Source: Ideonella sp. (GTDB lineage: Bacteria; Pseudomonadota; Gammaproteobacteria; Burkholderiales; Burkholderiaceae_C). From it: DNA of 64,000 bases. The position numbers were made by a program, and so were the translations under genes. The notes under the pieces were generated by a model, which did no database searches, was not told the DNA's origin, and saw only the letters and a list, made by a program, of their open reading frames with translations. Location: the NCBI GenBank assembly GCA_015075545.1, contig JABTUC010000001.1, positions 62,001-126,000 on the forward strand. Direction: 5' to 3'. Positions within the stretch are counted from its first letter, which is position 1. Each line of letters opens with the position of its first letter. This document shows positions 1 through 64,000 of the stretch, in pieces.

Positions 1-4047
<4,047 letters not shown>

Positions 4048-4094
4048 GGGCTCATTCTTGCGCGAAGTTTTGCTAAATCTAATGCACCGCAGCA

Positions 4095-4180
4095 AGAGGC
4101 ACAACGTAAACAATGAGGGTCAGACACCTATTGAATACGGCTCAATTCCGTACTCATAGATAAATGGGGTCATAACATTT
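4095..4180. repeat. Possible REP-like remnant between gltB and the RAYT-like gene
   Basis: The 160-bp spacer downstream of the RAYT-like gene is clearly more AT-rich than its surroundings. It holds two imperfect copies of an AATGGGGTCA-type word (AATGAGGGTCA near 4112 and AATGGGGTCA near 4163). GGGGTCAGACCCC-type words are typical of REP sequences mobilised by RAYT proteins, so these may be decayed REP units. The spacer must also contain the gltB promoter, which I could not place. Weak call. Confidence 0.3.
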
Positions 4181-4207
4181 TCGGCCGCGGCTCTGATTCC
4201 GAGTGGG

Positions 4208-4918
4208 TCAGCCAAGGTTCTGCGCGCGCGCCTGCAGTCGGCGCGGACGCCCGCGTGGCCGTGGCGCCATCGGTCGCCCAAGTTGCTTCTCTAGGCGCTC
4301 TTGGAACGCCTTCGAGCCAAGCGCCCATCCCCGCATGACCGCGCGCTCGATCCGTAGTGCGGCCTCTTCGCCCACCGGATCGTTGAGCAGCGACTCGTAG
4401 GCAGTGCAGCGATCGAACGGTGTGTTGCCAAGCGCCCAGTAGGTTGCCGAGTCAGTGAGCGGAAACTCCGAAGACGCACCTGCGTGGCGGCGGGCGCTCG
4501 TCCACGGTGCAGCCAACGCGGTGGCGGCAGCGCCTGAACGCACTGGAGCCAGGTCGACGAACACCATGGCCTCAAGCAGGCTGGGCCCGGCCTCGACGAC
4601 CGCCGACCGATACCTGCCATCCCATAGGCTGCCCCGGCGCGCGTGCCGGCGGTTGAAGACGACGGAGAATCCCCGACCGAGCGCCTGCAGCGTACGACCC
4701 AGCGCCGGGCCGCTGTCGGGCGTGCCCAGCAACCACACCCGATCCGTCAGCAGTGCGTATCCGTGCAACGCCACGTGCTCGCCAGCGCACGCGGCCGCCA
4801 AGAATGACAGGAAGGCCGCTCGATCGACGTCGTCTCGGAACACCGGCTGGCCGGAGTGCCCGCGCAGCAGAATCAGGTGCGCATGGCCGGCCACGGCCAG
4901 ACGAGTCAGCCGGGCCAC
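4208..4918 (-). CDS. REP-associated transposase-like (RAYT/Y1) protein, catalytic residues lost
   Basis: A 236-residue protein of the TnpA-REP/RAYT branch of Y1 HUH transposases. Family landmarks remain: the opening GHAHLILLRG, PVFRDDVDR, the GSLWDGRYRS block and PVRSG. However, the HUH block normally read as Y-x-L-M-x-N-H-V-H-L-L is here YALLTDRVWLL, so both histidines (R60 and W62) are gone. The usual CYRYIELNPVR block is AMVFVDLAPVR, so the catalytic tyrosine is also missing. By family knowledge it cannot nick DNA. The reading frame and codon use are intact, which suggests a retained, domesticated DNA-binding function rather than a decaying gene. It starts 12 nt after the aroB stop and is probably co-transcribed with aroKB. 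Confidence 0.85.
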   Translation of the reverse strand: MARLTRLAVAGHAHLILLRGHSGQPVFRDDVDRAAFLSFLAAACAGEHVALHGYALLTDRVWLLGTPDSGPALGRTLQALGRGFSVVFNRRHARRGSLWDGRYRSAVVEAGPSLLEAMVFVDLAPVRSGAAATALAAPWTSARRHAGASSEFPLTDSATYWALGNTPFDRCTAYESLLNDPVGEEAALRIERAVMRGWALGSKAFQERLEKQLGRPMAPRPRGRPRRLQARAQNLG

Positions 4919-4930
4919 GACGATACGGCC

Positions 4931-6055
4931 TCAACTCGAACGATGAACCGCCTGCGCGATCACGCCGCGCACCAGATCGTCGCTGGCGGTGCCCAGCCGC
5001 GCGGCGCCGCGGCCGACGAGCAGCGTGAATCGGATCTCTCCGCCCCGCGCCTTCTTGTCCAGCCTCATCAACTCGAGGTAGCGCTCCGGGGCCATGGCCG
5101 GCGCCTGTACCGGCAACCCGCAGCGCTTCAGCAGCGACTCCAGGCGCTCGGAGGCGTGCCGGTCGAGCATCCCCAGCCGAACCGACAGCGCGGCAGCCAT
5201 GACCATGCCTGCAGCCACCGCTTCGCCATGCAACCAAGTGCCGAATCCGAGCCCCGCTTCGATGGCGTGGCCGAAGGTATGGCCGAAGTTCAGCGCCGCG
5301 CGCGAGCCCCCTTCGCGCTCGTCGAGCGCCACGACACCGGCCTTGATCTCGCACGAGCGCCGGACCGCGTGCATCAGAGCCTGTCGATCGCGCGCCAGCA
5401 GATCGTCGAGACGATCCTCGATCCACTCGAAGAACGCCCAGTCGGCGATCGGCCCGTACTTGATGACTTCGGCCAGGCCTGCGCGCAATTCCCGATCCGG
5501 CAGCGTGACCAGGGTGTCGATGTCGCACAACACCACCTGCGGTTGATGGAAGGCTCCGATCAGGTTCTTGCCCAGCGGGTGATTGATTGCCGTCTTGCCC
5601 CCGACCGACGAATCGACCTGTGCCAGCAGGGTCGTCGGCACTTGGATGTGTGGGACGCCGCGCATGAAGCAGGCCGCGGCGAACCCTGCGATGTCGCCGA
5701 CCACGCCACCGCCGAGCGCGTAGACGGTGGTATCGCGATCGCAACGGCTGCCCAACAGCGCATCGAACACCGCGTTTAGCGTTGCCCAGTCCTTGTGCTG
5801 CTCACCATCGGGCAACGCGATGCTGTGCACCCGTGGATGCCGGCCCTGCAGCGAACGCTCGAGCCGCTCGAGGTAGAGCGGGGCCACCGTCGAATTGCTG
5901 ACGACCATCGCGCTATCGCCCGTCGGTGCCGAGCACCACGCGGCCGGTCGGTCGAGCAGGCCGCAGCCGATTACAACCTCGTAGCTGCGCTCGCCGAGTT
6001 CCACGGGAACCCGCTGAACCGTTGCGTCGGAGGCATGCACCGAGACTGCAGACAT
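4931..6055 (-). CDS. aroB: 3-dehydroquinate synthase
   Basis: The second step of the shikimate pathway, converting DAHP to 3-dehydroquinate with NAD and a divalent metal. The 374-residue protein shows the NAD-binding [11 protein letters not shown] segment, [14 protein letters not shown] and the metal-ligand motif [13 protein letters not shown] chose the ATG at 6055 because the protein then begins a few residues before VELGERSY, as in other AroB proteins. An in-frame GTG at 6094 would overlap aroK by 11 nt and add 13 unconserved residues. aroK lies directly upstream, as in most proteobacteria. Confidence 0.95.
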
Positions 6056-6083
6056 GCGCCAAGTGTAGGCGGCGGTCAGGCCC

Positions 6084-6650
6084 TCAGCCGCCACCCCGAT
6101 CGGGAACCAGCGGCGACGGTGACTCGGAGGGATCGACCACCCCGGCCAGTTCCAACTGCATCAGGATCATGCCGCAGAGCAGCTTGACCGACGGTCTTCC
6201 GGTCTCGATCACGAAGCGGGCGCACTCGCGGTACAGGCGATCGCGCTGCTCGAACATCTCGCGCACCTTGCGATACGGGTCGCCGACTTGCAGCAACGGG
6301 CGGTGGGTGTCGTGCCGCAACCTGCGCATCAGCTCTTCCGGCGTCGATCGCAAATAGACGACTTGGGCGTGCGACGCGAGCAACTCCCGATTCGTCTCGC
6401 GCAGGACGACACCGCCGCCAGTGGCCAAGATCGCCCGATCGCGATCGATGAGTCGGACCAGAACGGCCTGCTCGACATCCCTGAACGCCGCCTCACCCTC
6501 GCGCTCGAAGTAAGTGCGGATCGAGCAACCGATCTGCCGTTCGATCTCGGTGTCCGTGTCGACGAATGCCCAATTCAAGCGTCGGGCAAGCTGGCGCCCG
6601 ACGCTCGACTTGCCGCTTCCCGGCATACCGATCAACGCGATGACCGTCAT
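6084..6650 (-). CDS. aroK: Shikimate kinase
   Basis: Phosphorylates shikimate at the 3-OH with ATP. The 188-residue protein has the P-loop GMPGSGKSS at residues 8-16, the shikimate-binding DTDTEIE segment, the GGGVV motif and the LID-region R-x-x-R-P (HRPLL). The C-terminal 20 residues are a Pro/Ser-rich extension. It is the first gene after the terminator behind pilQ and forms an aroK-aroB-(RAYT-like) unit. Confidence 0.95.
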
Positions 6651-6673
6651 CGTGACTTATCGAAGCATCAACG

Positions 6674-6699
6674 CAAACCGCCGGCCTACGGCCGGCGGC
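6674..6699 (-). terminator. Hairpin between pilQ and aroK
   Basis: A perfect 9-bp GC stem (CCGCCGGCC / GGCCGGCGG, loop TAC) lies at 6678-6698. On the minus strand it is followed by TTTGCGTTG, a short T-rich tail. It sits 25 nt after the pilQ stop and before aroK, so it would end or attenuate the pil transcript. Confidence 0.6.
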
Positions 6700-6722
6700 T
6701 GCTTGTCCACCGATCGTCTATT

Positions 6723-8885
6723 TCATCTGGCGGCCGTACGATCGGTGACGATCTTCGGCGTCAAGAACACCAGCAACTCGGTCTTGGCAGTCGTGCGAGT
6801 CGTGTTCTTGAACAAGTAGCCGAGCACCGGGATATCACCCAGCAGCGGCACCTTGTTGACGTCGTCGCGCTCGGTCTGCGTGAAGATGCCGCCGATCACC
6901 ACCGTACCACCATTCTCGACCAGCACCTGCGTCTTGATGTGCTTGGTGTCGATCGCGAAGCCGGCGGCGGTGTTCTGGCCGACGCTGTCCTTGTTGACAT
7001 CGACATCGAGGATCACGTTGCCTTCCGGGGTGATCTGCGGCGTCACCTCGAGCTTCAGATTGGCCTTTCGGAACTGGATCGACGTCGCCCCGCTGGAGCT
7101 TGCCACCTGGTAGGGCAACTCGGTGCCTTGTTCGATCAACGCCTTGATCTGGTCGGCGGTGATCACGCGAGGACTCGAGATGACTTTGCCTTTGCCGTCG
7201 GCTTCGAGCGCCGAAAGCTCCAGATTCAGGAATCGCTGCGCCGATGCGCTGAACAGCGACAGGGCGACCGACGCCGCGGTTGCGCCGCCAAGGGTCCCGG
7301 TGTTGGCGGGTAGATTGATGAACTGTGTATTCGGGATATAGCTACCACCGGTGATCACAGCCTGACCCGTTTGCTCCCCGACCCCCAGGTAATTGCCGGT
7401 AGGCAGCGACACCCTGCCGCGACCGATGTCGAAGCCCGGATTGGCGGCGTTCATGTCGAGCGCGCCGAGCTTCACTCCCAGTGCACGACCGAACTTGTCG
7501 TCGGCTTCGACGATGCGCGCCTCGATCATCACCTGGCGTACCGGCACATCGATCTTGGCGATCAGCGACTGGATCTCCTCCAGCTTGGACGGGATATCGG
7601 TGACGAAAAGCTGATTGGTGCGCGACTCCGAGATCACGCTGCCGCGCGGACTCAGGATGCGTGTTGCCGCACCGCCGGCTTGCCCGGATCCCTGGCCGGT
7701 CAAGCCCTTGGCGACATCGTCGGCCTTGGTGTAGTTGAGCTGGAAGGCCTGCATGCGCACCGGTTCGAGGTCGGCGATCTGCTTGCGCGATTCGAGCTCG
7801 AGCTTCTCCTTGGCGGCGATCTCGTCCTTCGGGGCGATCCACAGCACGTTGCCCGACTTGCGCACGCCCAGGCCTTTGCTCTGCAGGATGATGTCCAGCG
7901 CTTGATCCCAAGGCACATCCTTCAGCCGCAGCGTGACGCTGCCCGTGACGGTATCGCTGGTCACGACGTTGAAGTTGGTGAAGTCGGCGATCACCTGAAG
8001 CAGCGCGCGAACCTCGATGTTCTGGAAGTTCAGCGACAACTTCTCGCCGGAGTACCCGGGGCCCTGCGTGAGCTTGTTCGGGTCGACCTTCATCGGCCTG
8101 ACTTCGAGCACGAACTGGTTGTCGGTCTGGTAGGCGCTGTGCTCCCACGCGCCGCGCGGCGCGACGACCAGGTGCACCCGATCGCCATTCTGCGTGGCGG
8201 TCACCGTTTGCACCGGCGTCCCGAAGTCGGTCACATCGAGCCGGCGGCGCAGGGCATCGGGCAGCGTGGAGCGCAGGAAATCCACCACCAGGTTCTGTCC
8301 TTGCTGACGGATGTCGACGCCCACCTGCGTGCTCGACAAGCCGACCACCACGCGCCCCGAACCATCGGGGCCGCGACGGAAATCGATGTCCTTGATAGGC
8401 AATTGCTCGCGGTTCTGGCTGGCCGCGAAGTGAACCGGCTCGCCAGTGGGGCTGGGCGTTGCACCCGCAGTCGCGCCGCTACCTTCGAGCACGACGACCA
8501 GAACCTTGCCTTGCAGTTCGGTTCGATAATTGGCTGCCTGCTTCAGATTGAAAACCAGGCGCGTGCGATCCCCGGCCTGCGCCACACTGACCGAGCGCAG
8601 GTTGCCCTGGTTGACATCCACAGTGGAGCGGCCCAAGCCGTTGCCGATACCGGGCAAATCCAGCGCGACCCTGGGCGGTGCCTGCACCGTGAAGCCGGTG
8701 GGTGCGGCAGCGAGCGGCTCGGACAACTCGATACGAACGACTTCGCTGCCTGCCTGCTGGCTGCTGGTGATGGCTTGGATCGTGTTCTGGGCCCAGCCCA
8801 ACAACGGGGCAGCCAGACCCAGCAAGAACGCGGCCGCTCTCAGGCGCCACTGCAACATGTTGAGGTTCTCCCGCCTTTGATTCAT
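6723..8885 (-). CDS. pilQ: Type IV pilus secretin PilQ
   Basis: The outer-membrane secretin through which the type IV pilus exits. The 720-residue protein starts with MNQRRENLNMLQWRLRAAAF and a signal peptide ending near WAQ. AMIN-type beta domains follow (about residues 35-290). Next is the STN/N0 domain (LSLNFQNIEVRALLQVIADF), the secretin N domain, and the C-terminal secretin domain with VISSPRVIT and the closing [14 protein letters not shown]. The ATG at 8885 overlaps the pilP stop as ATGA, which decides the start. A second ATG nine codons further in would also leave a complete signal peptide. It is the last gene of the pilMNOPQ operon. Confidence 0.97.
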   Translation of the reverse strand: MNQRRENLNMLQWRLRAAAFLLGLAAPLLGWAQNTIQAITSSQQAGSEVVRIELSEPLAAAPTGFTVQAPPRVALDLPGIGNGLGRSTVDVNQGNLRSVSVAQAGDRTRLVFNLKQAANYRTELQGKVLVVVLEGSGATAGATPSPTGEPVHFAASQNREQLPIKDIDFRRGPDGSGRVVVGLSSTQVGVDIRQQGQNLVVDFLRSTLPDALRRRLDVTDFGTPVQTVTATQNGDRVHLVVAPRGAWEHSAYQTDNQFVLEVRPMKVDPNKLTQGPGYSGEKLSLNFQNIEVRALLQVIADFTNFNVVTSDTVTGSVTLRLKDVPWDQALDIILQSKGLGVRKSGNVLWIAPKDEIAAKEKLELESRKQIADLEPVRMQAFQLNYTKADDVAKGLTGQGSGQAGGAATRILSPRGSVISESRTNQLFVTDIPSKLEEIQSLIAKIDVPVRQVMIEARIVEADDKFGRALGVKLGALDMNAANPGFDIGRGRVSLPTGNYLGVGEQTGQAVITGGSYIPNTQFINLPANTGTLGGATAASVALSLFSASAQRFLNLELSALEADGKGKVISSPRVITADQIKALIEQGTELPYQVASSSGATSIQFRKANLKLEVTPQITPEGNVILDVDVNKDSVGQNTAAGFAIDTKHIKTQVLVENGGTVVIGGIFTQTERDDVNKVPLLGDIPVLGYLFKNTTRTTAKTELLVFLTPKIVTDRTAAR

Positions 8886-9418
8886 CGCGCCTTCTCCTGC
8901 AACTGCAGCGTGCCGGGCCGCTCGATCCATTCGCCGGCGGCATCCTGAACGATCTCGCGCAGCGCGATCTCGGTCTCGGTGATTTTCGTGATCCGTCCGT
9001 AGTTCTGACCCAGGTAATCCCCGACCTTCACCTGGTACAACAAGTTGTCCACCCGCAGCAGGGCAAACGGCTTTCCTTGCTTGACCACGCTGCCCACCAT
9101 GTTCATGCCGTCGAGCGTGTAGAACTCCAGCGGCTCCTTGCGCCGGTTCAACTCTGCCGCCAGCGCGGAGTTCGGCTGTTTGGCCTCTTGCTTGAGAGCC
9201 ACTGAGAGTTTCTGATTGCTGAATGGCTCGACCGCCTGCAGGCTGGCGTAGGGCGCCGGATCGAACTTCTTGGGCGGCGTCAGCGGTGTGATGCTGGGCT
9301 TGACCTCACGGCGCTGCTGATCCATCCAGGTCTGCAATTCGTCGGTGTCGGCGCCGCAACCGGCCAACACGGCGCCCAGCACGGCCGCCGCGATGCAATG
9401 CTTGCCAGCCCTCGTCAT
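8882..9418 (-). CDS. pilP: Type IV pilus assembly lipoprotein PilP
   Basis: A pilotin-like inner-membrane lipoprotein that links the PilN/PilO complex to the secretin PilQ. It has 178 residues, a lipoprotein signal with lipobox LAGC (Cys21), an extended linker, and the C-terminal beta domain starting near residue 90. Both ends overlap neighbours by ATGA (pilO and pilQ), which indicates translational coupling. Confidence 0.95.
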   Translation of the reverse strand: MTRAGKHCIAAAVLGAVLAGCGADTDELQTWMDQQRREVKPSITPLTPPKKFDPAPYASLQAVEPFSNQKLSVALKQEAKQPNSALAAELNRRKEPLEFYTLDGMNMVGSVVKQGKPFALLRVDNLLYQVKVGDYLGQNYGRITKITETEIALREIVQDAAGEWIERPGTLQLQEKAR

Positions 9419-10104
9419 TTCTTGGCCCCTGCCTTAGCCGCCGCCCTGCGCTGCGCATCGACCTCGCTGGTGTCGAGGTAACGATAGGTGCGCGCGATGG
9501 CGTCCATCGCCAGATTACCGGAAGGATCTCTGGCATTGACCGGCACGATGTTGAGGTTGTGCAGCGTCACGATGCGCGACAGATTCGCCACGTCAGCGGC
9601 AAACGACCCCAGGTCGTGATACCGGCCGGTGACGCGGATCGCGATCGGCAGCTCGGCGTAGTACTCCTTGACTTCGACTTGTCCCGGCCGGAACAGGTCG
9701 AACTGCAGACCGCGACCCAGCCCGGCCTGGTTGATGTCAGACAGCAGCGCGTCCATTTCGGCCTTGCCGGGCAGCTGCTTCTCGAGCTGGGTCACGTACT
9801 CCTGCACCTGCAGCTTCTGCTTGCGCAGCTCGGTCAGATTCACGGCCTGCGCAAGCTTGCCCCGATAGTCGGCCTTCAGAGCCGGTTCGCGGTCGCGTTC
9901 GGCTTGCAGATCGTCGGCCGCACCCGACAGCAGCGCGAACCAGCCGGCCACGACAACGGCCAGCGCGGCGCCGAACCAGGCCGCCAGCTTCGGCAGGGTC
10001 GGCCATTGCCCGGGCTCGCGGGCGTTGAGGCCACGGAATTGCGACGCCGCGTGATCGAGCAGCGTCGTAACGTCGAAGTTCATCTGGCGTGAGCGAGTAG
10101 CCAT
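9415..10104 (-). CDS. pilO: Type IV pilus inner-membrane protein PilO
   Basis: A component of the PilMNOP alignment complex. The 229-residue protein has a short cytoplasmic N-terminus, one transmembrane segment around residues 45-65 (FGAALAVVVAGWFALL), a periplasmic coiled coil, and the ferredoxin-like C-terminal domain. The ATG at 10104 is preceded at good distance by the purine-rich AAGGGGTAA, so I prefer it over the internal ATG at 10083. It lies 11 nt after the pilN stop and overlaps pilP by 4 nt. Confidence 0.95.
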   Translation of the reverse strand: MATRSRQMNFDVTTLLDHAASQFRGLNAREPGQWPTLPKLAAWFGAALAVVVAGWFALLSGAADDLQAERDREPALKADYRGKLAQAVNLTELRKQKLQVQEYVTQLEKQLPGKAEMDALLSDINQAGLGRGLQFDLFRPGQVEVKEYYAELPIAIRVTGRYHDLGSFAADVANLSRIVTLHNLNIVPVNARDPSGNLAMDAIARTYRYLDTSEVDAQRRAAAKAGAKK

Positions 10105-10115
10105 GGATTACCCCT

Positions 10116-10733
10116 TCACGCCGACTTGCCCGCAGCGTTCCCGCCCGGTGCGGAACTGGCTCCCCCTGGCGCCGCAGGCCTCTTCATCGTGACGCGCATC
10201 GAGAAATCGAACAACCGGCGCTGCTCCTTGTTGGCGGTGATCATGTTGACTGCCTTGATCTCGACCAGCTCCGGTCGCTCCAACCACTTGGAGTTGTACT
10301 GCGTGTTGCGCAGAAACTCCGATACACGCTCGTTGGTCTGCGCGATTCCGGTGACGGTGACGATGCTGCCGTTCTGCTTGACGGCCGTCAGGTAGATCCC
10401 CTCCGGCGTCTGCTTGACCAATTCGTCGAGCAGGTAGACAGGAATATTGCGATTGGTCTGCAGGTCTTCGACCGCGCGCTGTCGCGCCTTCAGCGCTTCG
10501 ATCTCGTTGCGCAGGTTCGCGATGTCCTTGATCTGCGCCTCCAGCTTCGCGATCTCGGTCTTCAGGAACGCGTTGCGCGCCTGCTGGGCCGACGTCAGCT
10601 GCTCGAGCAGCGAATACCAGATGCCGATGACAACGACGCCGACTACCGCAGCGACACCCAACGCGACGAAGAACGCGCGCTTGCGCGCCGCGCGCTTCTC
10701 TTCGCGGTGCGGGAGTAGGTTGATCAGGATCAC
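10116..10733 (-). CDS. pilN: Type IV pilus inner-membrane protein PilN
   Basis: The partner of PilO and PilM. Its conserved cytoplasmic N-terminus (MILINLLPHREEKR) docks in PilM, followed by one transmembrane helix near residues 20-42 and a periplasmic coiled coil. I start it at the GTG at 10733, which overlaps the pilM stop as GTGA and places the INLLPHRE motif at the extreme N-terminus, as in the family. A start at 10763 would add ten residues inside pilM. The product is 205 residues. Confidence 0.94.
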   Translation of the reverse strand: MILINLLPHREEKRAARKRAFFVALGVAAVVGVVVIGIWYSLLEQLTSAQQARNAFLKTEIAKLEAQIKDIANLRNEIEALKARQRAVEDLQTNRNIPVYLLDELVKQTPEGIYLTAVKQNGSIVTVTGIAQTNERVSEFLRNTQYNSKWLERPELVEIKAVNMITANKEQRRLFDFSMRVTMKRPAAPGGASSAPGGNAAGKSA

Positions 10734-11809
10734 TGCACGAACCTCCGCATCGCCAGGCCGCATGCCGTGAGATACGACGCAGCCTCTCGACGCATCTTGG
10801 CCTCTCGGATGCCCGAACCCAGACGCATGTTGTCGAACGGGTTGACCACCATCGACGCGAAGCCGGTCAGCTCGGTGACTCGGTCCTTCAGGCCGGGCAG
10901 CGTGGCGGTGCCACCCGACAACATCACGTAGTGCACCTTGTGATGCGGCGTGCTGGTGAAGAAATACTGCAGCGCGCGCCCGATCTCCTGCGACAGGCTG
11001 TCGACGAACGGCACCAGGATCGACGCCTCGTAGTCCTCGGGCAGATCACCGGCGAGTTTCTTGGCCTCGGCCTCCTCGAACGAAAAGCCGTACTGGCGCG
11101 AGATCAACTGGGTCAGCTGCGAGCCGCCGAACGCCTGGTCGCGGTCGTACAGCATCTCGTCGTCGCGCAGCACCTTGAGGCTGGTCGTATCGGCCCCGAT
11201 CTCGAAAAGAGCAACCAGCGCGTCCTTGCCTTCGTTGGGCAGCGCCGAAACGACCCGGCTCATCGCCAGCCGCGATGCGTGCGACTCGATGTCGAGCACC
11301 ACCGGCTTCAGGCCCGCGGCCTCCGCAAGACCCTGACGGTCCTGCACGCGATCCTTGCGCGACGCGGCGATCAGCACCTCGACGTCGCCGACCGATGTGG
11401 CACTGGGCCCGATCACGCAGAAGTCGAGACTGACTTCGTCGAGCGAGAACGGGATGTACTGGTTGGCCTCCGACTCGACCTGCAACTCGAGCTCTTCTTC
11501 CCGCAGGCCGGCGGGCAGCATGATCTTCTTGGTGATCACCGCCGACTGCGGCATCGCCATCACGACCTGCTTGGTCTTCGATCCGCTCTTTTGCACGACG
11601 CGCCGCACGGCATCGGCCACTTCGTCGAACTTCTCGATCTGGCCGTCGGTGATCCAGCCCTTCTCGAATGGCTCGGAGGCGAACCGCTCGAGAATGAACT
11701 CGCCGCCGCTGGTCTGCCCGAGCTCAACCAGCTTCGCGCTCGATGAACTGATGTCCAGACCGATGACGGGTGGGTGCTTGCGACCCAGCAACAGGTCCAA
11801 GAAGCTCAC
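10730..11809 (-). CDS. pilM: Type IV pilus actin-like ATPase PilM
   Basis: A cytoplasmic actin/FtsA-like protein that binds PilN. The 359-residue protein begins MSFLDLLLGRKHPPVIGLDISSSSAKLVEL, with the phosphate-1 loop in GLDISSSSAK and the phosphate-2/adenosine motifs in FEIGADTTSL and MLSGGTATLPG. It is the first gene of pilMNOPQ and is divergent from mrcA across a 270-bp spacer. Confidence 0.96.
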   Translation of the reverse strand: MSFLDLLLGRKHPPVIGLDISSSSAKLVELGQTSGGEFILERFASEPFEKGWITDGQIEKFDEVADAVRRVVQKSGSKTKQVVMAMPQSAVITKKIMLPAGLREEELELQVESEANQYIPFSLDEVSLDFCVIGPSATSVGDVEVLIAASRKDRVQDRQGLAEAAGLKPVVLDIESHASRLAMSRVVSALPNEGKDALVALFEIGADTTSLKVLRDDEMLYDRDQAFGGSQLTQLISRQYGFSFEEAEAKKLAGDLPEDYEASILVPFVDSLSQEIGRALQYFFTSTPHHKVHYVMLSGGTATLPGLKDRVTELTGFASMVVNPFDNMRLGSGIREAKMRREAASYLTACGLAMRRFVQ

Positions 11810-11853
11810 GGATTGGGTCTCCCGACGCGCGTCTGCGCAGTGCCAACGCGCTC

Positions 11854-11883
11854 TTAATAAGTCACTTCAATGCTAGCAGTAAA
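11854..11883 (-). promoter_or_regulatory. Candidate pilM promoter
   Basis: On the minus strand, TTTACT (11883-11878) and TATTAA (11859-11854) are separated by 18 bp and lie 45 nt before the pilM start. This is the most AT-rich stretch of the pilM/mrcA spacer. Assigned from consensus similarity only. Confidence 0.35.
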
Positions 11884-12061
11884 GCCCTTGTGCACCAACG
11901 ACAAATTCCCGCAACATTCACCGGGCCGTTGCCCCAGGCCGACGCCGTCATCGCTGCCCTCACGAGCGCCATCCGCAGTAGGCCATGCCTGACGCCAGGA
12001 ATGCCTTGTCGCGCGCGAGAAGCAGTTCACGCAAGCCCCCGGTTCGTGGGGAGCCGGTTCC

Positions 12062-12067
12062 TATAAT
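12062..12067 (+). promoter_or_regulatory. -10 box TATAAT before mrcA
   Basis: A perfect TATAAT ends 12 nt before the mrcA ATG, so the predicted 5' leader is only about 6 nt. No convincing -35 box was seen at the normal spacing. Confidence 0.45.
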
Positions 12068-12079
12068 CCGCCGCATCGT

Positions 12080-14458
12080 ATGACCGACCACGCGCGCGCC
12101 GACGCAGCGTCCTCGAAGACAAAGCGCTGGAATCCGACACGACATTGGCCCGCATGGGCCCGAGTGGCGTCGCGGGTGCTCTTGTGGGCGTTGGGCTTGT
12201 CCGCCGCCGCGTTCACCGCCGGGACGACGCTGGTGGTGTTGGCCCTCTCGGTGGCCTACCCGAATCTGCCGGACATCGCCGGCCTGAGCGACTACCGCCC
12301 CAAGCTACCCCTGCGAGTGCTGTCCGCCGACGGCGTGCTGCTTGGCGAGTTCGGCGAAGAGCGCCGGCAGTTCACCCCCATCGGGCAAATCCCCAGGGTG
12401 ATGAAAGATGCGGTACTGGCCATCGAGGATGCGCACTTCTACGAACACGGCGGTGTCGACTACAAGGGTGTCCTGCGCGCCGGTCTGGCCAGCTTGAGCG
12501 ATTTCAAGAGCCAAGGCGCATCGACCATCACGATGCAGGTGGCGCGCAACTTCTACCTTTCCACCGAGAAGACCTTCACCCGCAAGATCTACGAGATCCT
12601 GCTTGCGCTGAAGATCGAGAACCAACTGTCGAAGGAGCAGATCCTCGAGATCTACATGAACCAGATCTACCTCGGGCAGCGCGCCTACGGATTCGCGGCG
12701 GCCAGCGAGGTGTACTTCGGCAAGTCGCTTCACGACGTGACGCTGGCCGAGGCTGCGATGCTGGCCGGATTGCCGAAAGCACCGTCGGCATACAACCCGA
12801 TCGCCAACCCGCGACGCGCCAGGGTGCGGCAGCTCCACATCCTCGAACGGATGGTCGACAACGGCTTCATCACCGGCGAGCAATCGGAGGCGGCGCGTCA
12901 GCAGACGCTGCGCTTTCGCACCGCCACCGAATCGAAGGTGCATGCGCAGTACGTCGCCGAAACCGTGCGGCAACTGATCTACGCGCAATACGGCGAGGAC
13001 ACCTACTCGCGCGGCCTGAACGTGCACGTGACGATCGATTCGTCGGATCAGGAGATCGCATACCGCGCGCTTCGCAAGGGCCTGATGGACTACGAGCGTC
13101 GTCAGGTCTACCGCGGACCCGAGGGCTATGTCGATCTGCCTGCCGATCCGAAGGAGCTCGACACGCGCATCGCCGAAGCCCTGGCCGATCACCCTGACAA
13201 CGACGAGTTGCTGGCCGCCGTCGTCACCGAGGCTTCTCCCAAGCGGGTCGTGGCGGTGCTGGCTTCCGGGGAGTCGATCACCGTCACCGGCGAGGGCCTG
13301 CGCCCGGTGACTTCGGGCCTTGCCGAGCGCGCGCCGGCGAAGCGCCGCATCCGCCCCGGTGCGGTGGTGCGGGCGCTGCGTGGCCCGAAGGGCGACTGGA
13401 GCCTCACCCAGCAGCCTGAGGTCGAAGGCGCGTTCGTCTCGATGCGGCCCACCGACGGCGCCGTGCTCGCGATGGTGGGGGGGTTCGACTTCGACAAGAG
13501 CAAGTTCAACCATGTCACCCAAGCGTGGCGGCAGCCCGGGTCGAGCTTCAAGCCGTTCATCTACTCGGCCGCCCTCGAGAAGGGTTTCACGCCGATGACG
13601 GTGATCAACGACGCTCCGCTCTTCTTCGACGCCACGGCCACGGGCAGCCAACCGTGGGAACCCAAGAACTACGACGGCAAGTTCGAGGGCCCGATGACGC
13701 TGCGTCAGGCGCTGGCGAAGTCGAAGAACATGGTCTCGATCCGCATCCTGCAGGCGATCGGCCCGGCCTATGCGCAGGACTGGATCACCCGCTTCGGCTT
13801 CGATGCCGAGCGGCATCCGGCGTTCCTGACGATGGCGCTCGGTGCCGGCACGACCACGCCGCTGCAGATGGCCTGTGCCTACAGTGTCTTTGCCAATGGC
13901 GGCTACCGCGTCGATCCCATCCTGATCTCGCGAGTCACCGACTCCAAGGGACGGGTGCTGCAGGAGACGCCGCCGCAGACGCTGGAGCCGTCGATGCGCG
14001 CGATCGACGCGCGCAATGCCTTCATCATGACCCAATTGCTGCGCGAGGTGACTCGCACCGGCACGGCGGCCAAGGCCGCCGCGCTGCGGCGGCCCGACAT
14101 CGCGGGCAAGACGGGAACCACCAACGACTCTCTCGATGCCTGGTTCGCAGGCTTTCAGCCCGACATCGTGGCGGTGGTCTGGATCGGCTACGACACGCCG
14201 CGCAAGCTCGGTGATCGCGAAACCGGCGGCGGCCTGGCGCTGCCGGTGTGGATGGATTACATGGGGCAGGTTCTGCGCCACATTCCACCGCGCTCGCTGC
14301 CGCCCCCCGAGGGTGTGGTGCTGCACGGCAACGAGTGGATGTACGAGGAGTTCGGCCCCGGCGCCGGCGTGACCAGCCTCGGTCTGGAGGACCAGCTGCC
14401 GCCACAGGCGCCGAGCGAGGACGAGCGCAAGAGCATCCTCGATTTGTTCAAGCGCTGA
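12080..14458 (+). CDS. mrcA: Penicillin-binding protein 1A (glycosyltransferase/transpeptidase)
   Basis: A bifunctional class A PBP that polymerises and cross-links peptidoglycan at the inner membrane. The 792-residue protein has one transmembrane helix near residues 30-55. A GT51 domain follows, with AIEDAHFYEHGGVDYKG holding the catalytic Glu, and a transpeptidase domain with the SxxK serine in PGSSFKPF and the KTG motif in AGKTGTTND. An OB-like insert lies between the two. It is divergent from pilM, the normal beta-proteobacterial arrangement. Confidence 0.96.
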   Translation: MTDHARADAASSKTKRWNPTRHWPAWARVASRVLLWALGLSAAAFTAGTTLVVLALSVAYPNLPDIAGLSDYRPKLPLRVLSADGVLLGEFGEERRQFTPIGQIPRVMKDAVLAIEDAHFYEHGGVDYKGVLRAGLASLSDFKSQGASTITMQVARNFYLSTEKTFTRKIYEILLALKIENQLSKEQILEIYMNQIYLGQRAYGFAAASEVYFGKSLHDVTLAEAAMLAGLPKAPSAYNPIANPRRARVRQLHILERMVDNGFITGEQSEAARQQTLRFRTATESKVHAQYVAETVRQLIYAQYGEDTYSRGLNVHVTIDSSDQEIAYRALRKGLMDYERRQVYRGPEGYVDLPADPKELDTRIAEALADHPDNDELLAAVVTEASPKRVVAVLASGESITVTGEGLRPVTSGLAERAPAKRRIRPGAVVRALRGPKGDWSLTQQPEVEGAFVSMRPTDGAVLAMVGGFDFDKSKFNHVTQAWRQPGSSFKPFIYSAALEKGFTPMTVINDAPLFFDATATGSQPWEPKNYDGKFEGPMTLRQALAKSKNMVSIRILQAIGPAYAQDWITRFGFDAERHPAFLTMALGAGTTTPLQMACAYSVFANGGYRVDPILISRVTDSKGRVLQETPPQTLEPSMRAIDARNAFIMTQLLREVTRTGTAAKAAALRRPDIAGKTGTTNDSLDAWFAGFQPDIVAVVWIGYDTPRKLGDRETGGGLALPVWMDYMGQVLRHIPPRSLPPPEGVVLHGNEWMYEEFGPGAGVTSLGLEDQLPPQAPSEDERKSILDLFKR

Positions 14459-14461
14459 GTT

Positions 14462-14480
14462 GCCGCCTCACGCAGGCGGC
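14462..14480. terminator. Hairpin between convergent mrcA and cyaY
   Basis: A 7-bp stem GCCGCCT / AGGCGGC with a 5-nt loop begins 3 nt after the mrcA stop and contains the cyaY stop codon. It could serve both strands. There is no T-run on the plus side. Confidence 0.45.
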
Positions 14481-14863
14481 TCGATCGCCAGGGGCCTGCC
14501 GGCCTGTGCGCTGATTTCACGCGAAAGCATCGCGAAGAACTCGCCGCCACTGCGCGAATCGACCCAGCGACCGTCGACCAGACGAAAGTGGTAGCCACCG
14601 GTGCGCGCCGCAAGCCACAGTTCGTGCAGCGGCGGTTGCGTGTTGACGACGACCTTGCCGCCGCCGGGAAACACCAGTTCGAGCAGGCCACCGGTCCGCT
14701 GACCGTCGATATCGATCTCGTCGGCCTGCAGCCAGCGGTCGAGCGCGGCCTCGATGGCCGCCAGGATCGCGTTCGCGCGCGCATGGAATTCGCTATCGCT
14801 GAGGGGCCGGGCCTCGCTCGGGCCGGCGGCAGGCGCGGCGGACGACGGGGGCGGGTCGGACAT
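14468..14863 (-). CDS. cyaY: Frataxin-like iron donor CyaY
   Basis: A small acidic protein that modulates IscS and iron delivery in Fe-S cluster assembly. The 131-residue product has a Pro/Ala-rich N-terminal tail, then the frataxin fold: an acidic helix (LSDSEFHARANAILAAIEAALD) and beta strands containing ELVFPGGGKVVVNTQPPLHELWLAA. I chose the ATG at 14863. A longer frame to 15082 would overlap lptM and has no frataxin similarity. It is divergent from lptM with an 18-bp spacer. Confidence 0.92.
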   Translation of the reverse strand: MSDPPPSSAAPAAGPSEARPLSDSEFHARANAILAAIEAALDRWLQADEIDIDGQRTGGLLELVFPGGGKVVVNTQPPLHELWLAARTGGYHFRLVDGRWVDSRSGGEFFAMLSREISAQAGRPLAIEPPA

Positions 14864-14869
14864 GGTCGA

Positions 14870-14875
14870 TACAAT
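14870..14875 (+). promoter_or_regulatory. -10 box TACAAT before lptM
   Basis: TACAAT is followed by six bases (CGATCG) and then the ATG at 14882. A transcript started from it would begin at or next to that ATG. Confidence 0.4.
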
Positions 14876-14881
14876 CGATCG

Positions 14882-15064
14882 ATGCGTCGAAGCGGCCCGA
14901 GTGTAGCGACCCACGAGACGCGCGGAATTCCCAACGTGCGCTTCTCCCTGTCGCGATCGCTGGCCCTGCTGCTGGCGTGCGGCATGGTGGTTGCGTGCGG
15001 TCAAAAGGGCCCGCTGACGCTTCCCAAGAGCGCGAGTTCGGCCGCGTCTGCGCCGACCCGATGA
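14882..15064 (+). CDS. lptM: LPS-assembly lipoprotein LptM (YifL family)
   Basis: A small outer-membrane lipoprotein that helps LptD mature. The hallmark CGQKGPLTLP follows a signal peptide with lipobox VVAC. The tail is short and Ser/Ala-rich. The ATG at 14882 gives 60 residues and lies 6 nt after TACAAT. The GTG at 14936 gives a more compact signal peptide (42 residues) and is a real alternative. Its stop overlaps the lysA start (ATGA), and lptM-lysA adjacency is widespread in proteobacteria. Confidence 0.85.
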   Translation: MRRSGPSVATHETRGIPNVRFSLSRSLALLLACGMVVACGQKGPLTLPKSASSAASAPTR

Positions 15065-16332
15065 CGCCGCTTCCCGGCGCACCGTTTCTGCACCGCCGAG
15101 GCAGCGAGCTTTGGCTGGAGGACGTCCGGCTCGCAGAGCTCGCCGCAGCGCATGGCACGCCGCTGTACGTCTATTCGCGCGGCGCGATGCGGGCGGCGCT
15201 GGTGCCGTACCAGAAGGCGCTGGCGGGACGACCCCATCTGATCTGCTACGCGATGAAGGCCAACTCGAACCTGGCGGTGCTGCAGACCTTTGCCGCCGCC
15301 GGTTGTGGTTTCGACATCGTGTCCGGCGGCGAACTGCGTCGCGTACTCGCGATCGGAGGCGACCCGTCGCGGGTGGTGTTCTCGGGCGTCGGCAAGACCG
15401 CCGAGGAGTTGCGTTTTGCGCTGGACAGAGGCGTGCGCTGCTTCAACGTCGAGAGCGAGTCCGAACTGATTCTGCTGTCCCGGCTGGCCGCATCTGCGGG
15501 CCGGCGTGCGCGCATCAGCTTGCGCGTGAACCCCGACATCGATGCGCGGACGCACCCGTACATCTCCACCGGGTTGCGCGGCAACAAGTTCGGCATCGCG
15601 CACGAACACGCCGTGGCGATGTATCGACAAGCCGCGGCGCTGCCGGCCATCGAAGTGGCCGGCATCGATTGCCACATCGGGTCGCAGATCACCGACACCG
15701 CGCCGTACCTGGCCGCGCTCGATCGCCTGCTCGATCTGATCGAGGCCGTCGAGCGCGAAGGGATCTCCCTGGCACATATCGACCTCGGCGGCGGCCTGGG
15801 CATCACCTACGGCGACGAGACGCCGCCCGCGGCCGACGCGGTAATCGCATCGATGCTGGCGCGCATCGACGCACGCGGCCACGCGCACCGCGAGATCCTG
15901 GTCGAGCCGGGCCGCTCGCTGGTCGGCAATGCGGGCGTGCTGCTGACCCGCGTGCTGGTGCTCAAGCGCGGCGGCGAGCGCAGCTTCTGCATCGTCGATG
16001 CGGCGATGAATGACCTCGTGCGGCCGGCGATGTACGACGCCTGGATGGGCATCACGCCGTGCACGCTGCGAGACGGCCAGCCCGAGGTGTGGGACGTGGT
16101 GGGGCCGATCTGCGAGTCGGGCGACTGGCTCGGCCGCGAGCGCTCGCTGGCGCTCGCCGAGGGCGACCTGCTGGCCGTCACCTCGGCCGGCGCCTATGCG
16201 ATGGCGATGGCCAGCAACTACAACAGCCGGCCGCGCGCCGCCGAGGTGCTGGTCGACGGCGCTGCCGCGCATGTGATCCGGCTGCGCGAAGCGGTTGATT
16301 CGCTGTACGCCGACGAACGGCTCGTCCGCTGA
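15061..16332 (+). CDS. lysA: Diaminopimelate decarboxylase
   Basis: The PLP enzyme of the last lysine step, meso-DAP to L-lysine. In the 423-residue protein, Lys66 in YAMKANSN is the PLP Schiff-base lysine, HIDLGGGLGI and EPGRSLVG bind the phosphate and substrate, and CESGDWLG carries the catalytic Cys of the dimer interface. The ATG at 15061 overlaps the lptM stop. It is convergent with the peptide ABC operon. Confidence 0.96.
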   Translation: MTPLPGAPFLHRRGSELWLEDVRLAELAAAHGTPLYVYSRGAMRAALVPYQKALAGRPHLICYAMKANSNLAVLQTFAAAGCGFDIVSGGELRRVLAIGGDPSRVVFSGVGKTAEELRFALDRGVRCFNVESESELILLSRLAASAGRRARISLRVNPDIDARTHPYISTGLRGNKFGIAHEHAVAMYRQAAALPAIEVAGIDCHIGSQITDTAPYLAALDRLLDLIEAVEREGISLAHIDLGGGLGITYGDETPPAADAVIASMLARIDARGHAHREILVEPGRSLVGNAGVLLTRVLVLKRGGERSFCIVDAAMNDLVRPAMYDAWMGITPCTLRDGQPEVWDVVGPICESGDWLGRERSLALAEGDLLAVTSAGAYAMAMASNYNSRPRAAEVLVDGAAAHVIRLREAVDSLYADERLVR

Positions 16333-16342
16333 AATCGCCGCC

Positions 16343-17347
16343 TCAGGCACGCCCCGCGATGCGGCCTTCGGTCACCGCGTGGCACGCCACCCGGATCCCC
16401 TCGAACTCGAGCAGTGCCGGCCGCTCGCGGCTGCAGCGCTCGTCGGCGTACGGGCAACGCGGGTGAAACGCGCAGCCCGCCGGTGGACTCAGCGGATTGG
16501 GTACCTCGCCCTGCACCGGTGTGCGCGCACGGCCGGTCATCGCGATGTCGGGAATCGCGTCGAGCAGCATCCGCGTGTACGGATGGCGCGGCGCGCGGAA
16601 CAGGGTCTCCTTGTCCGCCCACTCGACCAGGCGGCCCAGGTACATGACCCCCACTTCGTCGCTGACGTGCCGTACCACCGCCAGGTTGTGCGAGATGAAC
16701 AGGTAGGTCAGGCCGCGTTCGCGCTGCAGATCCCTCATGATGTTGAGCACCTGCGCCTGCACCGACACGTCGAGCGCCGAGGTCGGCTCGTCGCACACCA
16801 GGAACTCCGGCTGCGTGGCCAGCGCGCGCGCGATCGAGATGCGCTGCCGCTGGCCGCCCGAGAACTGGTGCGGAAACTTCACGCGATCGGCGGCCGCCAG
16901 ACCCACCTGCTCCAGCAGCACCGACACCCGCTCTCCCAACGCGTGCACGTCGCGCACCAGCGCGTGCTCGCGCAGCGGCTCGGCGACGATGTCGTGCACC
17001 GTCCAGCGCGGATTCAAGCTGGCATACGGATCCTGGAAGATCATCTGGATGCGCCGCCGCAGCGCGCGGCTGCCGTTGCCGCGCCACGTCGCCTGCGCAT
17101 CCTGGCCGTCGAAACGGATCGTGCCGCGCGTCGGCGCATACAGCCCCACCAGCATGCGCGCCACCGTGCTCTTGCCACAACCGGATTCGCCCACCAGCGC
17201 CAGCGTGCGGCCCTTGGCGATGGCAAAGCTCACGCCATCGACGGCGTGCACCGCCTGCCGCGGCTTGTGCTCGAGCACGCGGTTCAGCCACGGCGCCGAG
17301 ACGTCGAACACCTTCGTCAGGTCGGTCACCTCGACCAGCGCGTTCAT
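16343..17347 (-). CDS. Peptide ABC transporter ATP-binding protein (OppF/DppF type)
   Basis: One of two ATPases of a dipeptide/oligopeptide importer. It has Walker [10 protein letters not shown], signature [15 protein letters not shown], Walker [13 protein letters not shown], and the C-terminal oligo_HPY segment with [19 protein letters not shown], whose cysteines fit an Fe-S or metal site known in Opp/Dpp ATPases. I chose the ATG at 17347 ([14 protein letters not shown]). An in-frame start at 17377 would add ten residues. It is the last gene of the operon, 70 nt after the D subunit. Confidence 0.93.
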
Positions 17348-17417
17348 CACCACACCTCTTGCAGCGCGCGCTCGCACTGCGGACGCACGATCACCCGGGC
17401 GCCTGGACCATCACAAG

Positions 17418-18392
17418 TCATCGCGCGTCCTCGCGCAAGACCCGCCAACACGCGGCCTCGGTGGCCGGCCCGGGCATCAGATCGGGGCGTTCGCAACGGC
17501 AGCGCTCGAATACCTGCGGACAACGCGGATGAAACGCGCAGCCGGTGGGAATCGCATTCAGCCTCGGCATCGCACCGTCGATCTGCAACAGACGCTCGTG
17601 CGTCGACTCCATCGACGGGATCGAGCCCATCAACCCCATCGAGTATGGGTGCGACGGCTGGTGGATCACCTGCTGCACCGGCCCCACCTCGACGATGCGC
17701 CCGGCGTACATCACCGCCACCCGATCGCTCGCTTCGGCGATCACGCCCATGTCGTGCGTCACCAGCATCACCGCCGCGCCGTGCTGCTTCGTCAGCCGCT
17801 TCAGCAACGCGATGATCTGCGCCTGAATCGACACGTCGAGCGCGGTGGTCGGCTCGTCGGCCACGATCAGCTTGGGCTCGGCCGCCAGTGCCAGTGCGAT
17901 GACCACGCGCTGGCGCATGCCGCCGGAGAACTGGTGCGGGTAGTGGTCGAAGCGTTCATCGGCAGCCGGGATGCCCGTTTCCTTCAGCAACCCGATCGCG
18001 CGCGCGCGCGCCTGTGCCGCGTCCACCGGCAGGTGGGTCTGGATCGTCTCGACCAGTTGCCGCCCCACCGTGTACAGCGGGTTCAGCGACGTCAGCGGAT
18101 CCTGGAAGATGGCGCCGATGCGCCGCCCGCGCACCGCGCGCATGCGCTCGGGCGGCAGGTGGTCGATGCGCTCGCCCTCGAGCCGGATCTCGCCGCCGGC
18201 GATGCGCCCCGGGGGCTCGAGCAGCCCGATGATCGCCGCTCCGGTGAGCGACTTGCCTGCGCCCGACTCACCGACCACACCCAGGATCTCGCCCGGCGCG
18301 ATCGAGAACGACACGTCGTCGAGCGCGAGCAACATGCCGCGGCGAGTGGGAAACTCCACCCGCAGGTGCTTCACTTCGAGCAGCGGCTGCAT
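17418..18392 (-). CDS. Peptide ABC transporter ATP-binding protein (OppD/DppD type)
   Basis: The second importer ATPase, 324 residues. It has Walker A GESGAGKS, signature [15 protein letters not shown], Walker [13 protein letters not shown], and a C-terminal [14 protein letters not shown] cluster. The ATG at 18392 ([14 protein letters not shown]) is preferred. The longer frame to 18515 would run into the permease gene. It lies 17 nt downstream of the C-type permease. Confidence 0.93.
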
Positions 18393-18409
18393 CGGCAAGG
18401 CAGTCGCGC

Positions 18410-19348
18410 TCAGCGCAGGCGCGGGTTGAGCGCGTCGCGCAACCAGTCGCCCAGCAGGTTCACCGACAGCGCGATCAGCACCAGCATCAGGCCCGGGAAC
18501 ACCGTGATCCACCACTCGCCGGAGAACAGGAAGTCCTGCCCGACGCGGATCAGCGTGCCCAGCGACGGCGAGGTCGGCGGCACGCCGACGCCGAGAAAGC
18601 TCAGCGTCGCCTCGGTGATGATGGCGCCGGCGATCTGGATCGTCGCCAGCACCAGCACCGGCCCCAGCACGTTGGGGAAGACGTGGCGGAACATCACGCG
18701 CAGCGGCGCCACGCCGATCACCCGCGCGGCCTGCACGTACTCCTTGTTGCGCTCGACCATCGTCGAGCCGCGCACGGTGCGCGCGTACTGCACCCAGCCG
18801 GTGAGCGCGATCGCGAACACCAGCACCGAGAATGCCAGCACCTCAGTGGCGTTGGGGAACAACGCGCGCCCGGCGCCGTCGATCAGCAGCGCCACCAGGA
18901 TCGCCGGAAACGACAGCATCACGTCGCACACGCGCATGATGAAGGTGTCGACCGCACCGCCCGCAAAGCCCGCCACCAAGCCGAGCGCGACGCCGATCAG
19001 CACCGACAGCACCACCGACGCCAGTCCGACCACCAGCGAGATGCGCGAGCCGTACATCAGCGCCGACAGGATGTCGCGGCCCTGATCGTCGGTGCCGAAC
19101 AGATACTTCGCGCTGCCGCCTTCGACCCACGCCGGCGGCAACCGCGCGTCGAGCAGGTCGAGCGTCGCTAGATCGAACGGATCGTGCGGCGCGATCCAGT
19201 GCGCGAACACCGCGCACACCACGCACAGCAGCGCGATCAGCGACGCGACGATCGCGGTCGGCGAATGGCGAAAGCTGTACCACAGGTCGCTGTCGAGCCA
19301 GCGCGCCCAGCGGCCCGGCTTCGCAGGCGTCGCGAGCACCGTGCTCAC
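18410..19348 (-). CDS. Peptide ABC transporter permease (DppC/OppC type)
   Basis: An inner-membrane permease of 312 residues. An N-terminal OppC_N helix (residues 30-52) precedes FGTDDQGRDILS, typical of DppC/OppC. Five further helices carry the EAA loop (EYVQAARVIGVAPLRVMFRHVFPN) that contacts the ATPases. It is part of the B-C-D-F operon. Substrate cannot be read from the sequence. Confidence 0.93.
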   Translation of the reverse strand: MSTVLATPAKPGRWARWLDSDLWYSFRHSPTAIVASLIALLCVVCAVFAHWIAPHDPFDLATLDLLDARLPPAWVEGGSAKYLFGTDDQGRDILSALMYGSRISLVVGLASVVLSVLIGVALGLVAGFAGGAVDTFIMRVCDVMLSFPAILVALLIDGAGRALFPNATEVLAFSVLVFAIALTGWVQYARTVRGSTMVERNKEYVQAARVIGVAPLRVMFRHVFPNVLGPVLVLATIQIAGAIITEATLSFLGVGVPPTSPSLGTLIRVGQDFLFSGEWWITVFPGLMLVLIALSVNLLGDWLRDALNPRLR

Positions 19349-19411
19349 CGGCCGGCTCCTGCGCGGCGCGCGGCGCGGCTCGCCAACTGGGCGTGCAGCG
19401 GGCTCATGGTG

Positions 19412-20395
19412 TCAGTGCGCCGCAGCCTGGCGCTCGATGCGCAGGCGGGGGTCGACGGCGAAATACAGCAGATCGACCGACAGGTTGATCACCACGAAGA
19501 TCAGCGCGATCAGGCACAGGTAAGCCGCCATCACCGGAATATCGGCGAACTGCACCGCCTGGATGAACAGCAGCCCCATGCCCGGCCACTGGAAGACGGT
19601 CTCGGTGATGATCGCAAACGCGATCAACTGCCCCAGTTGCAGGCCGGTGATCGTGATGACCGGCACCAGCGTGTTCTTCAGCGCGTGGCCGAAGTAGACC
19701 GCGTGGTCGCTGAGCCCGCGGGCGCGCGCGAACTTGATGTAGTCGGTGCGCAGCACCTCGAGCATCTCGGCACGCACCAGCCGCAGAATCAGCGCGAGCT
19801 GGAACACCGACAGCGTGATCGCCGGCAGCACCAGATGCTTCCAGCCGTCGACCGTGAGCAGGCCCGTGGTCCAGCCGCCGAGGTTGATCACATCGCCGCG
19901 GCCGAAGCTCGGCAACAGCTTGAAGACCACCGCGAACAGCAGGATCAGCAGGATGCCGATCAGGAACGTCGGCAGCGACACCCCCACCAGCGACAGCGTC
20001 ATCCACAACTGCGAGCCGAAGCTGCCGCGCCGCAGCGCGGTGTAGACCCCGAGCGGCACACCCATCGCGAGCGCGATCACTGCCGCCGCGACCGCCAGCT
20101 CGATGGTGGCCGGAAAGCGCTCGACGATCAGTGCCGACACCCTGCGCCCCTGGCGCAGGCTGAGCCCGAACTCGCCGCGCACCGCATTGCCCACGAAGCG
20201 CGCGAACTGCACCACGAACGGCTGGTCGAGCCCGAGGTCGGCGCGCAACTGCTGGCGCTGCTCGACGGTGGCGTCCTGCCCCAGCAAGTTGGTGACCGGA
20301 TCGCCGACGTACTGGAACAGCATGAAGGCGATGAACGCCACCGTGAGCATCACCACCACGGCCTGGATCAGTCGGCGCAAGACGAACGCGAGCAT
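19412..20395 (-). CDS. Peptide ABC transporter permease (DppB/OppB type)
   Basis: An inner-membrane permease of 327 residues starting MLAFVLRRLIQAVVVMLTVAF, with six predicted helices and the EAA loop DYIKFARARGLSDHAVYFGHALKN. It is the first gene of the B-C-D-F importer operon. No periplasmic binding protein gene lies next to it, so that component is encoded elsewhere or the operon relies on a shared one. An overlapping frame up to 20408 is not coding. Confidence 0.93.
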   Translation of the reverse strand: MLAFVLRRLIQAVVVMLTVAFIAFMLFQYVGDPVTNLLGQDATVEQRQQLRADLGLDQPFVVQFARFVGNAVRGEFGLSLRQGRRVSALIVERFPATIELAVAAAVIALAMGVPLGVYTALRRGSFGSQLWMTLSLVGVSLPTFLIGILLILLFAVVFKLLPSFGRGDVINLGGWTTGLLTVDGWKHLVLPAITLSVFQLALILRLVRAEMLEVLRTDYIKFARARGLSDHAVYFGHALKNTLVPVITITGLQLGQLIAFAIITETVFQWPGMGLLFIQAVQFADIPVMAAYLCLIALIFVVINLSVDLLYFAVDPRLRIERQAAAH

Positions 20396-20461
20396 GCGCG
20401 CGCATCATCGGTGCAAGCCAGCACCGAGCGCATCGGGGAAGAGCCTGAGCACGGGCGGCCG

Positions 20462-21175
20462 TCAGCCCTCGAGCACCACGTCGCCATACCAGGCCTCGAC
20501 GGCGCTGCCGGTGTTGTCGGTGTCGGTCATCAGCGCCATCGCGCTCAGGCGGCCCGGCGGCTCACCGAAGGCGCGTCGAAAATCGTCGAACAGGTTGCGT
20601 CGATAGTCGCGCCATCGGCGCAGGTGGGTATCGCCGTGCTCGAGCACCAGATTGCGTACGCGGTCGCTGCGCGCACCGGGGATCACCGATTCGGGTGCGG
20701 CATGGTTGTCCCACACGTACATCAGCGTCGCGAACGGCGGCGCCTCGCCGGTCAACGTCTCGATCAACTGGAACTGCAGTCGGTTGCGCCGCGAAAGCCG
20801 GGCCATGTCGCCATCGAAGGCGAAGCCCACGCGCACCGGCGAATCTGCCACCTCGGCGCGTCCGAGGTCAGCGCCGGCGATCGTCGTGCCGACCCACCAG
20901 GAGAAGGCCACCTGCGTCGATGGCGAGACAACCGCATCGACGGGCCTGCGCCACACGCTGGCCGCCCCTTGCGATCGCGCGCGCCACGCGCTGCGGCCCT
21001 CGTGCGAACCGCGGGAATAGGCCGTCTCGCGCTTGCCGGGCAACGGCACGTGCGCCCAATCGCCGGCCGGGGGCTGAACGCGGCTGGCGCAGCCGCCCAA
21101 CAAGGCAGCTCCCAGCGCGACGCGACGCGTCACGTCGGCAGGCTGCCCGGATCGACACCCGGCTCGCTTGTCCAT
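20462..21175 (-). CDS. DUF3047 lipoprotein
   Basis: A predicted lipoprotein of unknown role. A Tat/Sec-like start is followed by VALGAALLGGC (lipobox LGGC), then a DUF3047 beta-sandwich-like domain with WAHVPLPGKRETAY, FSWWVGTTIAGADL and RVRNLVLEHGD. Starts at 21175 (ATG), 21181 (GTG) and 21133 (GTG, more compact signal) are all possible. The porin terminator ends only 8 nt before the ATG, leaving no room for a separate promoter, so the gene probably relies on read-through or an internal promoter. Confidence 0.75.
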   Translation of the reverse strand: MDKRAGCRSGQPADVTRRVALGAALLGGCASRVQPPAGDWAHVPLPGKRETAYSRGSHEGRSAWRARSQGAASVWRRPVDAVVSPSTQVAFSWWVGTTIAGADLGRAEVADSPVRVGFAFDGDMARLSRRNRLQFQLIETLTGEAPPFATLMYVWDNHAAPESVIPGARSDRVRNLVLEHGDTHLRRWRDYRRNLFDDFRRAFGEPPGRLSAMALMTDTDNTGSAVEAWYGDVVLEG

Positions 21176-21182
21176 CGTCACG

Positions 21183-21207
21183 AAAAAGCCGCCCCGGAGG
21201 GCGGCTT
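21183..21207 (-). terminator. Rho-independent terminator of the porin gene
   Basis: AAGCCGCCC and GGGCGGCTT pair perfectly (9 bp, loop of 4). On the minus strand the stem runs into TTTTTCG. It lies 27 nt after the porin stop and is the clearest intrinsic terminator in the window. Confidence 0.85.
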
Positions 21208-21233
21208 GGAATCAGACTGCAGTATCGAGCGCG

Positions 21234-22256
21234 TCAGAACGAGTGACGCACGCCGACGTTGAAGCCCTTGGACTTGCCGCCGAGCAGGCTGGCATTACCC
21301 GTCGAACCGAGCGAGCCGCCCTGGATCGTCCGCGCGGAGCCCGCCTTGTTGGAGAGCTGCGCATAGCCGCCATAGAGCGCGGTGCGCTTGGACATGTTGT
21401 AGATGTACTGCAGCGCCCATTGGTTCGCATCCATGGTGTCGATGCTGGTGCCCTTGTCGTCGACCTTGGCGTAGCCGGCCTTGAACTCGCCCTGGCCCAG
21501 AGGCACGCTGACGCTGATCTCGTAGAAGTTCTCTTTCAGACTGCCCCACTTGTTCTGGTTGTACAAGCCGAACAGCTTGGCAGCGCCGAAGTTCCACGAC
21601 GCGCCGACGTTCATGATCTTGAACTTGTTGACGGAAGTGGTCTCAGTGACGCCGTAACCCAGCGCCACGTCGATCGGGCCGGCCGCATAGCCGCCGCGCA
21701 GACCGTAGTACTTGTTGTTGTCGTTGCCCTGACCCAGCGCGTACTGCGCCTGGCCATACACGCCGCCCAGGTTGCCCGGCAGGATGTAGCCGATGCTGTT
21801 GTTGGTGCGCGCGATGGTGGTGGCGCCGCTGCCCAGGTTGGTGATCAGGTTCAGGCCCTGGCCGATGCCGTTGGCACCGTAGACGTCGAAGAACACCAGG
21901 TTCCAGAACGACGGGTCGTAGTCGCGGCCGAAGCGCACTTCGCCGCCTTGCTGGCTGATCAGGCTGACCGTGGAACGACGCGTGAAGTTGAGGGCAAGCG
22001 GGTTGCCGTCTTGGTTGCTCATCGGCGCTTCGAGGTGGAAGCCGGCGCTGAGGCCGCCGCCCAGGTCTTCGACACCGCGGAAGCCCAACCGGTTGCTGTT
22101 CAACTGGTTGCTCATCATCTGGGTGCCCTTGACGTTGCCGTTCTTGATCTGGTTGATGCTCAGATCGACCACGCCCCAGATCGTCACCGACGACTGCGCC
22201 GACGCCACGCCGGCATAGGCGCCGAGCACTGCGAGGGCGAGCAAGGTTTTCTTCAT
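21234..22256 (-). CDS. Burkholderiales-type general porin (16-stranded, OmpC-like)
   Basis: An outer-membrane trimeric porin for small hydrophilic solutes. The 340-residue protein has signal peptide MKKTLLALAVLGAYAGVASA with cleavage before QSSVTIWG. Alternating beta-strand motifs follow, including SRLGFRG-like NRLGFRGVEDLGGG, RRSTVSLI and the FGRDYDPSF loop. It ends GVRHSF with the terminal Phe needed for Bam recognition. A strong AGGAG ribosome site lies 7 nt before the ATG, and the terminator downstream fits high expression. Confidence 0.95.
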   Translation of the reverse strand: MKKTLLALAVLGAYAGVASAQSSVTIWGVVDLSINQIKNGNVKGTQMMSNQLNSNRLGFRGVEDLGGGLSAGFHLEAPMSNQDGNPLALNFTRRSTVSLISQQGGEVRFGRDYDPSFWNLVFFDVYGANGIGQGLNLITNLGSGATTIARTNNSIGYILPGNLGGVYGQAQYALGQGNDNNKYYGLRGGYAAGPIDVALGYGVTETTSVNKFKIMNVGASWNFGAAKLFGLYNQNKWGSLKENFYEISVSVPLGQGEFKAGYAKVDDKGTSIDTMDANQWALQYIYNMSKRTALYGGYAQLSNKAGSARTIQGGSLGSTGNASLLGGKSKGFNVGVRHSF

Positions 22257-22382
22257 TGCAATGATCTCCTAGGTTTGAACGAGAGGCCCTGATTCCATGG
22301 ACAGCCGCCGCGCCGACGTGGGCGAAGGCCAATCAGGCCAACCTCCTCAGCGGAAGCTGCCGGCTATTGCACCAGAGCGGTC

Positions 22383-22416
22383 GGGCCGATGCAAAGCCTG
22401 AAACCGTAATCGGCCC
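22383..22416. promoter_or_regulatory. Inverted repeat in the porin/coq7 spacer
   Basis: GGGCCGAT (22383-22390) and ATCGGCCC (22409-22416) are perfect inverted copies 18 bp apart, in the 269-bp divergent spacer between porin and coq7. A shorter TGTTG/CAACA pair follows at 22422-22436. They could be an operator or an mRNA leader hairpin of the porin. Nothing else was recognised in this spacer apart from the coq7 -10-like box. Confidence 0.3.
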
Positions 22417-22512
22417 GCTGATGTTGTCTGGCAACAACGCGCAACAGCCGTCAATGGCGTTGCTGGTGAATCCAGCGGCGACCCCTGGGCAAACCCGCCC
22501 CAGGGCTTGCGC

Positions 22513-22518
22513 TAAGCT
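22513..22518 (+). promoter_or_regulatory. -10-like box TAAGCT before coq7
   Basis: TAAGCT (T-A-N3-T) ends 7 nt before the coq7 ATG. It is one of several such placements in the window that predict leaderless or near-leaderless mRNA. Confidence 0.3.
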
Positions 22519-22525
22519 GCATTCG

Positions 22526-23143
22526 ATGGCCCTTGACGAGTGGATCGTTGCGGCCGACGAAATGTTGCGCACGTTGAGCGGCGGATCGCACGCCGCTCGG
22601 GCGCACCCGACGGCCGGTGAAGCCACGCTGTCACCGCACGAAAGCAAGCTCTCGGGCGCGCTGATTCGCGTGGACCATGTCGGCGAGGTGTGTGCGCAGG
22701 CGCTGTACCAGGCGCAGGCGCTGGTGGCACGTTCGCCCGAAGTGCGTCGGCAGATGCGCCGCGCCGCCACCGAGGAAGTGGACCACTTGGCGTGGACCGA
22801 GCGCCGACTGGCCGAACTGGGGGCGCGCACCAGCATGCTCAACCCGCTGTGGTTCGCCGGTGCGTTCGGCCTCGGCCTCGCGGCGGGCCTGGCCGGCGAC
22901 CGCTGGAGCCTGGGCTTCGTGCTCGAGACCGAGCGTCAGGTGGAACAGCACCTCGCCGGCCACCTCGACCGCCTGCCGGCCGGCGATGCGCCGTCGCGCG
23001 CGATCGTCGAGCAGATGAAGGTCGACGAAGCGCACCACGCCGAGGCCGCGCGGGCCGCCGGCGCCGCCGAACTGCCCGCCCCGATCAGGCTCGCGATGCG
23101 CCTGGCCGCGCGGCTGATGACCGGCACCGCGCACTACGTCTGA
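22526..23143 (+). CDS. coq7: Demethoxyubiquinone hydroxylase Coq7
   Basis: A membrane-associated di-iron monooxygenase that hydroxylates the ubiquinone precursor at C6. The 205-residue protein has the ferritin-like four-helix iron ligands: Glu in RVDHVGEV, ExxH in TEEVDHL, Glu in FVLETERQVEQH, and ExxH in VDEAHHAE. I start at the ATG at 22526 (MALDEWIVAADE). The upstream in-frame extension is not conserved-looking. It is convergent with the osmC gene and divergent from the porin. Confidence 0.94.
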   Translation: MALDEWIVAADEMLRTLSGGSHAARAHPTAGEATLSPHESKLSGALIRVDHVGEVCAQALYQAQALVARSPEVRRQMRRAATEEVDHLAWTERRLAELGARTSMLNPLWFAGAFGLGLAAGLAGDRWSLGFVLETERQVEQHLAGHLDRLPAGDAPSRAIVEQMKVDEAHHAEAARAAGAAELPAPIRLAMRLAARLMTGTAHYV

Positions 23144-23216
23144 AACCCGTCGCGATGCCGCTCGAGCGGCCTGCCCGACCCGGCCAACTCCGACCCGAGC
23201 GCTTCGCACGGCGCGC

Positions 23217-23639
23217 TCACGCCGCGACGAGTTCGTAGCTCGTGCTGACCTCGGCCGTCTTGGCCAGCATCGCGGTGGCCGAGCAGTACTTGTCGTGCGA
23301 CAGCGCCACCGCGCGCGCCACCGCGTCGCCGTCGAGCTCGCGACCGGCGACGACGAAGTGCAGGTGGATGCGCGTGAAGACCTTGGGATCGGCGGCGGCG
23401 CGCTCGGCCTGCAGCTTCACGCTGCAGCCATGCACGTCGTGGCGCCCGCGTCGCAGGATGGTGACCACGTCGTAGGCCGCGCAACCGCCGGTGCCGGCGA
23501 GCACGGTCTCCATCGGCCGCGGCGCCAGGTTGCGGCCACCGCCGTCGACGGCGCCGTCCATCGTCAGCAAATGTCCGCTGCCGGTTTCGGCCACGAACGC
23601 CATGCCGCCGTCACGCACCCAGTGCACCGTGCATTCCAT
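23217..23639 (-). CDS. OsmC/Ohr family protein (YhfA-like)
   Basis: A small thiol-dependent peroxidase-type or unknown-function OsmC fold protein of 140 residues. The two family cysteines are present in GTGGCAAYDVV and HDKYCSATAML. The pattern is closer to the YhfA branch than to Ohr. The start MECTVHWVRDGG at 23639 is preferred; the longer frame runs into the ilvA promoter region. It is convergent with coq7 and divergent from ilvA. Confidence 0.88.
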   Translation of the reverse strand: MECTVHWVRDGGMAFVAETGSGHLLTMDGAVDGGGRNLAPRPMETVLAGTGGCAAYDVVTILRRGRHDVHGCSVKLQAERAAADPKVFTRIHLHFVVAGRELDGDAVARAVALSHDKYCSATAMLAKTAEVSTSYELVAA

Positions 23640-23766
23640 CCGTGCTGCTCCTGCTCGTGGACCGTTGGCGCGCCGCTGCGCGCGGCTCGCGCGTCGGGCG
23701 ATTGTCCCGAATCGGGCCGTGTGGCGCTCGCATATGATGCAGCGCCGCGAGAAGCCCCATCCCACC

Positions 23767-25311
23767 ATGGCCCGCAACCAGCGCAAGCCGCCTGCGGGCA
23801 GCCGCGAAGACTACCTGCAGCGCATCCTGACGGCGCGCGTCTACGACGTGGCGCGCGAGACGCAGCTCGATCACGCGCGCGCGCTGTCGCGCCGCCTGGG
23901 CAACCATGTGCTGCTCAAGCGCGAGGACCAGCAGAGCGTGTTCAGCTTCAAGCTGCGCGGCGCCTACAACAAGATGGTCCACCTGACCCCCGCGCAACTC
24001 GCGCGCGGCGTGATCTGCTCTTCGGCCGGCAACCACGCGCAGGGCGTGGCGCTGGCCGCGCGGCGTCTGGGCTGTCGTGCAGTGGTGGTGATGCCGGTCA
24101 CCACGCCGCGCGTGAAGGTCGACGCCGTGCAGGCGCTCGGCGGCGAGGTGGTGCTGCACGGCGACAGCTATTCCGACGCCTACGAGCATGCCCTCGTACT
24201 GCAGCGGCGGCAGCGCCTGAGCTTCGTGCATCCGTTCGACGACCCCGACGTGATCGCCGGCCAGGGCACGATCGGCATGGAGATCGCGCGCCAGCACCAG
24301 GGGCCGCTGCACGCGGTGTTCGTCGCTGTCGGCGGCGGCGGCCTGATCTCGGGCGTGGCGGCGTACTTGAAATCGGTGCGCCCCGATGTGCGCATCGTCG
24401 GCGTGCAGATGCGCGACTCCGACGCGATGGCGCGCTCGGTGCGCGCCGGCAAGCGCATCGAGCTGGCCGAGGTGGGGCTGTTCTCCGACGGCACCGCGGT
24501 CAAGCTGGTGGGCGAGGAGACCTTCCGCCTGGCGCGGCAGTGGGTCGACGAATTCGTTCGCGTCGACACCGACGAGGTGTGCGCCGCGATCAAGGACGTG
24601 TTCCAGGACACCCGCACCGTGCTCGAGCCCGCCGGCGCGCTCGGCGTGGCGGGCATCAAGCAGTACGTGGCCCGGCGCAAGGTCAAGGGGCAGACGCTGG
24701 CCACCATCACCTGCGGCGCCAACATGAACTTCGACCGCCTGCGCTTCGTGGCCGAGCGTGCCGAGTTCGGCGAGCAGCGCGAGGCGCTGTTCGCGGTGAC
24801 GATCCCCGAGCGGCGCGGCTCGTTCAAGCAGTTCTGCGAGCTGATCGGGCCGCGCGCGGTCACCGAGTTCAACTACCGCATCTCCGACGAGAAGCTGGCG
24901 CACGTGTTCGTCGGCATCGCGATCGCGCGCCGCGACGAGGCGCAGCGCATCGCGCGACTGTTCGAGCGCCACGGCTTTCCGACGCTCGACCTCACCGACG
25001 ACGAGCTGGCCAAGGAGCACGTGCGCCACATGGTCGGCGGCCACTCCGAGCTGGCGCGGCACGAGCGGCTGCTGAGCTTCGTCTTCCCCGAGCGCCCGGG
25101 GGCGCTGATGCGCTTTCTGTCGGCGCTGCACCCGGGCTGGAACATCAGCCTGTTCCACTACCGCAACCAGGGTGCCGACTACGGCCGCATCCTGGTGGGC
25201 ATCCAGGTGCCGGCCAGCGACCGCGCGGCGTTCGACGACTTCCTGGCGACGCTGGCGTATCCGTATACCGAGGAGACTCGCAACCCCGTGTATTCGTTGT
25301 TCTTGCGCTGA
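23767..25311 (+). CDS. ilvA: Threonine ammonia-lyase, biosynthetic
   Basis: The PLP enzyme converting threonine to 2-oxobutyrate, the first step to isoleucine. It is 514 residues long, the same as the E. coli enzyme, with the PLP lysine at Lys62 in FSFKLRGAYNK and the glycine-rich phosphate loop VGGGGLISG. Two C-terminal ACT-like regulatory domains (from about residue 330) include ERRGSFKQF and ERPGALMRFL, for isoleucine feedback. The ATG at 23767 was chosen by alignment. An in-frame upstream ATG pair lies inside the probable promoter (TATGAT at 23733-23738). Confidence 0.96.
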   Translation: MARNQRKPPAGSREDYLQRILTARVYDVARETQLDHARALSRRLGNHVLLKREDQQSVFSFKLRGAYNKMVHLTPAQLARGVICSSAGNHAQGVALAARRLGCRAVVVMPVTTPRVKVDAVQALGGEVVLHGDSYSDAYEHALVLQRRQRLSFVHPFDDPDVIAGQGTIGMEIARQHQGPLHAVFVAVGGGGLISGVAAYLKSVRPDVRIVGVQMRDSDAMARSVRAGKRIELAEVGLFSDGTAVKLVGEETFRLARQWVDEFVRVDTDEVCAAIKDVFQDTRTVLEPAGALGVAGIKQYVARRKVKGQTLATITCGANMNFDRLRFVAERAEFGEQREALFAVTIPERRGSFKQFCELIGPRAVTEFNYRISDEKLAHVFVGIAIARRDEAQRIARLFERHGFPTLDLTDDELAKEHVRHMVGGHSELARHERLLSFVFPERPGALMRFLSALHPGWNISLFHYRNQGADYGRILVGIQVPASDRAAFDDFLATLAYPYTEETRNPVYSLFLR

Positions 25312-25345
25312 GCGGGCCCGGCTCGCCGACGCGAGCTTCGATACG

Positions 25346-25351
25346 TACACT
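25346..25351 (+). promoter_or_regulatory. -10 box TACACT before the cobT-like gene
   Basis: TACACT ends 8 nt before the ATG at 25360, in the 48-bp gap after ilvA. It suggests a separate, near-leaderless transcript. Confidence 0.35.
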
Positions 25352-25359
25352 ATCGCGCC

Positions 25360-26454
25360 ATGTCGGCCGAGCGCTCGCTGATCGCCCCCACCTCCAAGCC
25401 GCTGCTGGAAAGCGCGCTGAAGGACAAGCTGCAGCGGCGCGCCGAGTCCACCGGCAGCCTGGGCGAGCTCGAGCCGCTGGCGATCCGCCTCGGGCTGATG
25501 CAGAACACGCTGAAGCCGCGCTTTCGCGACCCGCAACTGGTGATCTTCGCGGCCGACCACGGCCTGGCCGTCGACGGCCTGGCCGCACCGCAACGCCGGC
25601 AGACTCACGAGCAGGTGGCGCAACTACTCACCGGCCAGTTGCCGGTCTCGGTGTTCGCGCGCATCCAGGGGCTCGAGCTGTCGGTGGTCGATTGCGGCGT
25701 CGCCGAGATGGTGGCGCCGCACGACCGTCTGATCCGCCGCAAGATCGCGCACGGCACGCGCAACTCGCGCGTCGGGCCGGCGATGGCCGTCGATCAGGCG
25801 CATGCGGCGATCCGCGCCGGCATGGAGATCGGCGACACCCTGCGCGGCAACCTGGTGGCGGTGGCCGGCATCGGCGTCGGCGCGCACGAAAGCGCCGCGC
25901 TGGTGCTGTCGCGCCTCACCGACACGCCGGTGCGCGACCTCATCGTCAGCGGCCCGGCGATGAACACCGACCTGCTGAACCACCTGATGCAGATCGTGCA
26001 GGCGGTGCAGGCCAAGCACCGCGACGTCACCGACCCGGTCGAGGTGCTGGCCGCGTTCGGCGGCTTCGAGGTCGCGGTGATGGTGGGCGTGCTGCTGGTG
26101 GCCGCGAGCAAGCGCCACCTGATCATGATCGACGGCATGTCGGCCTGCGCCGCGCTGCTGGTGGCCTCGCGCATCGCCACCCCGGCCACCGACTACTGCG
26201 TGTTCTGCCGCAGCCACAGCCATCGCGGACTCGATCAGGCGCTCAACCTGTTTCGCGCCTCGGCGCTGCTCGAGCTCGGCATGGAGAGCACCGATGGCAC
26301 CGGCGCCGCGCTCGCCTGGCCGCTGGTCAGGAGCGCAGCGGCCCTGCTGACCGAGGTGGCCGAGGGCGAAGACCCGGGGCCGTCACGGCCGCAGGGCGTC
26401 AGCACGCAGGCGGCCGACTTCGGCCCTCCCGAGCCTACCGGCGACACGCACTGA
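25360..26454 (+). CDS. cobT: CobT-like nicotinate-nucleotide:dimethylbenzimidazole phosphoribosyltransferase
   Basis: 364 residues of the CobT family, which makes alpha-ribazole phosphate for the lower ligand of cobalamin. It keeps the family blocks FAADHGLA, GIGVGAHESAA, GFEVAVMVG and GMSACAALL. In known CobT proteins the general base is the Glu of LGEGTGAA; here the segment is STDGTGAA with Asp312 at that place. No other cobalamin genes are nearby, and the last 30 residues are an unrelated Pro-rich tail. It may be a true CobT using Asp, or a relative with another base substrate. Confidence 0.8.
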   Translation: MSAERSLIAPTSKPLLESALKDKLQRRAESTGSLGELEPLAIRLGLMQNTLKPRFRDPQLVIFAADHGLAVDGLAAPQRRQTHEQVAQLLTGQLPVSVFARIQGLELSVVDCGVAEMVAPHDRLIRRKIAHGTRNSRVGPAMAVDQAHAAIRAGMEIGDTLRGNLVAVAGIGVGAHESAALVLSRLTDTPVRDLIVSGPAMNTDLLNHLMQIVQAVQAKHRDVTDPVEVLAAFGGFEVAVMVGVLLVAASKRHLIMIDGMSACAALLVASRIATPATDYCVFCRSHSHRGLDQALNLFRASALLELGMESTDGTGAALAWPLVRSAAALLTEVAEGEDPGPSRPQGVSTQAADFGPPEPTGDTH

Positions 26455-26462
26455 CCGTGCGT
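26446..26462. terminator. Small hairpin between convergent cobT and gspC
   Basis: ACGCAC / GTGCGT with a 5-nt loop. It contains the cobT stop codon and touches the gspC stop. The stem is only 6 bp, so the call is weak. Confidence 0.3.
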
Positions 26463-27001
26463 CAGCGCGTGGCTGCCGGGTTGCCGCGCAGCGGCACCGA
26501 ACGCGGCAGTGCGGGCGTCGCTACCGCAGGCCGCGCCGGCGGCGCAGCAGGCGCTGCGCGCGCCGAGCGGTTGGGCTCGGGCACCGCGGGCAGTTCGAGC
26601 CGTACGGTAGGCGCACCACCTGCGGGGCCCAGCTCGGCTTGCCGGTGGTTCACCGCCAGCAACACCAGCGAGCCATCGACCACCCCACCCAGGCTCACCG
26701 GTCGCGGTGGCTTGTCACCCACCGCGATCAACGCCAGGCCCGTTGCCGCCGCGCTGCGCGGGGCCACCACACCGATCAACTTGTAGCGCGCGTCGACCGC
26801 CGGTGCCGGTGCTTCGGCGGTGGCGACGTGCGTGCTGCCCAGCAGCCGCGACAGATCGGCCGTGGCCACGGCGGCGTTCGCGCTCACCGTCACCGTGTGC
26901 GCCGGCGCGGGGTCGGCGCGCGCGAGCAGCCGCGTCAACCAGAACACCGCACTGGTCGCCACCAGGGCCCAGATTGCAAACGACAACAGGCGCGTGGCCA
27001 T
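26462..27001 (-). CDS. gspC: Type II secretion protein GspC (short form without PDZ)
   Basis: An inner-membrane protein linking the GspLM platform to the secretin GspD. The 179-residue protein has one N-terminal transmembrane helix (FAIWALVATSAVFWLTRLL). It also has the periplasmic HR domain around residues 72-120 (YKLIGVVAPRSAAATGLALIAVGDKPPRPV). A Pro/Ala-rich tail follows in place of the usual C-terminal PDZ or coiled coil. It is divergent from gspG across 47 bp, separated from the rest of the locus. Confidence 0.88.
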   Translation of the reverse strand: MATRLLSFAIWALVATSAVFWLTRLLARADPAPAHTVTVSANAAVATADLSRLLGSTHVATAEAPAPAVDARYKLIGVVAPRSAAATGLALIAVGDKPPRPVSLGGVVDGSLVLLAVNHRQAELGPAGGAPTVRLELPAVPEPNRSARAAPAAPPARPAVATPALPRSVPLRGNPAATR

Positions 27002-27007
27002 CGCACG

Positions 27008-27013
27008 ATTATC
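27008..27013 (-). promoter_or_regulatory. -10 box GATAAT before gspC
   Basis: On the minus strand GATAAT is followed by six bases and the gspC ATG. This again predicts a leaderless transcript. The plus-strand gspG promoter must share this 47-bp spacer. Confidence 0.4.
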
Positions 27014-27048
27014 ATGCAGCCCACCTCGCGCAGACTGCTTCGCCGTTG

Positions 27049-27492
27049 ATGAGTCAAACCCTCGCCGTCCGCCGTCGTCGACACCGTGTGCACGGCTTCA
27101 CGTTGATCGAATTGATGGTGGTGCTGGTCATCATCGGCGTGCTGGCGGCGTTCATCGTGCCCAACGTGCTCGACCGCGCCGACGACGCCCGGGTCACGGC
27201 GGCACGCAGCGACGTCAACAATTTGATGCAGGCTCTCAAGCTGTATCGGTTGGACAATCAGCGCTATCCATCGGCCGATCAGGGCCTCGGCGCGCTGGTG
27301 CGCAAGCCGACGAGCGGAACCATTCCGTCCAATTGGCGGCCTTACCTCGAGAAGTTGCCCAACGACCCTTGGGGGCGGCCGTATCAGTATCTGAATCCAG
27401 GTGTGCAAGGTGAGATCGATGTCTTCAGCTTCGGTGCCGACGGCCAGCCCGGCGGCGAAGGGCCGAACGCCGACATCGGGTCGTGGCAGTAG
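27049..27492 (+). CDS. gspG: Type II secretion major pseudopilin GspG
   Basis: The main pilin-like subunit of the T2SS pseudopilus. The 147-residue protein has a prepilin peptidase site HG|FTLIELMVVLVIIGVLAAFIVPN with Glu5 of the mature protein. It keeps the GspG C-terminal block YPSADQGLGALVRKP and the NDPWGRPYQY calcium-site region. It is the first gene of the plus-strand gsp operon. Confidence 0.96.
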   Translation: MSQTLAVRRRRHRVHGFTLIELMVVLVIIGVLAAFIVPNVLDRADDARVTAARSDVNNLMQALKLYRLDNQRYPSADQGLGALVRKPTSGTIPSNWRPYLEKLPNDPWGRPYQYLNPGVQGEIDVFSFGADGQPGGEGPNADIGSWQ

Positions 27493-27928
27493 GCCGCGGC
27501 GGGCCGCGGCGCGCGGCTTCACGCTGATCGAGCTGATGGTCGTGGTGGCGCTGATCGCGATCGCGGTCGGCCTGGTCTCGCTGTCGTTGCGCGACCCGGC
27601 GGCAGCGCAGCTCGACCGCGAGGCGGTGCGACTGGCCGCACTGCTGGAGACCGCGCGCGCCGAGTCGCGTGCCAGCGGCGTCGCGCTGCGCTTCGAGCTG
27701 CCGTCGCAGCCCGGCGACAGCGGGTTCCGTTTCGTCGGCGCGGTCGGCGGCGAGCCGCTGCCCAGCAGGTGGCTCGCCGACGGGGTCAGCGCCGAGATCA
27801 TCGGGGGCCGCACGTTGACGCTCGGGCCCGAGCCGTTGATCGGCCCCCAACGCATCGTGCTGCGGCTGGGCGAGCGCAACCTCACGTTGGCGACCGACGG
27901 CATCGGCCCGTTCGCCGCGGTGCCATGA
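27419..27928 (+). CDS. gspH: Type II secretion minor pseudopilin GspH
   Basis: A minor pseudopilin with cleavage site RG|FTLIELMVVVALIAIAVGLVSLS. The only good start I find is the ATG at 27419, preceded by AAGGTGAG at the right spacing. It lies 74 nt inside gspG in another frame and gives a long basic leader of about 38 residues. No later ATG/GTG exists before the prepilin site. The product is 169 residues and its stop overlaps gspI (ATGA). Confidence 0.88.
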   Translation: MSSASVPTASPAAKGRTPTSGRGSRPRRAAARGFTLIELMVVVALIAIAVGLVSLSLRDPAAAQLDREAVRLAALLETARAESRASGVALRFELPSQPGDSGFRFVGAVGGEPLPSRWLADGVSAEIIGGRTLTLGPEPLIGPQRIVLRLGERNLTLATDGIGPFAAVP

Positions 27929-28287
27929 CGCACCGCCGCGGCGGTTTCACGCTGGTGGAGGTGCTGGTGGCGGTGGCCGTGGTGGCGATCGCGCTGGCCG
28001 CGGGGCTCAAGGCGGCCGGCGCGCTGACCGACAACGCACAGCGCCTGAGCGACGTGGTCAGTGCGCAATGGTGCGCCGACAATGCGCTCACCGATCTGCG
28101 GCTGACGCGGCAGTTCCCCGGTGTCGGCGACGCCGATTTCGACTGCAACCAGCTCGGTCGCGACTACAAGGGCAAGCTGGTGACGCGGCCGACGCCGAAC
28201 CCCAACTTCCGGCGCGTCGATGCCGTGATGCTCGACGACGCCGGCGTCGCGATCCTCACGCTGTCGACCGTGCTCGGCCGCTATTGA
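27925..28287 (+). CDS. gspI: Type II secretion minor pseudopilin GspI
   Basis: A 120-residue minor pseudopilin with a short leader MTHRRGG and FTLVEVLVAVAVVAIALAAGL. The GspI signature WCADNALTDLRL follows about 30 residues later. GspI, J and K form the tip complex. The start overlaps the gspH stop by ATGA. Confidence 0.94.
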   Translation: MTHRRGGFTLVEVLVAVAVVAIALAAGLKAAGALTDNAQRLSDVVSAQWCADNALTDLRLTRQFPGVGDADFDCNQLGRDYKGKLVTRPTPNPNFRRVDAVMLDDAGVAILTLSTVLGRY

Positions 28288-28289
28288 CG

Positions 28290-28934
28290 ATGAAGCAGGT
28301 CCGCCGCGCAGCGGGATTCACCCTGGTCGAGGTGCTGGTGGCGCTGCTGATCATGGCGGTGCTGTCGGCCATGGCCTGGCAAGGCGTCGACGGCATGGTG
28401 CGCGCGCGCGACGCCAGCCAGGAGGCCACCGAGCGCACGCTGCGGCTGACCACCGTGATGGCGCAATGGGAGCAGGACCTGGCTTCGCTGTACGACAACG
28501 CCAGCGTGCCGGCGATCGCCTTCGACGGCGCCAACCTGCGGTTGGCGCGCGTGACGCCCGACGGCGCTCAGGTCGTCGTGTGGTCCTTGCGCGACGGTGT
28601 CTGGCGGCGCTGGGCGAGCCCGAGCGTGCGCCGCGCGTTCGAGCTGCAGCAGGCATGGCTGATGAGCCAACAACTGCTCGGCACCGAGGAGCAGCAGGTG
28701 CGCCTGCTCGACGGCGCGACGCAGTGGCAGCTCTACTTCTTTCGCGGTAACGCCTGGAGCAACGCGCAGTCGAGTGCCGGCACGGCGCCGGCCGCCGCCG
28801 CGGCAGCAGCGGCGGCAGGAGCAACGGCTCCGGCGGCACCGCGCGTGGCGTTGCCCAGCGGCGTGCGGCTGGTGCTCAGCTTCGGCGACGCGCGCCGTCT
28901 GACGCGCGATTCGCTGGTGGGGCCCACGTCGTGA
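28290..28934 (+). CDS. gspJ: Type II secretion minor pseudopilin GspJ
   Basis: A 214-residue pseudopilin with leader MKQVRRAAG and FTLVEVLVALLIMAVLSAMAW. GspJ-type features are MAQWEQDL and the aromatic-rich region. A low-complexity Ala tract (nine consecutive Ala within an Ala/Pro run, DNA about 28785-28845) interrupts the C-terminal domain and may be a slippage-prone linker. It starts 2 nt after gspI and overlaps gspK by GTGA. Confidence 0.94.
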   Translation: MKQVRRAAGFTLVEVLVALLIMAVLSAMAWQGVDGMVRARDASQEATERTLRLTTVMAQWEQDLASLYDNASVPAIAFDGANLRLARVTPDGAQVVVWSLRDGVWRRWASPSVRRAFELQQAWLMSQQLLGTEEQQVRLLDGATQWQLYFFRGNAWSNAQSSAGTAPAAAAAAAAAGATAPAAPRVALPSGVRLVLSFGDARRLTRDSLVGPTS

Positions 28935-29884
28935 GCCGCCGGCGCACCACCGCCCGGCGCACGCGCGGCGCCGCGTTGCTGATCGCGATGTCGCTGCTGG
29001 CGCTGGTCACCACGCTGGCCGCCGGCATGGTGTGGCAGCAGTACCGCGCGATCCAGGTCGAGGCCGCCGAGCGCTCGCGCACGCAATCGGCGTGGATCCT
29101 CAACGGTGCGCTCGACTGGGCGCGCCTGATCCTGCGCGAAGACGCGCGCAGCGGCGGCCCCACCGCGCTCAGCGAGCCGTGGGCCACGCCGCTGGCCGAG
29201 GCGCGTCTGTCGACATTCCTGGCCAGCGACAAGGACCACAGCGCCGACGAAGGGCCCGATGCCTTCCTGTCGGGCTCGATCGTCGATCTGCAGTCGCGCT
29301 ACAACCTGCGCAACCTGATCGACGGCAACAAGGTTGTCGCGGGAGAACTCGCGACGCTGACGCGCCTGTGCGAGTCCGCTGGCGTGCCCAGCGACACCGC
29401 GCCGCGCATCGCCGAAGGCCTGCGCGCGGCCTGGGGTGGCGTCGACGCGCAGGCCGCGGCAGCTCCGCTGGCACCGCGCACGCTGGCGCAGCTGCAGTGG
29501 CTGGACATCGACCCCGAAACGATCGAGCGGCTGCACGGCCTCGTCGTGCTGCTGCCGGTGCGCACCACGGTCAATCTCAACACCGCCGACGCCGAGGTGA
29601 TCGCCGCGGTCAGCCCCGGGCTCGACGCCGGCGCCGCGCAGGCGCTGGTGCAGAAACGCCAGCACGGCGCGTATCGGTCGGTCGACTCGGCGCGCAAGCA
29701 GGTGTCGTCGCCCAATCTGCTCGACCCCAAGGCCGTCGGCGTGACCTCCAACTTCTTCGAGGTGCACGGCAAGCTGCGGCTCGACGACCGTGCCCTCGAG
29801 GAGCGATCGGTCGTCGAGCGGCGTGGGCTCGAGGTGGTGACGATCCTGCGCGAGCGGGTGGCCAGCGTGGTGCCCGATCGATGA
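28931..29884 (+). CDS. gspK: Type II secretion minor pseudopilin GspK
   Basis: A large pseudopilin that caps the tip complex, 317 residues. Its N-terminus is RRTRGAALLIAMSLLALVTTLAAGMVW, with Ala in place of Phe after the cleavage site, as is usual for GspK. The GspK helical insertion includes TVNLNTADAEVIAAV, a helix-hairpin-helix-like motif common in this family. The GTG start at 28931 overlaps the gspJ stop. A 124-bp gap to gspL follows in which I see no gene. Confidence 0.94.
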   Translation: MSRRRTTARRTRGAALLIAMSLLALVTTLAAGMVWQQYRAIQVEAAERSRTQSAWILNGALDWARLILREDARSGGPTALSEPWATPLAEARLSTFLASDKDHSADEGPDAFLSGSIVDLQSRYNLRNLIDGNKVVAGELATLTRLCESAGVPSDTAPRIAEGLRAAWGGVDAQAAAAPLAPRTLAQLQWLDIDPETIERLHGLVVLLPVRTTVNLNTADAEVIAAVSPGLDAGAAQALVQKRQHGAYRSVDSARKQVSSPNLLDPKAVGVTSNFFEVHGKLRLDDRALEERSVVERRGLEVVTILRERVASVVPDR

Positions 29885-30008
29885 ATCACGGCGACACCCG
29901 CGCCGCCAGCGGCCACGCCGTCGCCGCTCGCTTTGCGTTCCAACTGCTCGATTTGCGCCGCGGTCGGCTTGTGAGCCCCCGTCAAAGCGTTTAGCCTTCG
30001 CCGTCCCC

Positions 30009-31253
30009 ATGTCGATCCTGGTCGTTCTGCTTCCTGCACGCGATCGCTCGGCCGCCACGGCGTCCAGCGACGGGGCAACGGAGTACACCTACCTGCTCAG
30101 CGCCGACGGGCTCGCCGTGGCGCGCCAGGGTCGCACGACGGCCGCCTTGCTGCCCAAGGCCGACAGCGTGGTGGCGTGGATCGGCCCCACCGATGTCAGT
30201 TGGCATCGCATCACGATGCCGCGCGCGCCGGCCGGTAAGCTGCGTGCCGCGCTGGTCGGGCTGGTCGAGGAGCATCTGCTCGACGACGAACAGGCCGTGC
30301 ATCTGGCGCTGGCACCGCAGAGCACCGCCGGCAACCCGACCTGGGTCGCGGCCGTGCACAAGCGCTGGCTCGCCCAACACCTCGAGCAGTTGGAGAAGGC
30401 CGGCGCCTTCGTCGACCGCGTGGTGCCCGCGCTGTGGCCCGAGGAGCCGGGCTCGGGTCACTTCTTCGCCGCATCGGACGCGGCAGACGGCAGCAGCGCC
30501 CAGACCTGGTTGGCGTACGCCGATGCCGAGGGCGTGCGCTGCGTGCGCATGGCCGGCACCTGGGTGCGCGACCAACTGCCGGGCTGGAGCCGCGAGCGAG
30601 CGCGCTGGAGCGCCTCTCCCGCCGTGGCGGCACAAGCCGAGCGCTGGCTCGGCGCGCCGGTGGCCGTGCGCTCCGACGCCGATCAGGCGCTGCAGGCCGT
30701 GCGCTCGCTGTGGAACCTGCGCCAGTTCGATCTCGCGGGCCGGGCACGCGGCACGCGCTGGCTGCGCGACGCCTGGCGGCGCGGTTTCAGCCCGGCCTGG
30801 CGGCCCGCGCGCGCCGGGCTGGTGGCGCTGCTGGTGCTCAACCTGGCCGGCATCAACCTCTGGGCCTGGCGCCAGCGCGCCGAGATCACCGAGCGCAAGG
30901 ACGCGATGGTGGCGCTGCTCAAGGCCAGCCATCCGCAGATCGGCACCATCGTCGATGCGCCGCTGCAGATGCGCCGAGCCACCGACACGCTGCGCGCTGC
31001 CGCGGGACGCGTCGGCGATGCCGACCTCGAGGCGGGCCTCGCTGCCGCCGCGCTGGCCTGGCCCGACGGCCAGCCGCCGGTGCAGTCGATCCAGTTCGCC
31101 GCCGGCAAGCTGACGCTGCTGGCCGGCGTGTGGAGTGCCGATCAGATCGAACGTTTCCGCGCCAGCCTGCGCTCGTCGGGCTGGAGCGTCGAGTCAGCCG
31201 GCGGTCGGCTGGTGCTGAGCCGCGCGGCCGTCGACGCCAGGGGTCGCGTATGA
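30009..31253 (+). CDS. gspL: Type II secretion platform protein GspL
   Basis: An inner-membrane platform protein that recruits the ATPase GspE. The 414-residue protein has an actin-like cytoplasmic domain (residues 1-265), one transmembrane helix near 275-295 (RAGLVALLVLNLAGINLWAW) and a periplasmic ferredoxin-like domain. It is diverged but its position and layout are clear. It overlaps gspM by ATGA. Confidence 0.92.
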   Translation: MSILVVLLPARDRSAATASSDGATEYTYLLSADGLAVARQGRTTAALLPKADSVVAWIGPTDVSWHRITMPRAPAGKLRAALVGLVEEHLLDDEQAVHLALAPQSTAGNPTWVAAVHKRWLAQHLEQLEKAGAFVDRVVPALWPEEPGSGHFFAASDAADGSSAQTWLAYADAEGVRCVRMAGTWVRDQLPGWSRERARWSASPAVAAQAERWLGAPVAVRSDADQALQAVRSLWNLRQFDLAGRARGTRWLRDAWRRGFSPAWRPARAGLVALLVLNLAGINLWAWRQRAEITERKDAMVALLKASHPQIGTIVDAPLQMRRATDTLRAAAGRVGDADLEAGLAAAALAWPDGQPPVQSIQFAAGKLTLLAGVWSADQIERFRASLRSSGWSVESAGGRLVLSRAAVDARGRV

Positions 31254-31753
31254 CCGACGCCTGGCGCGATCAGTGGCAGACCGCCCGCGATCAGGCAGCG
31301 GCGGCGTGGCGCGCACGTGCGCCGCGCGAGCGTGTGGCATTGGCCGCCGCCGCCGCCGTGGTGATCGTGCTGGCCGGCTGGGCGTTGCTCGTGGCCCCCG
31401 CGTGGGCCACGCTGCGCGCAGCACCGGCACAACTGGAGACGCTCGACGCGCAGTTGCAGCAGATGCGCGGCCTGGCCGCCGAGGTGCGCGACCTGCGCAA
31501 CGCCACCCCGGTGGCTGCAGCGCAAGCAGGGCTGGCGATCAAGGCCGCGGCCGAGCGCTACGGCGACAAGGTGCGGCTCACATTGCAGGCCGATCGCGCG
31601 GTGCTGACGCTGGTCAACGCCGGACCCGAGCAGCTGCGCGCGCTGCTGGTCGAGGCCCGCAGTGCGGCGCGTGCCCGCCCGATCGAGGCACAGCTCACGC
31701 GCACGCCGGCGGGCTACAGCGGCACGCTGGTGTTCCACCTCGGAGACGCCTGA
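31250..31753 (+). CDS. gspM: Type II secretion platform protein GspM
   Basis: The partner of GspL. The 167-residue protein has one transmembrane helix (residues 27-50, VALAAAAAVVIVLAGWALLVAPAW), a coiled coil (ETLDAQLQQMRGLAAEVRDL), and a small periplasmic domain. It starts within the gspL stop, and gspN begins directly after its stop. Confidence 0.92.
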   Translation: MTDAWRDQWQTARDQAAAAWRARAPRERVALAAAAAVVIVLAGWALLVAPAWATLRAAPAQLETLDAQLQQMRGLAAEVRDLRNATPVAAAQAGLAIKAAAERYGDKVRLTLQADRAVLTLVNAGPEQLRALLVEARSAARARPIEAQLTRTPAGYSGTLVFHLGDA

Positions 31754-32662
31754 ATGGAGCTGCGCTGGCCGCAGTGGATGAGCCGGCGCGCATCGCCGCA
31801 GCGGCTGTCGCGCCTGGGCGGCAGTGCGTTCCAGAACTCGACGCTGGCGGAGCTGGCCTGGCAGCGCGCCCGCCATGCGTCGAGCCGCTGGGCGGTGTGG
31901 GGCGCCGCGCTGGGCACGCTGGCGGGTGTGGTGGCGTTCGCACCGGCGAGCTGGCTCGCGGGCGCGGTAGCGCGCGCCACCGACCAGCGGCTGCTGCTGG
32001 CCGACGCCAACGGCAGCCTCTGGAGCGGCGATGCCCAACTGGTGCTGAGCGGCGGTGCAGGCAGCCGCGACGCCGCGGCGTTGCCGGGCCGTCTGCGCTG
32101 GCGGATTCGGCCCGGCCTGAACGGCGTGTCGCTGGCGCTCACGCAGGCCTGCTGCATCGACCGCGAATGGGTCGTTCAGTTCAAGCTCAGCGGCTGGCAG
32201 CGCTACCAGGTGGTGCTGCCGGCACGGCCGCAGGCGCTCGGCCACTGGCCGGCGGCCTGGCTCGCCGGCCTCGGCACCCCGTTCAACACGCTGCAGCTCG
32301 GCGGCACGCTGCGCCTGACCAGCAACGGCTTGACGCTGGAGTCGGTGCAAGGCCACTGGCGGGTGATCGGCAGCATCGACGCCGACTTGCTGGGTGTGTC
32401 CTCGCGCTTGTCGACGCTCGATACGCTGGGCAGCTACCGCCTCGGTGTGCGCGGTGGCGCAAACCCCACCGACCCCGCGACGTTGAACCTGGAAACACTC
32501 GACGGCGCGCTGCGCCTGTCGGGCAGCGGACAATGGACGGGCTTTCGGGTCCGCTTCCGCGGCGAGGCAAGCGCCGCCGAAGGTCAGGAAGCGGCATTGA
32601 ACAACCTGCTCAACATCATCGGCCGGCGCCAGGGCGCGAGGTCGATCATTTCATTCGGATGA
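31754..32662 (+). CDS. gspN: Type II secretion protein GspN
   Basis: A single-span inner-membrane protein with a periplasmic beta-rich domain. It is dispensable in many systems. The 302-residue protein has a transmembrane helix near residues 35-60 (AVWGAALGTLAGVVAFAPASWL), the GSLWSGDAQLVLSGG block and the closing SGQWTGFRVRFRGEAS region typical of GspN. Its stop overlaps gspD by ATGA. Confidence 0.9.
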   Translation: MELRWPQWMSRRASPQRLSRLGGSAFQNSTLAELAWQRARHASSRWAVWGAALGTLAGVVAFAPASWLAGAVARATDQRLLLADANGSLWSGDAQLVLSGGAGSRDAAALPGRLRWRIRPGLNGVSLALTQACCIDREWVVQFKLSGWQRYQVVLPARPQALGHWPAAWLAGLGTPFNTLQLGGTLRLTSNGLTLESVQGHWRVIGSIDADLLGVSSRLSTLDTLGSYRLGVRGGANPTDPATLNLETLDGALRLSGSGQWTGFRVRFRGEASAAEGQEAALNNLLNIIGRRQGARSIISFG

Positions 32663-34917
32663 CCATGAAACCAGGCCGACCCCCGGTTGAGCCGTTCGAT
32701 CGTGTCGGCCATGCCGCACGGGCCGCGCTCGCACTGGCGCTGCTGGCCATGCCGCCCGCGCTGGCCGCCGCGCAGCCCGCTGCTGGCGTGCCGCAACCCG
32801 CCGATGCCCAGCAGCCTGCCACGGCGCAGGCAGCGCCGGCCGGCGCGCAGCCGCCCGCGCGCGCCATCGCGCCGCGCAACGCGCGGCCGTCGAATGCGGT
32901 GCGCTCGAGCGCACCGGTGACGGTGAACTTCGTCAACGCCGACATCGAGGCGGTGACCCGCGCGATGGCGGTGATGATCGAGCGGCAGATCCTGGTCGAC
33001 CCGCGCGTCAAGGGCACGATCACGGTCTACAGCGAGCAGCCGATCCCAGTGCGCGAGGCATACCTGAGCTACCTGGCCGCGCTACGCGGGCTGGGTTTCA
33101 CGTTGGTCGAATCGGCGGGGCTGCTGAAGGTGGTGCCCGAGGCCGACGCCAAACTGCAGGCGGGCACCGTGCAGGTCGGCCCGCCGGTGGTGCGCGGCGA
33201 CCAGGTGCTGACGCAGATCTTCAGGCTCAACCACGAAAACCCGAACAACCTGGTGGCGGTGCTGCGGCCGCTGATCAGCCCGAACAACACGATCAACGCC
33301 AACCCCGGCAACAACACGCTGGTCATCACCGACTACGCCGACAACCTGCAGCGCCTTGCGCGCATCATCGCCGCGCTCGACACGCCCGGCGCCACCGACG
33401 TCGAGGTGATCCCGGTGCTCAACGGCGTGGCCAGCGACATGGCAGCGATCATCCAGCGCCTGGGCGACGGCGCGGTGGCGGGCGCCCCTGGCCCCGGTGG
33501 CGTAAACCGCGGCGCGTTCACCGTGCTGGTCGATCCACGCGCCAACGCGTTGATCGTGCGCGCCGCCAACCCGGTGCAGTTGGCACAACTGCGCGCGTTG
33601 ATCCAGCGGCTCGATCAGGCGCAACCCGGCGGCGCGGCCGGCAACATCTGGGTGGTGCCGCTGAAGAACGCCGAGGCCACCAAGCTGGCGACCGTGCTGC
33701 GCGCCGCCTTCGCCGGCGGCACCGGCAGCGGCAGCGCCCCGGCAGGGCTGGCGCAGCCCACCCCTGTCGTGGCCGCCGCGGGCGGCGCCACCGGCGCGAC
33801 GCCGGCGACGGCGCCGCTGGCGCCGTCGGCGCAGCCGAGCACCGGCGGCTTCATTCAGGCCGATCCGGCGTCGAACTCGCTGATCATCACCGCACCGGCG
33901 CCGCTGTACCGGCAGGTGCGCGCGATGATCGAGCAGCTCGACACGCGGCGCGCGCAGATCTACATCGAAAGCCTGATCGTCGAGGTGTCGGGCGACAACG
34001 CAGCCGATTTCGGCTTCCAGTGGCAAGGCCTGCTCGGTCAGCAGGGCGACCGCTACGGCCTGTTCGCGGGCACCAACTCCTCGGTCGGCGGACCGAGCAT
34101 CGTCGACCTCACGCAGACGATCGCCGGCCGCGGCACCACCCTGCCCGGCGCCGGCCTGAACATCGGCCTGCTCAAGAACTTCGGCGGCACCTACGGGCTG
34201 GCAGCGGTGGCACGCATGCTGCAGTCGCAGACCAACACCAACATCGTGTCGACGCCGAACCTGATCACGCTCGACAACGAAGAGGCCAAGATCATCGTCG
34301 GCAGCAACGTGCCGTTCATCACCGGCCAGTTCACCAACACCGGCACCGCCACCACCAGCCCGTTCCAGACCATCGAGCGCAAGGACGTCGGCATCACGCT
34401 GCGCATCCGGCCGCAGGTCGGCGAAGGCGGGGTCGTGCGGATGACGATCTTCCAGGAGACCTCGAGCGTCAGCGACAAGGTGGCGCCCGGCACGTCGAAT
34501 GCCGGGCCGTCGACCGACAAGCGCTCGATCGAGTCGACCGTGGTGGTCGACGATGGCGCCATCCTCGTGCTCGGCGGCCTGATCGAGGAGAAATACAGCC
34601 AGAACGTCGCCAAGGTGCCGCTGCTGGGCGACATCCCGGGCGTCGGCGCGCTGTTCCGCAGCGAGAGCCGCACCAAGACGCGCACCAACCTGATGGTGTT
34701 CCTGCGTCCGGTGGTGATGCGCGACACCGAGACCGCGTCGCGGCTGTCGATCGACCGCTACGACCTCATCCGCGCGCGGCAGAAGGAGGCACAGCCGCAA
34801 CCGAGCGCGATCCTCGGCAACAACCAGTCGGCGATCCTGCCGCCGCTGCAGGCGCCACCCGCGGCGTCGGCCCCGGCCACACCGCCGGCACCGGTGCCGG
34901 CGCCGCTGATCAACTGA
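32659..34917 (+). CDS. gspD: Type II secretion secretin GspD
   Basis: The outer-membrane channel of the T2SS, 752 residues. A signal peptide ends near LAAAQPAAG. An Ala/Pro-rich linker, the N0 domain ([20 protein letters not shown]), N1-N3 repeats and the secretin core follow. The core includes [19 protein letters not shown] and [17 protein letters not shown]. An Ala/Thr-rich insert lies in N3. The ATG at 32659 overlaps the gspN stop. A Pro/Ala-rich tail replaces an obvious S domain, so the pilotin is uncertain. Confidence 0.96.
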
Positions 34918-34933
34918 GACCGGCGTCATCCGC

Positions 34934-36355
34934 ATGGCCCAGCGTCACCCGCTGCCCTACGCCTTCGCCAAGGCCAATGCGTTGCTGCTCGAGGACGACG
35001 GCACGCAGCGCGTGCTGTGGGCAGCCGACAGCTCGAGCGCGAGTGCGCTGTCGGAGGTGGTGCGGCTGTTCGACGTCACCAGTTTCGAGCGCGAGGCCGC
35101 TGGCACGCTGGCGCAGCGCATCGCTGCGGCCTACGCCGGCGGCGAATCGAGCGCCGCCGCGGTGGTCGGCGAGGTCGAGAGCGCGGTCGACTTGAGCCGG
35201 CTGATGCAGGAGTTGCCGGCGGTCGAAGACCTGCTGGAGGCGGCCGACGACGCGCCGATCATCCGCATGCTCAACGCCCTGCTGACGCAGGCCGCGAAAG
35301 ACGGCGCCAGCGACATCCACATCGAGCCCTACGAGCGCAGCTCGTCGGTACGCTTTCGCGTCGACGGCACGCTGCGCGAGGTGGTGCGCCCCAACAAGGC
35401 GCTGCACGCGGCGCTGATCAGCCGCCTGAAGATCATGGCCGAGCTCGACATCGCCGAGAAGCGGCTGCCGCAGGACGGCCGCATCTCGCTGCGCATCGGC
35501 GGGCGCGCGGTCGACGTGCGCGTGTCGACGCTGCCGGCCGCGCACGGCGAGCGCGCGGTGCTGCGCCTGCTCGACAAGACCGACGCCAACTTCTCGCTCG
35601 AGGGCCTGGGCATGAGCGAGGCGCTGATGGCGCGCTTCGTGCGCATGATCGAGCAGCCGCACGGCATCGTGCTGGTCACCGGGCCCACCGGCTCGGGCAA
35701 GACGACCACGCTCTACGCCTCGCTGGCGCGGCTGCCCACCGGCACCACCAACATCCTCACCGTCGAGGACCCGGTCGAGTACGAGCTGCCGGGCATCGGC
35801 CAGACGCAGGTCAACCCGAAGATCGACCTCACGTTCGCCAAGGCGCTGCGCGCGTTCCTGCGCCAGGACCCCGACGTCATCATGATCGGCGAGATCCGCG
35901 ATGTCGAGACCGCGCAGATCGCGATCCAGGCCTCGCTCACCGGCCACCTGGTGCTCGCCACCGTGCACACCAACGACGCGCCCTCCAGCGTCACGCGGTT
36001 GATCGACATGGGCGTCGAGCCCTACCTGCTCAGCTCGTCGCTGCTCGGCGTGCTGGCGCAGCGCCTGGTGCGCAAGCTGTGCCTGCGCTGCCGCCGGCGC
36101 GACGACGCGGGCCGCTGGCATCCGGTGGGCTGCGAGCACTGCCTGCACACCGGGTACAAGGGCCGCACCGGGGTCTACGAGTTGATGGGCGTCGACGACA
36201 AGCTGCGCTCGCTGATCCACAACCGTGCCGCCGAGGCCGAGCTGCTCGCCGCCGCGCAGGCGCACGGCATGCGGCCGATGCGCGAAGACGGCCAGCGGCT
36301 GGTCGACGCCGGCATCACGTCGCTCGAAGAGGTGCTGCGCGTCACCCCCGACTGA
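34934..36355 (+). CDS. gspE: Type II secretion ATPase GspE
   Basis: The hexameric ATPase driving pseudopilus assembly. The 473-residue protein keeps the N2 domain, Walker [11 protein letters not shown] near residue 250, the Asp box and Walker B ([16 protein letters not shown]), the His box (LATVHTNDA) and a tetracysteine zinc motif (CLRCRRRDD...CEHC). It is some 30-80 residues shorter than many GspE proteins, apparently in the N-terminal N1 region that binds GspL. It starts 16 nt after gspD. Confidence 0.96.
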
Positions 36356-36378
36356 ACGGCCCGCGCGGCCGACGTGAC

Positions 36379-37593
36379 ATGCCCGCCTATCGCTTCGAAG
36401 CCATCGACGCCCAGGGCAAGGCCCGCACGGGCCTGCTCGAAGGCGACAACGCCAAGGCCGTGCGCTCGCAACTGCGCGGCCAGGGGCTGGTGCCGCTGGG
36501 GGTCGAGGCCGTCGCCGCCCAACTCGGCGACGGCACGCGGGCGCGCTTCACGCGACGCACGTTCAGCAGCACCTCGCTGGCGGTGTGGACCCGCCAGCTC
36601 GCGGGGCTGGTCGCCGCCGGCTTGCCGCTCGAGCGCGCGCTGACGGCGCTTGCCGACGAGAGCGAAGACCCGCGCCAGCGCGACCTGGTGGCGCACCTGC
36701 GCGCCGAGGTCAACGCCGGCTCGACTTTCGCGCGCGCACTGGCCAGCGCACCGCGCGAGTTCGACGAGGTCTACCGCGCGGTGGTCGCTGCCGGCGAGCA
36801 AAGCGGCGCGCTCGGCACCGTGCTCGAGAAGCTCGCCGACGATCTCGAAGAGCGCCAGGCGCTGCGCGCCAAGCTGCTCGGCGCCGCGCTGTACCCGGCG
36901 ATCGTGTCGGGCATCGCCGTGCTGATCGTGATCTTCCTGGTCACCTACGTGGTGCCGCAGGTGGCCAGCGTGTTCGCGCACGGCAAGCGCGCGCTGCCGT
37001 TTCTCACCGTGGCGATGCTGGCGATCAGCGCCTTCGTGCGCTCGTGGGGCTGGCTGGTGCTGCTGGCGGCCATCGGCGCCGGCGCGATGCTCGCATTCTC
37101 GCTGCGCAACGAGGCCTTTCGCCGCCGCTACGACGCGATGTGGCTCGGCCTGCCGCTGGTAGGCCGGCTGGCGCGCGGCTACAACGCGGCACGCTTCGCC
37201 GGCACGCTGGCGATGCTCGCCGGCGCCGGCGTGCCGATCCTCAAGGCGCTGCAGGCCGCCGCCGAGACGCTGAACAACCGCGCGTTGCGCGCCGACGCTG
37301 TCGACGCGCTGGCGCAGGTGCGCGAAGGCGCACCGCTGGCCTCGGCGCTGGCCGGGCGCAAGCGCTTCCCCGGCCTGCTGGCGATGTTCGCGCGGCTGGG
37401 CGAGCAGACCGGCGAGTTGCCGACGATGCTCGAACGCGCCGCGCGGCAACTCAGCGGCGAAGTGCAGCGCCGCGCGATGGCGCTGGCCACCCTGCTCGAG
37501 CCGCTGCTCATCGTGGCGATGGGCGGCGTGGTGATGCTGATCGTGCTGGCGGTGCTGCTGCCGATCATCCAGCTCAACGCCTGGGTGAAATGA
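36379..37593 (+). CDS. gspF: Type II secretion inner-membrane protein GspF
   Basis: A polytopic core platform protein, 404 residues, with two GspF repeats and three transmembrane segments (near residues 170-195, 215-240 and 375-400). It begins MPAYRFEAIDAQGKARTGLL, the usual GspF N-terminus, and carries GEQSGALGTVLEKLADDLEERQ and the related GEQTGELPTMLERAARQL. It is the last gene of the gsp operon. Confidence 0.96.
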   Translation: MPAYRFEAIDAQGKARTGLLEGDNAKAVRSQLRGQGLVPLGVEAVAAQLGDGTRARFTRRTFSSTSLAVWTRQLAGLVAAGLPLERALTALADESEDPRQRDLVAHLRAEVNAGSTFARALASAPREFDEVYRAVVAAGEQSGALGTVLEKLADDLEERQALRAKLLGAALYPAIVSGIAVLIVIFLVTYVVPQVASVFAHGKRALPFLTVAMLAISAFVRSWGWLVLLAAIGAGAMLAFSLRNEAFRRRYDAMWLGLPLVGRLARGYNAARFAGTLAMLAGAGVPILKALQAAAETLNNRALRADAVDALAQVREGAPLASALAGRKRFPGLLAMFARLGEQTGELPTMLERAARQLSGEVQRRAMALATLLEPLLIVAMGGVVMLIVLAVLLPIIQLNAWVK

Positions 37594-37600
37594 GGCCTCG

Positions 37601-37623
37601 GCCGCCCCCGCCCCGGGGGAGGC
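37601..37623 (+). terminator. GC-rich hairpin after gspF
   Basis: GCC-G-CCCCC / GGGGG-A-GGC stem with one mismatch, 8 nt after the gspF stop. There is no T-run, so it may be a transcript-end stabiliser rather than an intrinsic terminator. Confidence 0.35.
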
Positions 37624-37772
37624 GCTGAACCGGCCCCCGCCGTGTGGCAACCTACCGCCACGGCGCGCTGCCACTGCATTTGCGTGACATGTCCAGCGTT
37701 ATTCAGGGGTGACGGCGGGCGCGCGCTTTGCTTCAATGGTCTGGCGCCGATGGCGACGATTGGAGGTCTGGC

Positions 37773-38771
37773 ATGAAGGGCTCCCACGATCTGGTTCCCA
37801 TGCGCAACCGCGGCAGCATCCCGATCGCCAAGATGCGGGCGCTGTATCGCTGCGACGAGGTCGAGCGCCGCCTGACCAAGCTGCAGCCCAAGGAGCACGA
37901 GAGCCTGCGCGCCACCTACGAGCGCATGCTCGAGAAGGGCCCCGAGCGCTTCCAGGTCAAGCCCGCCGGGCTGCCGGCGATGGACCACCTGTACGACGAG
38001 CTGCCCAACTTCGGCGAGGTGCTCGACGACGTGAAGCGCCAGCTCGCGCTGTGCCAGGACAGCCGCGACGCGCTCGAGATCACGCCCACGCTGCTGCTCG
38101 GGCCGCCCGGAGTCGGCAAGACCCACTTCGCGCGCCAGCTCTGCGCGCTGCTGGGCACCGGCATGGGGTTCGTGTCGATGAGCTCGATGACCGCCGGCTG
38201 GGTGCTGTCGGGCGCGTCGTCGCAGTGGAAAGGCGCGCGCCCGGGCAAGGTGTTCGAGACGCTGGTCGACGGCCAGTACGCCAACCCGGTGATGGTGGTC
38301 GACGAGATCGACAAGACCAGCACCGAGCAGGCGTACGACCCGCTCGGGGCGCTGTACAGCCTGCTCGAGATCGACACCGCCAGCGCGTTCACCGACGAGT
38401 TCGCCGAGGTGGCGATCGACGCCAGCCAGGTGATCTGGATCGCCACCGCCAACGACGAGCACGCGATTCCCGAGCCGATCCTCAACCGCATGAACGTCTA
38501 CGAGGTGGAGGCGCCCGACCGCGACGCCGCGCGCGGCATCGCGCTGCGGCTGTACCAGCGCATCCGGGCCGGCCACGACTGGGGCGCGCACTTCGAGCCC
38601 GAGCCGGGCGATGCCGTGCTCGACCAGCTGGCGAAGCTGGCGCCGCGCGAGATGCGCCGCGCCTGGATGACCGCGTTCGGCAACGCGCGGCTCGACGGGC
38701 GCAGCCGCGTCGAGCTGCGCGACCTGCCGGCGCCGGCCGGCAAGCGCGGGCCGATCGGGTTCGTGCAGTAG
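37773..38771 (+). CDS. AAA+ ATPase related to the Lon ATPase module, no protease domain
   Basis: A 332-residue cytoplasmic AAA+ protein. Walker A is GPPGVGKT (residues 110-117), Walker B VMVVDEIDK (about 173-181), and sensor-1 IWIATAND with the arginine finger region PEPILNRMNVYEV. The order and wording resemble the Lon ATPase domain, but the chain ends without a Ser/Lys protease domain. The start is the ATG at 37773, six bases after GGAGG. Its role is unknown. It sits between the T2SS operon and a BTAD regulator with which it converges. Confidence 0.85.
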   Translation: MKGSHDLVPMRNRGSIPIAKMRALYRCDEVERRLTKLQPKEHESLRATYERMLEKGPERFQVKPAGLPAMDHLYDELPNFGEVLDDVKRQLALCQDSRDALEITPTLLLGPPGVGKTHFARQLCALLGTGMGFVSMSSMTAGWVLSGASSQWKGARPGKVFETLVDGQYANPVMVVDEIDKTSTEQAYDPLGALYSLLEIDTASAFTDEFAEVAIDASQVIWIATANDEHAIPEPILNRMNVYEVEAPDRDAARGIALRLYQRIRAGHDWGAHFEPEPGDAVLDQLAKLAPREMRRAWMTAFGNARLDGRSRVELRDLPAPAGKRGPIGFVQ

Positions 38772-38792
38772 CGCCCGCGCCTGCGGGCGCTA
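38769..38792. terminator. Bidirectional hairpin holding both stop codons
   Basis: TAGCGCCCGC / GCGGGCGCTA pair perfectly over 10 bp with a 4-nt loop. The TAG of the AAA ATPase gene is the left end of the palindrome, and the TAG of the BTAD gene, on the other strand, is its right end. Confidence 0.55.
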
Positions 38793-41700
38793 CGCCAGCC
38801 GCGAGGCGAGCGCGAGCAGTTCCCGGTTGACCGGATTGCGGTCGAGGTAGCTGTCGCGAAACTCCGGCGGCACCTCGTCGCGCGCGATGCGCCGAATCGT
38901 CGCGGCTGCTGCGGCCAGCCCCCTGGCCACTTCATCGCGGCGCCCGGCAGCGTGCAGCACGCGCGCGCTCGCGAGCCAGCGCTCGCCACCGTACAGATCG
39001 TTGGGCTCGATGTCGTCCGGCGTCTGCGCCAGCTCGGCGCACACCCGCTGTGCGGTGTCGATGTCGCCGTGCTGGCACGCCAGGCCGGCGAGGCGGACCC
39101 GCGCGGCCAGCATGCTGCCGAAGTGCCCGAGCCGCTCCGCTTTGGCCAGCACGGCCTGAATCTCGGCCACGGACACGGCGGCCGGCTGCACCAGCGCACG
39201 GTCGAGCGCGATCATCGCCGCCAACACGGTACGCTCGTTCATCGGGGCCGATGAGGCCGCTGCATCCCAGTGGCGCGCGGCGTCGGCCCTGCGCTCGAGC
39301 GCCCACGCGCAACGGCCGAGCATCTGCTGGCGGCGTGCATCGAGCCACGCGGGCACGGCTGCTTGCGAGTCGATCATCCCCAGCTCGCGTTGCGCGCGGG
39401 CGGTCTGGCCAAGGTGCAGCCACAGGCATGCGCGGTGCACGCTCAACGCCGCCGCCGCGAGCGCGTTGTGCGCCACGTCGGCCAGCGCGATCTCGAGCGT
39501 AGCCAGCGCCGTGCGGTACCTGCGCAGCATCATCGCTGCGACGCCCTCGAACAGGTTGAGCGAGAACGAATGGCCGTGCAGCTCGTCGTAGGCCGCGCCG
39601 AGCCGCCGCGCCTGGGCGATGGCATCGAGCGCGGCCCGCGGTCTGCCGACGTCGAGCAGGCTGATCGCCAGGTTGCCCGCTGCGCTGACGGCTTCGTCGA
39701 AGCGGCGTGCATGCGTCGCGGCCTCGATCGCCCGCTGGTGCACCGACTGCGCTTCGGCCTGGTGGTCGATGTTGTCCAGGCTCAGGCCGAGATGGCCCAG
39801 CAGGTTGATCCGGGTGTCGTCGCTGGCGTGTTCGAGAGCCCATGGCAGCAAGGGCCTGAGCAGGCGCACGGCGCGGTCGGCGTCACCGACCTGCGACGCT
39901 GCGGCGGCAGCGTCCGACAGCGACGCGGCCGCCAGCTCCTCGTCGCCGGCGGCGCGCGCCAGATCGGCCGCGCGCTGCGACACGGGAATGGCCTGCGCAT
40001 AGCGGCCGCGGTGCAGCAGCACATGCCCGCGCAACGACAACGCCTGCGCCTGCCGGCGCGGCGTGGCGGCCTGGGCGTCCAGCCGGTCGATCAGCGCCTC
40101 GTCGACGCGATCGCGGTCCAGCGCGATCAGCGTCTCGAGCAGCGCGTGCAGGGCGTCGAAGGCCGCTTCGCGGTCGCCCAGTTGCTCGGCCACCGCGACG
40201 GCGCCCTCGTAAAGTTGTGCCGCCTCGGCCAGGCGCAGCGCTTGGTGGTGCGCCTCCGCGGCGGCGCGCATCAGGGCATCGAGCGCCTGCCGGTGCCTCC
40301 CGGCGGCCAGCCAGTGCTCGGCCAACCGCGCGGGCGCAGCGTCGCGGTCGGCCAGCAGGCGGGCGATCTGGCCGTGCAGTTCGCGCGCGATCGCAGCGGG
40401 CACCGAGGCGCGCGCGGCGTCGGCGATCAGGTCGTGCGCGAAGGCGCCGTCGCGAAAGACCTGCGCCGCCTCCAGTTCGCCCCACGCATCGGCGAGGTCC
40501 AGCGGCTGCACGCTCAGCACACGCGCAGCCAGCTCGGCCGAGAAGTCCTGCCCTGCCACGGCAGCGCAGCGGGCGAGCCGGACGGCTGCGGGCGACAGCC
40601 GGCCGATGCGGCGCTCGATCAGCGCGCCGACGTGCCTGACCGCCGGCAACCGGGCGTCGGTGGCTTGGCCGCCCTGCGTCAACCAGCCCTTCAGCGACTC
40701 GAGCACGAACAGCGGATTGCCGCCGGTGTGGCGCGCCAGTAGCGGGGCCATCGCGGCGGCGTCGATGTCGGGCAGAGCGAGCGATTCGACGAGCCGCGCG
40801 ATCTGCGCTTCATCGAGCGGCTGCAAGTCGATCAGCTGCCCTCTGTCGCGCACCGCGTCGGTCAAGGCGCGCGCCGCGGCGCCCAGCTCGGCCGGCCGCC
40901 CCGCGAACACCCAGCGCTGGCAACCGGTGCCTTCGAGATACTGGATCAGCTCCACGCTCGCGTCGTCGGCGAAGTGGAGGTCGTCGACGATCACGCCCGC
41001 AACCCGCGGCTGCTGCGCCTGCAGCGCGGCGGCCACTGCGTTGAAGAAGCGCGCGCGCTCGGCGTCGGAGCGGATCGGCGCTGCTTCGCCCAGCTCCGGC
41101 AGCAGACGCGCCAGCTCGTTGCGAATGCCCGCATCGAGCACGGCCAAGCGCTCTGCCGCGATGAGCCGCAGCAGCCGCGCGATCAGCGCATAGACCACGC
41201 GTACGTCGCCCGGCCGCGCCGGCACGATCGCCGCGTGAGCCCGCGAGCGCGCAAAGTCCGACAGCAGCCGCGTCTTTCCCATGCCGGCCTCGCCGAGCAC
41301 GAGGGCCGGCTCGTGCTCGTCCCACGCCCGCTGCAGCGCCGCCCACTCGGCGTCGCGGCCGATCAGCCGCGGTGGCCGCAGCACCGACAGCGGCACCGCG
41401 CGCGCCGCCGGCGCGCGTTCGAGCGGCACCAGCGCAGCGCCGACGCTGGCGCGCAGCGACTCGGTTTCCTTCGACGGCGCGGCGTTGAGCTCGCGGCGCA
41501 ACGTCTGGCGGCAGCGCTCGTAGGCGGCCAGCGCCGCCGCGGTGTCGCCGCGCAGGTAGTGCAGCTTCATCACGCGCCGGTGCGCGTGCTCCGACAGCGG
41601 ATCGAGCGCGACCAGCGCATCGGCGTGCTCGAGCGCCGCGGTCAGATCGCCTTCGGTCTCGGCCTGCGTGGCAGCCGCGTCGAGCCGCGTGCTGCGCGCG

Positions 41701-42140
41701 CGGCGGCGTCCCTCGCGCTGCGTGTCGAGCCACTCGGCCAGACCCGCCGCGTGCTGTGGCTCGATCGCCTGCAGGACCTCGTGCGCGTCGTCGAGGTCGT
41801 GCGCGACGCCGGGGGCGAGCGCGGCCTGCGGGTTGCCCACCACCGGCTCGATGCCGGCGCTGCGCTTGAGCCGCATCAGCCGCTGCCGCAGGTTGCCGCG
41901 CGCGCGCTCGTCGCCGGCATCGGGCCACAGCAGCGTTGCCAGCCGCGCGCGCGGCGTCGGCCCTTCGAGGGCGAGGTAGGCCAGCAGCAGCGCGTCCTTG
42001 GGCTCGAGGTCGAGCCGCCGGCCGGCGTCGAGAACGAGGCGGCCGGCTTCGCGCAGCTGAAGCTGCGGCGGTGCGGCGGCGCTCGAGAGCCTCTTGCTCT
42101 TCTCGGGTTGTCGCGTCGACCTCGACATGACCATGTGCAT
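38790..42140 (-). CDS. BTAD/SARP-like transcriptional activator with NTPase and TPR domains
   Basis: A large one-component regulator, up to 1116 residues. In order: a winged-helix DNA-binding domain (about 30-105, with DALLLAYLALEGPTPRARLATLLWP), a BTAD all-helical domain (about 110-235), and an AAA_16/STAND NTPase. The NTPase carries Walker A GEAGMGKT at 283-290 and Walker B VIVDDLHFADD near 380. A long C-terminal TPR array runs from about 600 to the end. The closest known layout is that of AfsR/MalT-like activators, though with no C-terminal LuxR domain. Three in-frame ATGs open it (42140, 42134, 42128). A 142-bp repeat ends exactly at the third, which may be the true start. The probable targets are the tandem heptamer sites at 46.1 and 49.3 kb (inference). 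Confidence 0.85.
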   Translation of the reverse strand: MHMVMSRSTRQPEKSKRLSSAAAPPQLQLREAGRLVLDAGRRLDLEPKDALLLAYLALEGPTPRARLATLLWPDAGDERARGNLRQRLMRLKRSAGIEPVVGNPQAALAPGVAHDLDDAHEVLQAIEPQHAAGLAEWLDTQREGRRRARSTRLDAAATQAETEGDLTAALEHADALVALDPLSEHAHRRVMKLHYLRGDTAAALAAYERCRQTLRRELNAAPSKETESLRASVGAALVPLERAPAARAVPLSVLRPPRLIGRDAEWAALQRAWDEHEPALVLGEAGMGKTRLLSDFARSRAHAAIVPARPGDVRVVYALIARLLRLIAAERLAVLDAGIRNELARLLPELGEAAPIRSDAERARFFNAVAAALQAQQPRVAGVIVDDLHFADDASVELIQYLEGTGCQRWVFAGRPAELGAAARALTDAVRDRGQLIDLQPLDEAQIARLVESLALPDIDAAAMAPLLARHTGGNPLFVLESLKGWLTQGGQATDARLPAVRHVGALIERRIGRLSPAAVRLARCAAVAGQDFSAELAARVLSVQPLDLADAWGELEAAQVFRDGAFAHDLIADAARASVPAAIARELHGQIARLLADRDAAPARLAEHWLAAGRHRQALDALMRAAAEAHHQALRLAEAAQLYEGAVAVAEQLGDREAAFDALHALLETLIALDRDRVDEALIDRLDAQAATPRRQAQALSLRGHVLLHRGRYAQAIPVSQRAADLARAAGDEELAAASLSDAAAAASQVGDADRAVRLLRPLLPWALEHASDDTRINLLGHLGLSLDNIDHQAEAQSVHQRAIEAATHARRFDEAVSAAGNLAISLLDVGRPRAALDAIAQARRLGAAYDELHGHSFSLNLFEGVAAMMLRRYRTALATLEIALADVAHNALAAAALSVHRACLWLHLGQTARAQRELGMIDSQAAVPAWLDARRQQMLGRCAWALERRADAARHWDAAASSAPMNERTVLAAMIALDRALVQPAAVSVAEIQAVLAKAERLGHFGSMLAARVRLAGLACQHGDIDTAQRVCAELAQTPDDIEPNDLYGGERWLASARVLHAAGRRDEVARGLAAAAATIRRIARDEVPPEFRDSYLDRNPVNRELLALASRLA

Positions 42141-42267
42141 TGTGCTTCAGGCTCGGCGGCCGGAGTGAATGCGCTCGACACCGGGGCCGGTGGCCACGGC
42201 GTCGCCCGACTCGCGCGCTCAGTCACCCTTCGGATCGGCCTGCCCCTTGCGACCGGCGCTGGCGCAC
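42126..42267 (-). repeat. 142-bp direct repeat, copy 1 (upstream of the BTAD gene)
   Basis: Identical at 141 of 142 positions to 45930-46071 (the single difference is at 42189/45993), same orientation, 3804 bp apart. It covers the region upstream of the BTAD gene down to and including the ATG at 42128-42126. Identity stops on both sides at once. Confidence 0.95.
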
Positions 42268-42408
42268 TGGCCGCGCTCGCAGCCGACCGGCCTGGCCTGC
42301 GAACCGCCGCCCGCCGGCGTGGCCCCTGCTGCCACCCGGATCGGCGGCGATGCTGCCCGCGCCGGGCCGCGCGGCGGCGACAGCGGCAGGCAGGTTCGGC
42401 TTCGTCAT
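42223..42408 (-). CDS. Possible small ORF (61 codons) upstream of the BTAD gene, perhaps frameshifted
   Basis: The ATG at 42408 follows GGGAG at 7-8 nt and opens MTKPNLPAAVAAARPG. The first half has coding-like third-position GC. In the second half a neighbouring frame looks better and would end VGCERGQCASAGRKGQADP, so a frameshift is possible. Its last 22 codons fall in the 142-bp repeat. The second copy has only a 21-codon counterpart (46092-46027). I do not recognise it. It may be a leader peptide, a small secreted peptide remnant, or noncoding. Confidence 0.3.
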   Translation of the reverse strand: MTKPNLPAAVAAARPGAGSIAADPGGSRGHAGGRRFAGQAGRLRARPVRQRRSQGAGRSEG

Positions 42409-42436
42409 CTTCGATCTCCCGCCGGCCGAGCCGGGG

Positions 42437-43762
42437 TCACGGCGCCGCACCGCCTTGCTCGTTGCGCACGATCGCGCCGCCGAAGCCGACGGCGATCACC
42501 GTGTTGGCGCTCGCATGCGTCACCGCGTCCATCGTCGGCAGGCCGCGCCCGACGGCCGACCAGGTCGCCCCGCCGTCGGTCGTGCGCACGACGCCGTCGC
42601 CGACGGCGACCCCGGTGGTTGCGTTGGCGAACGACAAGCCCTCGAAGCGCCCACTGGCCACGCGCGTCCACGTCGATCCGCCGTCGGTGCTGCGATGGAT
42701 GCCGCTGCTGCTTGCGAGCACGACGACGCCGGATGCCGGCGCGGCGATATCCTGGATCCGCTCGTTGAAGTACAGCGACGTCACGCTCACCGGCGCCCAG
42801 GTCTGGCCGGCATCGGCGGTGCGCAACAGCAGCGCACCGGCGGCATAGCCGAGCGTCGACGAGGCGAAGCGCACCGCGAACAGCCCGCCCGGCTGCGGCG
42901 GCAGACTCACCACCGACCAGGTTTGGCCGCCGTCGCCGCTGCGCCGGATCACGTTGTTGGCCCCGTCGGAGCCGACGGCCACGCCGACGCTCGGCGATGC
43001 GAAGTCGACGCCGAAGAAGGTCACGCCCGGGTCCAGCCGCACCCGCGCCCAGGTCAGGCCGCCATCGGCAGAGCGGTAGAGCCGCCCCTGCCCGGCTGCT
43101 GCGACGGCAGCGGTACCGGCGAACGCGAGATCGCCCACGTACCGGTAGTCCCCGGCCGGGTGCCCGGGCTCGACGATGACATGTGGCGTCCAGACCTGCC
43201 CGCCATCGACGCTGCGCCAGATCACGTTGCCGAACCCGCCTGCCAGGCCGATGCCCGCCGGCGAGAACCGCAGGGCATCGAGGCGGTCCATGGTGCCGCC
43301 CCCGCCCAGGCGCGTCCACGACTGCCCGCCATCGGTGGTCCGTACCACCGTGCCGTAGGCGCCGACCGCGATCCCTTCGGACGCATTGACGAACCTCAGT
43401 CGCAGCGACCAGTTGGAACCGCGCGTGTCCCAACCCGCGAAGGGCGTGGCCCAGGTCGATCCACCGTCGGCGCTGCGCAGCACCCATCCCTCGTTCGTGA
43501 CGACCACGACGTCGGCAGGCCCGCTGAAGGCAATGGTGGCGGGCGCGCCGGCGTAGCCGCCGGCGAGCGCCTCCGCGGTCCAGGTCACCCCACCGTCCGT
43601 CGTGCGCGTGTACATGCCGCCGGCATCGATGGCGACACCCGTGGTGGCCGAGCCGAAGGCCGCATCGACGATGTCCCCGCTCAACCCGGAGCTGGCGTTG
43701 ACCCAGGTGAGGCCCGCGTCGGTGCTGCGCATGATCCGTCCGCTGCCGACCGCGACGAGCAC
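42437..43762 (-). CDS. YCF48/BNR-repeat beta-propeller region (intact 3' part of a broken gene)
   Basis: 441 codons made of repeated blades of the type R-S-x-D-G-G-x-T-W. Examples are MRSTDAGLTW, TRTTDGGVTW, LRSADGGSTW, VRTTDGGQSW, WRSVDGGQVW, YRSADGGLTW and HRSTDGGSTW, each followed by a short strand with AVG or GVA. This is the YCF48/photosystem-II-stability-factor-like or BNR fold, usually extracytoplasmic in proteobacteria. The apparent GTG start at 43762 is not a true start. In a neighbouring frame the sequence just upstream (SVDFVPDNGFLRRVAAVGG) joins smoothly to DVLVAVGSGRIM if one base is restored. See the pseudogene entry. Confidence 0.75.
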   Translation of the reverse strand: MLVAVGSGRIMRSTDAGLTWVNASSGLSGDIVDAAFGSATTGVAIDAGGMYTRTTDGGVTWTAEALAGGYAGAPATIAFSGPADVVVVTNEGWVLRSADGGSTWATPFAGWDTRGSNWSLRLRFVNASEGIAVGAYGTVVRTTDGGQSWTRLGGGGTMDRLDALRFSPAGIGLAGGFGNVIWRSVDGGQVWTPHVIVEPGHPAGDYRYVGDLAFAGTAAVAAAGQGRLYRSADGGLTWARVRLDPGVTFFGVDFASPSVGVAVGSDGANNVIRRSGDGGQTWSVVSLPPQPGGLFAVRFASSTLGYAAGALLLRTADAGQTWAPVSVTSLYFNERIQDIAAPASGVVVLASSSGIHRSTDGGSTWTRVASGRFEGLSFANATTGVAVGDGVVRTTDGGATWSAVGRGLPTMDAVTHASANTVIAVGFGGAIVRNEQGGAAP

Positions 43763-45944
43763 ATCTCGCCGCCGACAGCCGCCACGCGCCTCAGGAACCC
43801 GTTGTCAGGGACGAAGTCGACAGACGACCGATGCTGCCGCCGTCGCTGGTGCGCCAGATCGCGCTGCCGACCGCGACACCGTTGGCACCGAAAACGCGGG
43901 CTGTTGACGGCGAGCGTGCGGCATCAGGCACCTGGACCAAGTCTGCCCACCGTCGATGCTGCGGAACACGCCGTGTGCGCCACGGTCGATCGCCCGCCGC
44001 CAGCAGCACGCCGGCCGCAGCACCTGCACGTCGCGCAGTGCGAAGATCGCTCAGGAAGTCGAGGCTCAGGTGGCCCCTTGGTCGCCACTGCGCATGCGGA
44101 CGCCGCCACCGGACGCGTAGAGCTGCGCGAGGCCGTCGGGGGCGCGATCCGCCATCATATCGCCAGCGTGCGGCGTGGGCTGCGCGAAGCACCAGCCAGT
44201 GGCACTGCTGCCCGTGCAGGCACCGCCTGTCGGACGGTGGCAGCGTGACCGTCGAGGTCGCCTCGCGGCTGGTCGCGCTGCCCGCGCCGTTGCTCACGGC
44301 GACGCTGAAGCGCGCGCACCACCGTCAGCCAGCCGCGCGTTGGCCAGCGTGTAAGCCGGCGCCGTTAGCGCCAGCGATGTCAGCGCCATCGCGCCGCCAC
44401 TGGGCTACGACAGCGGCGCGGTGCCGGTGGCGTTGACCGCGAAGGTGGCGCGCTCTGGCCGACAACCGCGCTGACGTCAGCCGGATTCGCTGGGCGGGAT
44501 CGCCAGCGCCATCGCTGGCCTGCACGGTGATGGTCGCGGTGGTGCCCGAGCGACCGTGCCAGCGCTGTTGCTCGCCTCGGCGAGTACTGGATGCCCGGTG
44601 CGCCACCGACGGCGCCGGCGTCGTGTGCGGCCCAGATCTGATTCCCGAGCCGGTGCACAGCGCCCCGACCTCAGCGCCGGCGTGGCGACGCTCGCACACC
44701 TGGAACAGCGCACCATCGGTGCCCGGCGTGACGGCGGCCACGCGCTCAGGGCTCGCGGTCTGGCCCGGCGACCACGGCCATCGACTGCGGCTGCTGCGTG
44801 AACGCCAGCGCGACGGCAGCCGGCACCACGGTCAGCGTCGCCGCCTGGCTGTCGAAGGGCAGATCGACACCGCCAGGACCGCTGCGCGGAACGGACGCGG
44901 AGCCCAGGACTGCGCCGTCGTCGGCCAGCGCAGCAGCGGCCGAGCTAAACTGCTCTGGGTCGCGCGCCAGCCACATCGACGAGCGCTGGCCGCCATCGTT
45001 GCTGCGCCGCCATTGGTACAGCCCGGTCCTGGCGGCAATGACGGGCAGCGCCGTCTGCCCTGCCGTCACCGACACGTTGCCGGGCTGTTGGGTGATGGCC
45101 GGCTGCACGCCGTGGTGGACGACACGGATCAGCAGCTGGTGCTGTAGATCCACGAGGCCGGCCCCCAGCAGCGACAGCAGTGCCAGGCATCGAACGTGTA
45201 GCTCACCGACGCCCAGATCGTCAGCAGCCTGCCGCCCGGCGCGGACGCGCCGGAGATGGTGGCGGGATCGATCGGCACGTCGATGATCGACAGCGAAGAG
45301 GCTGTGCTAGTCACGCTCACGTTCCTGCGCAGTGCCGGCACGAGGTTGGCGGTGGTCCCCGTCAGCAGCGTGTCGGTGCGGCTGGTGCCCGCCGGGCGCC
45401 TCCAGCTCACGGGCCCGATCGTCGTGGGCTGATCGATCGTGATCATGAGGCAGCAGCGCGCCACTGGCCGATCGGGTTGGGGCAACATCGCGCCGGAGCC
45501 GTCAACGCAGCGTCAGCTGCAGCGCATGCTGCGGAACGATGGGCGAGCCGCGATCAGGTCAGACTGAGCACCGAAATGTAGGACGGACAAACACTCCGCC
45601 AAACAGCGTGGTAGAAGCCGTCGAGTCCGCCACGTTGTTGCCGCCGACCACGTCGCTGTGGCAGCTCCGCGGTGCACGCCAGCAGCCTGGGCGCGATCAC
45701 CGGCGCGGTGCCCGAGCGCTGGCGCAGCGGCGGGTCAGACGGAATCGAGGGTGCGCGCGGGCGCATCGTTCAGGCCGTGCGGCGTCAACAGGTAGATGCG
45801 CGACAGCAGCCGCAGGCCGCCGACATCAGGCGCGCCGGTGCTGTCGCCGGCGATGCACACCGTGGTATCCTGCGCCAGCACGCCTCGCCGATGGCCGCGC
45901 GCCGTCCAGGCCCTGCACCGCGCCGCCAGCATGACCATGTGCAT
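43763..45944 (-). pseudogene. Frameshifted 5' part of the Ig-like/YCF48 secreted protein gene
   Basis: Translating all three minus-strand frames gives ordered fragments of one protein. From 45944 these are MHMVMLAARCRAWTARG, then TTIGPVSWRRPAGTSRTDT near 45.4 kb. Ig-like repeats follow (AITQQPGNVSVTAGQTA, then SQAATLTVVPAAVALAFTQQ near 44.85 kb, SYQWRRDGADIAGANGA-like text near 44.4 kb and SNGAGSATSREAT near 44.27 kb). The first propeller blades (VAVGSAIWRTSDGGS) follow near 43.85 kb. Each fragment ends in another frame within 100-400 bp, so there are many small indels but no large deletion. Either the gene is decaying or this stretch is badly sequenced. Neighbouring genes are clean. Confidence 0.65.
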
Positions 45945-46071
45945 TGTGCTTCAGGCTCGGCGGCCGGAGTGAATGCGCTCGACACCGGGGCCAGTGGCCA
46001 CGGCGTCGCCCGACTCGCGCGCTCAGTCACCCTTCGGATCGGCCTGCCCCTTGCGACCGGCGCTGGCGCAC
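45930..46071 (-). repeat. 142-bp direct repeat, copy 2 (upstream of the Ig/YCF48 gene)
   Basis: Second copy of the repeat at 42126-42267. It also ends exactly on an ATG (45932-45930), which here opens the broken Ig/YCF48 gene. The spacer between the two copies is 3662 bp and contains only that gene and the small ORF. Confidence 0.95.
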
Positions 46072-46108
46072 CAGCGAACTCGACGTCCTCATGCTTTCTC
46101 TCCCGCCA

Positions 46109-46126
46109 GGGCCGAAGGGTCGGCCC
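46109..46126 (-). other. 5'-UTR hairpin
   Basis: GGGCCGA / TCGGCCC, a perfect 7-bp stem with a 4-nt loop. It begins a few bases downstream of the predicted start of transcription from the 46.14-kb promoter and upstream of a GGGAG ribosome-binding-like site and ATG (46092). There is no T-tail. It may protect or control the leader. Confidence 0.35.
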
Positions 46127-46134
46127 GTGCCGCG

Positions 46135-46167
46135 AAAGTACGGCGCGCGGCGTCACACCGGCGTCAC
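46135..46167 (-). promoter_or_regulatory. Tandem-heptamer promoter, site 1 (BTAD/SARP-type)
   Basis: Read on the minus strand: GTGACGC (46167-46161), 4 bp, GTGACGC (46156-46150), 9 bp, TACTTT as -10 (46140-46135). The 18-bp core containing both heptamers is identical to site 2 at 49.28 kb. SARP activators bind direct heptamers with an 11-bp period placed about 8 bp before the -10 box. This site drives toward the Ig/YCF48 pseudogene and, beyond it, the BTAD gene. Confidence 0.6.
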
Positions 46168-46194
46168 GCGGCCCGCGCGTTGACGGCCTGAGCG

Positions 46195-47244
46195 CTAGCC
46201 TTTGCAGTCCGACGGCCTGGGGCGCTGCTCGCAATACGGCCGCGGGCCGTAGCGATAGGCCGCGCCGTGTTCGCCGGCCGGGGCGCGCGTGCCGTCGCGG
46301 TGGGTGTCGCGGCCGGTATCGGGTATCAGCACCAGGTACCAGCGCTGCATGCCCGAGAGGTACTGCCAAGCGTAACGGTAGGTCATGGGCTCGGGCGCCA
46401 GCGGCTGCGCCGGGCCCTGCTGACGGCCGTCGCGGTCGCGCAGCACGCGCCGCACCTGGGCCGGCGCGACCGCGATCGTCTGCCCGGCGAGTCGGTAGGC
46501 GCCGGCCTCCTCGATCGACCAGTACTCGGCGCTCTTGTTCATCGACCAGAACTCGTGCGTGAAGGTGTAGCTGCCGTCCGCGGCGAAGCGGTAGGACCAC
46601 TTCGCCGAGCCCTGGCTGCCGATGCCCGCGATCTGTGCGCCGGTGAAGTTCGTGCCCCAGCTCGAGTAGTTGGCCGCCGAGCGGTACCACTCGTGCGCGG
46701 TGAGCGCGGGCGGCGACGAACCACCCTGCACCGCCGGCGGGGCCGCTGCGGCGACCGCCGCCGGCGGCTGCAGTTTCAGGCCGGCGATGAAACGATCGAC
46801 CTTCGGCCGGTACACGTCGTCGTTGTAGTTGACGAGCACGCTCGCCTTCACGCCGTGGCCGGTGAACACGTTGAGCAGCCCGACGAAGTTGCGCTGCTGC
46901 TCGCTCCAGACCTTGGCGGCGCCCATCGTGAGCTTCCAGCCGCCGGGCCAGTCGATGGTCTCGGACTTCAGTTCGCTCACCAGCCGATACTGGCCGAGCA
47001 GCAGCTTCCATTCGTCGGCGAAGTCGCGCGCCGGATCGCCGGCGCTGGGCGCGCTCTTGTAGACGGCGTAGGTGACGAAGGTGGTGCGCGTCGACTCGCT
47101 GAACCCCACCGCCTCGGGCCCGGCCTGGCGGTTGCCTGCCGGCACGTCGAAGCTGACCAGGTCCCACGTCTCGGCCTGCGCGGCCGCGCCGGCCAGCAGC
47201 CACGCGAGCAGCGCAGCGCGGACGGCGGCATGCGGCCCGATCAT
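46195..47244 (-). CDS. Secreted protein of unknown function
   Basis: 349 residues beginning MIGPHAAVRAALLAWLLAGAAAQA, a clear signal peptide cleaved before ETWDLVSF. Two parts follow. Residues about 25-165 (FDVPAGNRQAGPEAVGF, TIDWPGGWKLTMGAAKVWSE) resemble a small beta/alpha domain I cannot name. After a Pro/Ala linker, residues about 180-280 (HEWYRSAANYSSWGTNFTGAQIAGIGSQ, KWSYRFAADGSYTFTHEFW) resemble a lipocalin/META-like beta domain. The start overlaps a 30-codon ORF as ATGA. It is the last gene of the secreted-protein operon. I know no function. Confidence 0.7.
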   Translation of the reverse strand: MIGPHAAVRAALLAWLLAGAAAQAETWDLVSFDVPAGNRQAGPEAVGFSESTRTTFVTYAVYKSAPSAGDPARDFADEWKLLLGQYRLVSELKSETIDWPGGWKLTMGAAKVWSEQQRNFVGLLNVFTGHGVKASVLVNYNDDVYRPKVDRFIAGLKLQPPAAVAAAAPPAVQGGSSPPALTAHEWYRSAANYSSWGTNFTGAQIAGIGSQGSAKWSYRFAADGSYTFTHEFWSMNKSAEYWSIEEAGAYRLAGQTIAVAPAQVRRVLRDRDGRQQGPAQPLAPEPMTYRYAWQYLSGMQRWYLVLIPDTGRDTHRDGTRAPAGEHGAAYRYGPRPYCEQRPRPSDCKG

Positions 47245-47333
47245 GGGCGGCCCTCGCTGCCATCGCCGCCGCGCGTGAACTGAGCGCCGCCGCGCATCGG
47301 CTCGGGGGCGCCGCACCCGATCTGCTTGTCCAT
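47241..47333 (-). CDS. 30-residue small ORF translationally coupled to the next gene
   Basis: MDKQIGCGAPEPMRGGAQFT plus ten more residues. The ATG at 47333 has a strong GGAGG ribosome site 8 nt upstream, and its TGA overlaps the ATG of the following secreted-protein gene (ATGA). It has no signal peptide or membrane segment and one cysteine. It may make a peptide or simply load ribosomes for the next gene, which has no good ribosome site of its own. Confidence 0.5.
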   Translation of the reverse strand: MDKQIGCGAPEPMRGGAQFTRGGDGSEGRP

Positions 47334-47358
47334 TCGTGGCCCTCCGAGAAGAGTGCGT

Positions 47359-47850
47359 TCAGAACACGCTGGCGTCGAAGCCGCCGCTGGCTTGCGCGCT
47401 GGCGCCGGCGCTCCAGCCCCACCGACTGTCGACCGCGACATCGACGGCGCCGGCGCCGGCACTGGCCGTCACGCCGGCATCGAGCCGCACGTCGGTGATG
47501 CCGCTGCGGTCGAATTCGATGCCCACCGCGGCGCCTGCGCCGACGTTCACCTCGACGCCGCCGATCTCGGCCTTGTCGCCCACGCCGGCGCCCACCTGCA
47601 CGCCGCCGCGCGCGAGGCCCTGGTCGTCGAATTCGCCATGGCCGCCGACGGTCACACCCTGGATGCCGACGAGCAGCTTGCGCTGCTCGGGCGGCAGCTT
47701 GTCCAGCTCCCTTTGCATCTGCTTCATCATCGCGTCCATCTCCTGGGGGCTCGGCATGCCCTTGGGAGGCTGCGCAAGGGCCGCCGCAGCAGCCGTCAGC
47801 GCCAGCGCGAGGATGGCCTGCAGCAGGAGTTTCGACAGCGTGGCCTTCAT
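47359..47850 (-). CDS. Secreted Gly/Val-rich protein of unknown function
   Basis: 163 residues. The signal peptide is LLLQAILALALTAAAAALAQ, then a short helical segment rich in Met and Gln (EMDAMMKQMQRELDKLPPEQ). The rest is a repetitive stretch of short alternating beta-like units (GVQVGAGVGDKAEIGG, VNVGAGAAVGIEFDRSG, VRLDAGVTASAGAGAVDVAV) that looks like a small beta-helix or beta-solenoid. The start overlaps the previous gene's stop by ATGA. No relative recognised. Confidence 0.65.
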   Translation of the reverse strand: MKATLSKLLLQAILALALTAAAAALAQPPKGMPSPQEMDAMMKQMQRELDKLPPEQRKLLVGIQGVTVGGHGEFDDQGLARGGVQVGAGVGDKAEIGGVEVNVGAGAAVGIEFDRSGITDVRLDAGVTASAGAGAVDVAVDSRWGWSAGASAQASGGFDASVF

Positions 47851-48857
47851 CGCCCGAACAGCCCGCGCAGCTTGTTGACGGCGTCCTTGGCAGCCTGCTG
47901 CCCGACGTCGGGCGGGGGCGGCAGCGCCGCCGGCTGCGCGGCAGGCGGCTGCGCTTTGGCGTTTGCCTGCCCCGCGGCCTGCGGCTGCGCCTGCGCGCCG
48001 GCGGTGCCAGCGGCCTCCTGCGGCGCACCGATCTGCCAGGCGGCCGGCGCCGGCGCATCGGGCAGCGGCTGGTCCAGCAGCGCCTGCAGGCGCGCCCTGT
48101 CGAACGCCGCAACGATCGCCGCGCGCTGCGCGCCGTTGGGCAGCGGCCCGCTCACCATCGCCTGCAGGCTGCGCACCGCGAACGGCTTGCCGTGCGACGC
48201 GAAGCTGCCGAGCTTCAGATCGAGCTCGTGGTCGCGCGGCCGCGCTTCGAAGCGGTTGGCCTGCAGCACCACCTCGAACTCGCCGTTGGCGCGGGGCAAA
48301 CCGCGAATTTGCGCCTCCAGCGGATCGGTCTGCGCCCGCACGCCGTCGAGATGACGCTTGCGCAGCGCGTCGCGCTGCGACTCGATCGCGATCGCCTCCT
48401 TGTACTTCTGCGAGGCCAGTGGCTTGTTGCCCTCCTTGTCGGCGCGCCGCGCATCGCGGAACGCCTCCTGCCGGCGCGCTTCGAGCGCATCGAATTCACC
48501 TTTGGCCTCGGGCGGCAGCGCCTTCAGCGCGTCGAGCCTGGCCTGCAACTCGCGCCCCTGCGCGGCCACCTGCTCGGCCTGCGCGCGCGGCATGCGGAAC
48601 CGGTAGCTGGCACTGGCGGTCACCTCGAGCTCCCCCGTGGGTGTCTCCTTGCAGGCCGATCCCACCGTGGCACGCGGCGCCGCGGGCAACCCCATGTCGG
48701 CCGGCGCGGCCGGCATGGCCGCGATCAGCGCGGCGCTCAGCCGGCCGACGAACTGCTTCTCCGCGGCGGACAGCTCGCGCAGCGGACAGTCGGCACGGGC
48801 GTGCACGACGGCCGCACACAGGGCAGCCGCGGCGAGCCAGCGCGTGATGGTGCCCAT
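47847..48857 (-). CDS. Secreted coiled-coil protein of unknown function
   Basis: 336 residues starting MGTITRWLAAAALCAAVVHARA with a signal peptide; an in-frame start at 48875 would add six residues. The middle (about 90-185) is strongly helical and charged (QAEQVAAQGRELQARLDALK, FRDARRADKEGNKPLASQKYKEAIAIESQRD), probably a coiled coil. A compact domain (EFEVVLQANRFEARPRDHELD) and an Ala/Gln/Pro tail ending VNKLRGLFGR follow. Two Cys (CPLRE and CKET) could form a disulphide. The function is unknown. Confidence 0.65.
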   Translation of the reverse strand: MGTITRWLAAAALCAAVVHARADCPLRELSAAEKQFVGRLSAALIAAMPAAPADMGLPAAPRATVGSACKETPTGELEVTASASYRFRMPRAQAEQVAAQGRELQARLDALKALPPEAKGEFDALEARRQEAFRDARRADKEGNKPLASQKYKEAIAIESQRDALRKRHLDGVRAQTDPLEAQIRGLPRANGEFEVVLQANRFEARPRDHELDLKLGSFASHGKPFAVRSLQAMVSGPLPNGAQRAAIVAAFDRARLQALLDQPLPDAPAPAAWQIGAPQEAAGTAGAQAQPQAAGQANAKAQPPAAQPAALPPPPDVGQQAAKDAVNKLRGLFGR

Positions 48858-48921
48858 CGAATGGAGAGGTCGCATTGCAGCTCCCGTCAGGTGGTGGTTC
48901 CGGTTCGTCGCTCGCGCGCCG

Positions 48922-49209
48922 TCACTTCGCCTTCGCCTTGCCGCGCTGCACCTCGAGGTCTTCGAGGTCGTCGCCGCCCGCGGCCGACTTGGGCTTGCGC
49001 GCCTGCGACCTCTTCTGCGCGCTGGCGCCCGACTTGGCCTTGGCGCCGATGTACAGCTCGTCCTCGGTCTGCGTGCCAGGGCCGCGCGCCGACGGCTTGG
49101 CCGCCTTGGCGGCGGGCGCCGGCTTGCCCGGCTTGGCCGTCTCCGCGGCGTGCGGCACCCCGAAGGCCGGCAGCAACGCCAGCACGAGCGCGATTCGATG
49201 CAGTTTCAC
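48922..49209 (-). CDS. Small secreted basic protein of unknown function
   Basis: 95 residues with GTG start at 49209 and AAGGGAG seven bases upstream. The signal peptide is MKLHRIALVLALLPAFGVPHA; the mature part is Lys/Ala/Pro-rich, low complexity and probably disordered, ending RGKAKAK. It is the first gene of the operon and lies 50 nt downstream of the tandem-heptamer promoter site 2. Confidence 0.6.
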   Translation of the reverse strand: MKLHRIALVLALLPAFGVPHAAETAKPGKPAPAAKAAKPSARGPGTQTEDELYIGAKAKSGASAQKRSQARKPKSAAGGDDLEDLEVQRGKAKAK

Positions 49210-49258
49210 TTCGCTTCTCCCTTGCGCTGCGCATGCGGGCTTGCATGCGATTGCCCGC

Positions 49259-49291
49259 TTTGTAGGGACCGCAGCGTCACACCGGCGTCAC
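49259..49291 (-). promoter_or_regulatory. Tandem-heptamer promoter, site 2 (BTAD/SARP-type)
   Basis: Minus strand: GTGACGC (49291-49285), 4 bp, GTGACGC (49280-49274), 9 bp, TACAAA as -10 (49264-49259). Spacing is the same as site 1 to the base. It would start transcription about 43 nt before the GTG of the first secreted-protein gene. Confidence 0.65.
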
Positions 49292-49320
49292 AGCGCTGCG
49301 GCGCGGTCGAAACGCTGCAA

Positions 49321-49530
49321 TCAGAAGGCCCAGGTGGTCGTGTTCCCCGCCGGGTCGTCGGGTGCGAAGCACAGGCCAGTCACGGGGGCGAAGTGCGCCC
49401 GGCGCAGCGGGCCGTCGCCATGGTTGACGCCGGTTGGCGCGGGGGCGCCGCCCACCGGCAGCGCGCGGCCGCTCGATCGGGCGTCACGGATGGCCGCGGC
49501 GTCGCACAGCCGGCTCGTGTCGTCGCGCGC
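49321..49530 (-). pseudogene. Possible 3' remnant of an unidentified gene
   Basis: An open minus-strand frame with coding-like third positions ends at a TGA at 49321-49323 with the text RRAHFAPVTGLCFAPDDPAG followed by NTTTWAF. It has no plausible start and lies between the diguanylate cyclase stop and the operon promoter. It may be the tail of a deleted gene. I cannot name the family. Confidence 0.25.
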
Positions 49531-49548
49531 CGGGGCTTGGCGCCGGGC

Positions 49549-51303
49549 TCAGGTGGCCACCAGCCCCACCGAGGCCTGGCCGCGCCGCAGCGTGTGCTTG
49601 CCGGCCTGCTTGCCGGCGTACATCGCGGCGTCGGCGCGCTTGAGCAGGCTGTCGGCGTCGTGGCCGTCGAGCGGCGCCAGCGCGTAGCCCACCGTCAGCC
49701 CCACGCGGCACGGCTCGCCGCGCACGACGAACGACCGGCTGAACGCGTCGAGCAGCTTGTGCCCCAGGCGCCGCGCCTCTTCGTCGCCGGGCAGGTCGGT
49801 GGCCATCACGACGAACTCGTCGCCCCCCAGGCGCGCCACCACGTCGCGGTGCCGCAGCGGTGCACGCAGGCGCTGCGCCGCCTGCTTCAGCAGCTCGTCG
49901 CCGGCATCGTGGCCGAAGCGGTCGTTGACGGCCTTGAAGCCGTCGAGGTCGAGCAGGAACACGCCCAGCAGCCGCTCGCCGCCGGCGCGCAGCAAGGCGT
50001 CGGCCAGTTCGAGCTGCAGGCCGCGGCGGTTGGGCAGCCCGGTCAGCGGGTCGGTGTGCGCCAGCGAGCGCATCGCCTCGCGCTCGCGGTCGGCCTGCGC
50101 GGCGGCGTGGCGCGACTGCTCCTGCCGCACCGCGAGCACGCGCTGCCACATCACCATCTCGGCCAGCATGCCGAACTCGAACGCATGCTGCGTCCACCAG
50201 TTGGCTGCCACGTGGCCGCGCAGCAGCGCCACCATCACCACGATGCCCACGCCGTACAGGCCCCAGCCGATCAGCACGTACAGCGCGGCGCGGTCGCCGC
50301 CGCGCAGGCGCACCAGCGCCGCCGGCAGGCCGAGCACGATCGGCGAGGGCCCGAGCACGGTGGCCGCGAGGTGCGCCGCGCGGTAGTCGACCAGCCCGGC
50401 GGTGAATGCGACGGCGGCGCCGCCGGCCAGCAGCGCGGCGCCTCGCATCGCCAGCGCCAGGCGCGGGTTGTGGCGCGCCACCGACAGTGAGCGCTCGAGG
50501 AACAGCAGCGCGCCGACCAGCCCCACCAGCGCCGACAACGGCGGCAGGTTGGCCGTCAGCCACATGCTGCCGCCCCACAGATGCTGCGGGCCGAGCCCGT
50601 AGTAGCCGAAGAAGAAGACCGTCGCGCCGGCGACCGCCAGCGCATAGTGCACAAACGTGCGATCGCGCAGGCTGAGCCACTGCGCGATGCTGTAGATCAG
50701 CAGGCACAGGCCGATGCCGGCGATCACGCCTTGCAGCAACTGCACCTGCGCCTCGCGCTGCTGGTAGCGCTCGGCGGTCATCAGGCTGATCGGCAGCACC
50801 ATCGAGCTGGTGGTCTGCACGCGCAGCCACAGCTCGTGCCGCAGGCCGGGCTGCAGCTCGAGCGCGACCACGTGGGTGCGCACCTGCATCGTCCGCAACC
50901 GGAACGGCAGATCGTCGCCGACGCGCGCGAACTGCAGCAGCCGGCCTTCGGTCATCTGGTAGACCTCGATGCGGTCGAGCGACGGGTAGTCGATGTCGAG
51001 CAGCCAGCGCCCGCGCCCGCCAGTGCTCACCTGCAGCGGCACGTGCAGCCAGACGGCGTCGCTGCGCACGCCGAGGTTGGCCCTGGCGCCCGCCGGCGCA
51101 GCGAGTTGGGCCCGGCGCGCCTCGGCGTCCTCCACCTGCCACAGGCCGCTGGGGTCGGAGAGCATCGTCACGGCGGGCCAGGCGTCGACCTCGCCGCGGC
51201 TGTCGACCAGTTGCAGCGGCTGCGCCGGTTGCGCCCAGGCCGGCAGCAGGCCCGGCAGGGCCAGCAGGCCGCACAGCAACAGGTGGCGCAAACGGATATT
51301 CAT
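49549..51303 (-). CDS. Membrane diguanylate cyclase (7TMR-DISM sensor, GGDEF)
   Basis: 584 residues. A signal peptide (LLLCGLLALPGLLPAWAQ) precedes a periplasmic 7TMR-DISMED2-type beta-sandwich (about 25-165), seven transmembrane helices (about 180-390) and a short coiled coil (RQEQSRHAAAQADREREAMR). The GGDEF domain has DPLTGLPNRRG, the intact active site RLGGDEFV at 491-498 and a product-inhibition RxxD six residues before it (RHRD). It should make c-di-GMP in response to an extracytoplasmic ligand. The start at 51303 has GAGG just upstream. Confidence 0.9.
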   Translation of the reverse strand: MNIRLRHLLLCGLLALPGLLPAWAQPAQPLQLVDSRGEVDAWPAVTMLSDPSGLWQVEDAEARRAQLAAPAGARANLGVRSDAVWLHVPLQVSTGGRGRWLLDIDYPSLDRIEVYQMTEGRLLQFARVGDDLPFRLRTMQVRTHVVALELQPGLRHELWLRVQTTSSMVLPISLMTAERYQQREAQVQLLQGVIAGIGLCLLIYSIAQWLSLRDRTFVHYALAVAGATVFFFGYYGLGPQHLWGGSMWLTANLPPLSALVGLVGALLFLERSLSVARHNPRLALAMRGAALLAGGAAVAFTAGLVDYRAAHLAATVLGPSPIVLGLPAALVRLRGGDRAALYVLIGWGLYGVGIVVMVALLRGHVAANWWTQHAFEFGMLAEMVMWQRVLAVRQEQSRHAAAQADREREAMRSLAHTDPLTGLPNRRGLQLELADALLRAGGERLLGVFLLDLDGFKAVNDRFGHDAGDELLKQAAQRLRAPLRHRDVVARLGGDEFVVMATDLPGDEEARRLGHKLLDAFSRSFVVRGEPCRVGLTVGYALAPLDGHDADSLLKRADAAMYAGKQAGKHTLRRGQASVGLVAT

Positions 51304-51354
51304 GGTCCTCGTCATCGGTGTCGGTCGATCGCGGGCGAACTTGAGGCGCGCGCC

Positions 51355-51360
51355 TATGAT
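51355..51360 (+). promoter_or_regulatory. -10 box TATGAT before the 5'-nucleotidase gene
   Basis: TATGAT ends 7 nt before the ATG at 51368. It is in the 64-bp spacer divergent from the diguanylate cyclase gene. Confidence 0.4.
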
Positions 51361-51367
51361 TTGCGTC

Positions 51368-52261
51368 ATGCCCGCCAGCCTCGAAGGCCAGCTCGTCGTC
51401 GCCATCTCGTCGCGTGCCTTGTTCGATTTCGAGGAGGAGAACCGCGTTTTCGAGGCCAGCGACGACCGCGCCTACATGCAGCTGCAACTGCAGCGGCTGG
51501 AGCAGCCGGCAGGCCCCGGCGTGGCGTTTTCGCTGGTCAACAAGCTGCTCGCCTTCAACCTCGGCGCCGGGCCGCGCGTGGAGGTGGTGATCCTGTCGCG
51601 CAACGACCCGGTGTCGGGCATGCGCGTGTTCCGCTCGGCGCAGCACTACCGGCTGCCGATCCAGCGCGGCGTGTTCACGCGCGGCCAGAGCCCGTGGCGC
51701 TACCTCAAGCCGCTGGCGGCGCAGCTCTTCCTGTCGGCCAACGAGGCCGACGTGCGCTCGGCGCTCGACGCCGGCGTGCCGGCGGCGCGCGTCTACCCGC
51801 ACAGCGCGCGCGCCACCGACCGGCATCCGGCCGAGGTGCGCATCGCGTTCGACGGCGACGCGGTGCTGTTCTCCGACGAGGCCGAGCGCGTCTTCCAGCA
51901 CGACGGGCTCGACGCCTTCCACACGCACGAGCGCGAGCGCTCGGCAACGCCGCTGGCGCCCGGCCCGTTCAAGCCGCTGCTCGAGGCATTGCATCGGCTG
52001 CAGCGCGAGCCCGCGCGCGACATGCGGATCCGAACCGCGCTGGTCACCGCGCGCAGCGCGCCTGCGCACGAGCGAGCGATCCGCACGCTGATGGCCTGGC
52101 GCATCGAGGTCGACGAGGCGATGTTCCTCGGCGGCCTGCCCAAGGGCGAGTTCCTGCGCGAGTTCGAGCCCGACTTCTTCTTCGACGACCAGACCGGGCA
52201 CGTCGAGTCGGCTGCCGAGCACGTGCCCGCCGGGCACGTGGCGGCGGGTATCGCGAACTGA
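51368..52261 (+). CDS. 5'-nucleotidase (cytosolic NT5C1-like family)
   Basis: 297 residues of the bacterial 5'-nucleotidase family related to cytosolic NT5C1 (HAD-like). They hydrolyse nucleoside monophosphates. The family blocks are AISSRALFDFEEE, GVAFSLVNKLLAFN, VEVVILSRNDPVSG, VRIAFDGDAVLFSDE and DFFFDDQTGHVE. In this family the FDGDAVLF segment is taken as the HAD Asp motif. Its stop codon overlaps the left inverted repeat of an insertion sequence. Confidence 0.9.
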   Translation: MPASLEGQLVVAISSRALFDFEEENRVFEASDDRAYMQLQLQRLEQPAGPGVAFSLVNKLLAFNLGAGPRVEVVILSRNDPVSGMRVFRSAQHYRLPIQRGVFTRGQSPWRYLKPLAAQLFLSANEADVRSALDAGVPAARVYPHSARATDRHPAEVRIAFDGDAVLFSDEAERVFQHDGLDAFHTHERERSATPLAPGPFKPLLEALHRLQREPARDMRIRTALVTARSAPAHERAIRTLMAWRIEVDEAMFLGGLPKGEFLREFEPDFFFDDQTGHVESAAEHVPAGHVAAGIAN

Positions 52262-53917
52262 GAAGCCGTGAACGAAACGCTGGCCATGCTGACGGAGCGG
52301 AGTGAGAGCTTGGGCAGGCTGGGCATCGTTCGCACGTGGGGTTGCCGCGACGCCATCGGTGCGAGCGGCGCTGTTGCGGTGCCGGCGGTGCTGAGGCGAG
52401 AGGGCGGAGGTCTTTGCGGGCTGTCTTGGAGCCTGGATTCAGGCGGCCAAGGCGATGTTCAGGCTTCGCATGCGCATGAGGTTGTGCGCCAAGGCATGCC
52501 ACAGCAGCACCGCACGGGCCTTGACCAAGCCGCGGACGTTGAATTGGCTCAAGCCGCGGCGCCGCAACTGCGCGTTGGCGCATTCGACGGCAGCCCCGCG
52601 CTGGATGTACAGCGCCTTGGCGAAGTCACTGGCCATGAACGCGCGCCACTGCGCCTGCGCCGGTGTGTCGGTGGGCTTGGGCGCCAGCGGGACGATCCCG
52701 GGGTTGCGGCTGCGTGGGGGCGGCAGCACGGGCTGCGTGCCGCGCTCGGTCAGCTCGTCGATGGCCTGCAGCTTGGTGAAGCCGCCGTCGGCCAGCCAGT
52801 GATCGGGCGTGGTGCCGTAGCGCTGTTGAACATCGAGGTGCATCGGGCTCATCTGGCCCATGTCGCTGCCGCTGTTGCTCACGGCCACTGCGGCGATGAG
52901 TTGCGTATCGGCATCCACGGCCAACTGCGCGTTGAAGGCTGGACGAAAGCCCCCGTCGGCCATCTTCATGACGCGCGCCTCGGCGTCGGTGGTGCTCACG
53001 CGCGGGTCGGGTTCGGGCTTGGCCGCAGGCGTGCCCGCATCGGTCGGCGCATCGTCGCCGCTGCCGCAGCGCTTGGAGGGCTTGGGCTTCCTGGGCTCGG
53101 GCACGGGCTTGCGCTGGAGCTTGTTCATCGTGGCCAGCGCCGCGGCCAGGCGTTGTTCGCGCTCGCGCGCGGCACGCTCGAGCGCCGCGTGCTTGCGCCG
53201 CGCGCTGGCGCCGGCGTCCTCGGTGAGTTCGCGCTTGAGCGCTTGGACCTGGGCCTGTGCCTGGGCGTGCAGCGCGGCGAGTCTGTCGCGCCGACGAAAG
53301 CTCGCCGCCTTGGCATGCGCGCGCACGCGCAAACCGTCCTGCGCGACGACGTTGAGGGTGACCAGCCGCCGCTCCATCAGCGAGGCGATCGAGCGCGTGA
53401 GCTGCGCGTCCAGCCACGCCTCGTGCTCGGTGCGAAAGTCCGCCAGCGAGTGGTAGTTGACGCCCACGCCGCCGCAGATCCAGCGGTAGGCGTCGTCGCG
53501 CTCGCACAACCGATCGACCTCACGGGCCGAACCCACGCCGTCGATGGTGGTCCACAGCCACAGCGCCACCAGGATCGCCGGGTCGATGGCCGGCGCGCCG
53601 CCGCGACCGGCCACCGACTTGATGCGTGCGTACAGCGGCGCCAGCTCCAGCGCCTGCACGAACGCCCACACCGTGCGCGCCGGGTGATCGGGCGCCAGCA
53701 GCGACTCCAGATCGACAGGGCGCAATTCGACCTGATCGCGCTGCGGCCACATCACTCGTGGCGGGCCTTCGGCTTGCGGCTGCGCGCGCTCGCCACCGGC
53801 CGGCAGCTGTCCTTCACCGAACAGACCCCGCTGGGTCTGCTCACCCTCGCCTCCACTCGTCGCAGCGTCCATGCACTGCATAACGAGTCAGGGGCGAGGT
53901 TCGTTCACAGGTTCTGA
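52260..53917 (-). mobile_element. IS1182-family insertion sequence
   Basis: About 1.66 kb. The ends form imperfect inverted repeats: left GAGAAGCCGTGAACGAAAC from 52260, right (reverse complement) CAGAACCTGTGAACGAACC from 53916, 15 of 19 matching. One complete transposase gene fills it. I see no clear target-site duplication. The left end abuts the 5'-nucleotidase stop; the right end is followed by a truncated coding frame. Confidence 0.75.
52439..53881 (-). CDS. IS1182-type DDE transposase
   Basis: 480 residues. The N-terminal DUF772-like domain has DPAILVALWLWTTIDGVGSAREVDRLCERDDAYRWICGG-type text. A Lys/Arg- and Ala-rich central region and the DDE core follow (AQDGLRVRAHAKAASFRRRD, FNAQLAVDADTQLIAAVAVS, LADGGFTK) with the C-terminal IS1182 block LSQFNVRGLVKARAVLLWHALAHNLMRM. 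It is uninterrupted and the DDE neighbourhood looks complete, so the element may be active. An ATG three codons later is also possible. Confidence 0.88.
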   Translation of the reverse strand: MQCMDAATSGGEGEQTQRGLFGEGQLPAGGERAQPQAEGPPRVMWPQRDQVELRPVDLESLLAPDHPARTVWAFVQALELAPLYARIKSVAGRGGAPAIDPAILVALWLWTTIDGVGSAREVDRLCERDDAYRWICGGVGVNYHSLADFRTEHEAWLDAQLTRSIASLMERRLVTLNVVAQDGLRVRAHAKAASFRRRDRLAALHAQAQAQVQALKRELTEDAGASARRKHAALERAAREREQRLAAALATMNKLQRKPVPEPRKPKPSKRCGSGDDAPTDAGTPAAKPEPDPRVSTTDAEARVMKMADGGFRPAFNAQLAVDADTQLIAAVAVSNSGSDMGQMSPMHLDVQQRYGTTPDHWLADGGFTKLQAIDELTERGTQPVLPPPRSRNPGIVPLAPKPTDTPAQAQWRAFMASDFAKALYIQRGAAVECANAQLRRRGLSQFNVRGLVKARAVLLWHALAHNLMRMRSLNIALAA

Positions 53918-53922
53918 GGGGT

Positions 53923-54024
53923 CGCTGCCTCGCCTGTCGATGGTGCATCCGCTGCACGACCTTGCACTGGTCGGCGCGCGGGCTGCTGTTCCCCGGCGGC
54001 CAGGATCCCGACTACCTGGACTGA
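53923..54024 (+). pseudogene. 3' remnant of a Cys-rich gene next to the IS
   Basis: A 34-codon open frame starts directly inside the IS right flank and ends at TGA 54022-54024. It reads RCLACRWCIRCTTLHWSARG then LLFPGGQDPDYLD, with strong third-position GC and four clustered cysteines. It looks like the end of a gene truncated by the insertion. I cannot name the family. Confidence 0.4.
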
Positions 54025-54104
54025 CTTCCCGCCGGCCGACGGAACTTCTCGTTCGCCGCGTTGCCGAACATCCCGGACGTCCGGACCGCGATCGAGACGA
54101 GGTG

Positions 54105-54674
54105 ATGCGAATGGCCATGAGCCGGTGGAGCTATCGCGCGGATCAGGCCGTGTTTCCCCTGCTGATGGCGGCCGCGGGGGCGGCCTCGCTGCGGCACGCG
54201 TCGATCCGACAGACCGAGGAGTGGCTGGGGTGTCTGCTGTCGGGCGTCGGCGCCTGGACCTTCCTTGAGTATGTGCTGCACCGCTGGGTGCTCCACCACG
54301 TGCCGCCATTCAAGCGGCTGCACGAGGCGCACCATGCCCACCCCGGTGAATTCATCGGCACGCCGGCCTGGCTCAGCGCACCGTTGTTCGTGCTGGCGTG
54401 GCTGACCCTGGCACGCGAGCTGTCGCGGCCTGCTGCGGGCGGGGCGGCAGCGGGACTGATGGCGGGCTATCTCGCCTACTCGCTGCTTCACGACGCCGTG
54501 CATCACCGTCGAGCCACGCCCGGCGGCTGGCTGGCGCGCGCCAAGCAACGCCATGCGCGCCACCATCGACCGGGTGCGAGGGGCGACTTCGGCGTTTCAA
54601 CGGCCTTCTGGGATCGCCTTTTCGGTACCGCCACGACGATCCGCTGCAACGGCAGTCGTCGCCGTGGGCGATGA
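54105..54674 (+). CDS. Membrane fatty-acid hydroxylase/carotenoid hydroxylase-like protein
   Basis: 189 residues (starts at 54105, 54111 and 54117 are all possible; GAGG upstream suits 54111 best). It has the di-iron His motifs of the fatty-acid hydroxylase/sterol desaturase superfamily: HRWVLHH, HEAHHAH, HDAVHH and RHARHH. Transmembrane segments lie between them. It resembles small carotenoid or 2-hydroxy fatty-acid hydroxylases; the substrate is unknown. Its 3' end overlaps the Crp-family gene on the other strand by 78 bp. Confidence 0.8.
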   Translation: MRMAMSRWSYRADQAVFPLLMAAAGAASLRHASIRQTEEWLGCLLSGVGAWTFLEYVLHRWVLHHVPPFKRLHEAHHAHPGEFIGTPAWLSAPLFVLAWLTLARELSRPAAGGAAAGLMAGYLAYSLLHDAVHHRRATPGGWLARAKQRHARHHRPGARGDFGVSTAFWDRLFGTATTIRCNGSRRRGR

Positions 54675-55421
54675 GTCGCCGCTGCGCGCCGGGCGCGCAA
54701 CGGCCGGTCGAAACCTGCGCAGGCCGTCGAGGTCGACCACCCGCACGCCGCCGTACTCGATGCGGATCACCGCGGCGGTCTGCAGAGCGTGCAGCGCCTG
54801 GTTGACCCGCTGTCGCGACACGCCGGCCAGGTAGCCGAGTTCCTGCTGCGTGATGCGCAGCAGATCGCCGACGCCCGGATAGAGCACCGGGTGGAACAGC
54901 GACGCCAGGCTGCGCGCCACCCGCATGTCGGGGTCGCTCATGCGGTCGATCTCGCGCGCGGCGATGAACTGGCCGAGCCGCTCGTTGAGCTGGCGCATGA
55001 CGAAGCGGTTGAAGCCGATCGAGCGCTCGACCAGCCAGTCGAACGTCGCCACCGAGATGCCGGCCACCAGGCTCCTGCGCAGCGCCTGGATGTTGTAGCG
55101 GTACGGCTCGTGCTTCAGACAGGTACCCTCGCCGAACCAGCCGCCCGGCGGCAGACCGGTGAACGTGATCGGCAGGCCCAGTTCGCTGTCGTTGCTCATC
55201 TTGAGCAGGCCGTCGATGACGCCGAACCAGTACGTCACGGGCCGCCCGACGCGACACACGTACTCGCCGGCGTCGGCCTGCAGCACGCGCATGTCGGCCG
55301 CCGCCACCTGGGCCTCGTGCGGCGCCAGCGCGGCCAGCCACGGCACGCCGGCCAGTTCGCTGGCGGTGGGCGCACGCGAGCGGGCCAGCATGGCCGACGC
55401 GGACGACGAGGTGCGGGTCAC
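54597..55421 (-). CDS. Crp/Fnr-family transcriptional regulator
   Basis: 274 residues. The cyclic-nucleotide-binding-type beta-roll (about 30-150, with GRPVTYWFGVIDGLLKMS and GGWFGEGTCL) lacks the cAMP-contact RE/TS set of Crp and the Fnr cysteines, so the ligand is unknown. The C-terminal winged helix reads ITQQELGYLAGVSRQRVNQAL. The last 35 residues are an unconserved basic extension overlapping the hydroxylase gene. The GTG at 55421 was taken; an ATG at 55391 is possible. It is divergent from the acyl-CoA ligase operon, which it may control. Confidence 0.88.
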   Translation of the reverse strand: MTRTSSSASAMLARSRAPTASELAGVPWLAALAPHEAQVAAADMRVLQADAGEYVCRVGRPVTYWFGVIDGLLKMSNDSELGLPITFTGLPPGGWFGEGTCLKHEPYRYNIQALRRSLVAGISVATFDWLVERSIGFNRFVMRQLNERLGQFIAAREIDRMSDPDMRVARSLASLFHPVLYPGVGDLLRITQQELGYLAGVSRQRVNQALHALQTAAVIRIEYGGVRVVDLDGLRRFRPAVARPARSGDSSPTATTAVAADRRGGTEKAIPEGR

Positions 55422-55453
55422 TCGGGAAACACCGATGGGGGTGGACCCTAGGA

Positions 55454-55471
55454 TTGTCGTCAGACCGACAA
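55454..55471. promoter_or_regulatory. Inverted repeat between the crp-like gene and the CoA-ligase operon
   Basis: TTGTCG-N6-CGACAA, a perfect 6-bp dyad centred in the 110-bp divergent spacer. Its total length (18 bp) fits a Crp/Fnr-type dimer site, though the half-site is not TGTGA or TTGAT. It is a candidate operator for both directions. Confidence 0.4.
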
Positions 55472-55531
55472 CCTGGCGTCAAACCTTCGGCCTAGCATCG
55501 AGGCCCGAGCCTGCGCTTTGGAGTTTCGAGC

Positions 55532-57478
55532 GTGCAGACCACCTTTCCGCAACTGATGTGGACTCATGCGTCGCAGCGACCCGATGCACCGGCGCTGCGC
55601 GAGAAGAGCTTCGGCATCTGGCAGACGATCACCTGGGCGCAGCTCGGCGTGCTGGTGCGCGAGCTGACGTGCGGCCTCGCCGAAGCCGGGCTGAAGCGCG
55701 GCGAGCACGTGGTGGTGATCGGCGAGAACCGGCCGCGGCTGTATGCCGCGATGCTGGCGGCGCAGTCGCTGGGCGCGATTCCGGTGCCGCTGTACCAGGA
55801 CGCAGTGGCTGCCGAGTTCGTGTTCCCGATCAACAACGCCGAGGTGCGCTTCGCCATCGTCGAAGACCAGGAGCAGGTCGACAAGCTGCTCGAGCTGCGC
55901 GAGCAGTGCCCGCAGCTCGCTCGCATCTGGTACGACGACCCGCGCGGCCTGCGCCACTACCGCGAAACTGGGCTTGCCCCGCTCGATGGCCTGATCGAGA
56001 CCGGCCGCGCCTACGACGCCGCGCACCCGGGCTTCCACGACTCGGAGGTCGCCGCCGGCAAGCCCGACGACGTGGCGGCGATGTTCTTCACCTCGGGCAC
56101 CACCGGCAACCCCAAGGGCGTGGTGCACACGCACTTCACGCTGCTCGACCGCGCCGCTGCCGGCAAGGCATTCGACAAGCTCACCGAACGCGAGGAGGTG
56201 CTGGCCTACATGCCGCCCGCGTGGATCGGCCAGAACATCTTCAGCTATGCGCAGTGGCTGGCCTGCGGCTACATCGTCAACTGCCCCGAGTCGGCCGCCA
56301 CGGTGATGATCGACCTCAAGGAGATCGGGCCGACCTACTACTTCGCACCGCCGCGAATCTTCGAGAGTCTGCTGACCAGCGTGACGATCCGCATGGAGGA
56401 CGCCTCGCGCCTGAAGAAATGGCTCTACCGCACGTGCATGGCGGTGGCGCGGCGCGTCGGCCCCGCGCTGATGGACGGCAAGCCGGTGTCATGGCCCGAC
56501 CGCCTGAAGTACCGGCTCGGCGACTGGTTCATCTTCGGTCCACTGCGCAACACGCTGGGCTTCTCGCGCGTGCGCGTGGCCTACACCGCGGGCGAGGCGA
56601 TCGGGCCCGACCTGTTCACCTTCTACCGCTCGATCGGCATCAACCTGAAGCAGCTCTACGGGCAGACCGAGACCGCGGTGTTCGTGTGCATCCAGCCCGA
56701 CCACGAAGTCAAGGCCGACACCGTGGGCGTGCCGATCGACGGCGTCGAGATCAAGGTCACCGACTCCGGCGAGATCCTCGTCAAGTCGCCTGGCTTGTTG
56801 AAGCAGTACTACAAGAACCCGGCCGCGACGGCCGAGGTGCTGACCGGCGACGGCTGGTACCACACCGGCGACGCCGGTTTCCTCGATGCCGGTGGCCACC
56901 TGAAGATCATCGATCGCGCCAAGGACGTCGGCCGCCTCCTCGGCGGCCCCCACTCCGGTGCGCTGTTCGCGCCGAAGTACGTCGAGAACAAGCTGAAGTT
57001 CTTTCCGTTCGTCAAGGAGGCTGTGGCCTTCGGCGACCGGCGCGAGAAGGTGTGCGCGTTCATCAACATCGACTTCGACGCGGTGGGCAACTGGGCCGAG
57101 AAGCGCAACCTGCCGTACGCCGGCTACCCCGACCTCGCGGGCAAGCCCGAGGTCTACGAGCTTGTGCGCGGCTGCGTCGAGCAGGTGAACGCCGACCTGG
57201 CTGCCGACGACAAACTCGCCGGCAGCCAGATCAGCCGCTTCCTGATCCTGCACAAGGAGCTCGATGCCGACGACGGCGAGCTGACGCGCACGCGCAAGGT
57301 GCGTCGCAGCCACATCGCCGAGAAGTACCAGGTGCTGCTCGACGCGCTGTACGGCGGCAAGAGCGAGCAGTTCATCGAGACGGCGGTCAAGTTCGAGGAC
57401 GGCCGCAGCGGCAGCGTGTCGGCGACGCTGAAGATCGCCGACGTCAAGACCTTCCCGCCGATGAAGCGCGCGGCATGA
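55532..57478 (+). CDS. AMP-forming acyl-CoA synthetase
   Basis: 648 residues of the long-chain/aryl acyl-CoA synthetase family, activating a carboxylic acid to its CoA thioester through an acyl-AMP. The P-loop is FTSGTTGNPKGVV near residue 190, YGQTET is the adenine motif, and GWYHTGDAGF with IIDRAKDVGRL forms the hinge. The start is GTG at 55532. It leads a transport operon (livGHMKF), so the substrate is probably the imported acid. This type of ligase plus LivFGHMK cluster is known for aromatic or branched acids in Burkholderiales and Rhodopseudomonas (family knowledge; the exact substrate is unknown). Confidence 0.92.
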   Translation: MQTTFPQLMWTHASQRPDAPALREKSFGIWQTITWAQLGVLVRELTCGLAEAGLKRGEHVVVIGENRPRLYAAMLAAQSLGAIPVPLYQDAVAAEFVFPINNAEVRFAIVEDQEQVDKLLELREQCPQLARIWYDDPRGLRHYRETGLAPLDGLIETGRAYDAAHPGFHDSEVAAGKPDDVAAMFFTSGTTGNPKGVVHTHFTLLDRAAAGKAFDKLTEREEVLAYMPPAWIGQNIFSYAQWLACGYIVNCPESAATVMIDLKEIGPTYYFAPPRIFESLLTSVTIRMEDASRLKKWLYRTCMAVARRVGPALMDGKPVSWPDRLKYRLGDWFIFGPLRNTLGFSRVRVAYTAGEAIGPDLFTFYRSIGINLKQLYGQTETAVFVCIQPDHEVKADTVGVPIDGVEIKVTDSGEILVKSPGLLKQYYKNPAATAEVLTGDGWYHTGDAGFLDAGGHLKIIDRAKDVGRLLGGPHSGALFAPKYVENKLKFFPFVKEAVAFGDRREKVCAFINIDFDAVGNWAEKRNLPYAGYPDLAGKPEVYELVRGCVEQVNADLAADDKLAGSQISRFLILHKELDADDGELTRTRKVRRSHIAEKYQVLLDALYGGKSEQFIETAVKFEDGRSGSVSATLKIADVKTFPPMKRAA

Positions 57479-57504
57479 GCCATCGCCGGGCCGCCCCAAG
57501 ATGG

Positions 57505-57547
57505 CTCGCTCCCCCTCGGGGGGACGGCGCCGCAGGCGCCAAGGGGG
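57505..57547 (+). repeat. GC hairpin element between the ligase and livG
   Basis: Two adjacent stems: CCCC(CTCG)GGGG at 57511-57522 and GGCGCC(GCA)GGCGCC at 57526-57540, followed by AAGGGGGCCAC and the livG ATG. The outer CCCCC and GGGGG runs can also pair around the second stem. The wording resembles a dispersed intergenic repeat common in Burkholderiales (recollection, not checked). Confidence 0.45.
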
Positions 57548-57551
57548 CCAC

Positions 57552-58340
57552 ATGAATCAGGCCCGCCGCATCGGCGACGTCGTGCTCGACGTGCGCAACA
57601 TCAGCCTGAACTTCGGTGGCGTGAAGGCGCTCTCCGACATCAGCTTCGACGTGCGCGAGCACGAGGTGCGCGCGATCATCGGCCCCAACGGCGCCGGCAA
57701 GAGCAGCATGCTCAACTGCATCAACGGCGTCTACCAGCCGCAGCACGGCAGCATCACCTTCCGCGGCCGCACCTTCCAGCACATGAACTCGCGCCAGGTG
57801 GCCGAGATGGGCATCGCGCGCACGTTCCAGAACCTGGCCCTGTTCAAGGGCATGAACGTGATCGACAACCTGATGTCGGGCCGCAACCTCAAGATGAAGA
57901 GCAACCTGTTCGCGCAGGCCTTCAGGCTGCCCGGCGCGCAGCGCGAGGAGATGGCGCACCGCGCGTTCGTCGAGCGCATCATCGACTTCCTCGAGATCCA
58001 GGCCTACCGCAAGACGCCGGTGGGGCGCCTGCCCTACGGCCTGCAGAAGCGCGTCGACCTCGGCCGCGCGCTGGCGATGGAGCCGCAGGTGCTGCTGCTC
58101 GACGAGCCGATGGCCGGCATGAACGTCGAGGAGAAGCAGGACATGTGTCGTTTCGTGCTCGACGTCAACGACGAGTTCGGCACCACCATCGTGCTGATCG
58201 AGCACGACATGGGCGTGGTGATGGACATCTCCGACCGCGTGGTGGTGCTCGACTACGGGCGAAAGATCGGCGACGGGGTGCCCGACGAGGTGCGCGCCAA
58301 CCCCGACGTGATCAGCGCCTACCTCGGCACGGTGCACTGA
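57552..58340 (+). CDS. livG: Branched-chain/aromatic acid-type ABC transporter ATPase LivG
   Basis: 262 residues. Walker A GPNGAGKSS, the long LivG insert (SGRNLKMKSNLFAQAF), signature LPYGLQKRVDLGRAL and Walker B LLLDEPMAGM. It is one of two ATPases of a LivFGHMK-type importer (HAAT family). Hydrophobic amino acids or aromatic/organic acids are the usual substrates; context with CoA ligases favours an acid. Confidence 0.93.
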   Translation: MNQARRIGDVVLDVRNISLNFGGVKALSDISFDVREHEVRAIIGPNGAGKSSMLNCINGVYQPQHGSITFRGRTFQHMNSRQVAEMGIARTFQNLALFKGMNVIDNLMSGRNLKMKSNLFAQAFRLPGAQREEMAHRAFVERIIDFLEIQAYRKTPVGRLPYGLQKRVDLGRALAMEPQVLLLDEPMAGMNVEEKQDMCRFVLDVNDEFGTTIVLIEHDMGVVMDISDRVVVLDYGRKIGDGVPDEVRANPDVISAYLGTVH

Positions 58341-58348
58341 AGGTCTCG

Positions 58349-59278
58349 ATGGGCTTCTTCCTCGAAACGCTGATCGGCGGCCTGATGACCGGCATGCTCT
58401 ATTCGCTGGTCGCGCTCGGCTTCGTGCTGATCTTCAAGGCCTCGGGCGTCTTCAACTTCGCGCAGGGCGCGATGGTGCTGTTCGCCGCGCTGGCGATGGC
58501 GCGCTTCTCCGAGTGGATTCCACAGGTGCTGCACTTCGACATCAAGCTGCTCGACAACCTGGTGGCGTTCGCCGCCGCGCTGGCGCTGATGATCGCGGTG
58601 GCGTGGCTGATCGAGCGCCTGTGCCTGCGCAAGCTCGTCAACCAGGAGGGCGTGACGCTGCTGATGGCCACGCTGGGCATCAGCTACTTCATGGACGGCT
58701 TCGGCCAGACCATCTTCGGCAGCGACATCTACAAGATCGACATCGGCCTGCCGAAGGACCCGATCTTCCTGCTCGAGAGCGTGTTCCAGGGCGGCATCCT
58801 GGTGGGCAAGGAAGACCTCTACGCCGCCGCGATCGCCGCCGCGCTGGTGATCGCGCTGGCGGCGTTCTTCCAGTACACGTCGACCGGCCGCGCGCTGCGC
58901 GCGGTGGCCGACGACCACCAGGCCGCGCAGTCGATCGGCATTCCGCTGTCGCGGGTGTGGGTGATCGTCTGGAGCGTCGCCGGCTTCGCCGCGCTGGTGG
59001 CCGGCATGATCTGGGGCAGCAAGCTCGGCGTGCAGTTCTCGCTCGCGGTGCTGGCGCTGAAGGCGCTGCCGGTGGTGATCCTCGGCGGGCTGACCTCGGT
59101 GCCCGGGGCGATCGTCGGCGGGCTGATCGTCGGCACCGGCGAAAAGTTGTCCGAGGTCTTCATCGGCCCGCTGGTCGGCGGCGGCATCGAGATCTGGTTC
59201 GGCTACGTGCTCGTGCTGCTGGTGCTGCTGGTGCGCCCGCAGGGGTTGTTCGGCGAAAGAATCATTGATCGCGTATGA
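58349..59278 (+). CDS. livH: ABC transporter permease LivH
   Basis: A 309-residue inner-membrane permease with about eight helices. The N-terminus MGFFLETLIGGLMTGMLYSLVALGF is typical of LivH, as is the late ALPVVILGGLTSVPGAIVGG loop. It ends GERIIDRV; the same last residues IIDRV plus stop are encoded again 92 nt further on (59350-59370), past a large hairpin. Confidence 0.93.
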   Translation: MGFFLETLIGGLMTGMLYSLVALGFVLIFKASGVFNFAQGAMVLFAALAMARFSEWIPQVLHFDIKLLDNLVAFAAALALMIAVAWLIERLCLRKLVNQEGVTLLMATLGISYFMDGFGQTIFGSDIYKIDIGLPKDPIFLLESVFQGGILVGKEDLYAAAIAAALVIALAAFFQYTSTGRALRAVADDHQAAQSIGIPLSRVWVIVWSVAGFAALVAGMIWGSKLGVQFSLAVLALKALPVVILGGLTSVPGAIVGGLIVGTGEKLSEVFIGPLVGGGIEIWFGYVLVLLVLLVRPQGLFGERIIDRV

Positions 59279-59299
59279 AATACGCGGTCAATGATTCTT
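59257..59299 (+). other. 20-bp stem-loop across the livH stop codon
   Basis: AAGAATCATTGATCGCGTAT (59257-59276) pairs with 59280-59299, a 20-bp stem with a single G-T pair and a 3-nt GAA loop. The livH TGA lies at the tip. It is a very strong mRNA structure, or an inserted palindromic element. Confidence 0.8.
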
Positions 59300-59309
59300 C
59301 GGCGCAGGC

Positions 59310-59328
59310 TAACTTGCGAAGCAAGTTA
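59310..59328 (+). other. Second hairpin in the livH-livM spacer
   Basis: TAACTTGC(GAA)GCAAGTTA, a perfect 8-bp stem with the same GAA loop as its neighbour. Flanking GGCGC and GCGCC can extend the structure. Confidence 0.7.
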
Positions 59329-59373
59329 AGCGAAGCGCGCCGTAGCCAAAAGATCATCGACCGAGTCTGAACA

Positions 59374-60438
59374 ATGCTGTACAGAGAGAACGGCCAGTTC
59401 AAGACGACCTACGCGGCCGACCAGCAGATCTTTCCGATCGCGCAGGACCGCGTGCTCATCGCCGCGCTGCTGGCGCTGGCATTCGTGGTCACGCCGCTGC
59501 TGGCCAGCGAGTACCTGCTGCGCGCGATCCTGATCCCGTTCCTGATCCTGTCGCTGGCCGCGCTCGGGCTCAACATCCTCACCGGCTACTGCGGGCAGAT
59601 CTCGCTGGGCACCGGCGGCTTCATGGCGGTGGGCGCCTACGCGGCCTACAACTTCACCGTGCGCATCGACGGCATGCCGCTGGTGGCAGCCATCCTGCTG
59701 GGCGGTCTGTGCGCCACCGTGGTCGGTGTGGTGTTCGGCATCCCGAGCCTGCGCATCAAGGGGCTGTACCTGGCGGTGACGACGCTGGCGGCGCAGTTCT
59801 TCTGCGACTGGGCGTTCCTGCGCATCAAGTGGTTCACCAACTACTCGTCGTCGGGGTCGGTCAGCGTCAGCGACCTCAGGCTGTTCGGCTGGACCCTCGA
59901 CACGCCGGCCGAGAAGTACCTGTTCTGCCTGGGCTTCGTCGCGCTGTTCGCGCTGCTGGCGAAGAACCTCGTGCGCAGCCACATCGGACGCGAGTGGATG
60001 GCCATCCGCGACATGGACGTGGCCGCCGCGGTGATCGGCATCCGGCCGGTGTACGCCAAGCTCACCGCGTTCGCGGTCAGCTCGTTCTTTGTCGGCGTGG
60101 CCGGCGCGCTGTGGGGCTTCGTGCACCTCGGGGCCTGGGAGCCGGCGGCGTTCAACATCGACCGCTCGTTCCAGCTGCTGTTCATGGTGATCATCGGCGG
60201 GCTCGGTTCGATCATGGGCAGCTTCTTCGGTGCGGCGTTCATCGTGGTGCTGCCGATCGTGCTCGACAACCTGCCGTACTGGTTCGACATCCCGATCGAC
60301 ACCGCGCTGGCCGCGCACCTGACCTTCATCATCTTCGGCACCCTGATCGTGTTCTTCCTGATCGTCGAGCCGCACGGGCTGGCACGCCTGTGGTCGATCG
60401 GCAAGGAGAAGCTGCGGCTGTGGCCTTTCCCGCACTGA
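59374..60438 (+). CDS. livM: ABC transporter permease LivM
   Basis: A 354-residue inner-membrane permease with about nine to ten helices. The LivM blocks are LGLNILTGYCGQISLGTGGFMAVGAY, REWMAIRDMDVAAAVIGI (the ATPase-contact loop) and MVIIGGLGSIMGSFFGA. The short cytoplasmic N-terminus MLYRENGQFKTTYAADQQIF is typical of this acid-transport subgroup. It is separated from livH by a hairpin-filled 95-bp spacer. Confidence 0.93.
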   Translation: MLYRENGQFKTTYAADQQIFPIAQDRVLIAALLALAFVVTPLLASEYLLRAILIPFLILSLAALGLNILTGYCGQISLGTGGFMAVGAYAAYNFTVRIDGMPLVAAILLGGLCATVVGVVFGIPSLRIKGLYLAVTTLAAQFFCDWAFLRIKWFTNYSSSGSVSVSDLRLFGWTLDTPAEKYLFCLGFVALFALLAKNLVRSHIGREWMAIRDMDVAAAVIGIRPVYAKLTAFAVSSFFVGVAGALWGFVHLGAWEPAAFNIDRSFQLLFMVIIGGLGSIMGSFFGAAFIVVLPIVLDNLPYWFDIPIDTALAAHLTFIIFGTLIVFFLIVEPHGLARLWSIGKEKLRLWPFPH

Positions 60439-60523
60439 CGTCTTCGATCCATGCTTTTTCGCGCGCACACCTTCGGGTGGCGGACCCGTCTGTGAAGCAG
60501 ACCTGAACCTGGAGGCAGACCCC

Positions 60524-61855
60524 ATGAAACCGAAGTCCCTGGCACTGGCAGCGGCCCTCGCGGCCGCCGGAGCGACCACCGCGCTGAGCCCGGCGCCTGC
60601 ATACGCGCAGGCCAAGGAGCAGTTCTTCCCTGCACTGGTGTACCGCACCGGCGCCTATGCGCCCAACGGCGTGCCGTTCGCCAACGGCTACGTCGACTAC
60701 CTCAAGTACGTCAACGCCAAGGGCGGCATCAACGGCGTCAAGATCGTCTACGAAGAGTGCGAGACCGGCTACGCCACCGACAAGGGCGTCGAGTGCTACG
60801 AGCGCCTGAAGGGCAAGCACGGCGGCGCCACCGTGTTCCAGCCGCTGTCCACCGGCATCACCTTCGCGCTCACCGACAAGGCGCCTGGCGACAAGATTCC
60901 GCTGATCACCGCGGGCTACGGCCGCGCCGATTCGGCCGACGGCATGGAGTTCAAGTGGAACTTCCCGCTGATGGGCACCTACTGGACGGCCGCCGACGTG
61001 CTGGTGCAGCACGTCGCCAAGCTCGAAGGCGGCAAGCTCAAAGGCAAGAAGATCGCGCTCGTCTACCACGACAGCCCCTACGGCAAGGAGCCGATCGCAC
61101 TGCTGCAGGAGCGCTCCAAGCTCGACGGTTTCGAGCTGATGCTGCTGCCGGTGGCGCACCCCGGCGTGGAGCAGAAGGCCACCTGGCTGCAGATCCGCCA
61201 GAACCGGCCCGACTACGTGTTCCTGTGGGGCTGGGGCGTGATGAACTCGGCCGCGCTGAAGGAGGCGGTGGCCACCGGCTATCCGCGCGACAAGATGTAC
61301 GGCGTGTGGTGGTCGGGCGCCGAGCCCGACGTCAAGGACGTCGGCGCCGGTGCCAAGGGCTACCACTCGCTGGCGATGCAGCACAGCGCCGAGCCCAATT
61401 CGAAGATCGTGCAGGAGGTCCTGAAGACGCTGCACGCCAAGGGCGAGGGCACCGGCCCGAAGGAAGAGGTCGGCCAGGTGCTCTACATGCGCGGCCTGAT
61501 CTCGTCGATGCTCGGCGTCGAGGGCGTCAAGCGCGCGCAGGAGCGCTACGGCAAGGGCAAGGTGATGACCGCCGAGCAGGCACGATGGGGCTACGAGAAC
61601 CTGGCGCTCGACCAGAAGAAGCTCGACGCGCTCGGCTTCGCCGGCGTGATGCGCCCGATCAGCACCTCGTGCGCCGACCACATGGGCGCGTCGTGGGCGC
61701 GCATCCAGACCTGGGACGGTGCCAAGTGGAACGTCGGCTCCGAGTGGTACCAGGCCGACGAAGCGATCATCAAGCCGCTGGTGCGGGCCTCGGCCGACAA
61801 GTACGCGGCCGAGAAGAAGATTCCGCGGCGCGATCCGGCGGATTGCCAGTCGTGA
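60524..61855 (+). CDS. livK: Periplasmic substrate-binding protein of the Liv-type transporter
   Basis: A 443-residue type I periplasmic binding protein (Peripla_BP_6). The signal peptide ends PAPAYA before QAKEQFF. Landmarks are FANGYVDYLKYVNAKGGINGVKI, STGITFALTDKAPGDKIPLI, and the C-terminal Cys pair (CADHM and DPADCQS), which may form a disulphide. A CTGGAGG ribosome site lies upstream. It is longer than amino-acid LivK/LivJ, as is usual for the aromatic/organic-acid group. The symbol is used in the broad sense. Its stop codon lies in the first of four downstream hairpins. Confidence 0.9.
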   Translation: MKPKSLALAAALAAAGATTALSPAPAYAQAKEQFFPALVYRTGAYAPNGVPFANGYVDYLKYVNAKGGINGVKIVYEECETGYATDKGVECYERLKGKHGGATVFQPLSTGITFALTDKAPGDKIPLITAGYGRADSADGMEFKWNFPLMGTYWTAADVLVQHVAKLEGGKLKGKKIALVYHDSPYGKEPIALLQERSKLDGFELMLLPVAHPGVEQKATWLQIRQNRPDYVFLWGWGVMNSAALKEAVATGYPRDKMYGVWWSGAEPDVKDVGAGAKGYHSLAMQHSAEPNSKIVQEVLKTLHAKGEGTGPKEEVGQVLYMRGLISSMLGVEGVKRAQERYGKGKVMTAEQARWGYENLALDQKKLDALGFAGVMRPISTSCADHMGASWARIQTWDGAKWNVGSEWYQADEAIIKPLVRASADKYAAEKKIPRRDPADCQS

Positions 61856-61957
61856 TCGGCGGAGCCGATCACGCTGGCAGTCTCTGACTGCCGCATGTGT
61901 CGGGGTGGGCTCCTGACGGAGCCCTCTTCGAAGCGCCGGGTACGACGCTTCGAAGAG
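61851..61957 (+). other. Four consecutive stem-loops between livK and livF
   Basis: Hairpin 1: CGTGATCGGC(GGA)GCCGATCACG, 61851-61873, contains the livK TGA. Hairpin 2: GGCAGTC(TCT)GACTGCC, 61876-61892. Hairpin 3: GGGCTCC(TGAC)GGAGCCC, 61907-61924. Hairpin 4: CTCTTCGAAGCG, a 10-nt loop, CGCTTCGAAGAG, 61924-61957. All stems are perfect, unrelated to each other, and fill nearly the whole spacer. They probably block 3' exonucleases and raise the level of the binding-protein mRNA over livF. Confidence 0.85.
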
Positions 61958-61973
61958 TCCAGAGTCAAGCGCC

Positions 61974-62786
61974 ATGTCTGCTGAGAACGTTCTGCTCAAC
62001 GTCAACGGCATCGAGGTCATCTACAACCACGTGATCCTCGTGCTGAAGGGCGTGTCGCTGCAGGTGAGCGAGGGCCGCATCGTCGCGCTGCTCGGCGGCA
62101 ACGGCGCGGGCAAGACGACGACGCTGCGCGCGGTGAGCAACCTGCTGGCCGGCGAGCGCGGCGAGGTGACCAAGGGCTCGATCGAACTGCGCGGCGAGCG
62201 CATCGAGAAACTCAGCACCGCCGACATGGTCGAGCGCGGCGTGATCCAGGTGATGGAGGGCCGCCACTGCTTCGCGCACCTGACGATCGAGGAGAACCTG
62301 CTCACCGGCGCCTACACGCGCAAGGACGGCAAGGCCGCCGTCTCGGCCACGCTCGACAAGGTCTACGGCTACTTCCCGCGGCTGAAGCAGCGCCGCGGCT
62401 CGCAGGCGGCCTACACCTCGGGCGGCGAGCAGCAGATGTGCGCGATCGGCCGCGCGCTGATGGCCAACCCGAAGATGGTGCTGCTCGACGAGCCGTCGAT
62501 GGGGCTGGCGCCGCAGATCGTGCAGGAGGTGTTCGAGATCGTGCGCGACTTGAACACCAAGGAGCGCGTCACCTTCCTGCTGGCCGAGCAGAACACCAAC
62601 ATGGCGCTGCGCTACGCCGACTACGGCTACATCCTCGAGAACGGCCGCGTCGTGATGGACGGCAAGGCGGCCGACCTGCGCGAGAACGAGGACGTCAAGG
62701 AGTTCTACCTCGGCATGGGCGGGGCCGACCGCAAGAGCTTCCGCGACGTCAAGAGCTACAAGCGCCGCAAGCGCTGGCTGGCATGA
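61974..62786 (+). CDS. livF: ABC transporter ATPase LivF
   Basis: 270 residues. Walker A GGNGAGKTT, the LivF signature YTSGGEQQMCAIGRALMA, Walker B MVLLDEPSMGLAP and the H-loop-region LLAEQNTNMAL. It has a longer C-terminus (KSFRDVKSYKRRKRWLA) than amino-acid LivF proteins. It is the second ATPase of the importer and completes the GHMKF set. Confidence 0.93.
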   Translation: MSAENVLLNVNGIEVIYNHVILVLKGVSLQVSEGRIVALLGGNGAGKTTTLRAVSNLLAGERGEVTKGSIELRGERIEKLSTADMVERGVIQVMEGRHCFAHLTIEENLLTGAYTRKDGKAAVSATLDKVYGYFPRLKQRRGSQAAYTSGGEQQMCAIGRALMANPKMVLLDEPSMGLAPQIVQEVFEIVRDLNTKERVTFLLAEQNTNMALRYADYGYILENGRVVMDGKAADLRENEDVKEFYLGMGGADRKSFRDVKSYKRRKRWLA

Positions 62787-62836
62787 ACCACCCCCTGCGT
62801 TGTTTGCGGTCGTGGCAAATGCCCTGAGGCCCGAGC

Positions 62837-63130
62837 ATGCCTGACGACTTCGGCTTCGCGCCGCCACCGTTCGACGCCGGGCAGTCGCTGCTGCAACTGC
62901 AGCGCGCGCTGCGCGACTGCAAGCTGAGCGGCCGCGGCAAGGGTTTCGAGCTGCGTGGCAAGGCGGTGGTCGAGCTGGAGGCGCGCGACGGCGCCGTGGC
63001 CGCGCGCGTGGCGCGACGCCTGGCCGCCACCCCCGAGTGGGACGCCTTCACGGTGAAGAACGCCGCCGACCAGCGCAAGCTGATCGACGAGGTGAAGAAG
63101 CGGCTGGCGCGCTGGACCGACGAGGATTGA
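62837..63130 (+). CDS. Small conserved-looking protein of unknown function
   Basis: 97 residues between livF and the PaaK-like gene, MPDDFGFAPPPFDAGQSLLQ onward. It looks like a single alpha/beta domain with basic helices (QRALRDCKLSGRGKGFELRG, AADQRKLIDEVKKRLARW). There is no signal peptide or membrane segment. Its place in the operon suggests a role with the CoA ligase or transporter, but I do not recognise the family. Confidence 0.7.
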   Translation: MPDDFGFAPPPFDAGQSLLQLQRALRDCKLSGRGKGFELRGKAVVELEARDGAVAARVARRLAATPEWDAFTVKNAADQRKLIDEVKKRLARWTDED

Positions 63131-63141
63131 ACGGAGGATCG

Positions 63142-64000
63142 ATGTCGCAACCCCAAGCCGCCCGCGCCGCGGCGGATTCGTTCTACGACGCGCTCGAAAC
63201 GCGCGACCCCGCGCAGCGCGAGCGCGATGCGCTGGCCGCGCTGCCGCCGCTGCTGCGCCGTGTGCAGGCCACCGCGGCCGGCGCCGAGCGCCTCGGCCGG
63301 GTGGATGCCGATGCGATCACCACGCGCCAGGCGTTCGCCAAGCTGCCGGTGCTGCGCAAGGGCGAGGTGCACCAGCGCCAGCAGGCCGGCCGCGCCGCAG
63401 CGACGTGGGACCCGCTGGGCGGCATCTCGGCCATCGGCTGGCGCGGCACGGCGGCAGCGCAAGGCGCGCGCCGCGTGTACCAGTCGCCGGGTCCGATCTA
63501 CGAACCCGAAGGCCTCGGGCCCGATCCGTTTCGCATGGCGCGTGCGCTGTGGGCCGCCGGGTTTCGCGCCGGCGACCTGGTGCACTGCAGCTTCAGCTAC
63601 CACCTCACGCCGGCCGGCGCGATGATGGAAGGCGGCGCGCACGCGATCGGCTGCACCACCTTTCCGGGCGGCGTCGGCAACACCGAACTGCAGTTGCAGG
63701 CGATCGTCGACCTGCGGCCGCACGGCTATATCGGCACGCCGAGCTTCCTGAAGATCCTGGTCGAACGCGCCGCCGAATCGGGGCAGTCGATCGCCTCGAT
63801 GCACAAGGCGTTGGTCAGCGCCGAGGCGTTCCCGCCGTCGTTGCGCGACTGGCTCGGCGTGCGCGGCATCGAGGGCTACCAGGCCTACGGCACCGCCGAT
63901 GTCGGCCTCATCGCCTACGAGACGGTGGCGCGCGAAGGAATGGTGGTCGACGAGGGCGTGCTGCTCGAGATCGTGCGCCCGGGCACCGACGATCCCGTGC
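63142..64000 (+). CDS. Phenylacetate-CoA ligase-like (PaaK-type) enzyme, 3' end cut off
   Basis: 286 codons are present; the frame is open at the window end. A GGAGG ribosome site precedes the ATG. The protein resembles the PaaK/CoF-synthetase branch of AMP-forming ligases: FAKLPVLRKGEVHQRQ, YEPEGLGPDPFRMARALWAAGF, HCSFSYHLTPAGAMMEGGA, GCTTFPGGVGNTELQLQAI, YIGTPSFLKILVERA and YGTADVGLIAYE. It shows that the operon holds two distinct acid-activating enzymes. The substrate is probably aromatic (inference). Confidence 0.88.
   Translation, partial: MSQPQAARAAADSFYDALETRDPAQRERDALAALPPLLRRVQATAAGAERLGRVDADAITTRQAFAKLPVLRKGEVHQRQQAGRAAATWDPLGGISAIGWRGTAAAQGARRVYQSPGPIYEPEGLGPDPFRMARALWAAGFRAGDLVHCSFSYHLTPAGAMMEGGAHAIGCTTFPGGVGNTELQLQAIVDLRPHGYIGTPSFLKILVERAAESGQSIASMHKALVSAEAFPPSLRDWLGVRGIEGYQAYGTADVGLIAYETVAREGMVVDEGVLLEIVRPGTDDPV

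Follow-up and report, generated by a model that had tools for sequence, protein, structure and literature searches.

Organization of the locus

The window, that is, the entire 64,000-nucleotide stretch of Ideonella sp. DNA that was analyzed, contains two minus-strand copies of GTGACGCCGGTGTGACGC, at positions 46150-46167 and 49274-49291. These copies, the boxes next to them and the surrounding genes are as follows.

38790..42140, minus strand: BTAD regulator, 1116 aa, with a winged-helix-like N-terminus, BTAD, AAA_16 ATPase and TPR
42437..46092, minus strand: remains of a gene for a ZU5-Ig-BNR type secreted protein behind site 1; homolog similarity spread over several frames
46135..46140, minus strand: proposed -10 box of site 1, TACTTT, 9 bp beyond the site
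46150..46167, minus strand: site 1, proposed operator, GTGACGC-CGGT-GTGACGC; 17.7 bits with the family weight matrix
46195..47316, minus strand: 373-aa ORF; no Pfam match
47359..47850, minus strand: 163-aa ORF; signal-peptide-like start, no Pfam match
47847..48875, minus strand: 342-aa ORF; signal-peptide-like start, no Pfam match
48922..49209, minus strand: 95-aa ORF; GTG start 49 bp past the -10 box of site 2, signal-peptide-like start, no Pfam match
49259..49264, minus strand: proposed -10 box of site 2, TACAAA, 9 bp beyond the site
49274..49291, minus strand: site 2, proposed operator, GTGACGC-CGGT-GTGACGC; 35.2 bits with the family weight matrix, of whose 30 training sites it is one

The original prediction had described an identical layout at two minus-strand places, and the identity is exact: both read GTGACGC-N4-GTGACGC-N9-TAC, with a spacer of precisely 9 bases between the heptamer pair and the TAC box. 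It had also seen the pair nowhere else in the window and proposed a genome-wide scan. The pattern GTGACGCN4GTGACGC has no third exact copy in the window, and the scan returned just these two exact pairs in the 3.69-Mb, 85%-complete assembly, where the reversed control pattern gave 0 matches. The low score of site 1 is mainly due to its -10 box, the less typical of the pair.

An exact 18-bp repeat is not rare in itself, because the window contains ten exact repeats of at least 18 bp. With up to 3 mismatches, the window holds 20 matches, below the shuffle mean of 33, and with up to 2 mismatches the Ideonella genome holds 87, compared with 124 for the reversed control. The 18-mer with at most 1 mismatch was absent from all 59 other relatives searched. 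These near-exact scans of the genome and of the 59 relatives looked like a refutation, an outcome that was reversed once the heptamer was generalized. The identity between the two sites stops at 18 bp, a 142-bp duplication adjoins site 1, and a plasmid search with 45950-49700 as the query found no match. In view of these caveats, the features that exceed chance are the exact pair of heptamers, its location ahead of genes, the distance separating it from a -10-like box, and the repeated occurrence of the generalized layout beside related regulators.

The 95-aa ORF is the proposed first gene of an operon behind site 2. Relatives of its product occur in 3 of 299 family genomes and matches to the 373-aa protein in 4 of 299, the Ideonella genome included in both counts, and for this reason synteny via the neighboring ORFs was unusable. 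One genome (G221) encodes a partial homolog of the 373-aa protein, 39% identical over query residues 187-361, on a contig that also carries a BTAD regulator and two sites. The gene behind site 1 has a candidate start codon at 46090-46092, preceded by a purine-rich stretch, and its sole long open frame is the BNR part, 42437-43762; this gene looks disrupted, either as a pseudogene or through a fault in the assembly.

The BTAD regulator, which the original prediction had placed 4 kb away in the same orientation, is indeed encoded on the strand of the sites with its start 4.0 kb from site 1. Its BTAD domain (PF03704, residues 136-232) was matched with E = 9.8e-12 and 45.9 bits against a cut-off of 22.1, and its C-terminal part matched AAA_16 (57.1 bits, cut-off 32.6) and TPR_12 (30.7 bits, cut-off 30.1). 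The NB-ARC model is not among the Pfam matches, and a receiver domain has no Pfam match at E 0.01 in the 1116-aa protein. A profile covering the putative winged helix and BTAD could be aligned with both AfsR and EmbR, starting at the winged helix, and the match to the AfsR chains 8k60, 8jke and 8hvr spans both domains. The putative winged helix alone, compared by sequence with solved structures, matched CarR best, albeit weakly (E = 0.38), and matched no SARP structure. The recognition helix carries R81-G82-N83. Eight BTAD genes are present in the Ideonella genome, five of them without a site. Among 399 family genomes, 45 encode large BTAD-ATPase-TPR regulators (E 1e-60 or better).

Recurrence of the layout beside related regulators

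Twenty loci were chosen for their BTAD-AAA-TPR regulators and not for the motif. In a grid of 90 period/spacing combinations, built on the pattern NTNACGS-N4-NTNACGS-N9-TA[ACG][AC][AC], the cell for period 11 and spacing 9 collected 16 matches and the remaining 89 between 0 and 3 apiece, the heptamer and box having been worded after the layout was first seen on the same 20 loci. A weight-matrix scan of 40 loci found 45 sites of at least 13 bits and 0 in the reversed sequence; 30 of these 45 were training sites and 20 of the 40 loci had been picked around the regulator. In 80 further loci, the scan found 53 sites in 42 loci, compared with 1 in the reversed sequence, and 36 of the 53 lie in a sequence context absent from the first 40 loci. 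Within about 5 kb of available sequence, which contig ends shorten at some loci, 21 of the 61 regulators examined have no site of at least 13 bits.

The comparison with relatives that had been proposed gave a matching layout at the locus of the closest ortholog found (L146), where a site, a 739-aa lipoprotein gene and the regulator follow one another in this order. Similar heptamer pairs adjoin distant homologs in Myxococcota and Deinococcota. In these distant-phylum loci, a scan for any exact 7-mer was without a peak at the combination of period 11 with spacing 9, which stands out only when the heptamer is restricted to NTNACNC.

In sequence terms, the window sites, with GTGACGC, represent one of the specificity variants within a family of operators whose heptamer is NTNACGS. 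The notion of an isolated pair did not survive, as the pair belongs to this family and at least two further BTAD paralogs in the same genome have TAACG-type sites.

When only the regions upstream of BTAD genes were scanned for 7-mers, exact heptamer pairs turned up in few loci, but the scan gave the clue to the layout.

Position of the sites and co-occurrence with the regulator

Strict sites occur in 24 of the 399 family genomes, and 20 of these 24 are among the 45 regulator genomes (p = 1e-17). The rates are 20/45 in regulator genomes and 4/354 in the others, with 25 of the 45 lacking a strict site. When the 20 genomes that shaped the pattern were left out, sites were present in 6/25 regulator genomes vs 4/354 (p = 8e-6).

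Almost all of the 45 sites (42) are intergenic, the next same-strand predicted gene begins within 100 bp at 35 of them, and at 9 the next gene is the regulator itself. Thirty lie no more than 5 kb from a regulator in the stretches examined, a count biased by the choice of 20 of the 40 loci around one. The suggested self-contained regulon holds for the GTGACGC type in this assembly with its two exact copies. In relatives, however, the stretch examined around some sites (14 of the 45) contains no regulator gene; for at least 4 of these 14, the contig carries one no more than 15 kb away. The sites mostly precede genes for the regulator or for secreted proteins of the Ig/RCC1/NHL/BNR type. A Pfam scan of 18 target proteins returned mostly secreted-protein domains (Ig, RCC1, NHL, BNR, ZU5, RTX, Laminin_G) or no match.

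Base preference and the start of the recognition helix

Base 3 is identical between both heptamers at 42 of the 45 sites. Among the 26 regulators with N82, 25 have A as the majority base at position 3, as do 3 of the 11 others; on the phylogeny, this comparison comes down to only two or three independent pairs and is then not significant. Base 3 follows the helix residues also among paralogs within one genome (G000, G220 and G032). The exceptions are L146, where base 3 is mixed (A/G), L178, where a single CC site stands beside AA sites, and L084, which has N82 yet a majority of G.

In the HMMER alignment, residues 82 and 83 correspond to A84 and A85 of AfsR, and T88 of AfsR falls on Q86. A first map, in which T88 was equated with residue 83, was dropped because of this alignment. 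A84 and A85 are not listed as base contacts in the available part of the source (PMC10936776).

Proposed mode of action and alternatives

It is highly likely that both sites are operators of the neighboring large SARP-type activator. By analogy with AfsR, two protomers would be seated next to each other, one on each heptamer and separated by one turn of DNA. They would occupy the -35 position and, probably through a contact with sigma, help sigma and RNA polymerase to engage the TACAAM-like -10 box that follows after 9 bp; the ATPase/TPR part would be responsible for sensing. Site 2 would drive a small operon of putative secreted proteins, and site 1 would drive, or would once have driven, the gene for a ZU5-Ig-BNR secreted protein that immediately precedes that of the regulator. 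The same wiring, with NTNACGS heptamers, would recur in Burkholderiales; every regulator paralog would use a variant of its own, probably dictated by residues 82 and 83, where the recognition helix begins. The predicted link between the sites and the BTAD regulator is supported by the recurrence of period and spacing, the co-occurrence in genomes, the L146 layout and the agreement of base 3 with the helix. Sites of this recurrent kind very probably recruit the neighboring regulator, whose type is known best from Streptomyces that produce antibiotics; here they stand ahead of genes for secreted proteins of the surface type.

The regulator might instead bind these sites as a repressor or autoregulator. 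The available part of a report on GSU1771, a SARP-family protein of Geobacter, describes repression of some direct targets and activation of others (PMC10599522). We nevertheless consider this alternative improbable, as the heptamers stand in for a -35 element at the spacing of SARP activators and, by unscored inspection, the -10-like boxes have no obvious separate -35 element.

Less probable still is that the sites belong to another direct-repeat binder, for instance of the PhoB/OmpR type and encoded elsewhere, and that the BTAD neighbor is incidental. The PhoB/OmpR response regulators are winged-helix proteins whose binding sites, too, are direct repeats spaced by about 11 bp, but the window regulator differs from them in having BTAD, ATPase and TPR instead of a Pfam receiver domain. 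The concentration of strict sites in BTAD-AAA-TPR genomes, the frequent proximity of a regulator (with the bias in locus choice noted above), its position as the first gene at 9 of 45 sites and the tracking of BTAD helix residues by base 3, even between paralogs, all argue for the BTAD protein, although the weak best structure match of the isolated winged helix, CarR, is of the OmpR type and, for 14 sites, the stretch examined includes no BTAD gene.

It is hardly credible that related sites elsewhere are real and the window pair is a functionless 18-bp repeat, due to chance or mobility: the ten repeats in the window and the atypical -10 box, disrupted gene and adjoining duplication at site 1 would suit this reading, but both copies keep the TA-box spacing that recurs in relatives, their identity ends at 18 bp, unlike that of a mobile element, site 2 combines its high score with a start codon 49 bp off, and the ortholog locus L146 has a corresponding site.

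The reading of the sites as activator operators can be extended to a conjecture on which we are evenly divided. A single promoter grammar (heptamers of the NTNAC type with period 11, then 9 bp and a TA box) would be common to the large BTAD regulators found in Burkholderiales, Myxococcota and Deinococcota, so that SARP-type operators would not be an actinobacterial specialty. Moreover, paralogs in one genome would be insulated by two helix-start residues reading base 3 of both heptamers (N-x reading A, [AGS]-N reading G, and regulators with neither reading C or mixed bases), and every paralog would control secreted-protein genes of its own. The analysis points to a role of the regulators in controlling secreted Ig/beta-propeller-type proteins. 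Natural paralog/operator pairs would provide test material for a DNA-recognition code in the SARP fold.

Relation to known systems

A full-text search of open-licence PMC found no paper on the targets or operators of large BTAD-ATPase-TPR regulators. These proteins are common in Burkholderiales, and a defined operator would make their regulons predictable from sequence.

SARP boxes are described, in the available parts of two sources, as repeats spaced 11 bp or 22 bp and located 8 bp before the -10 element (PMC10936776, PMC7040171). AfsR of Streptomyces coelicolor has the order winged helix, BTAD, ATPase and TPR, to which the window regulator with its winged-helix-like N-terminus corresponds, and its afs box, like the window sites, consists of two direct repeats 11 bp apart that end 8-9 bp before the -10 element. 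Large SARPs bind direct heptamers with an 11-bp period about 8 bp before the -10 element, and the sequence layout in the window and in relatives, with period 11 and 9 bp to TACAAM, agrees with this. In contrast to AfsR, the hosts here are betaproteobacterial, the heptamer is NTNACGS with a TACAAM-like -10 box, the ATPase matches AAA_16, and the targets are mostly secreted Ig/beta-propeller-type proteins and not antibiotic clusters. Control of antibiotic biosynthesis in actinomycetes, by which SARPs are also defined, does not describe a regulator of a Burkholderiales host; this definition is historical and not mechanistic.

GSU1771 of Geobacter sulfurreducens is likewise a SARP-family protein outside actinobacteria, and gel shifts show its binding to its own and other promoters; it differs from the window regulator in being described with a receiver domain, and the available main text gives no operator consensus, the terms "direct repeat" and "consensus" occurring 0 times in it (PMC10599522). 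The best natural solved-structure match of the window regulator is EmbR (2fez, E = 4.8e-10), a match over BTAD and the putative winged helix. EmbR is a mycobacterial protein that has a C-terminal FHA domain and, unlike the window regulator, no ATPase/TPR part.

The two window sites

The two tandem-heptamer sites lie on the minus strand at the coordinates where the original prediction had placed them, and the equal gap to a TAC box that it claimed is exactly nine bases in both. In minus-strand order, the region reads as follows:

49549-51405, minus: GGDEF gene, preceding site 2
49274-49291, minus: site 2, GTGACGCCGGTGTGACGC, then 9 bases and TACAAA at 49259-49264
46195-49209, minus: four ORFs (95, 342, 163 and 373 aa) between sites 2 and 1, without Pfam match
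46150-46167, minus: site 1, GTGACGCCGGTGTGACGC, then 9 bases and TACTTT at 46135-46140
about 42437-46092, minus: disrupted ZU5-Ig-BNR type gene, after site 1 and before the regulator
38790-42140, minus: regulator, 1116 aa, with BTAD (E = 9.8e-12), AAA_16 and TPR; last in order

The pair had been seen nowhere else in the window, and a scan of the whole assembly (3.69 Mb, 85% complete) for GTGACGC-N4-GTGACGC likewise returned sites 1 and 2 as its sole matches, with 0 in the reversed control. Repeated 18-mers as such are ordinary, the window holding 10 exact repeats of at least 18 bp. Relaxed versions of the motif were not more frequent than controls in the window or the own genome, and the 18-mer with one mismatch allowed was absent from all 59 of 59 other relatives. 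Judged by comparison of sequences, the pair is a real, functional-looking member of a recurrent family of candidate operators (NTNACGS-N4-NTNACGS-N9-TA box), and the neighbouring SARP-type regulators are most likely the proteins to which this family belongs.

The gene behind site 1 is either a pseudogene or affected by local sequence errors: at about 43762-46092 its similarity to homologs is piecewise and in several frames, while the flanking genes are intact. A 142-bp direct repeat, 99% identical, occupies 42126-42267 and 45930-46071, 3804 bp apart; it contains the 5' end of the regulator gene and its upstream region, and the second copy lies just behind site 1. Its origin may be a true duplication or an error in the assembly. 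By eye, a 480-aa ORF at 52439-53881 (minus) has the look of an IS5/IS1182-type transposase.

A profile built from the N-terminal 300 residues of the regulator and 26 relatives matched EmbR (4.8e-10) and AfsR (6.7e-9) across winged helix and BTAD. The highest-ranked matches were designed TPR proteins, aligned solely to the TPR-like BTAD part, and the winged helix searched alone matched only CarR, weakly (E = 0.38).

Recurrence beside related regulators

The regulator is present in 45 of 399 family genomes (E of 1e-60 or better). We chose 20 matches, one of them an own-genome paralog, without regard to the motif and retrieved about 12-20 kb around each. In these loci, a search for GTNACGC pairs that allowed up to 3 mismatches and required TA 7-11 bp further on gave mostly a spacing of 9 and typically the box TACAAC. 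We then counted NTNACGS heptamers (1 mismatch) with TA[ACG][AC][AC] over periods of 7-16 and spacings of 5-13. The combination of period 11 and spacing 9 gave 16 matches and the remaining 89 cells 0-3 apiece, period 11/spacing 11 being the only cell with 3. The layout of the window pair thus recurs beside BTAD regulators of relatives. Since heptamer and box were worded after the GTNACGC scan, the grid tests the spacing and not the letters.

The proposed tie to the neighbouring BTAD regulator gained support from co-occurrence. A strict pattern found 41 sites in 24 of the 399 genomes, and 20 of these 24 are among the 45 with the regulator (odds ratio 70, p = 1e-17). Because 20 genomes had shaped the pattern, the association was retested without them, and strict sites occurred in 6 of 25 regulator genomes versus 4 of 354 others (p = 8e-6). 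The five sites in regulator-free genomes (G248, G256, G268 and G419) have mostly mismatched heptamers and look like chance. The reversed pattern gave few matches, in regulator-bearing and regulator-free genomes alike, and the strict site was absent from 25 of the 45 regulator genomes.

A weight matrix trained on 30 sites and applied to 40 loci (660 kb) at a cut-off of 13 bits found 45 sites, and 0 in reversed sequence. According to a home-made gene caller, 42 of the 45 are intergenic and 35 have the next same-strand gene within 100 bp. That gene is the regulator at 9 of 45, and at 30 of 45 the regulator lies less than 5 kb away, counted inside the retrieved stretches. Fourteen sites were assigned to a locus without regulator; among them, both G171 and both G221 sites share a contig with one, about 1-13 kb off. 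Hence, some sites may act away from the regulator gene. Eighty further loci, found by regulator alignment, held 53 matrix sites in 42 loci (reversed sequence, 1). The sequence context of 36 of the 53, in 28 loci, is new relative to the first 40 loci, and 31 of these 36 have TA at the -10 position. Matches fell in 41 of 67 loci outside Myxococcota/Deinococcota versus 1 of 13 within them.

Comparison with known SARP sites

The kind of regulator and the site layout are already known from Streptomyces. As far as our literature searches reach, no description exists of the operator in Burkholderiales, of the secreted-protein genes associated with it or of the apparent base-3 code. SARP sites are described as direct repeats spaced by 11 or 22 bp, with 8 bp between the 3' repeat and the -10 element (PMC10936776), and as heptamers with 4-bp spacers (PMC7040171). 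The sites described here have heptamers with a 4-bp spacer and a gap of 9 bp to the -10-like box. If TACAAM is assumed to occupy -12 to -7, simple arithmetic would put the invariant heptamer T at -38 and -27, numbers equal to those of T-38 and T-27, which are given as contacts of AfsR R92 (PMC10936776); this agreement of figures does not amount to proof.

Operator base 3 and the recognition helix

The third heptamer position (base 3) was unconstrained in the search pattern. It is identical in both heptamers of all 30 training sites (21 A/A, 7 G/G, 2 C/C) and of 42 of 45 catalogue sites, orthologous sites being non-independent in both counts. A nearby site of at least 13 bits accompanies 40 of 61 distinct regulators. 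When sites of at least 18 bits are counted, 25 of 26 regulators with N at residue 82 have A as their majority base 3, against only 3 of 11 without it (Fisher p = 3e-5, phylogeny not corrected for). [AGS]-N at residues 82-83 occurs in 5 of 61 regulators, of which four have G and L146 has a mixture of A and G, and GTCACG-type sites accompany helix residues GS, TA and AA. Exceptions occur at L084, at L178 (a single CC site) and at L187 (mixed sites). Both site types, each with the expected helix, occur in the own genome (G000), G220 and G032.

On C7, a third paralog of the own genome combines an RNA helix with GTAACGC/GTAACAC. Besides the window regulator, two BTAD regulators of the own genome have TAACG-type sites nearby, L126 (C1:196000-214500) two and L226 (C7:465000-478282) one, and five other such genes have no site of at least 9 bits within the stretches examined. 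A tree built without the helix columns shows 3 residue-class changes and 4 base changes; its 2 independent pairs go in the same direction or tie, which puts significance out of reach. The apparent base-3/helix code is a lead that falls short of being demonstrated. In a HMMER alignment, residues 82-83 correspond to AfsR A84-A85; the base contacts reported for AfsR are R92 and T88 (PMC10936776). At L139 (G032 C255), a RAN helix and a GTGACGC site accompany a BTAD part that groups with RN-type, TAACG-site regulators, by either convergence or a winged-helix swap.

Genes behind the sites

A Pfam scan of 18 downstream proteins left five without a match, and most of the others carried secreted-protein modules: Ig (I-set/Ig_3), RCC1, NHL, BNR/Sortilin, ZU5, RTX repeats and Laminin_G with PEP-CTERM. 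Many have, by eye, a lipobox-like stretch near the start (e.g. LAACGGGG). The closest ortholog found of the window regulator (L146, MAG WY5.bin8; 68% identity in the N-terminal part) has GTAACGC-CCGT-GTGACGC-N9-TACAAG at 4547, followed by a 739-aa lipoprotein-like ORF at 4631 and the regulator, which is the window order of site 1, ZU5-Ig-BNR gene and regulator. A different target class appears in two species (L136 in G171, L138 in G254), where paired sites precede predicted membrane proteins of 52-58 aa that adjoin a gene for a 490-aa membrane protein.

Distant homologs

In 12 loci of distant regulators (Myxococcota, Deinococcota), a search for NTNACNC pairs placed 6 distinct sites in the cell of period 11 and spacing 9, against 0-1 in every other cell; a scan for any exact 7-mer in these loci gave no peak there. 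As the NTNACNC heptamer was picked after inspection of these loci, the evidence for the operator layout near distant regulators is suggestive. The period-11/spacing-9 pairs lie near BTAD regulators at L204, L206, L209, L214, L224 and L217. Examples are GTCACAC pairs in four mutually related Myxococcus loci (L204, L209, L214, L224), GTCACGC pairs in two Archangium loci, and CTAACGC in Calidithermus roseus directly before a lipoprotein-like ORF located behind the regulator. The L204 pair directly precedes a 526-aa monooxygenase-like ORF; the ORFs behind these pairs, named by eye, are monooxygenase-, acyl-CoA-dehydrogenase- or lipoprotein-like. L205 was omitted from the scan for its close resemblance to the Myxococcus xanthus locus L204; its source record bears the title Comamonas sp. 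KCTC 72670 and is possibly mislabelled or contaminated.
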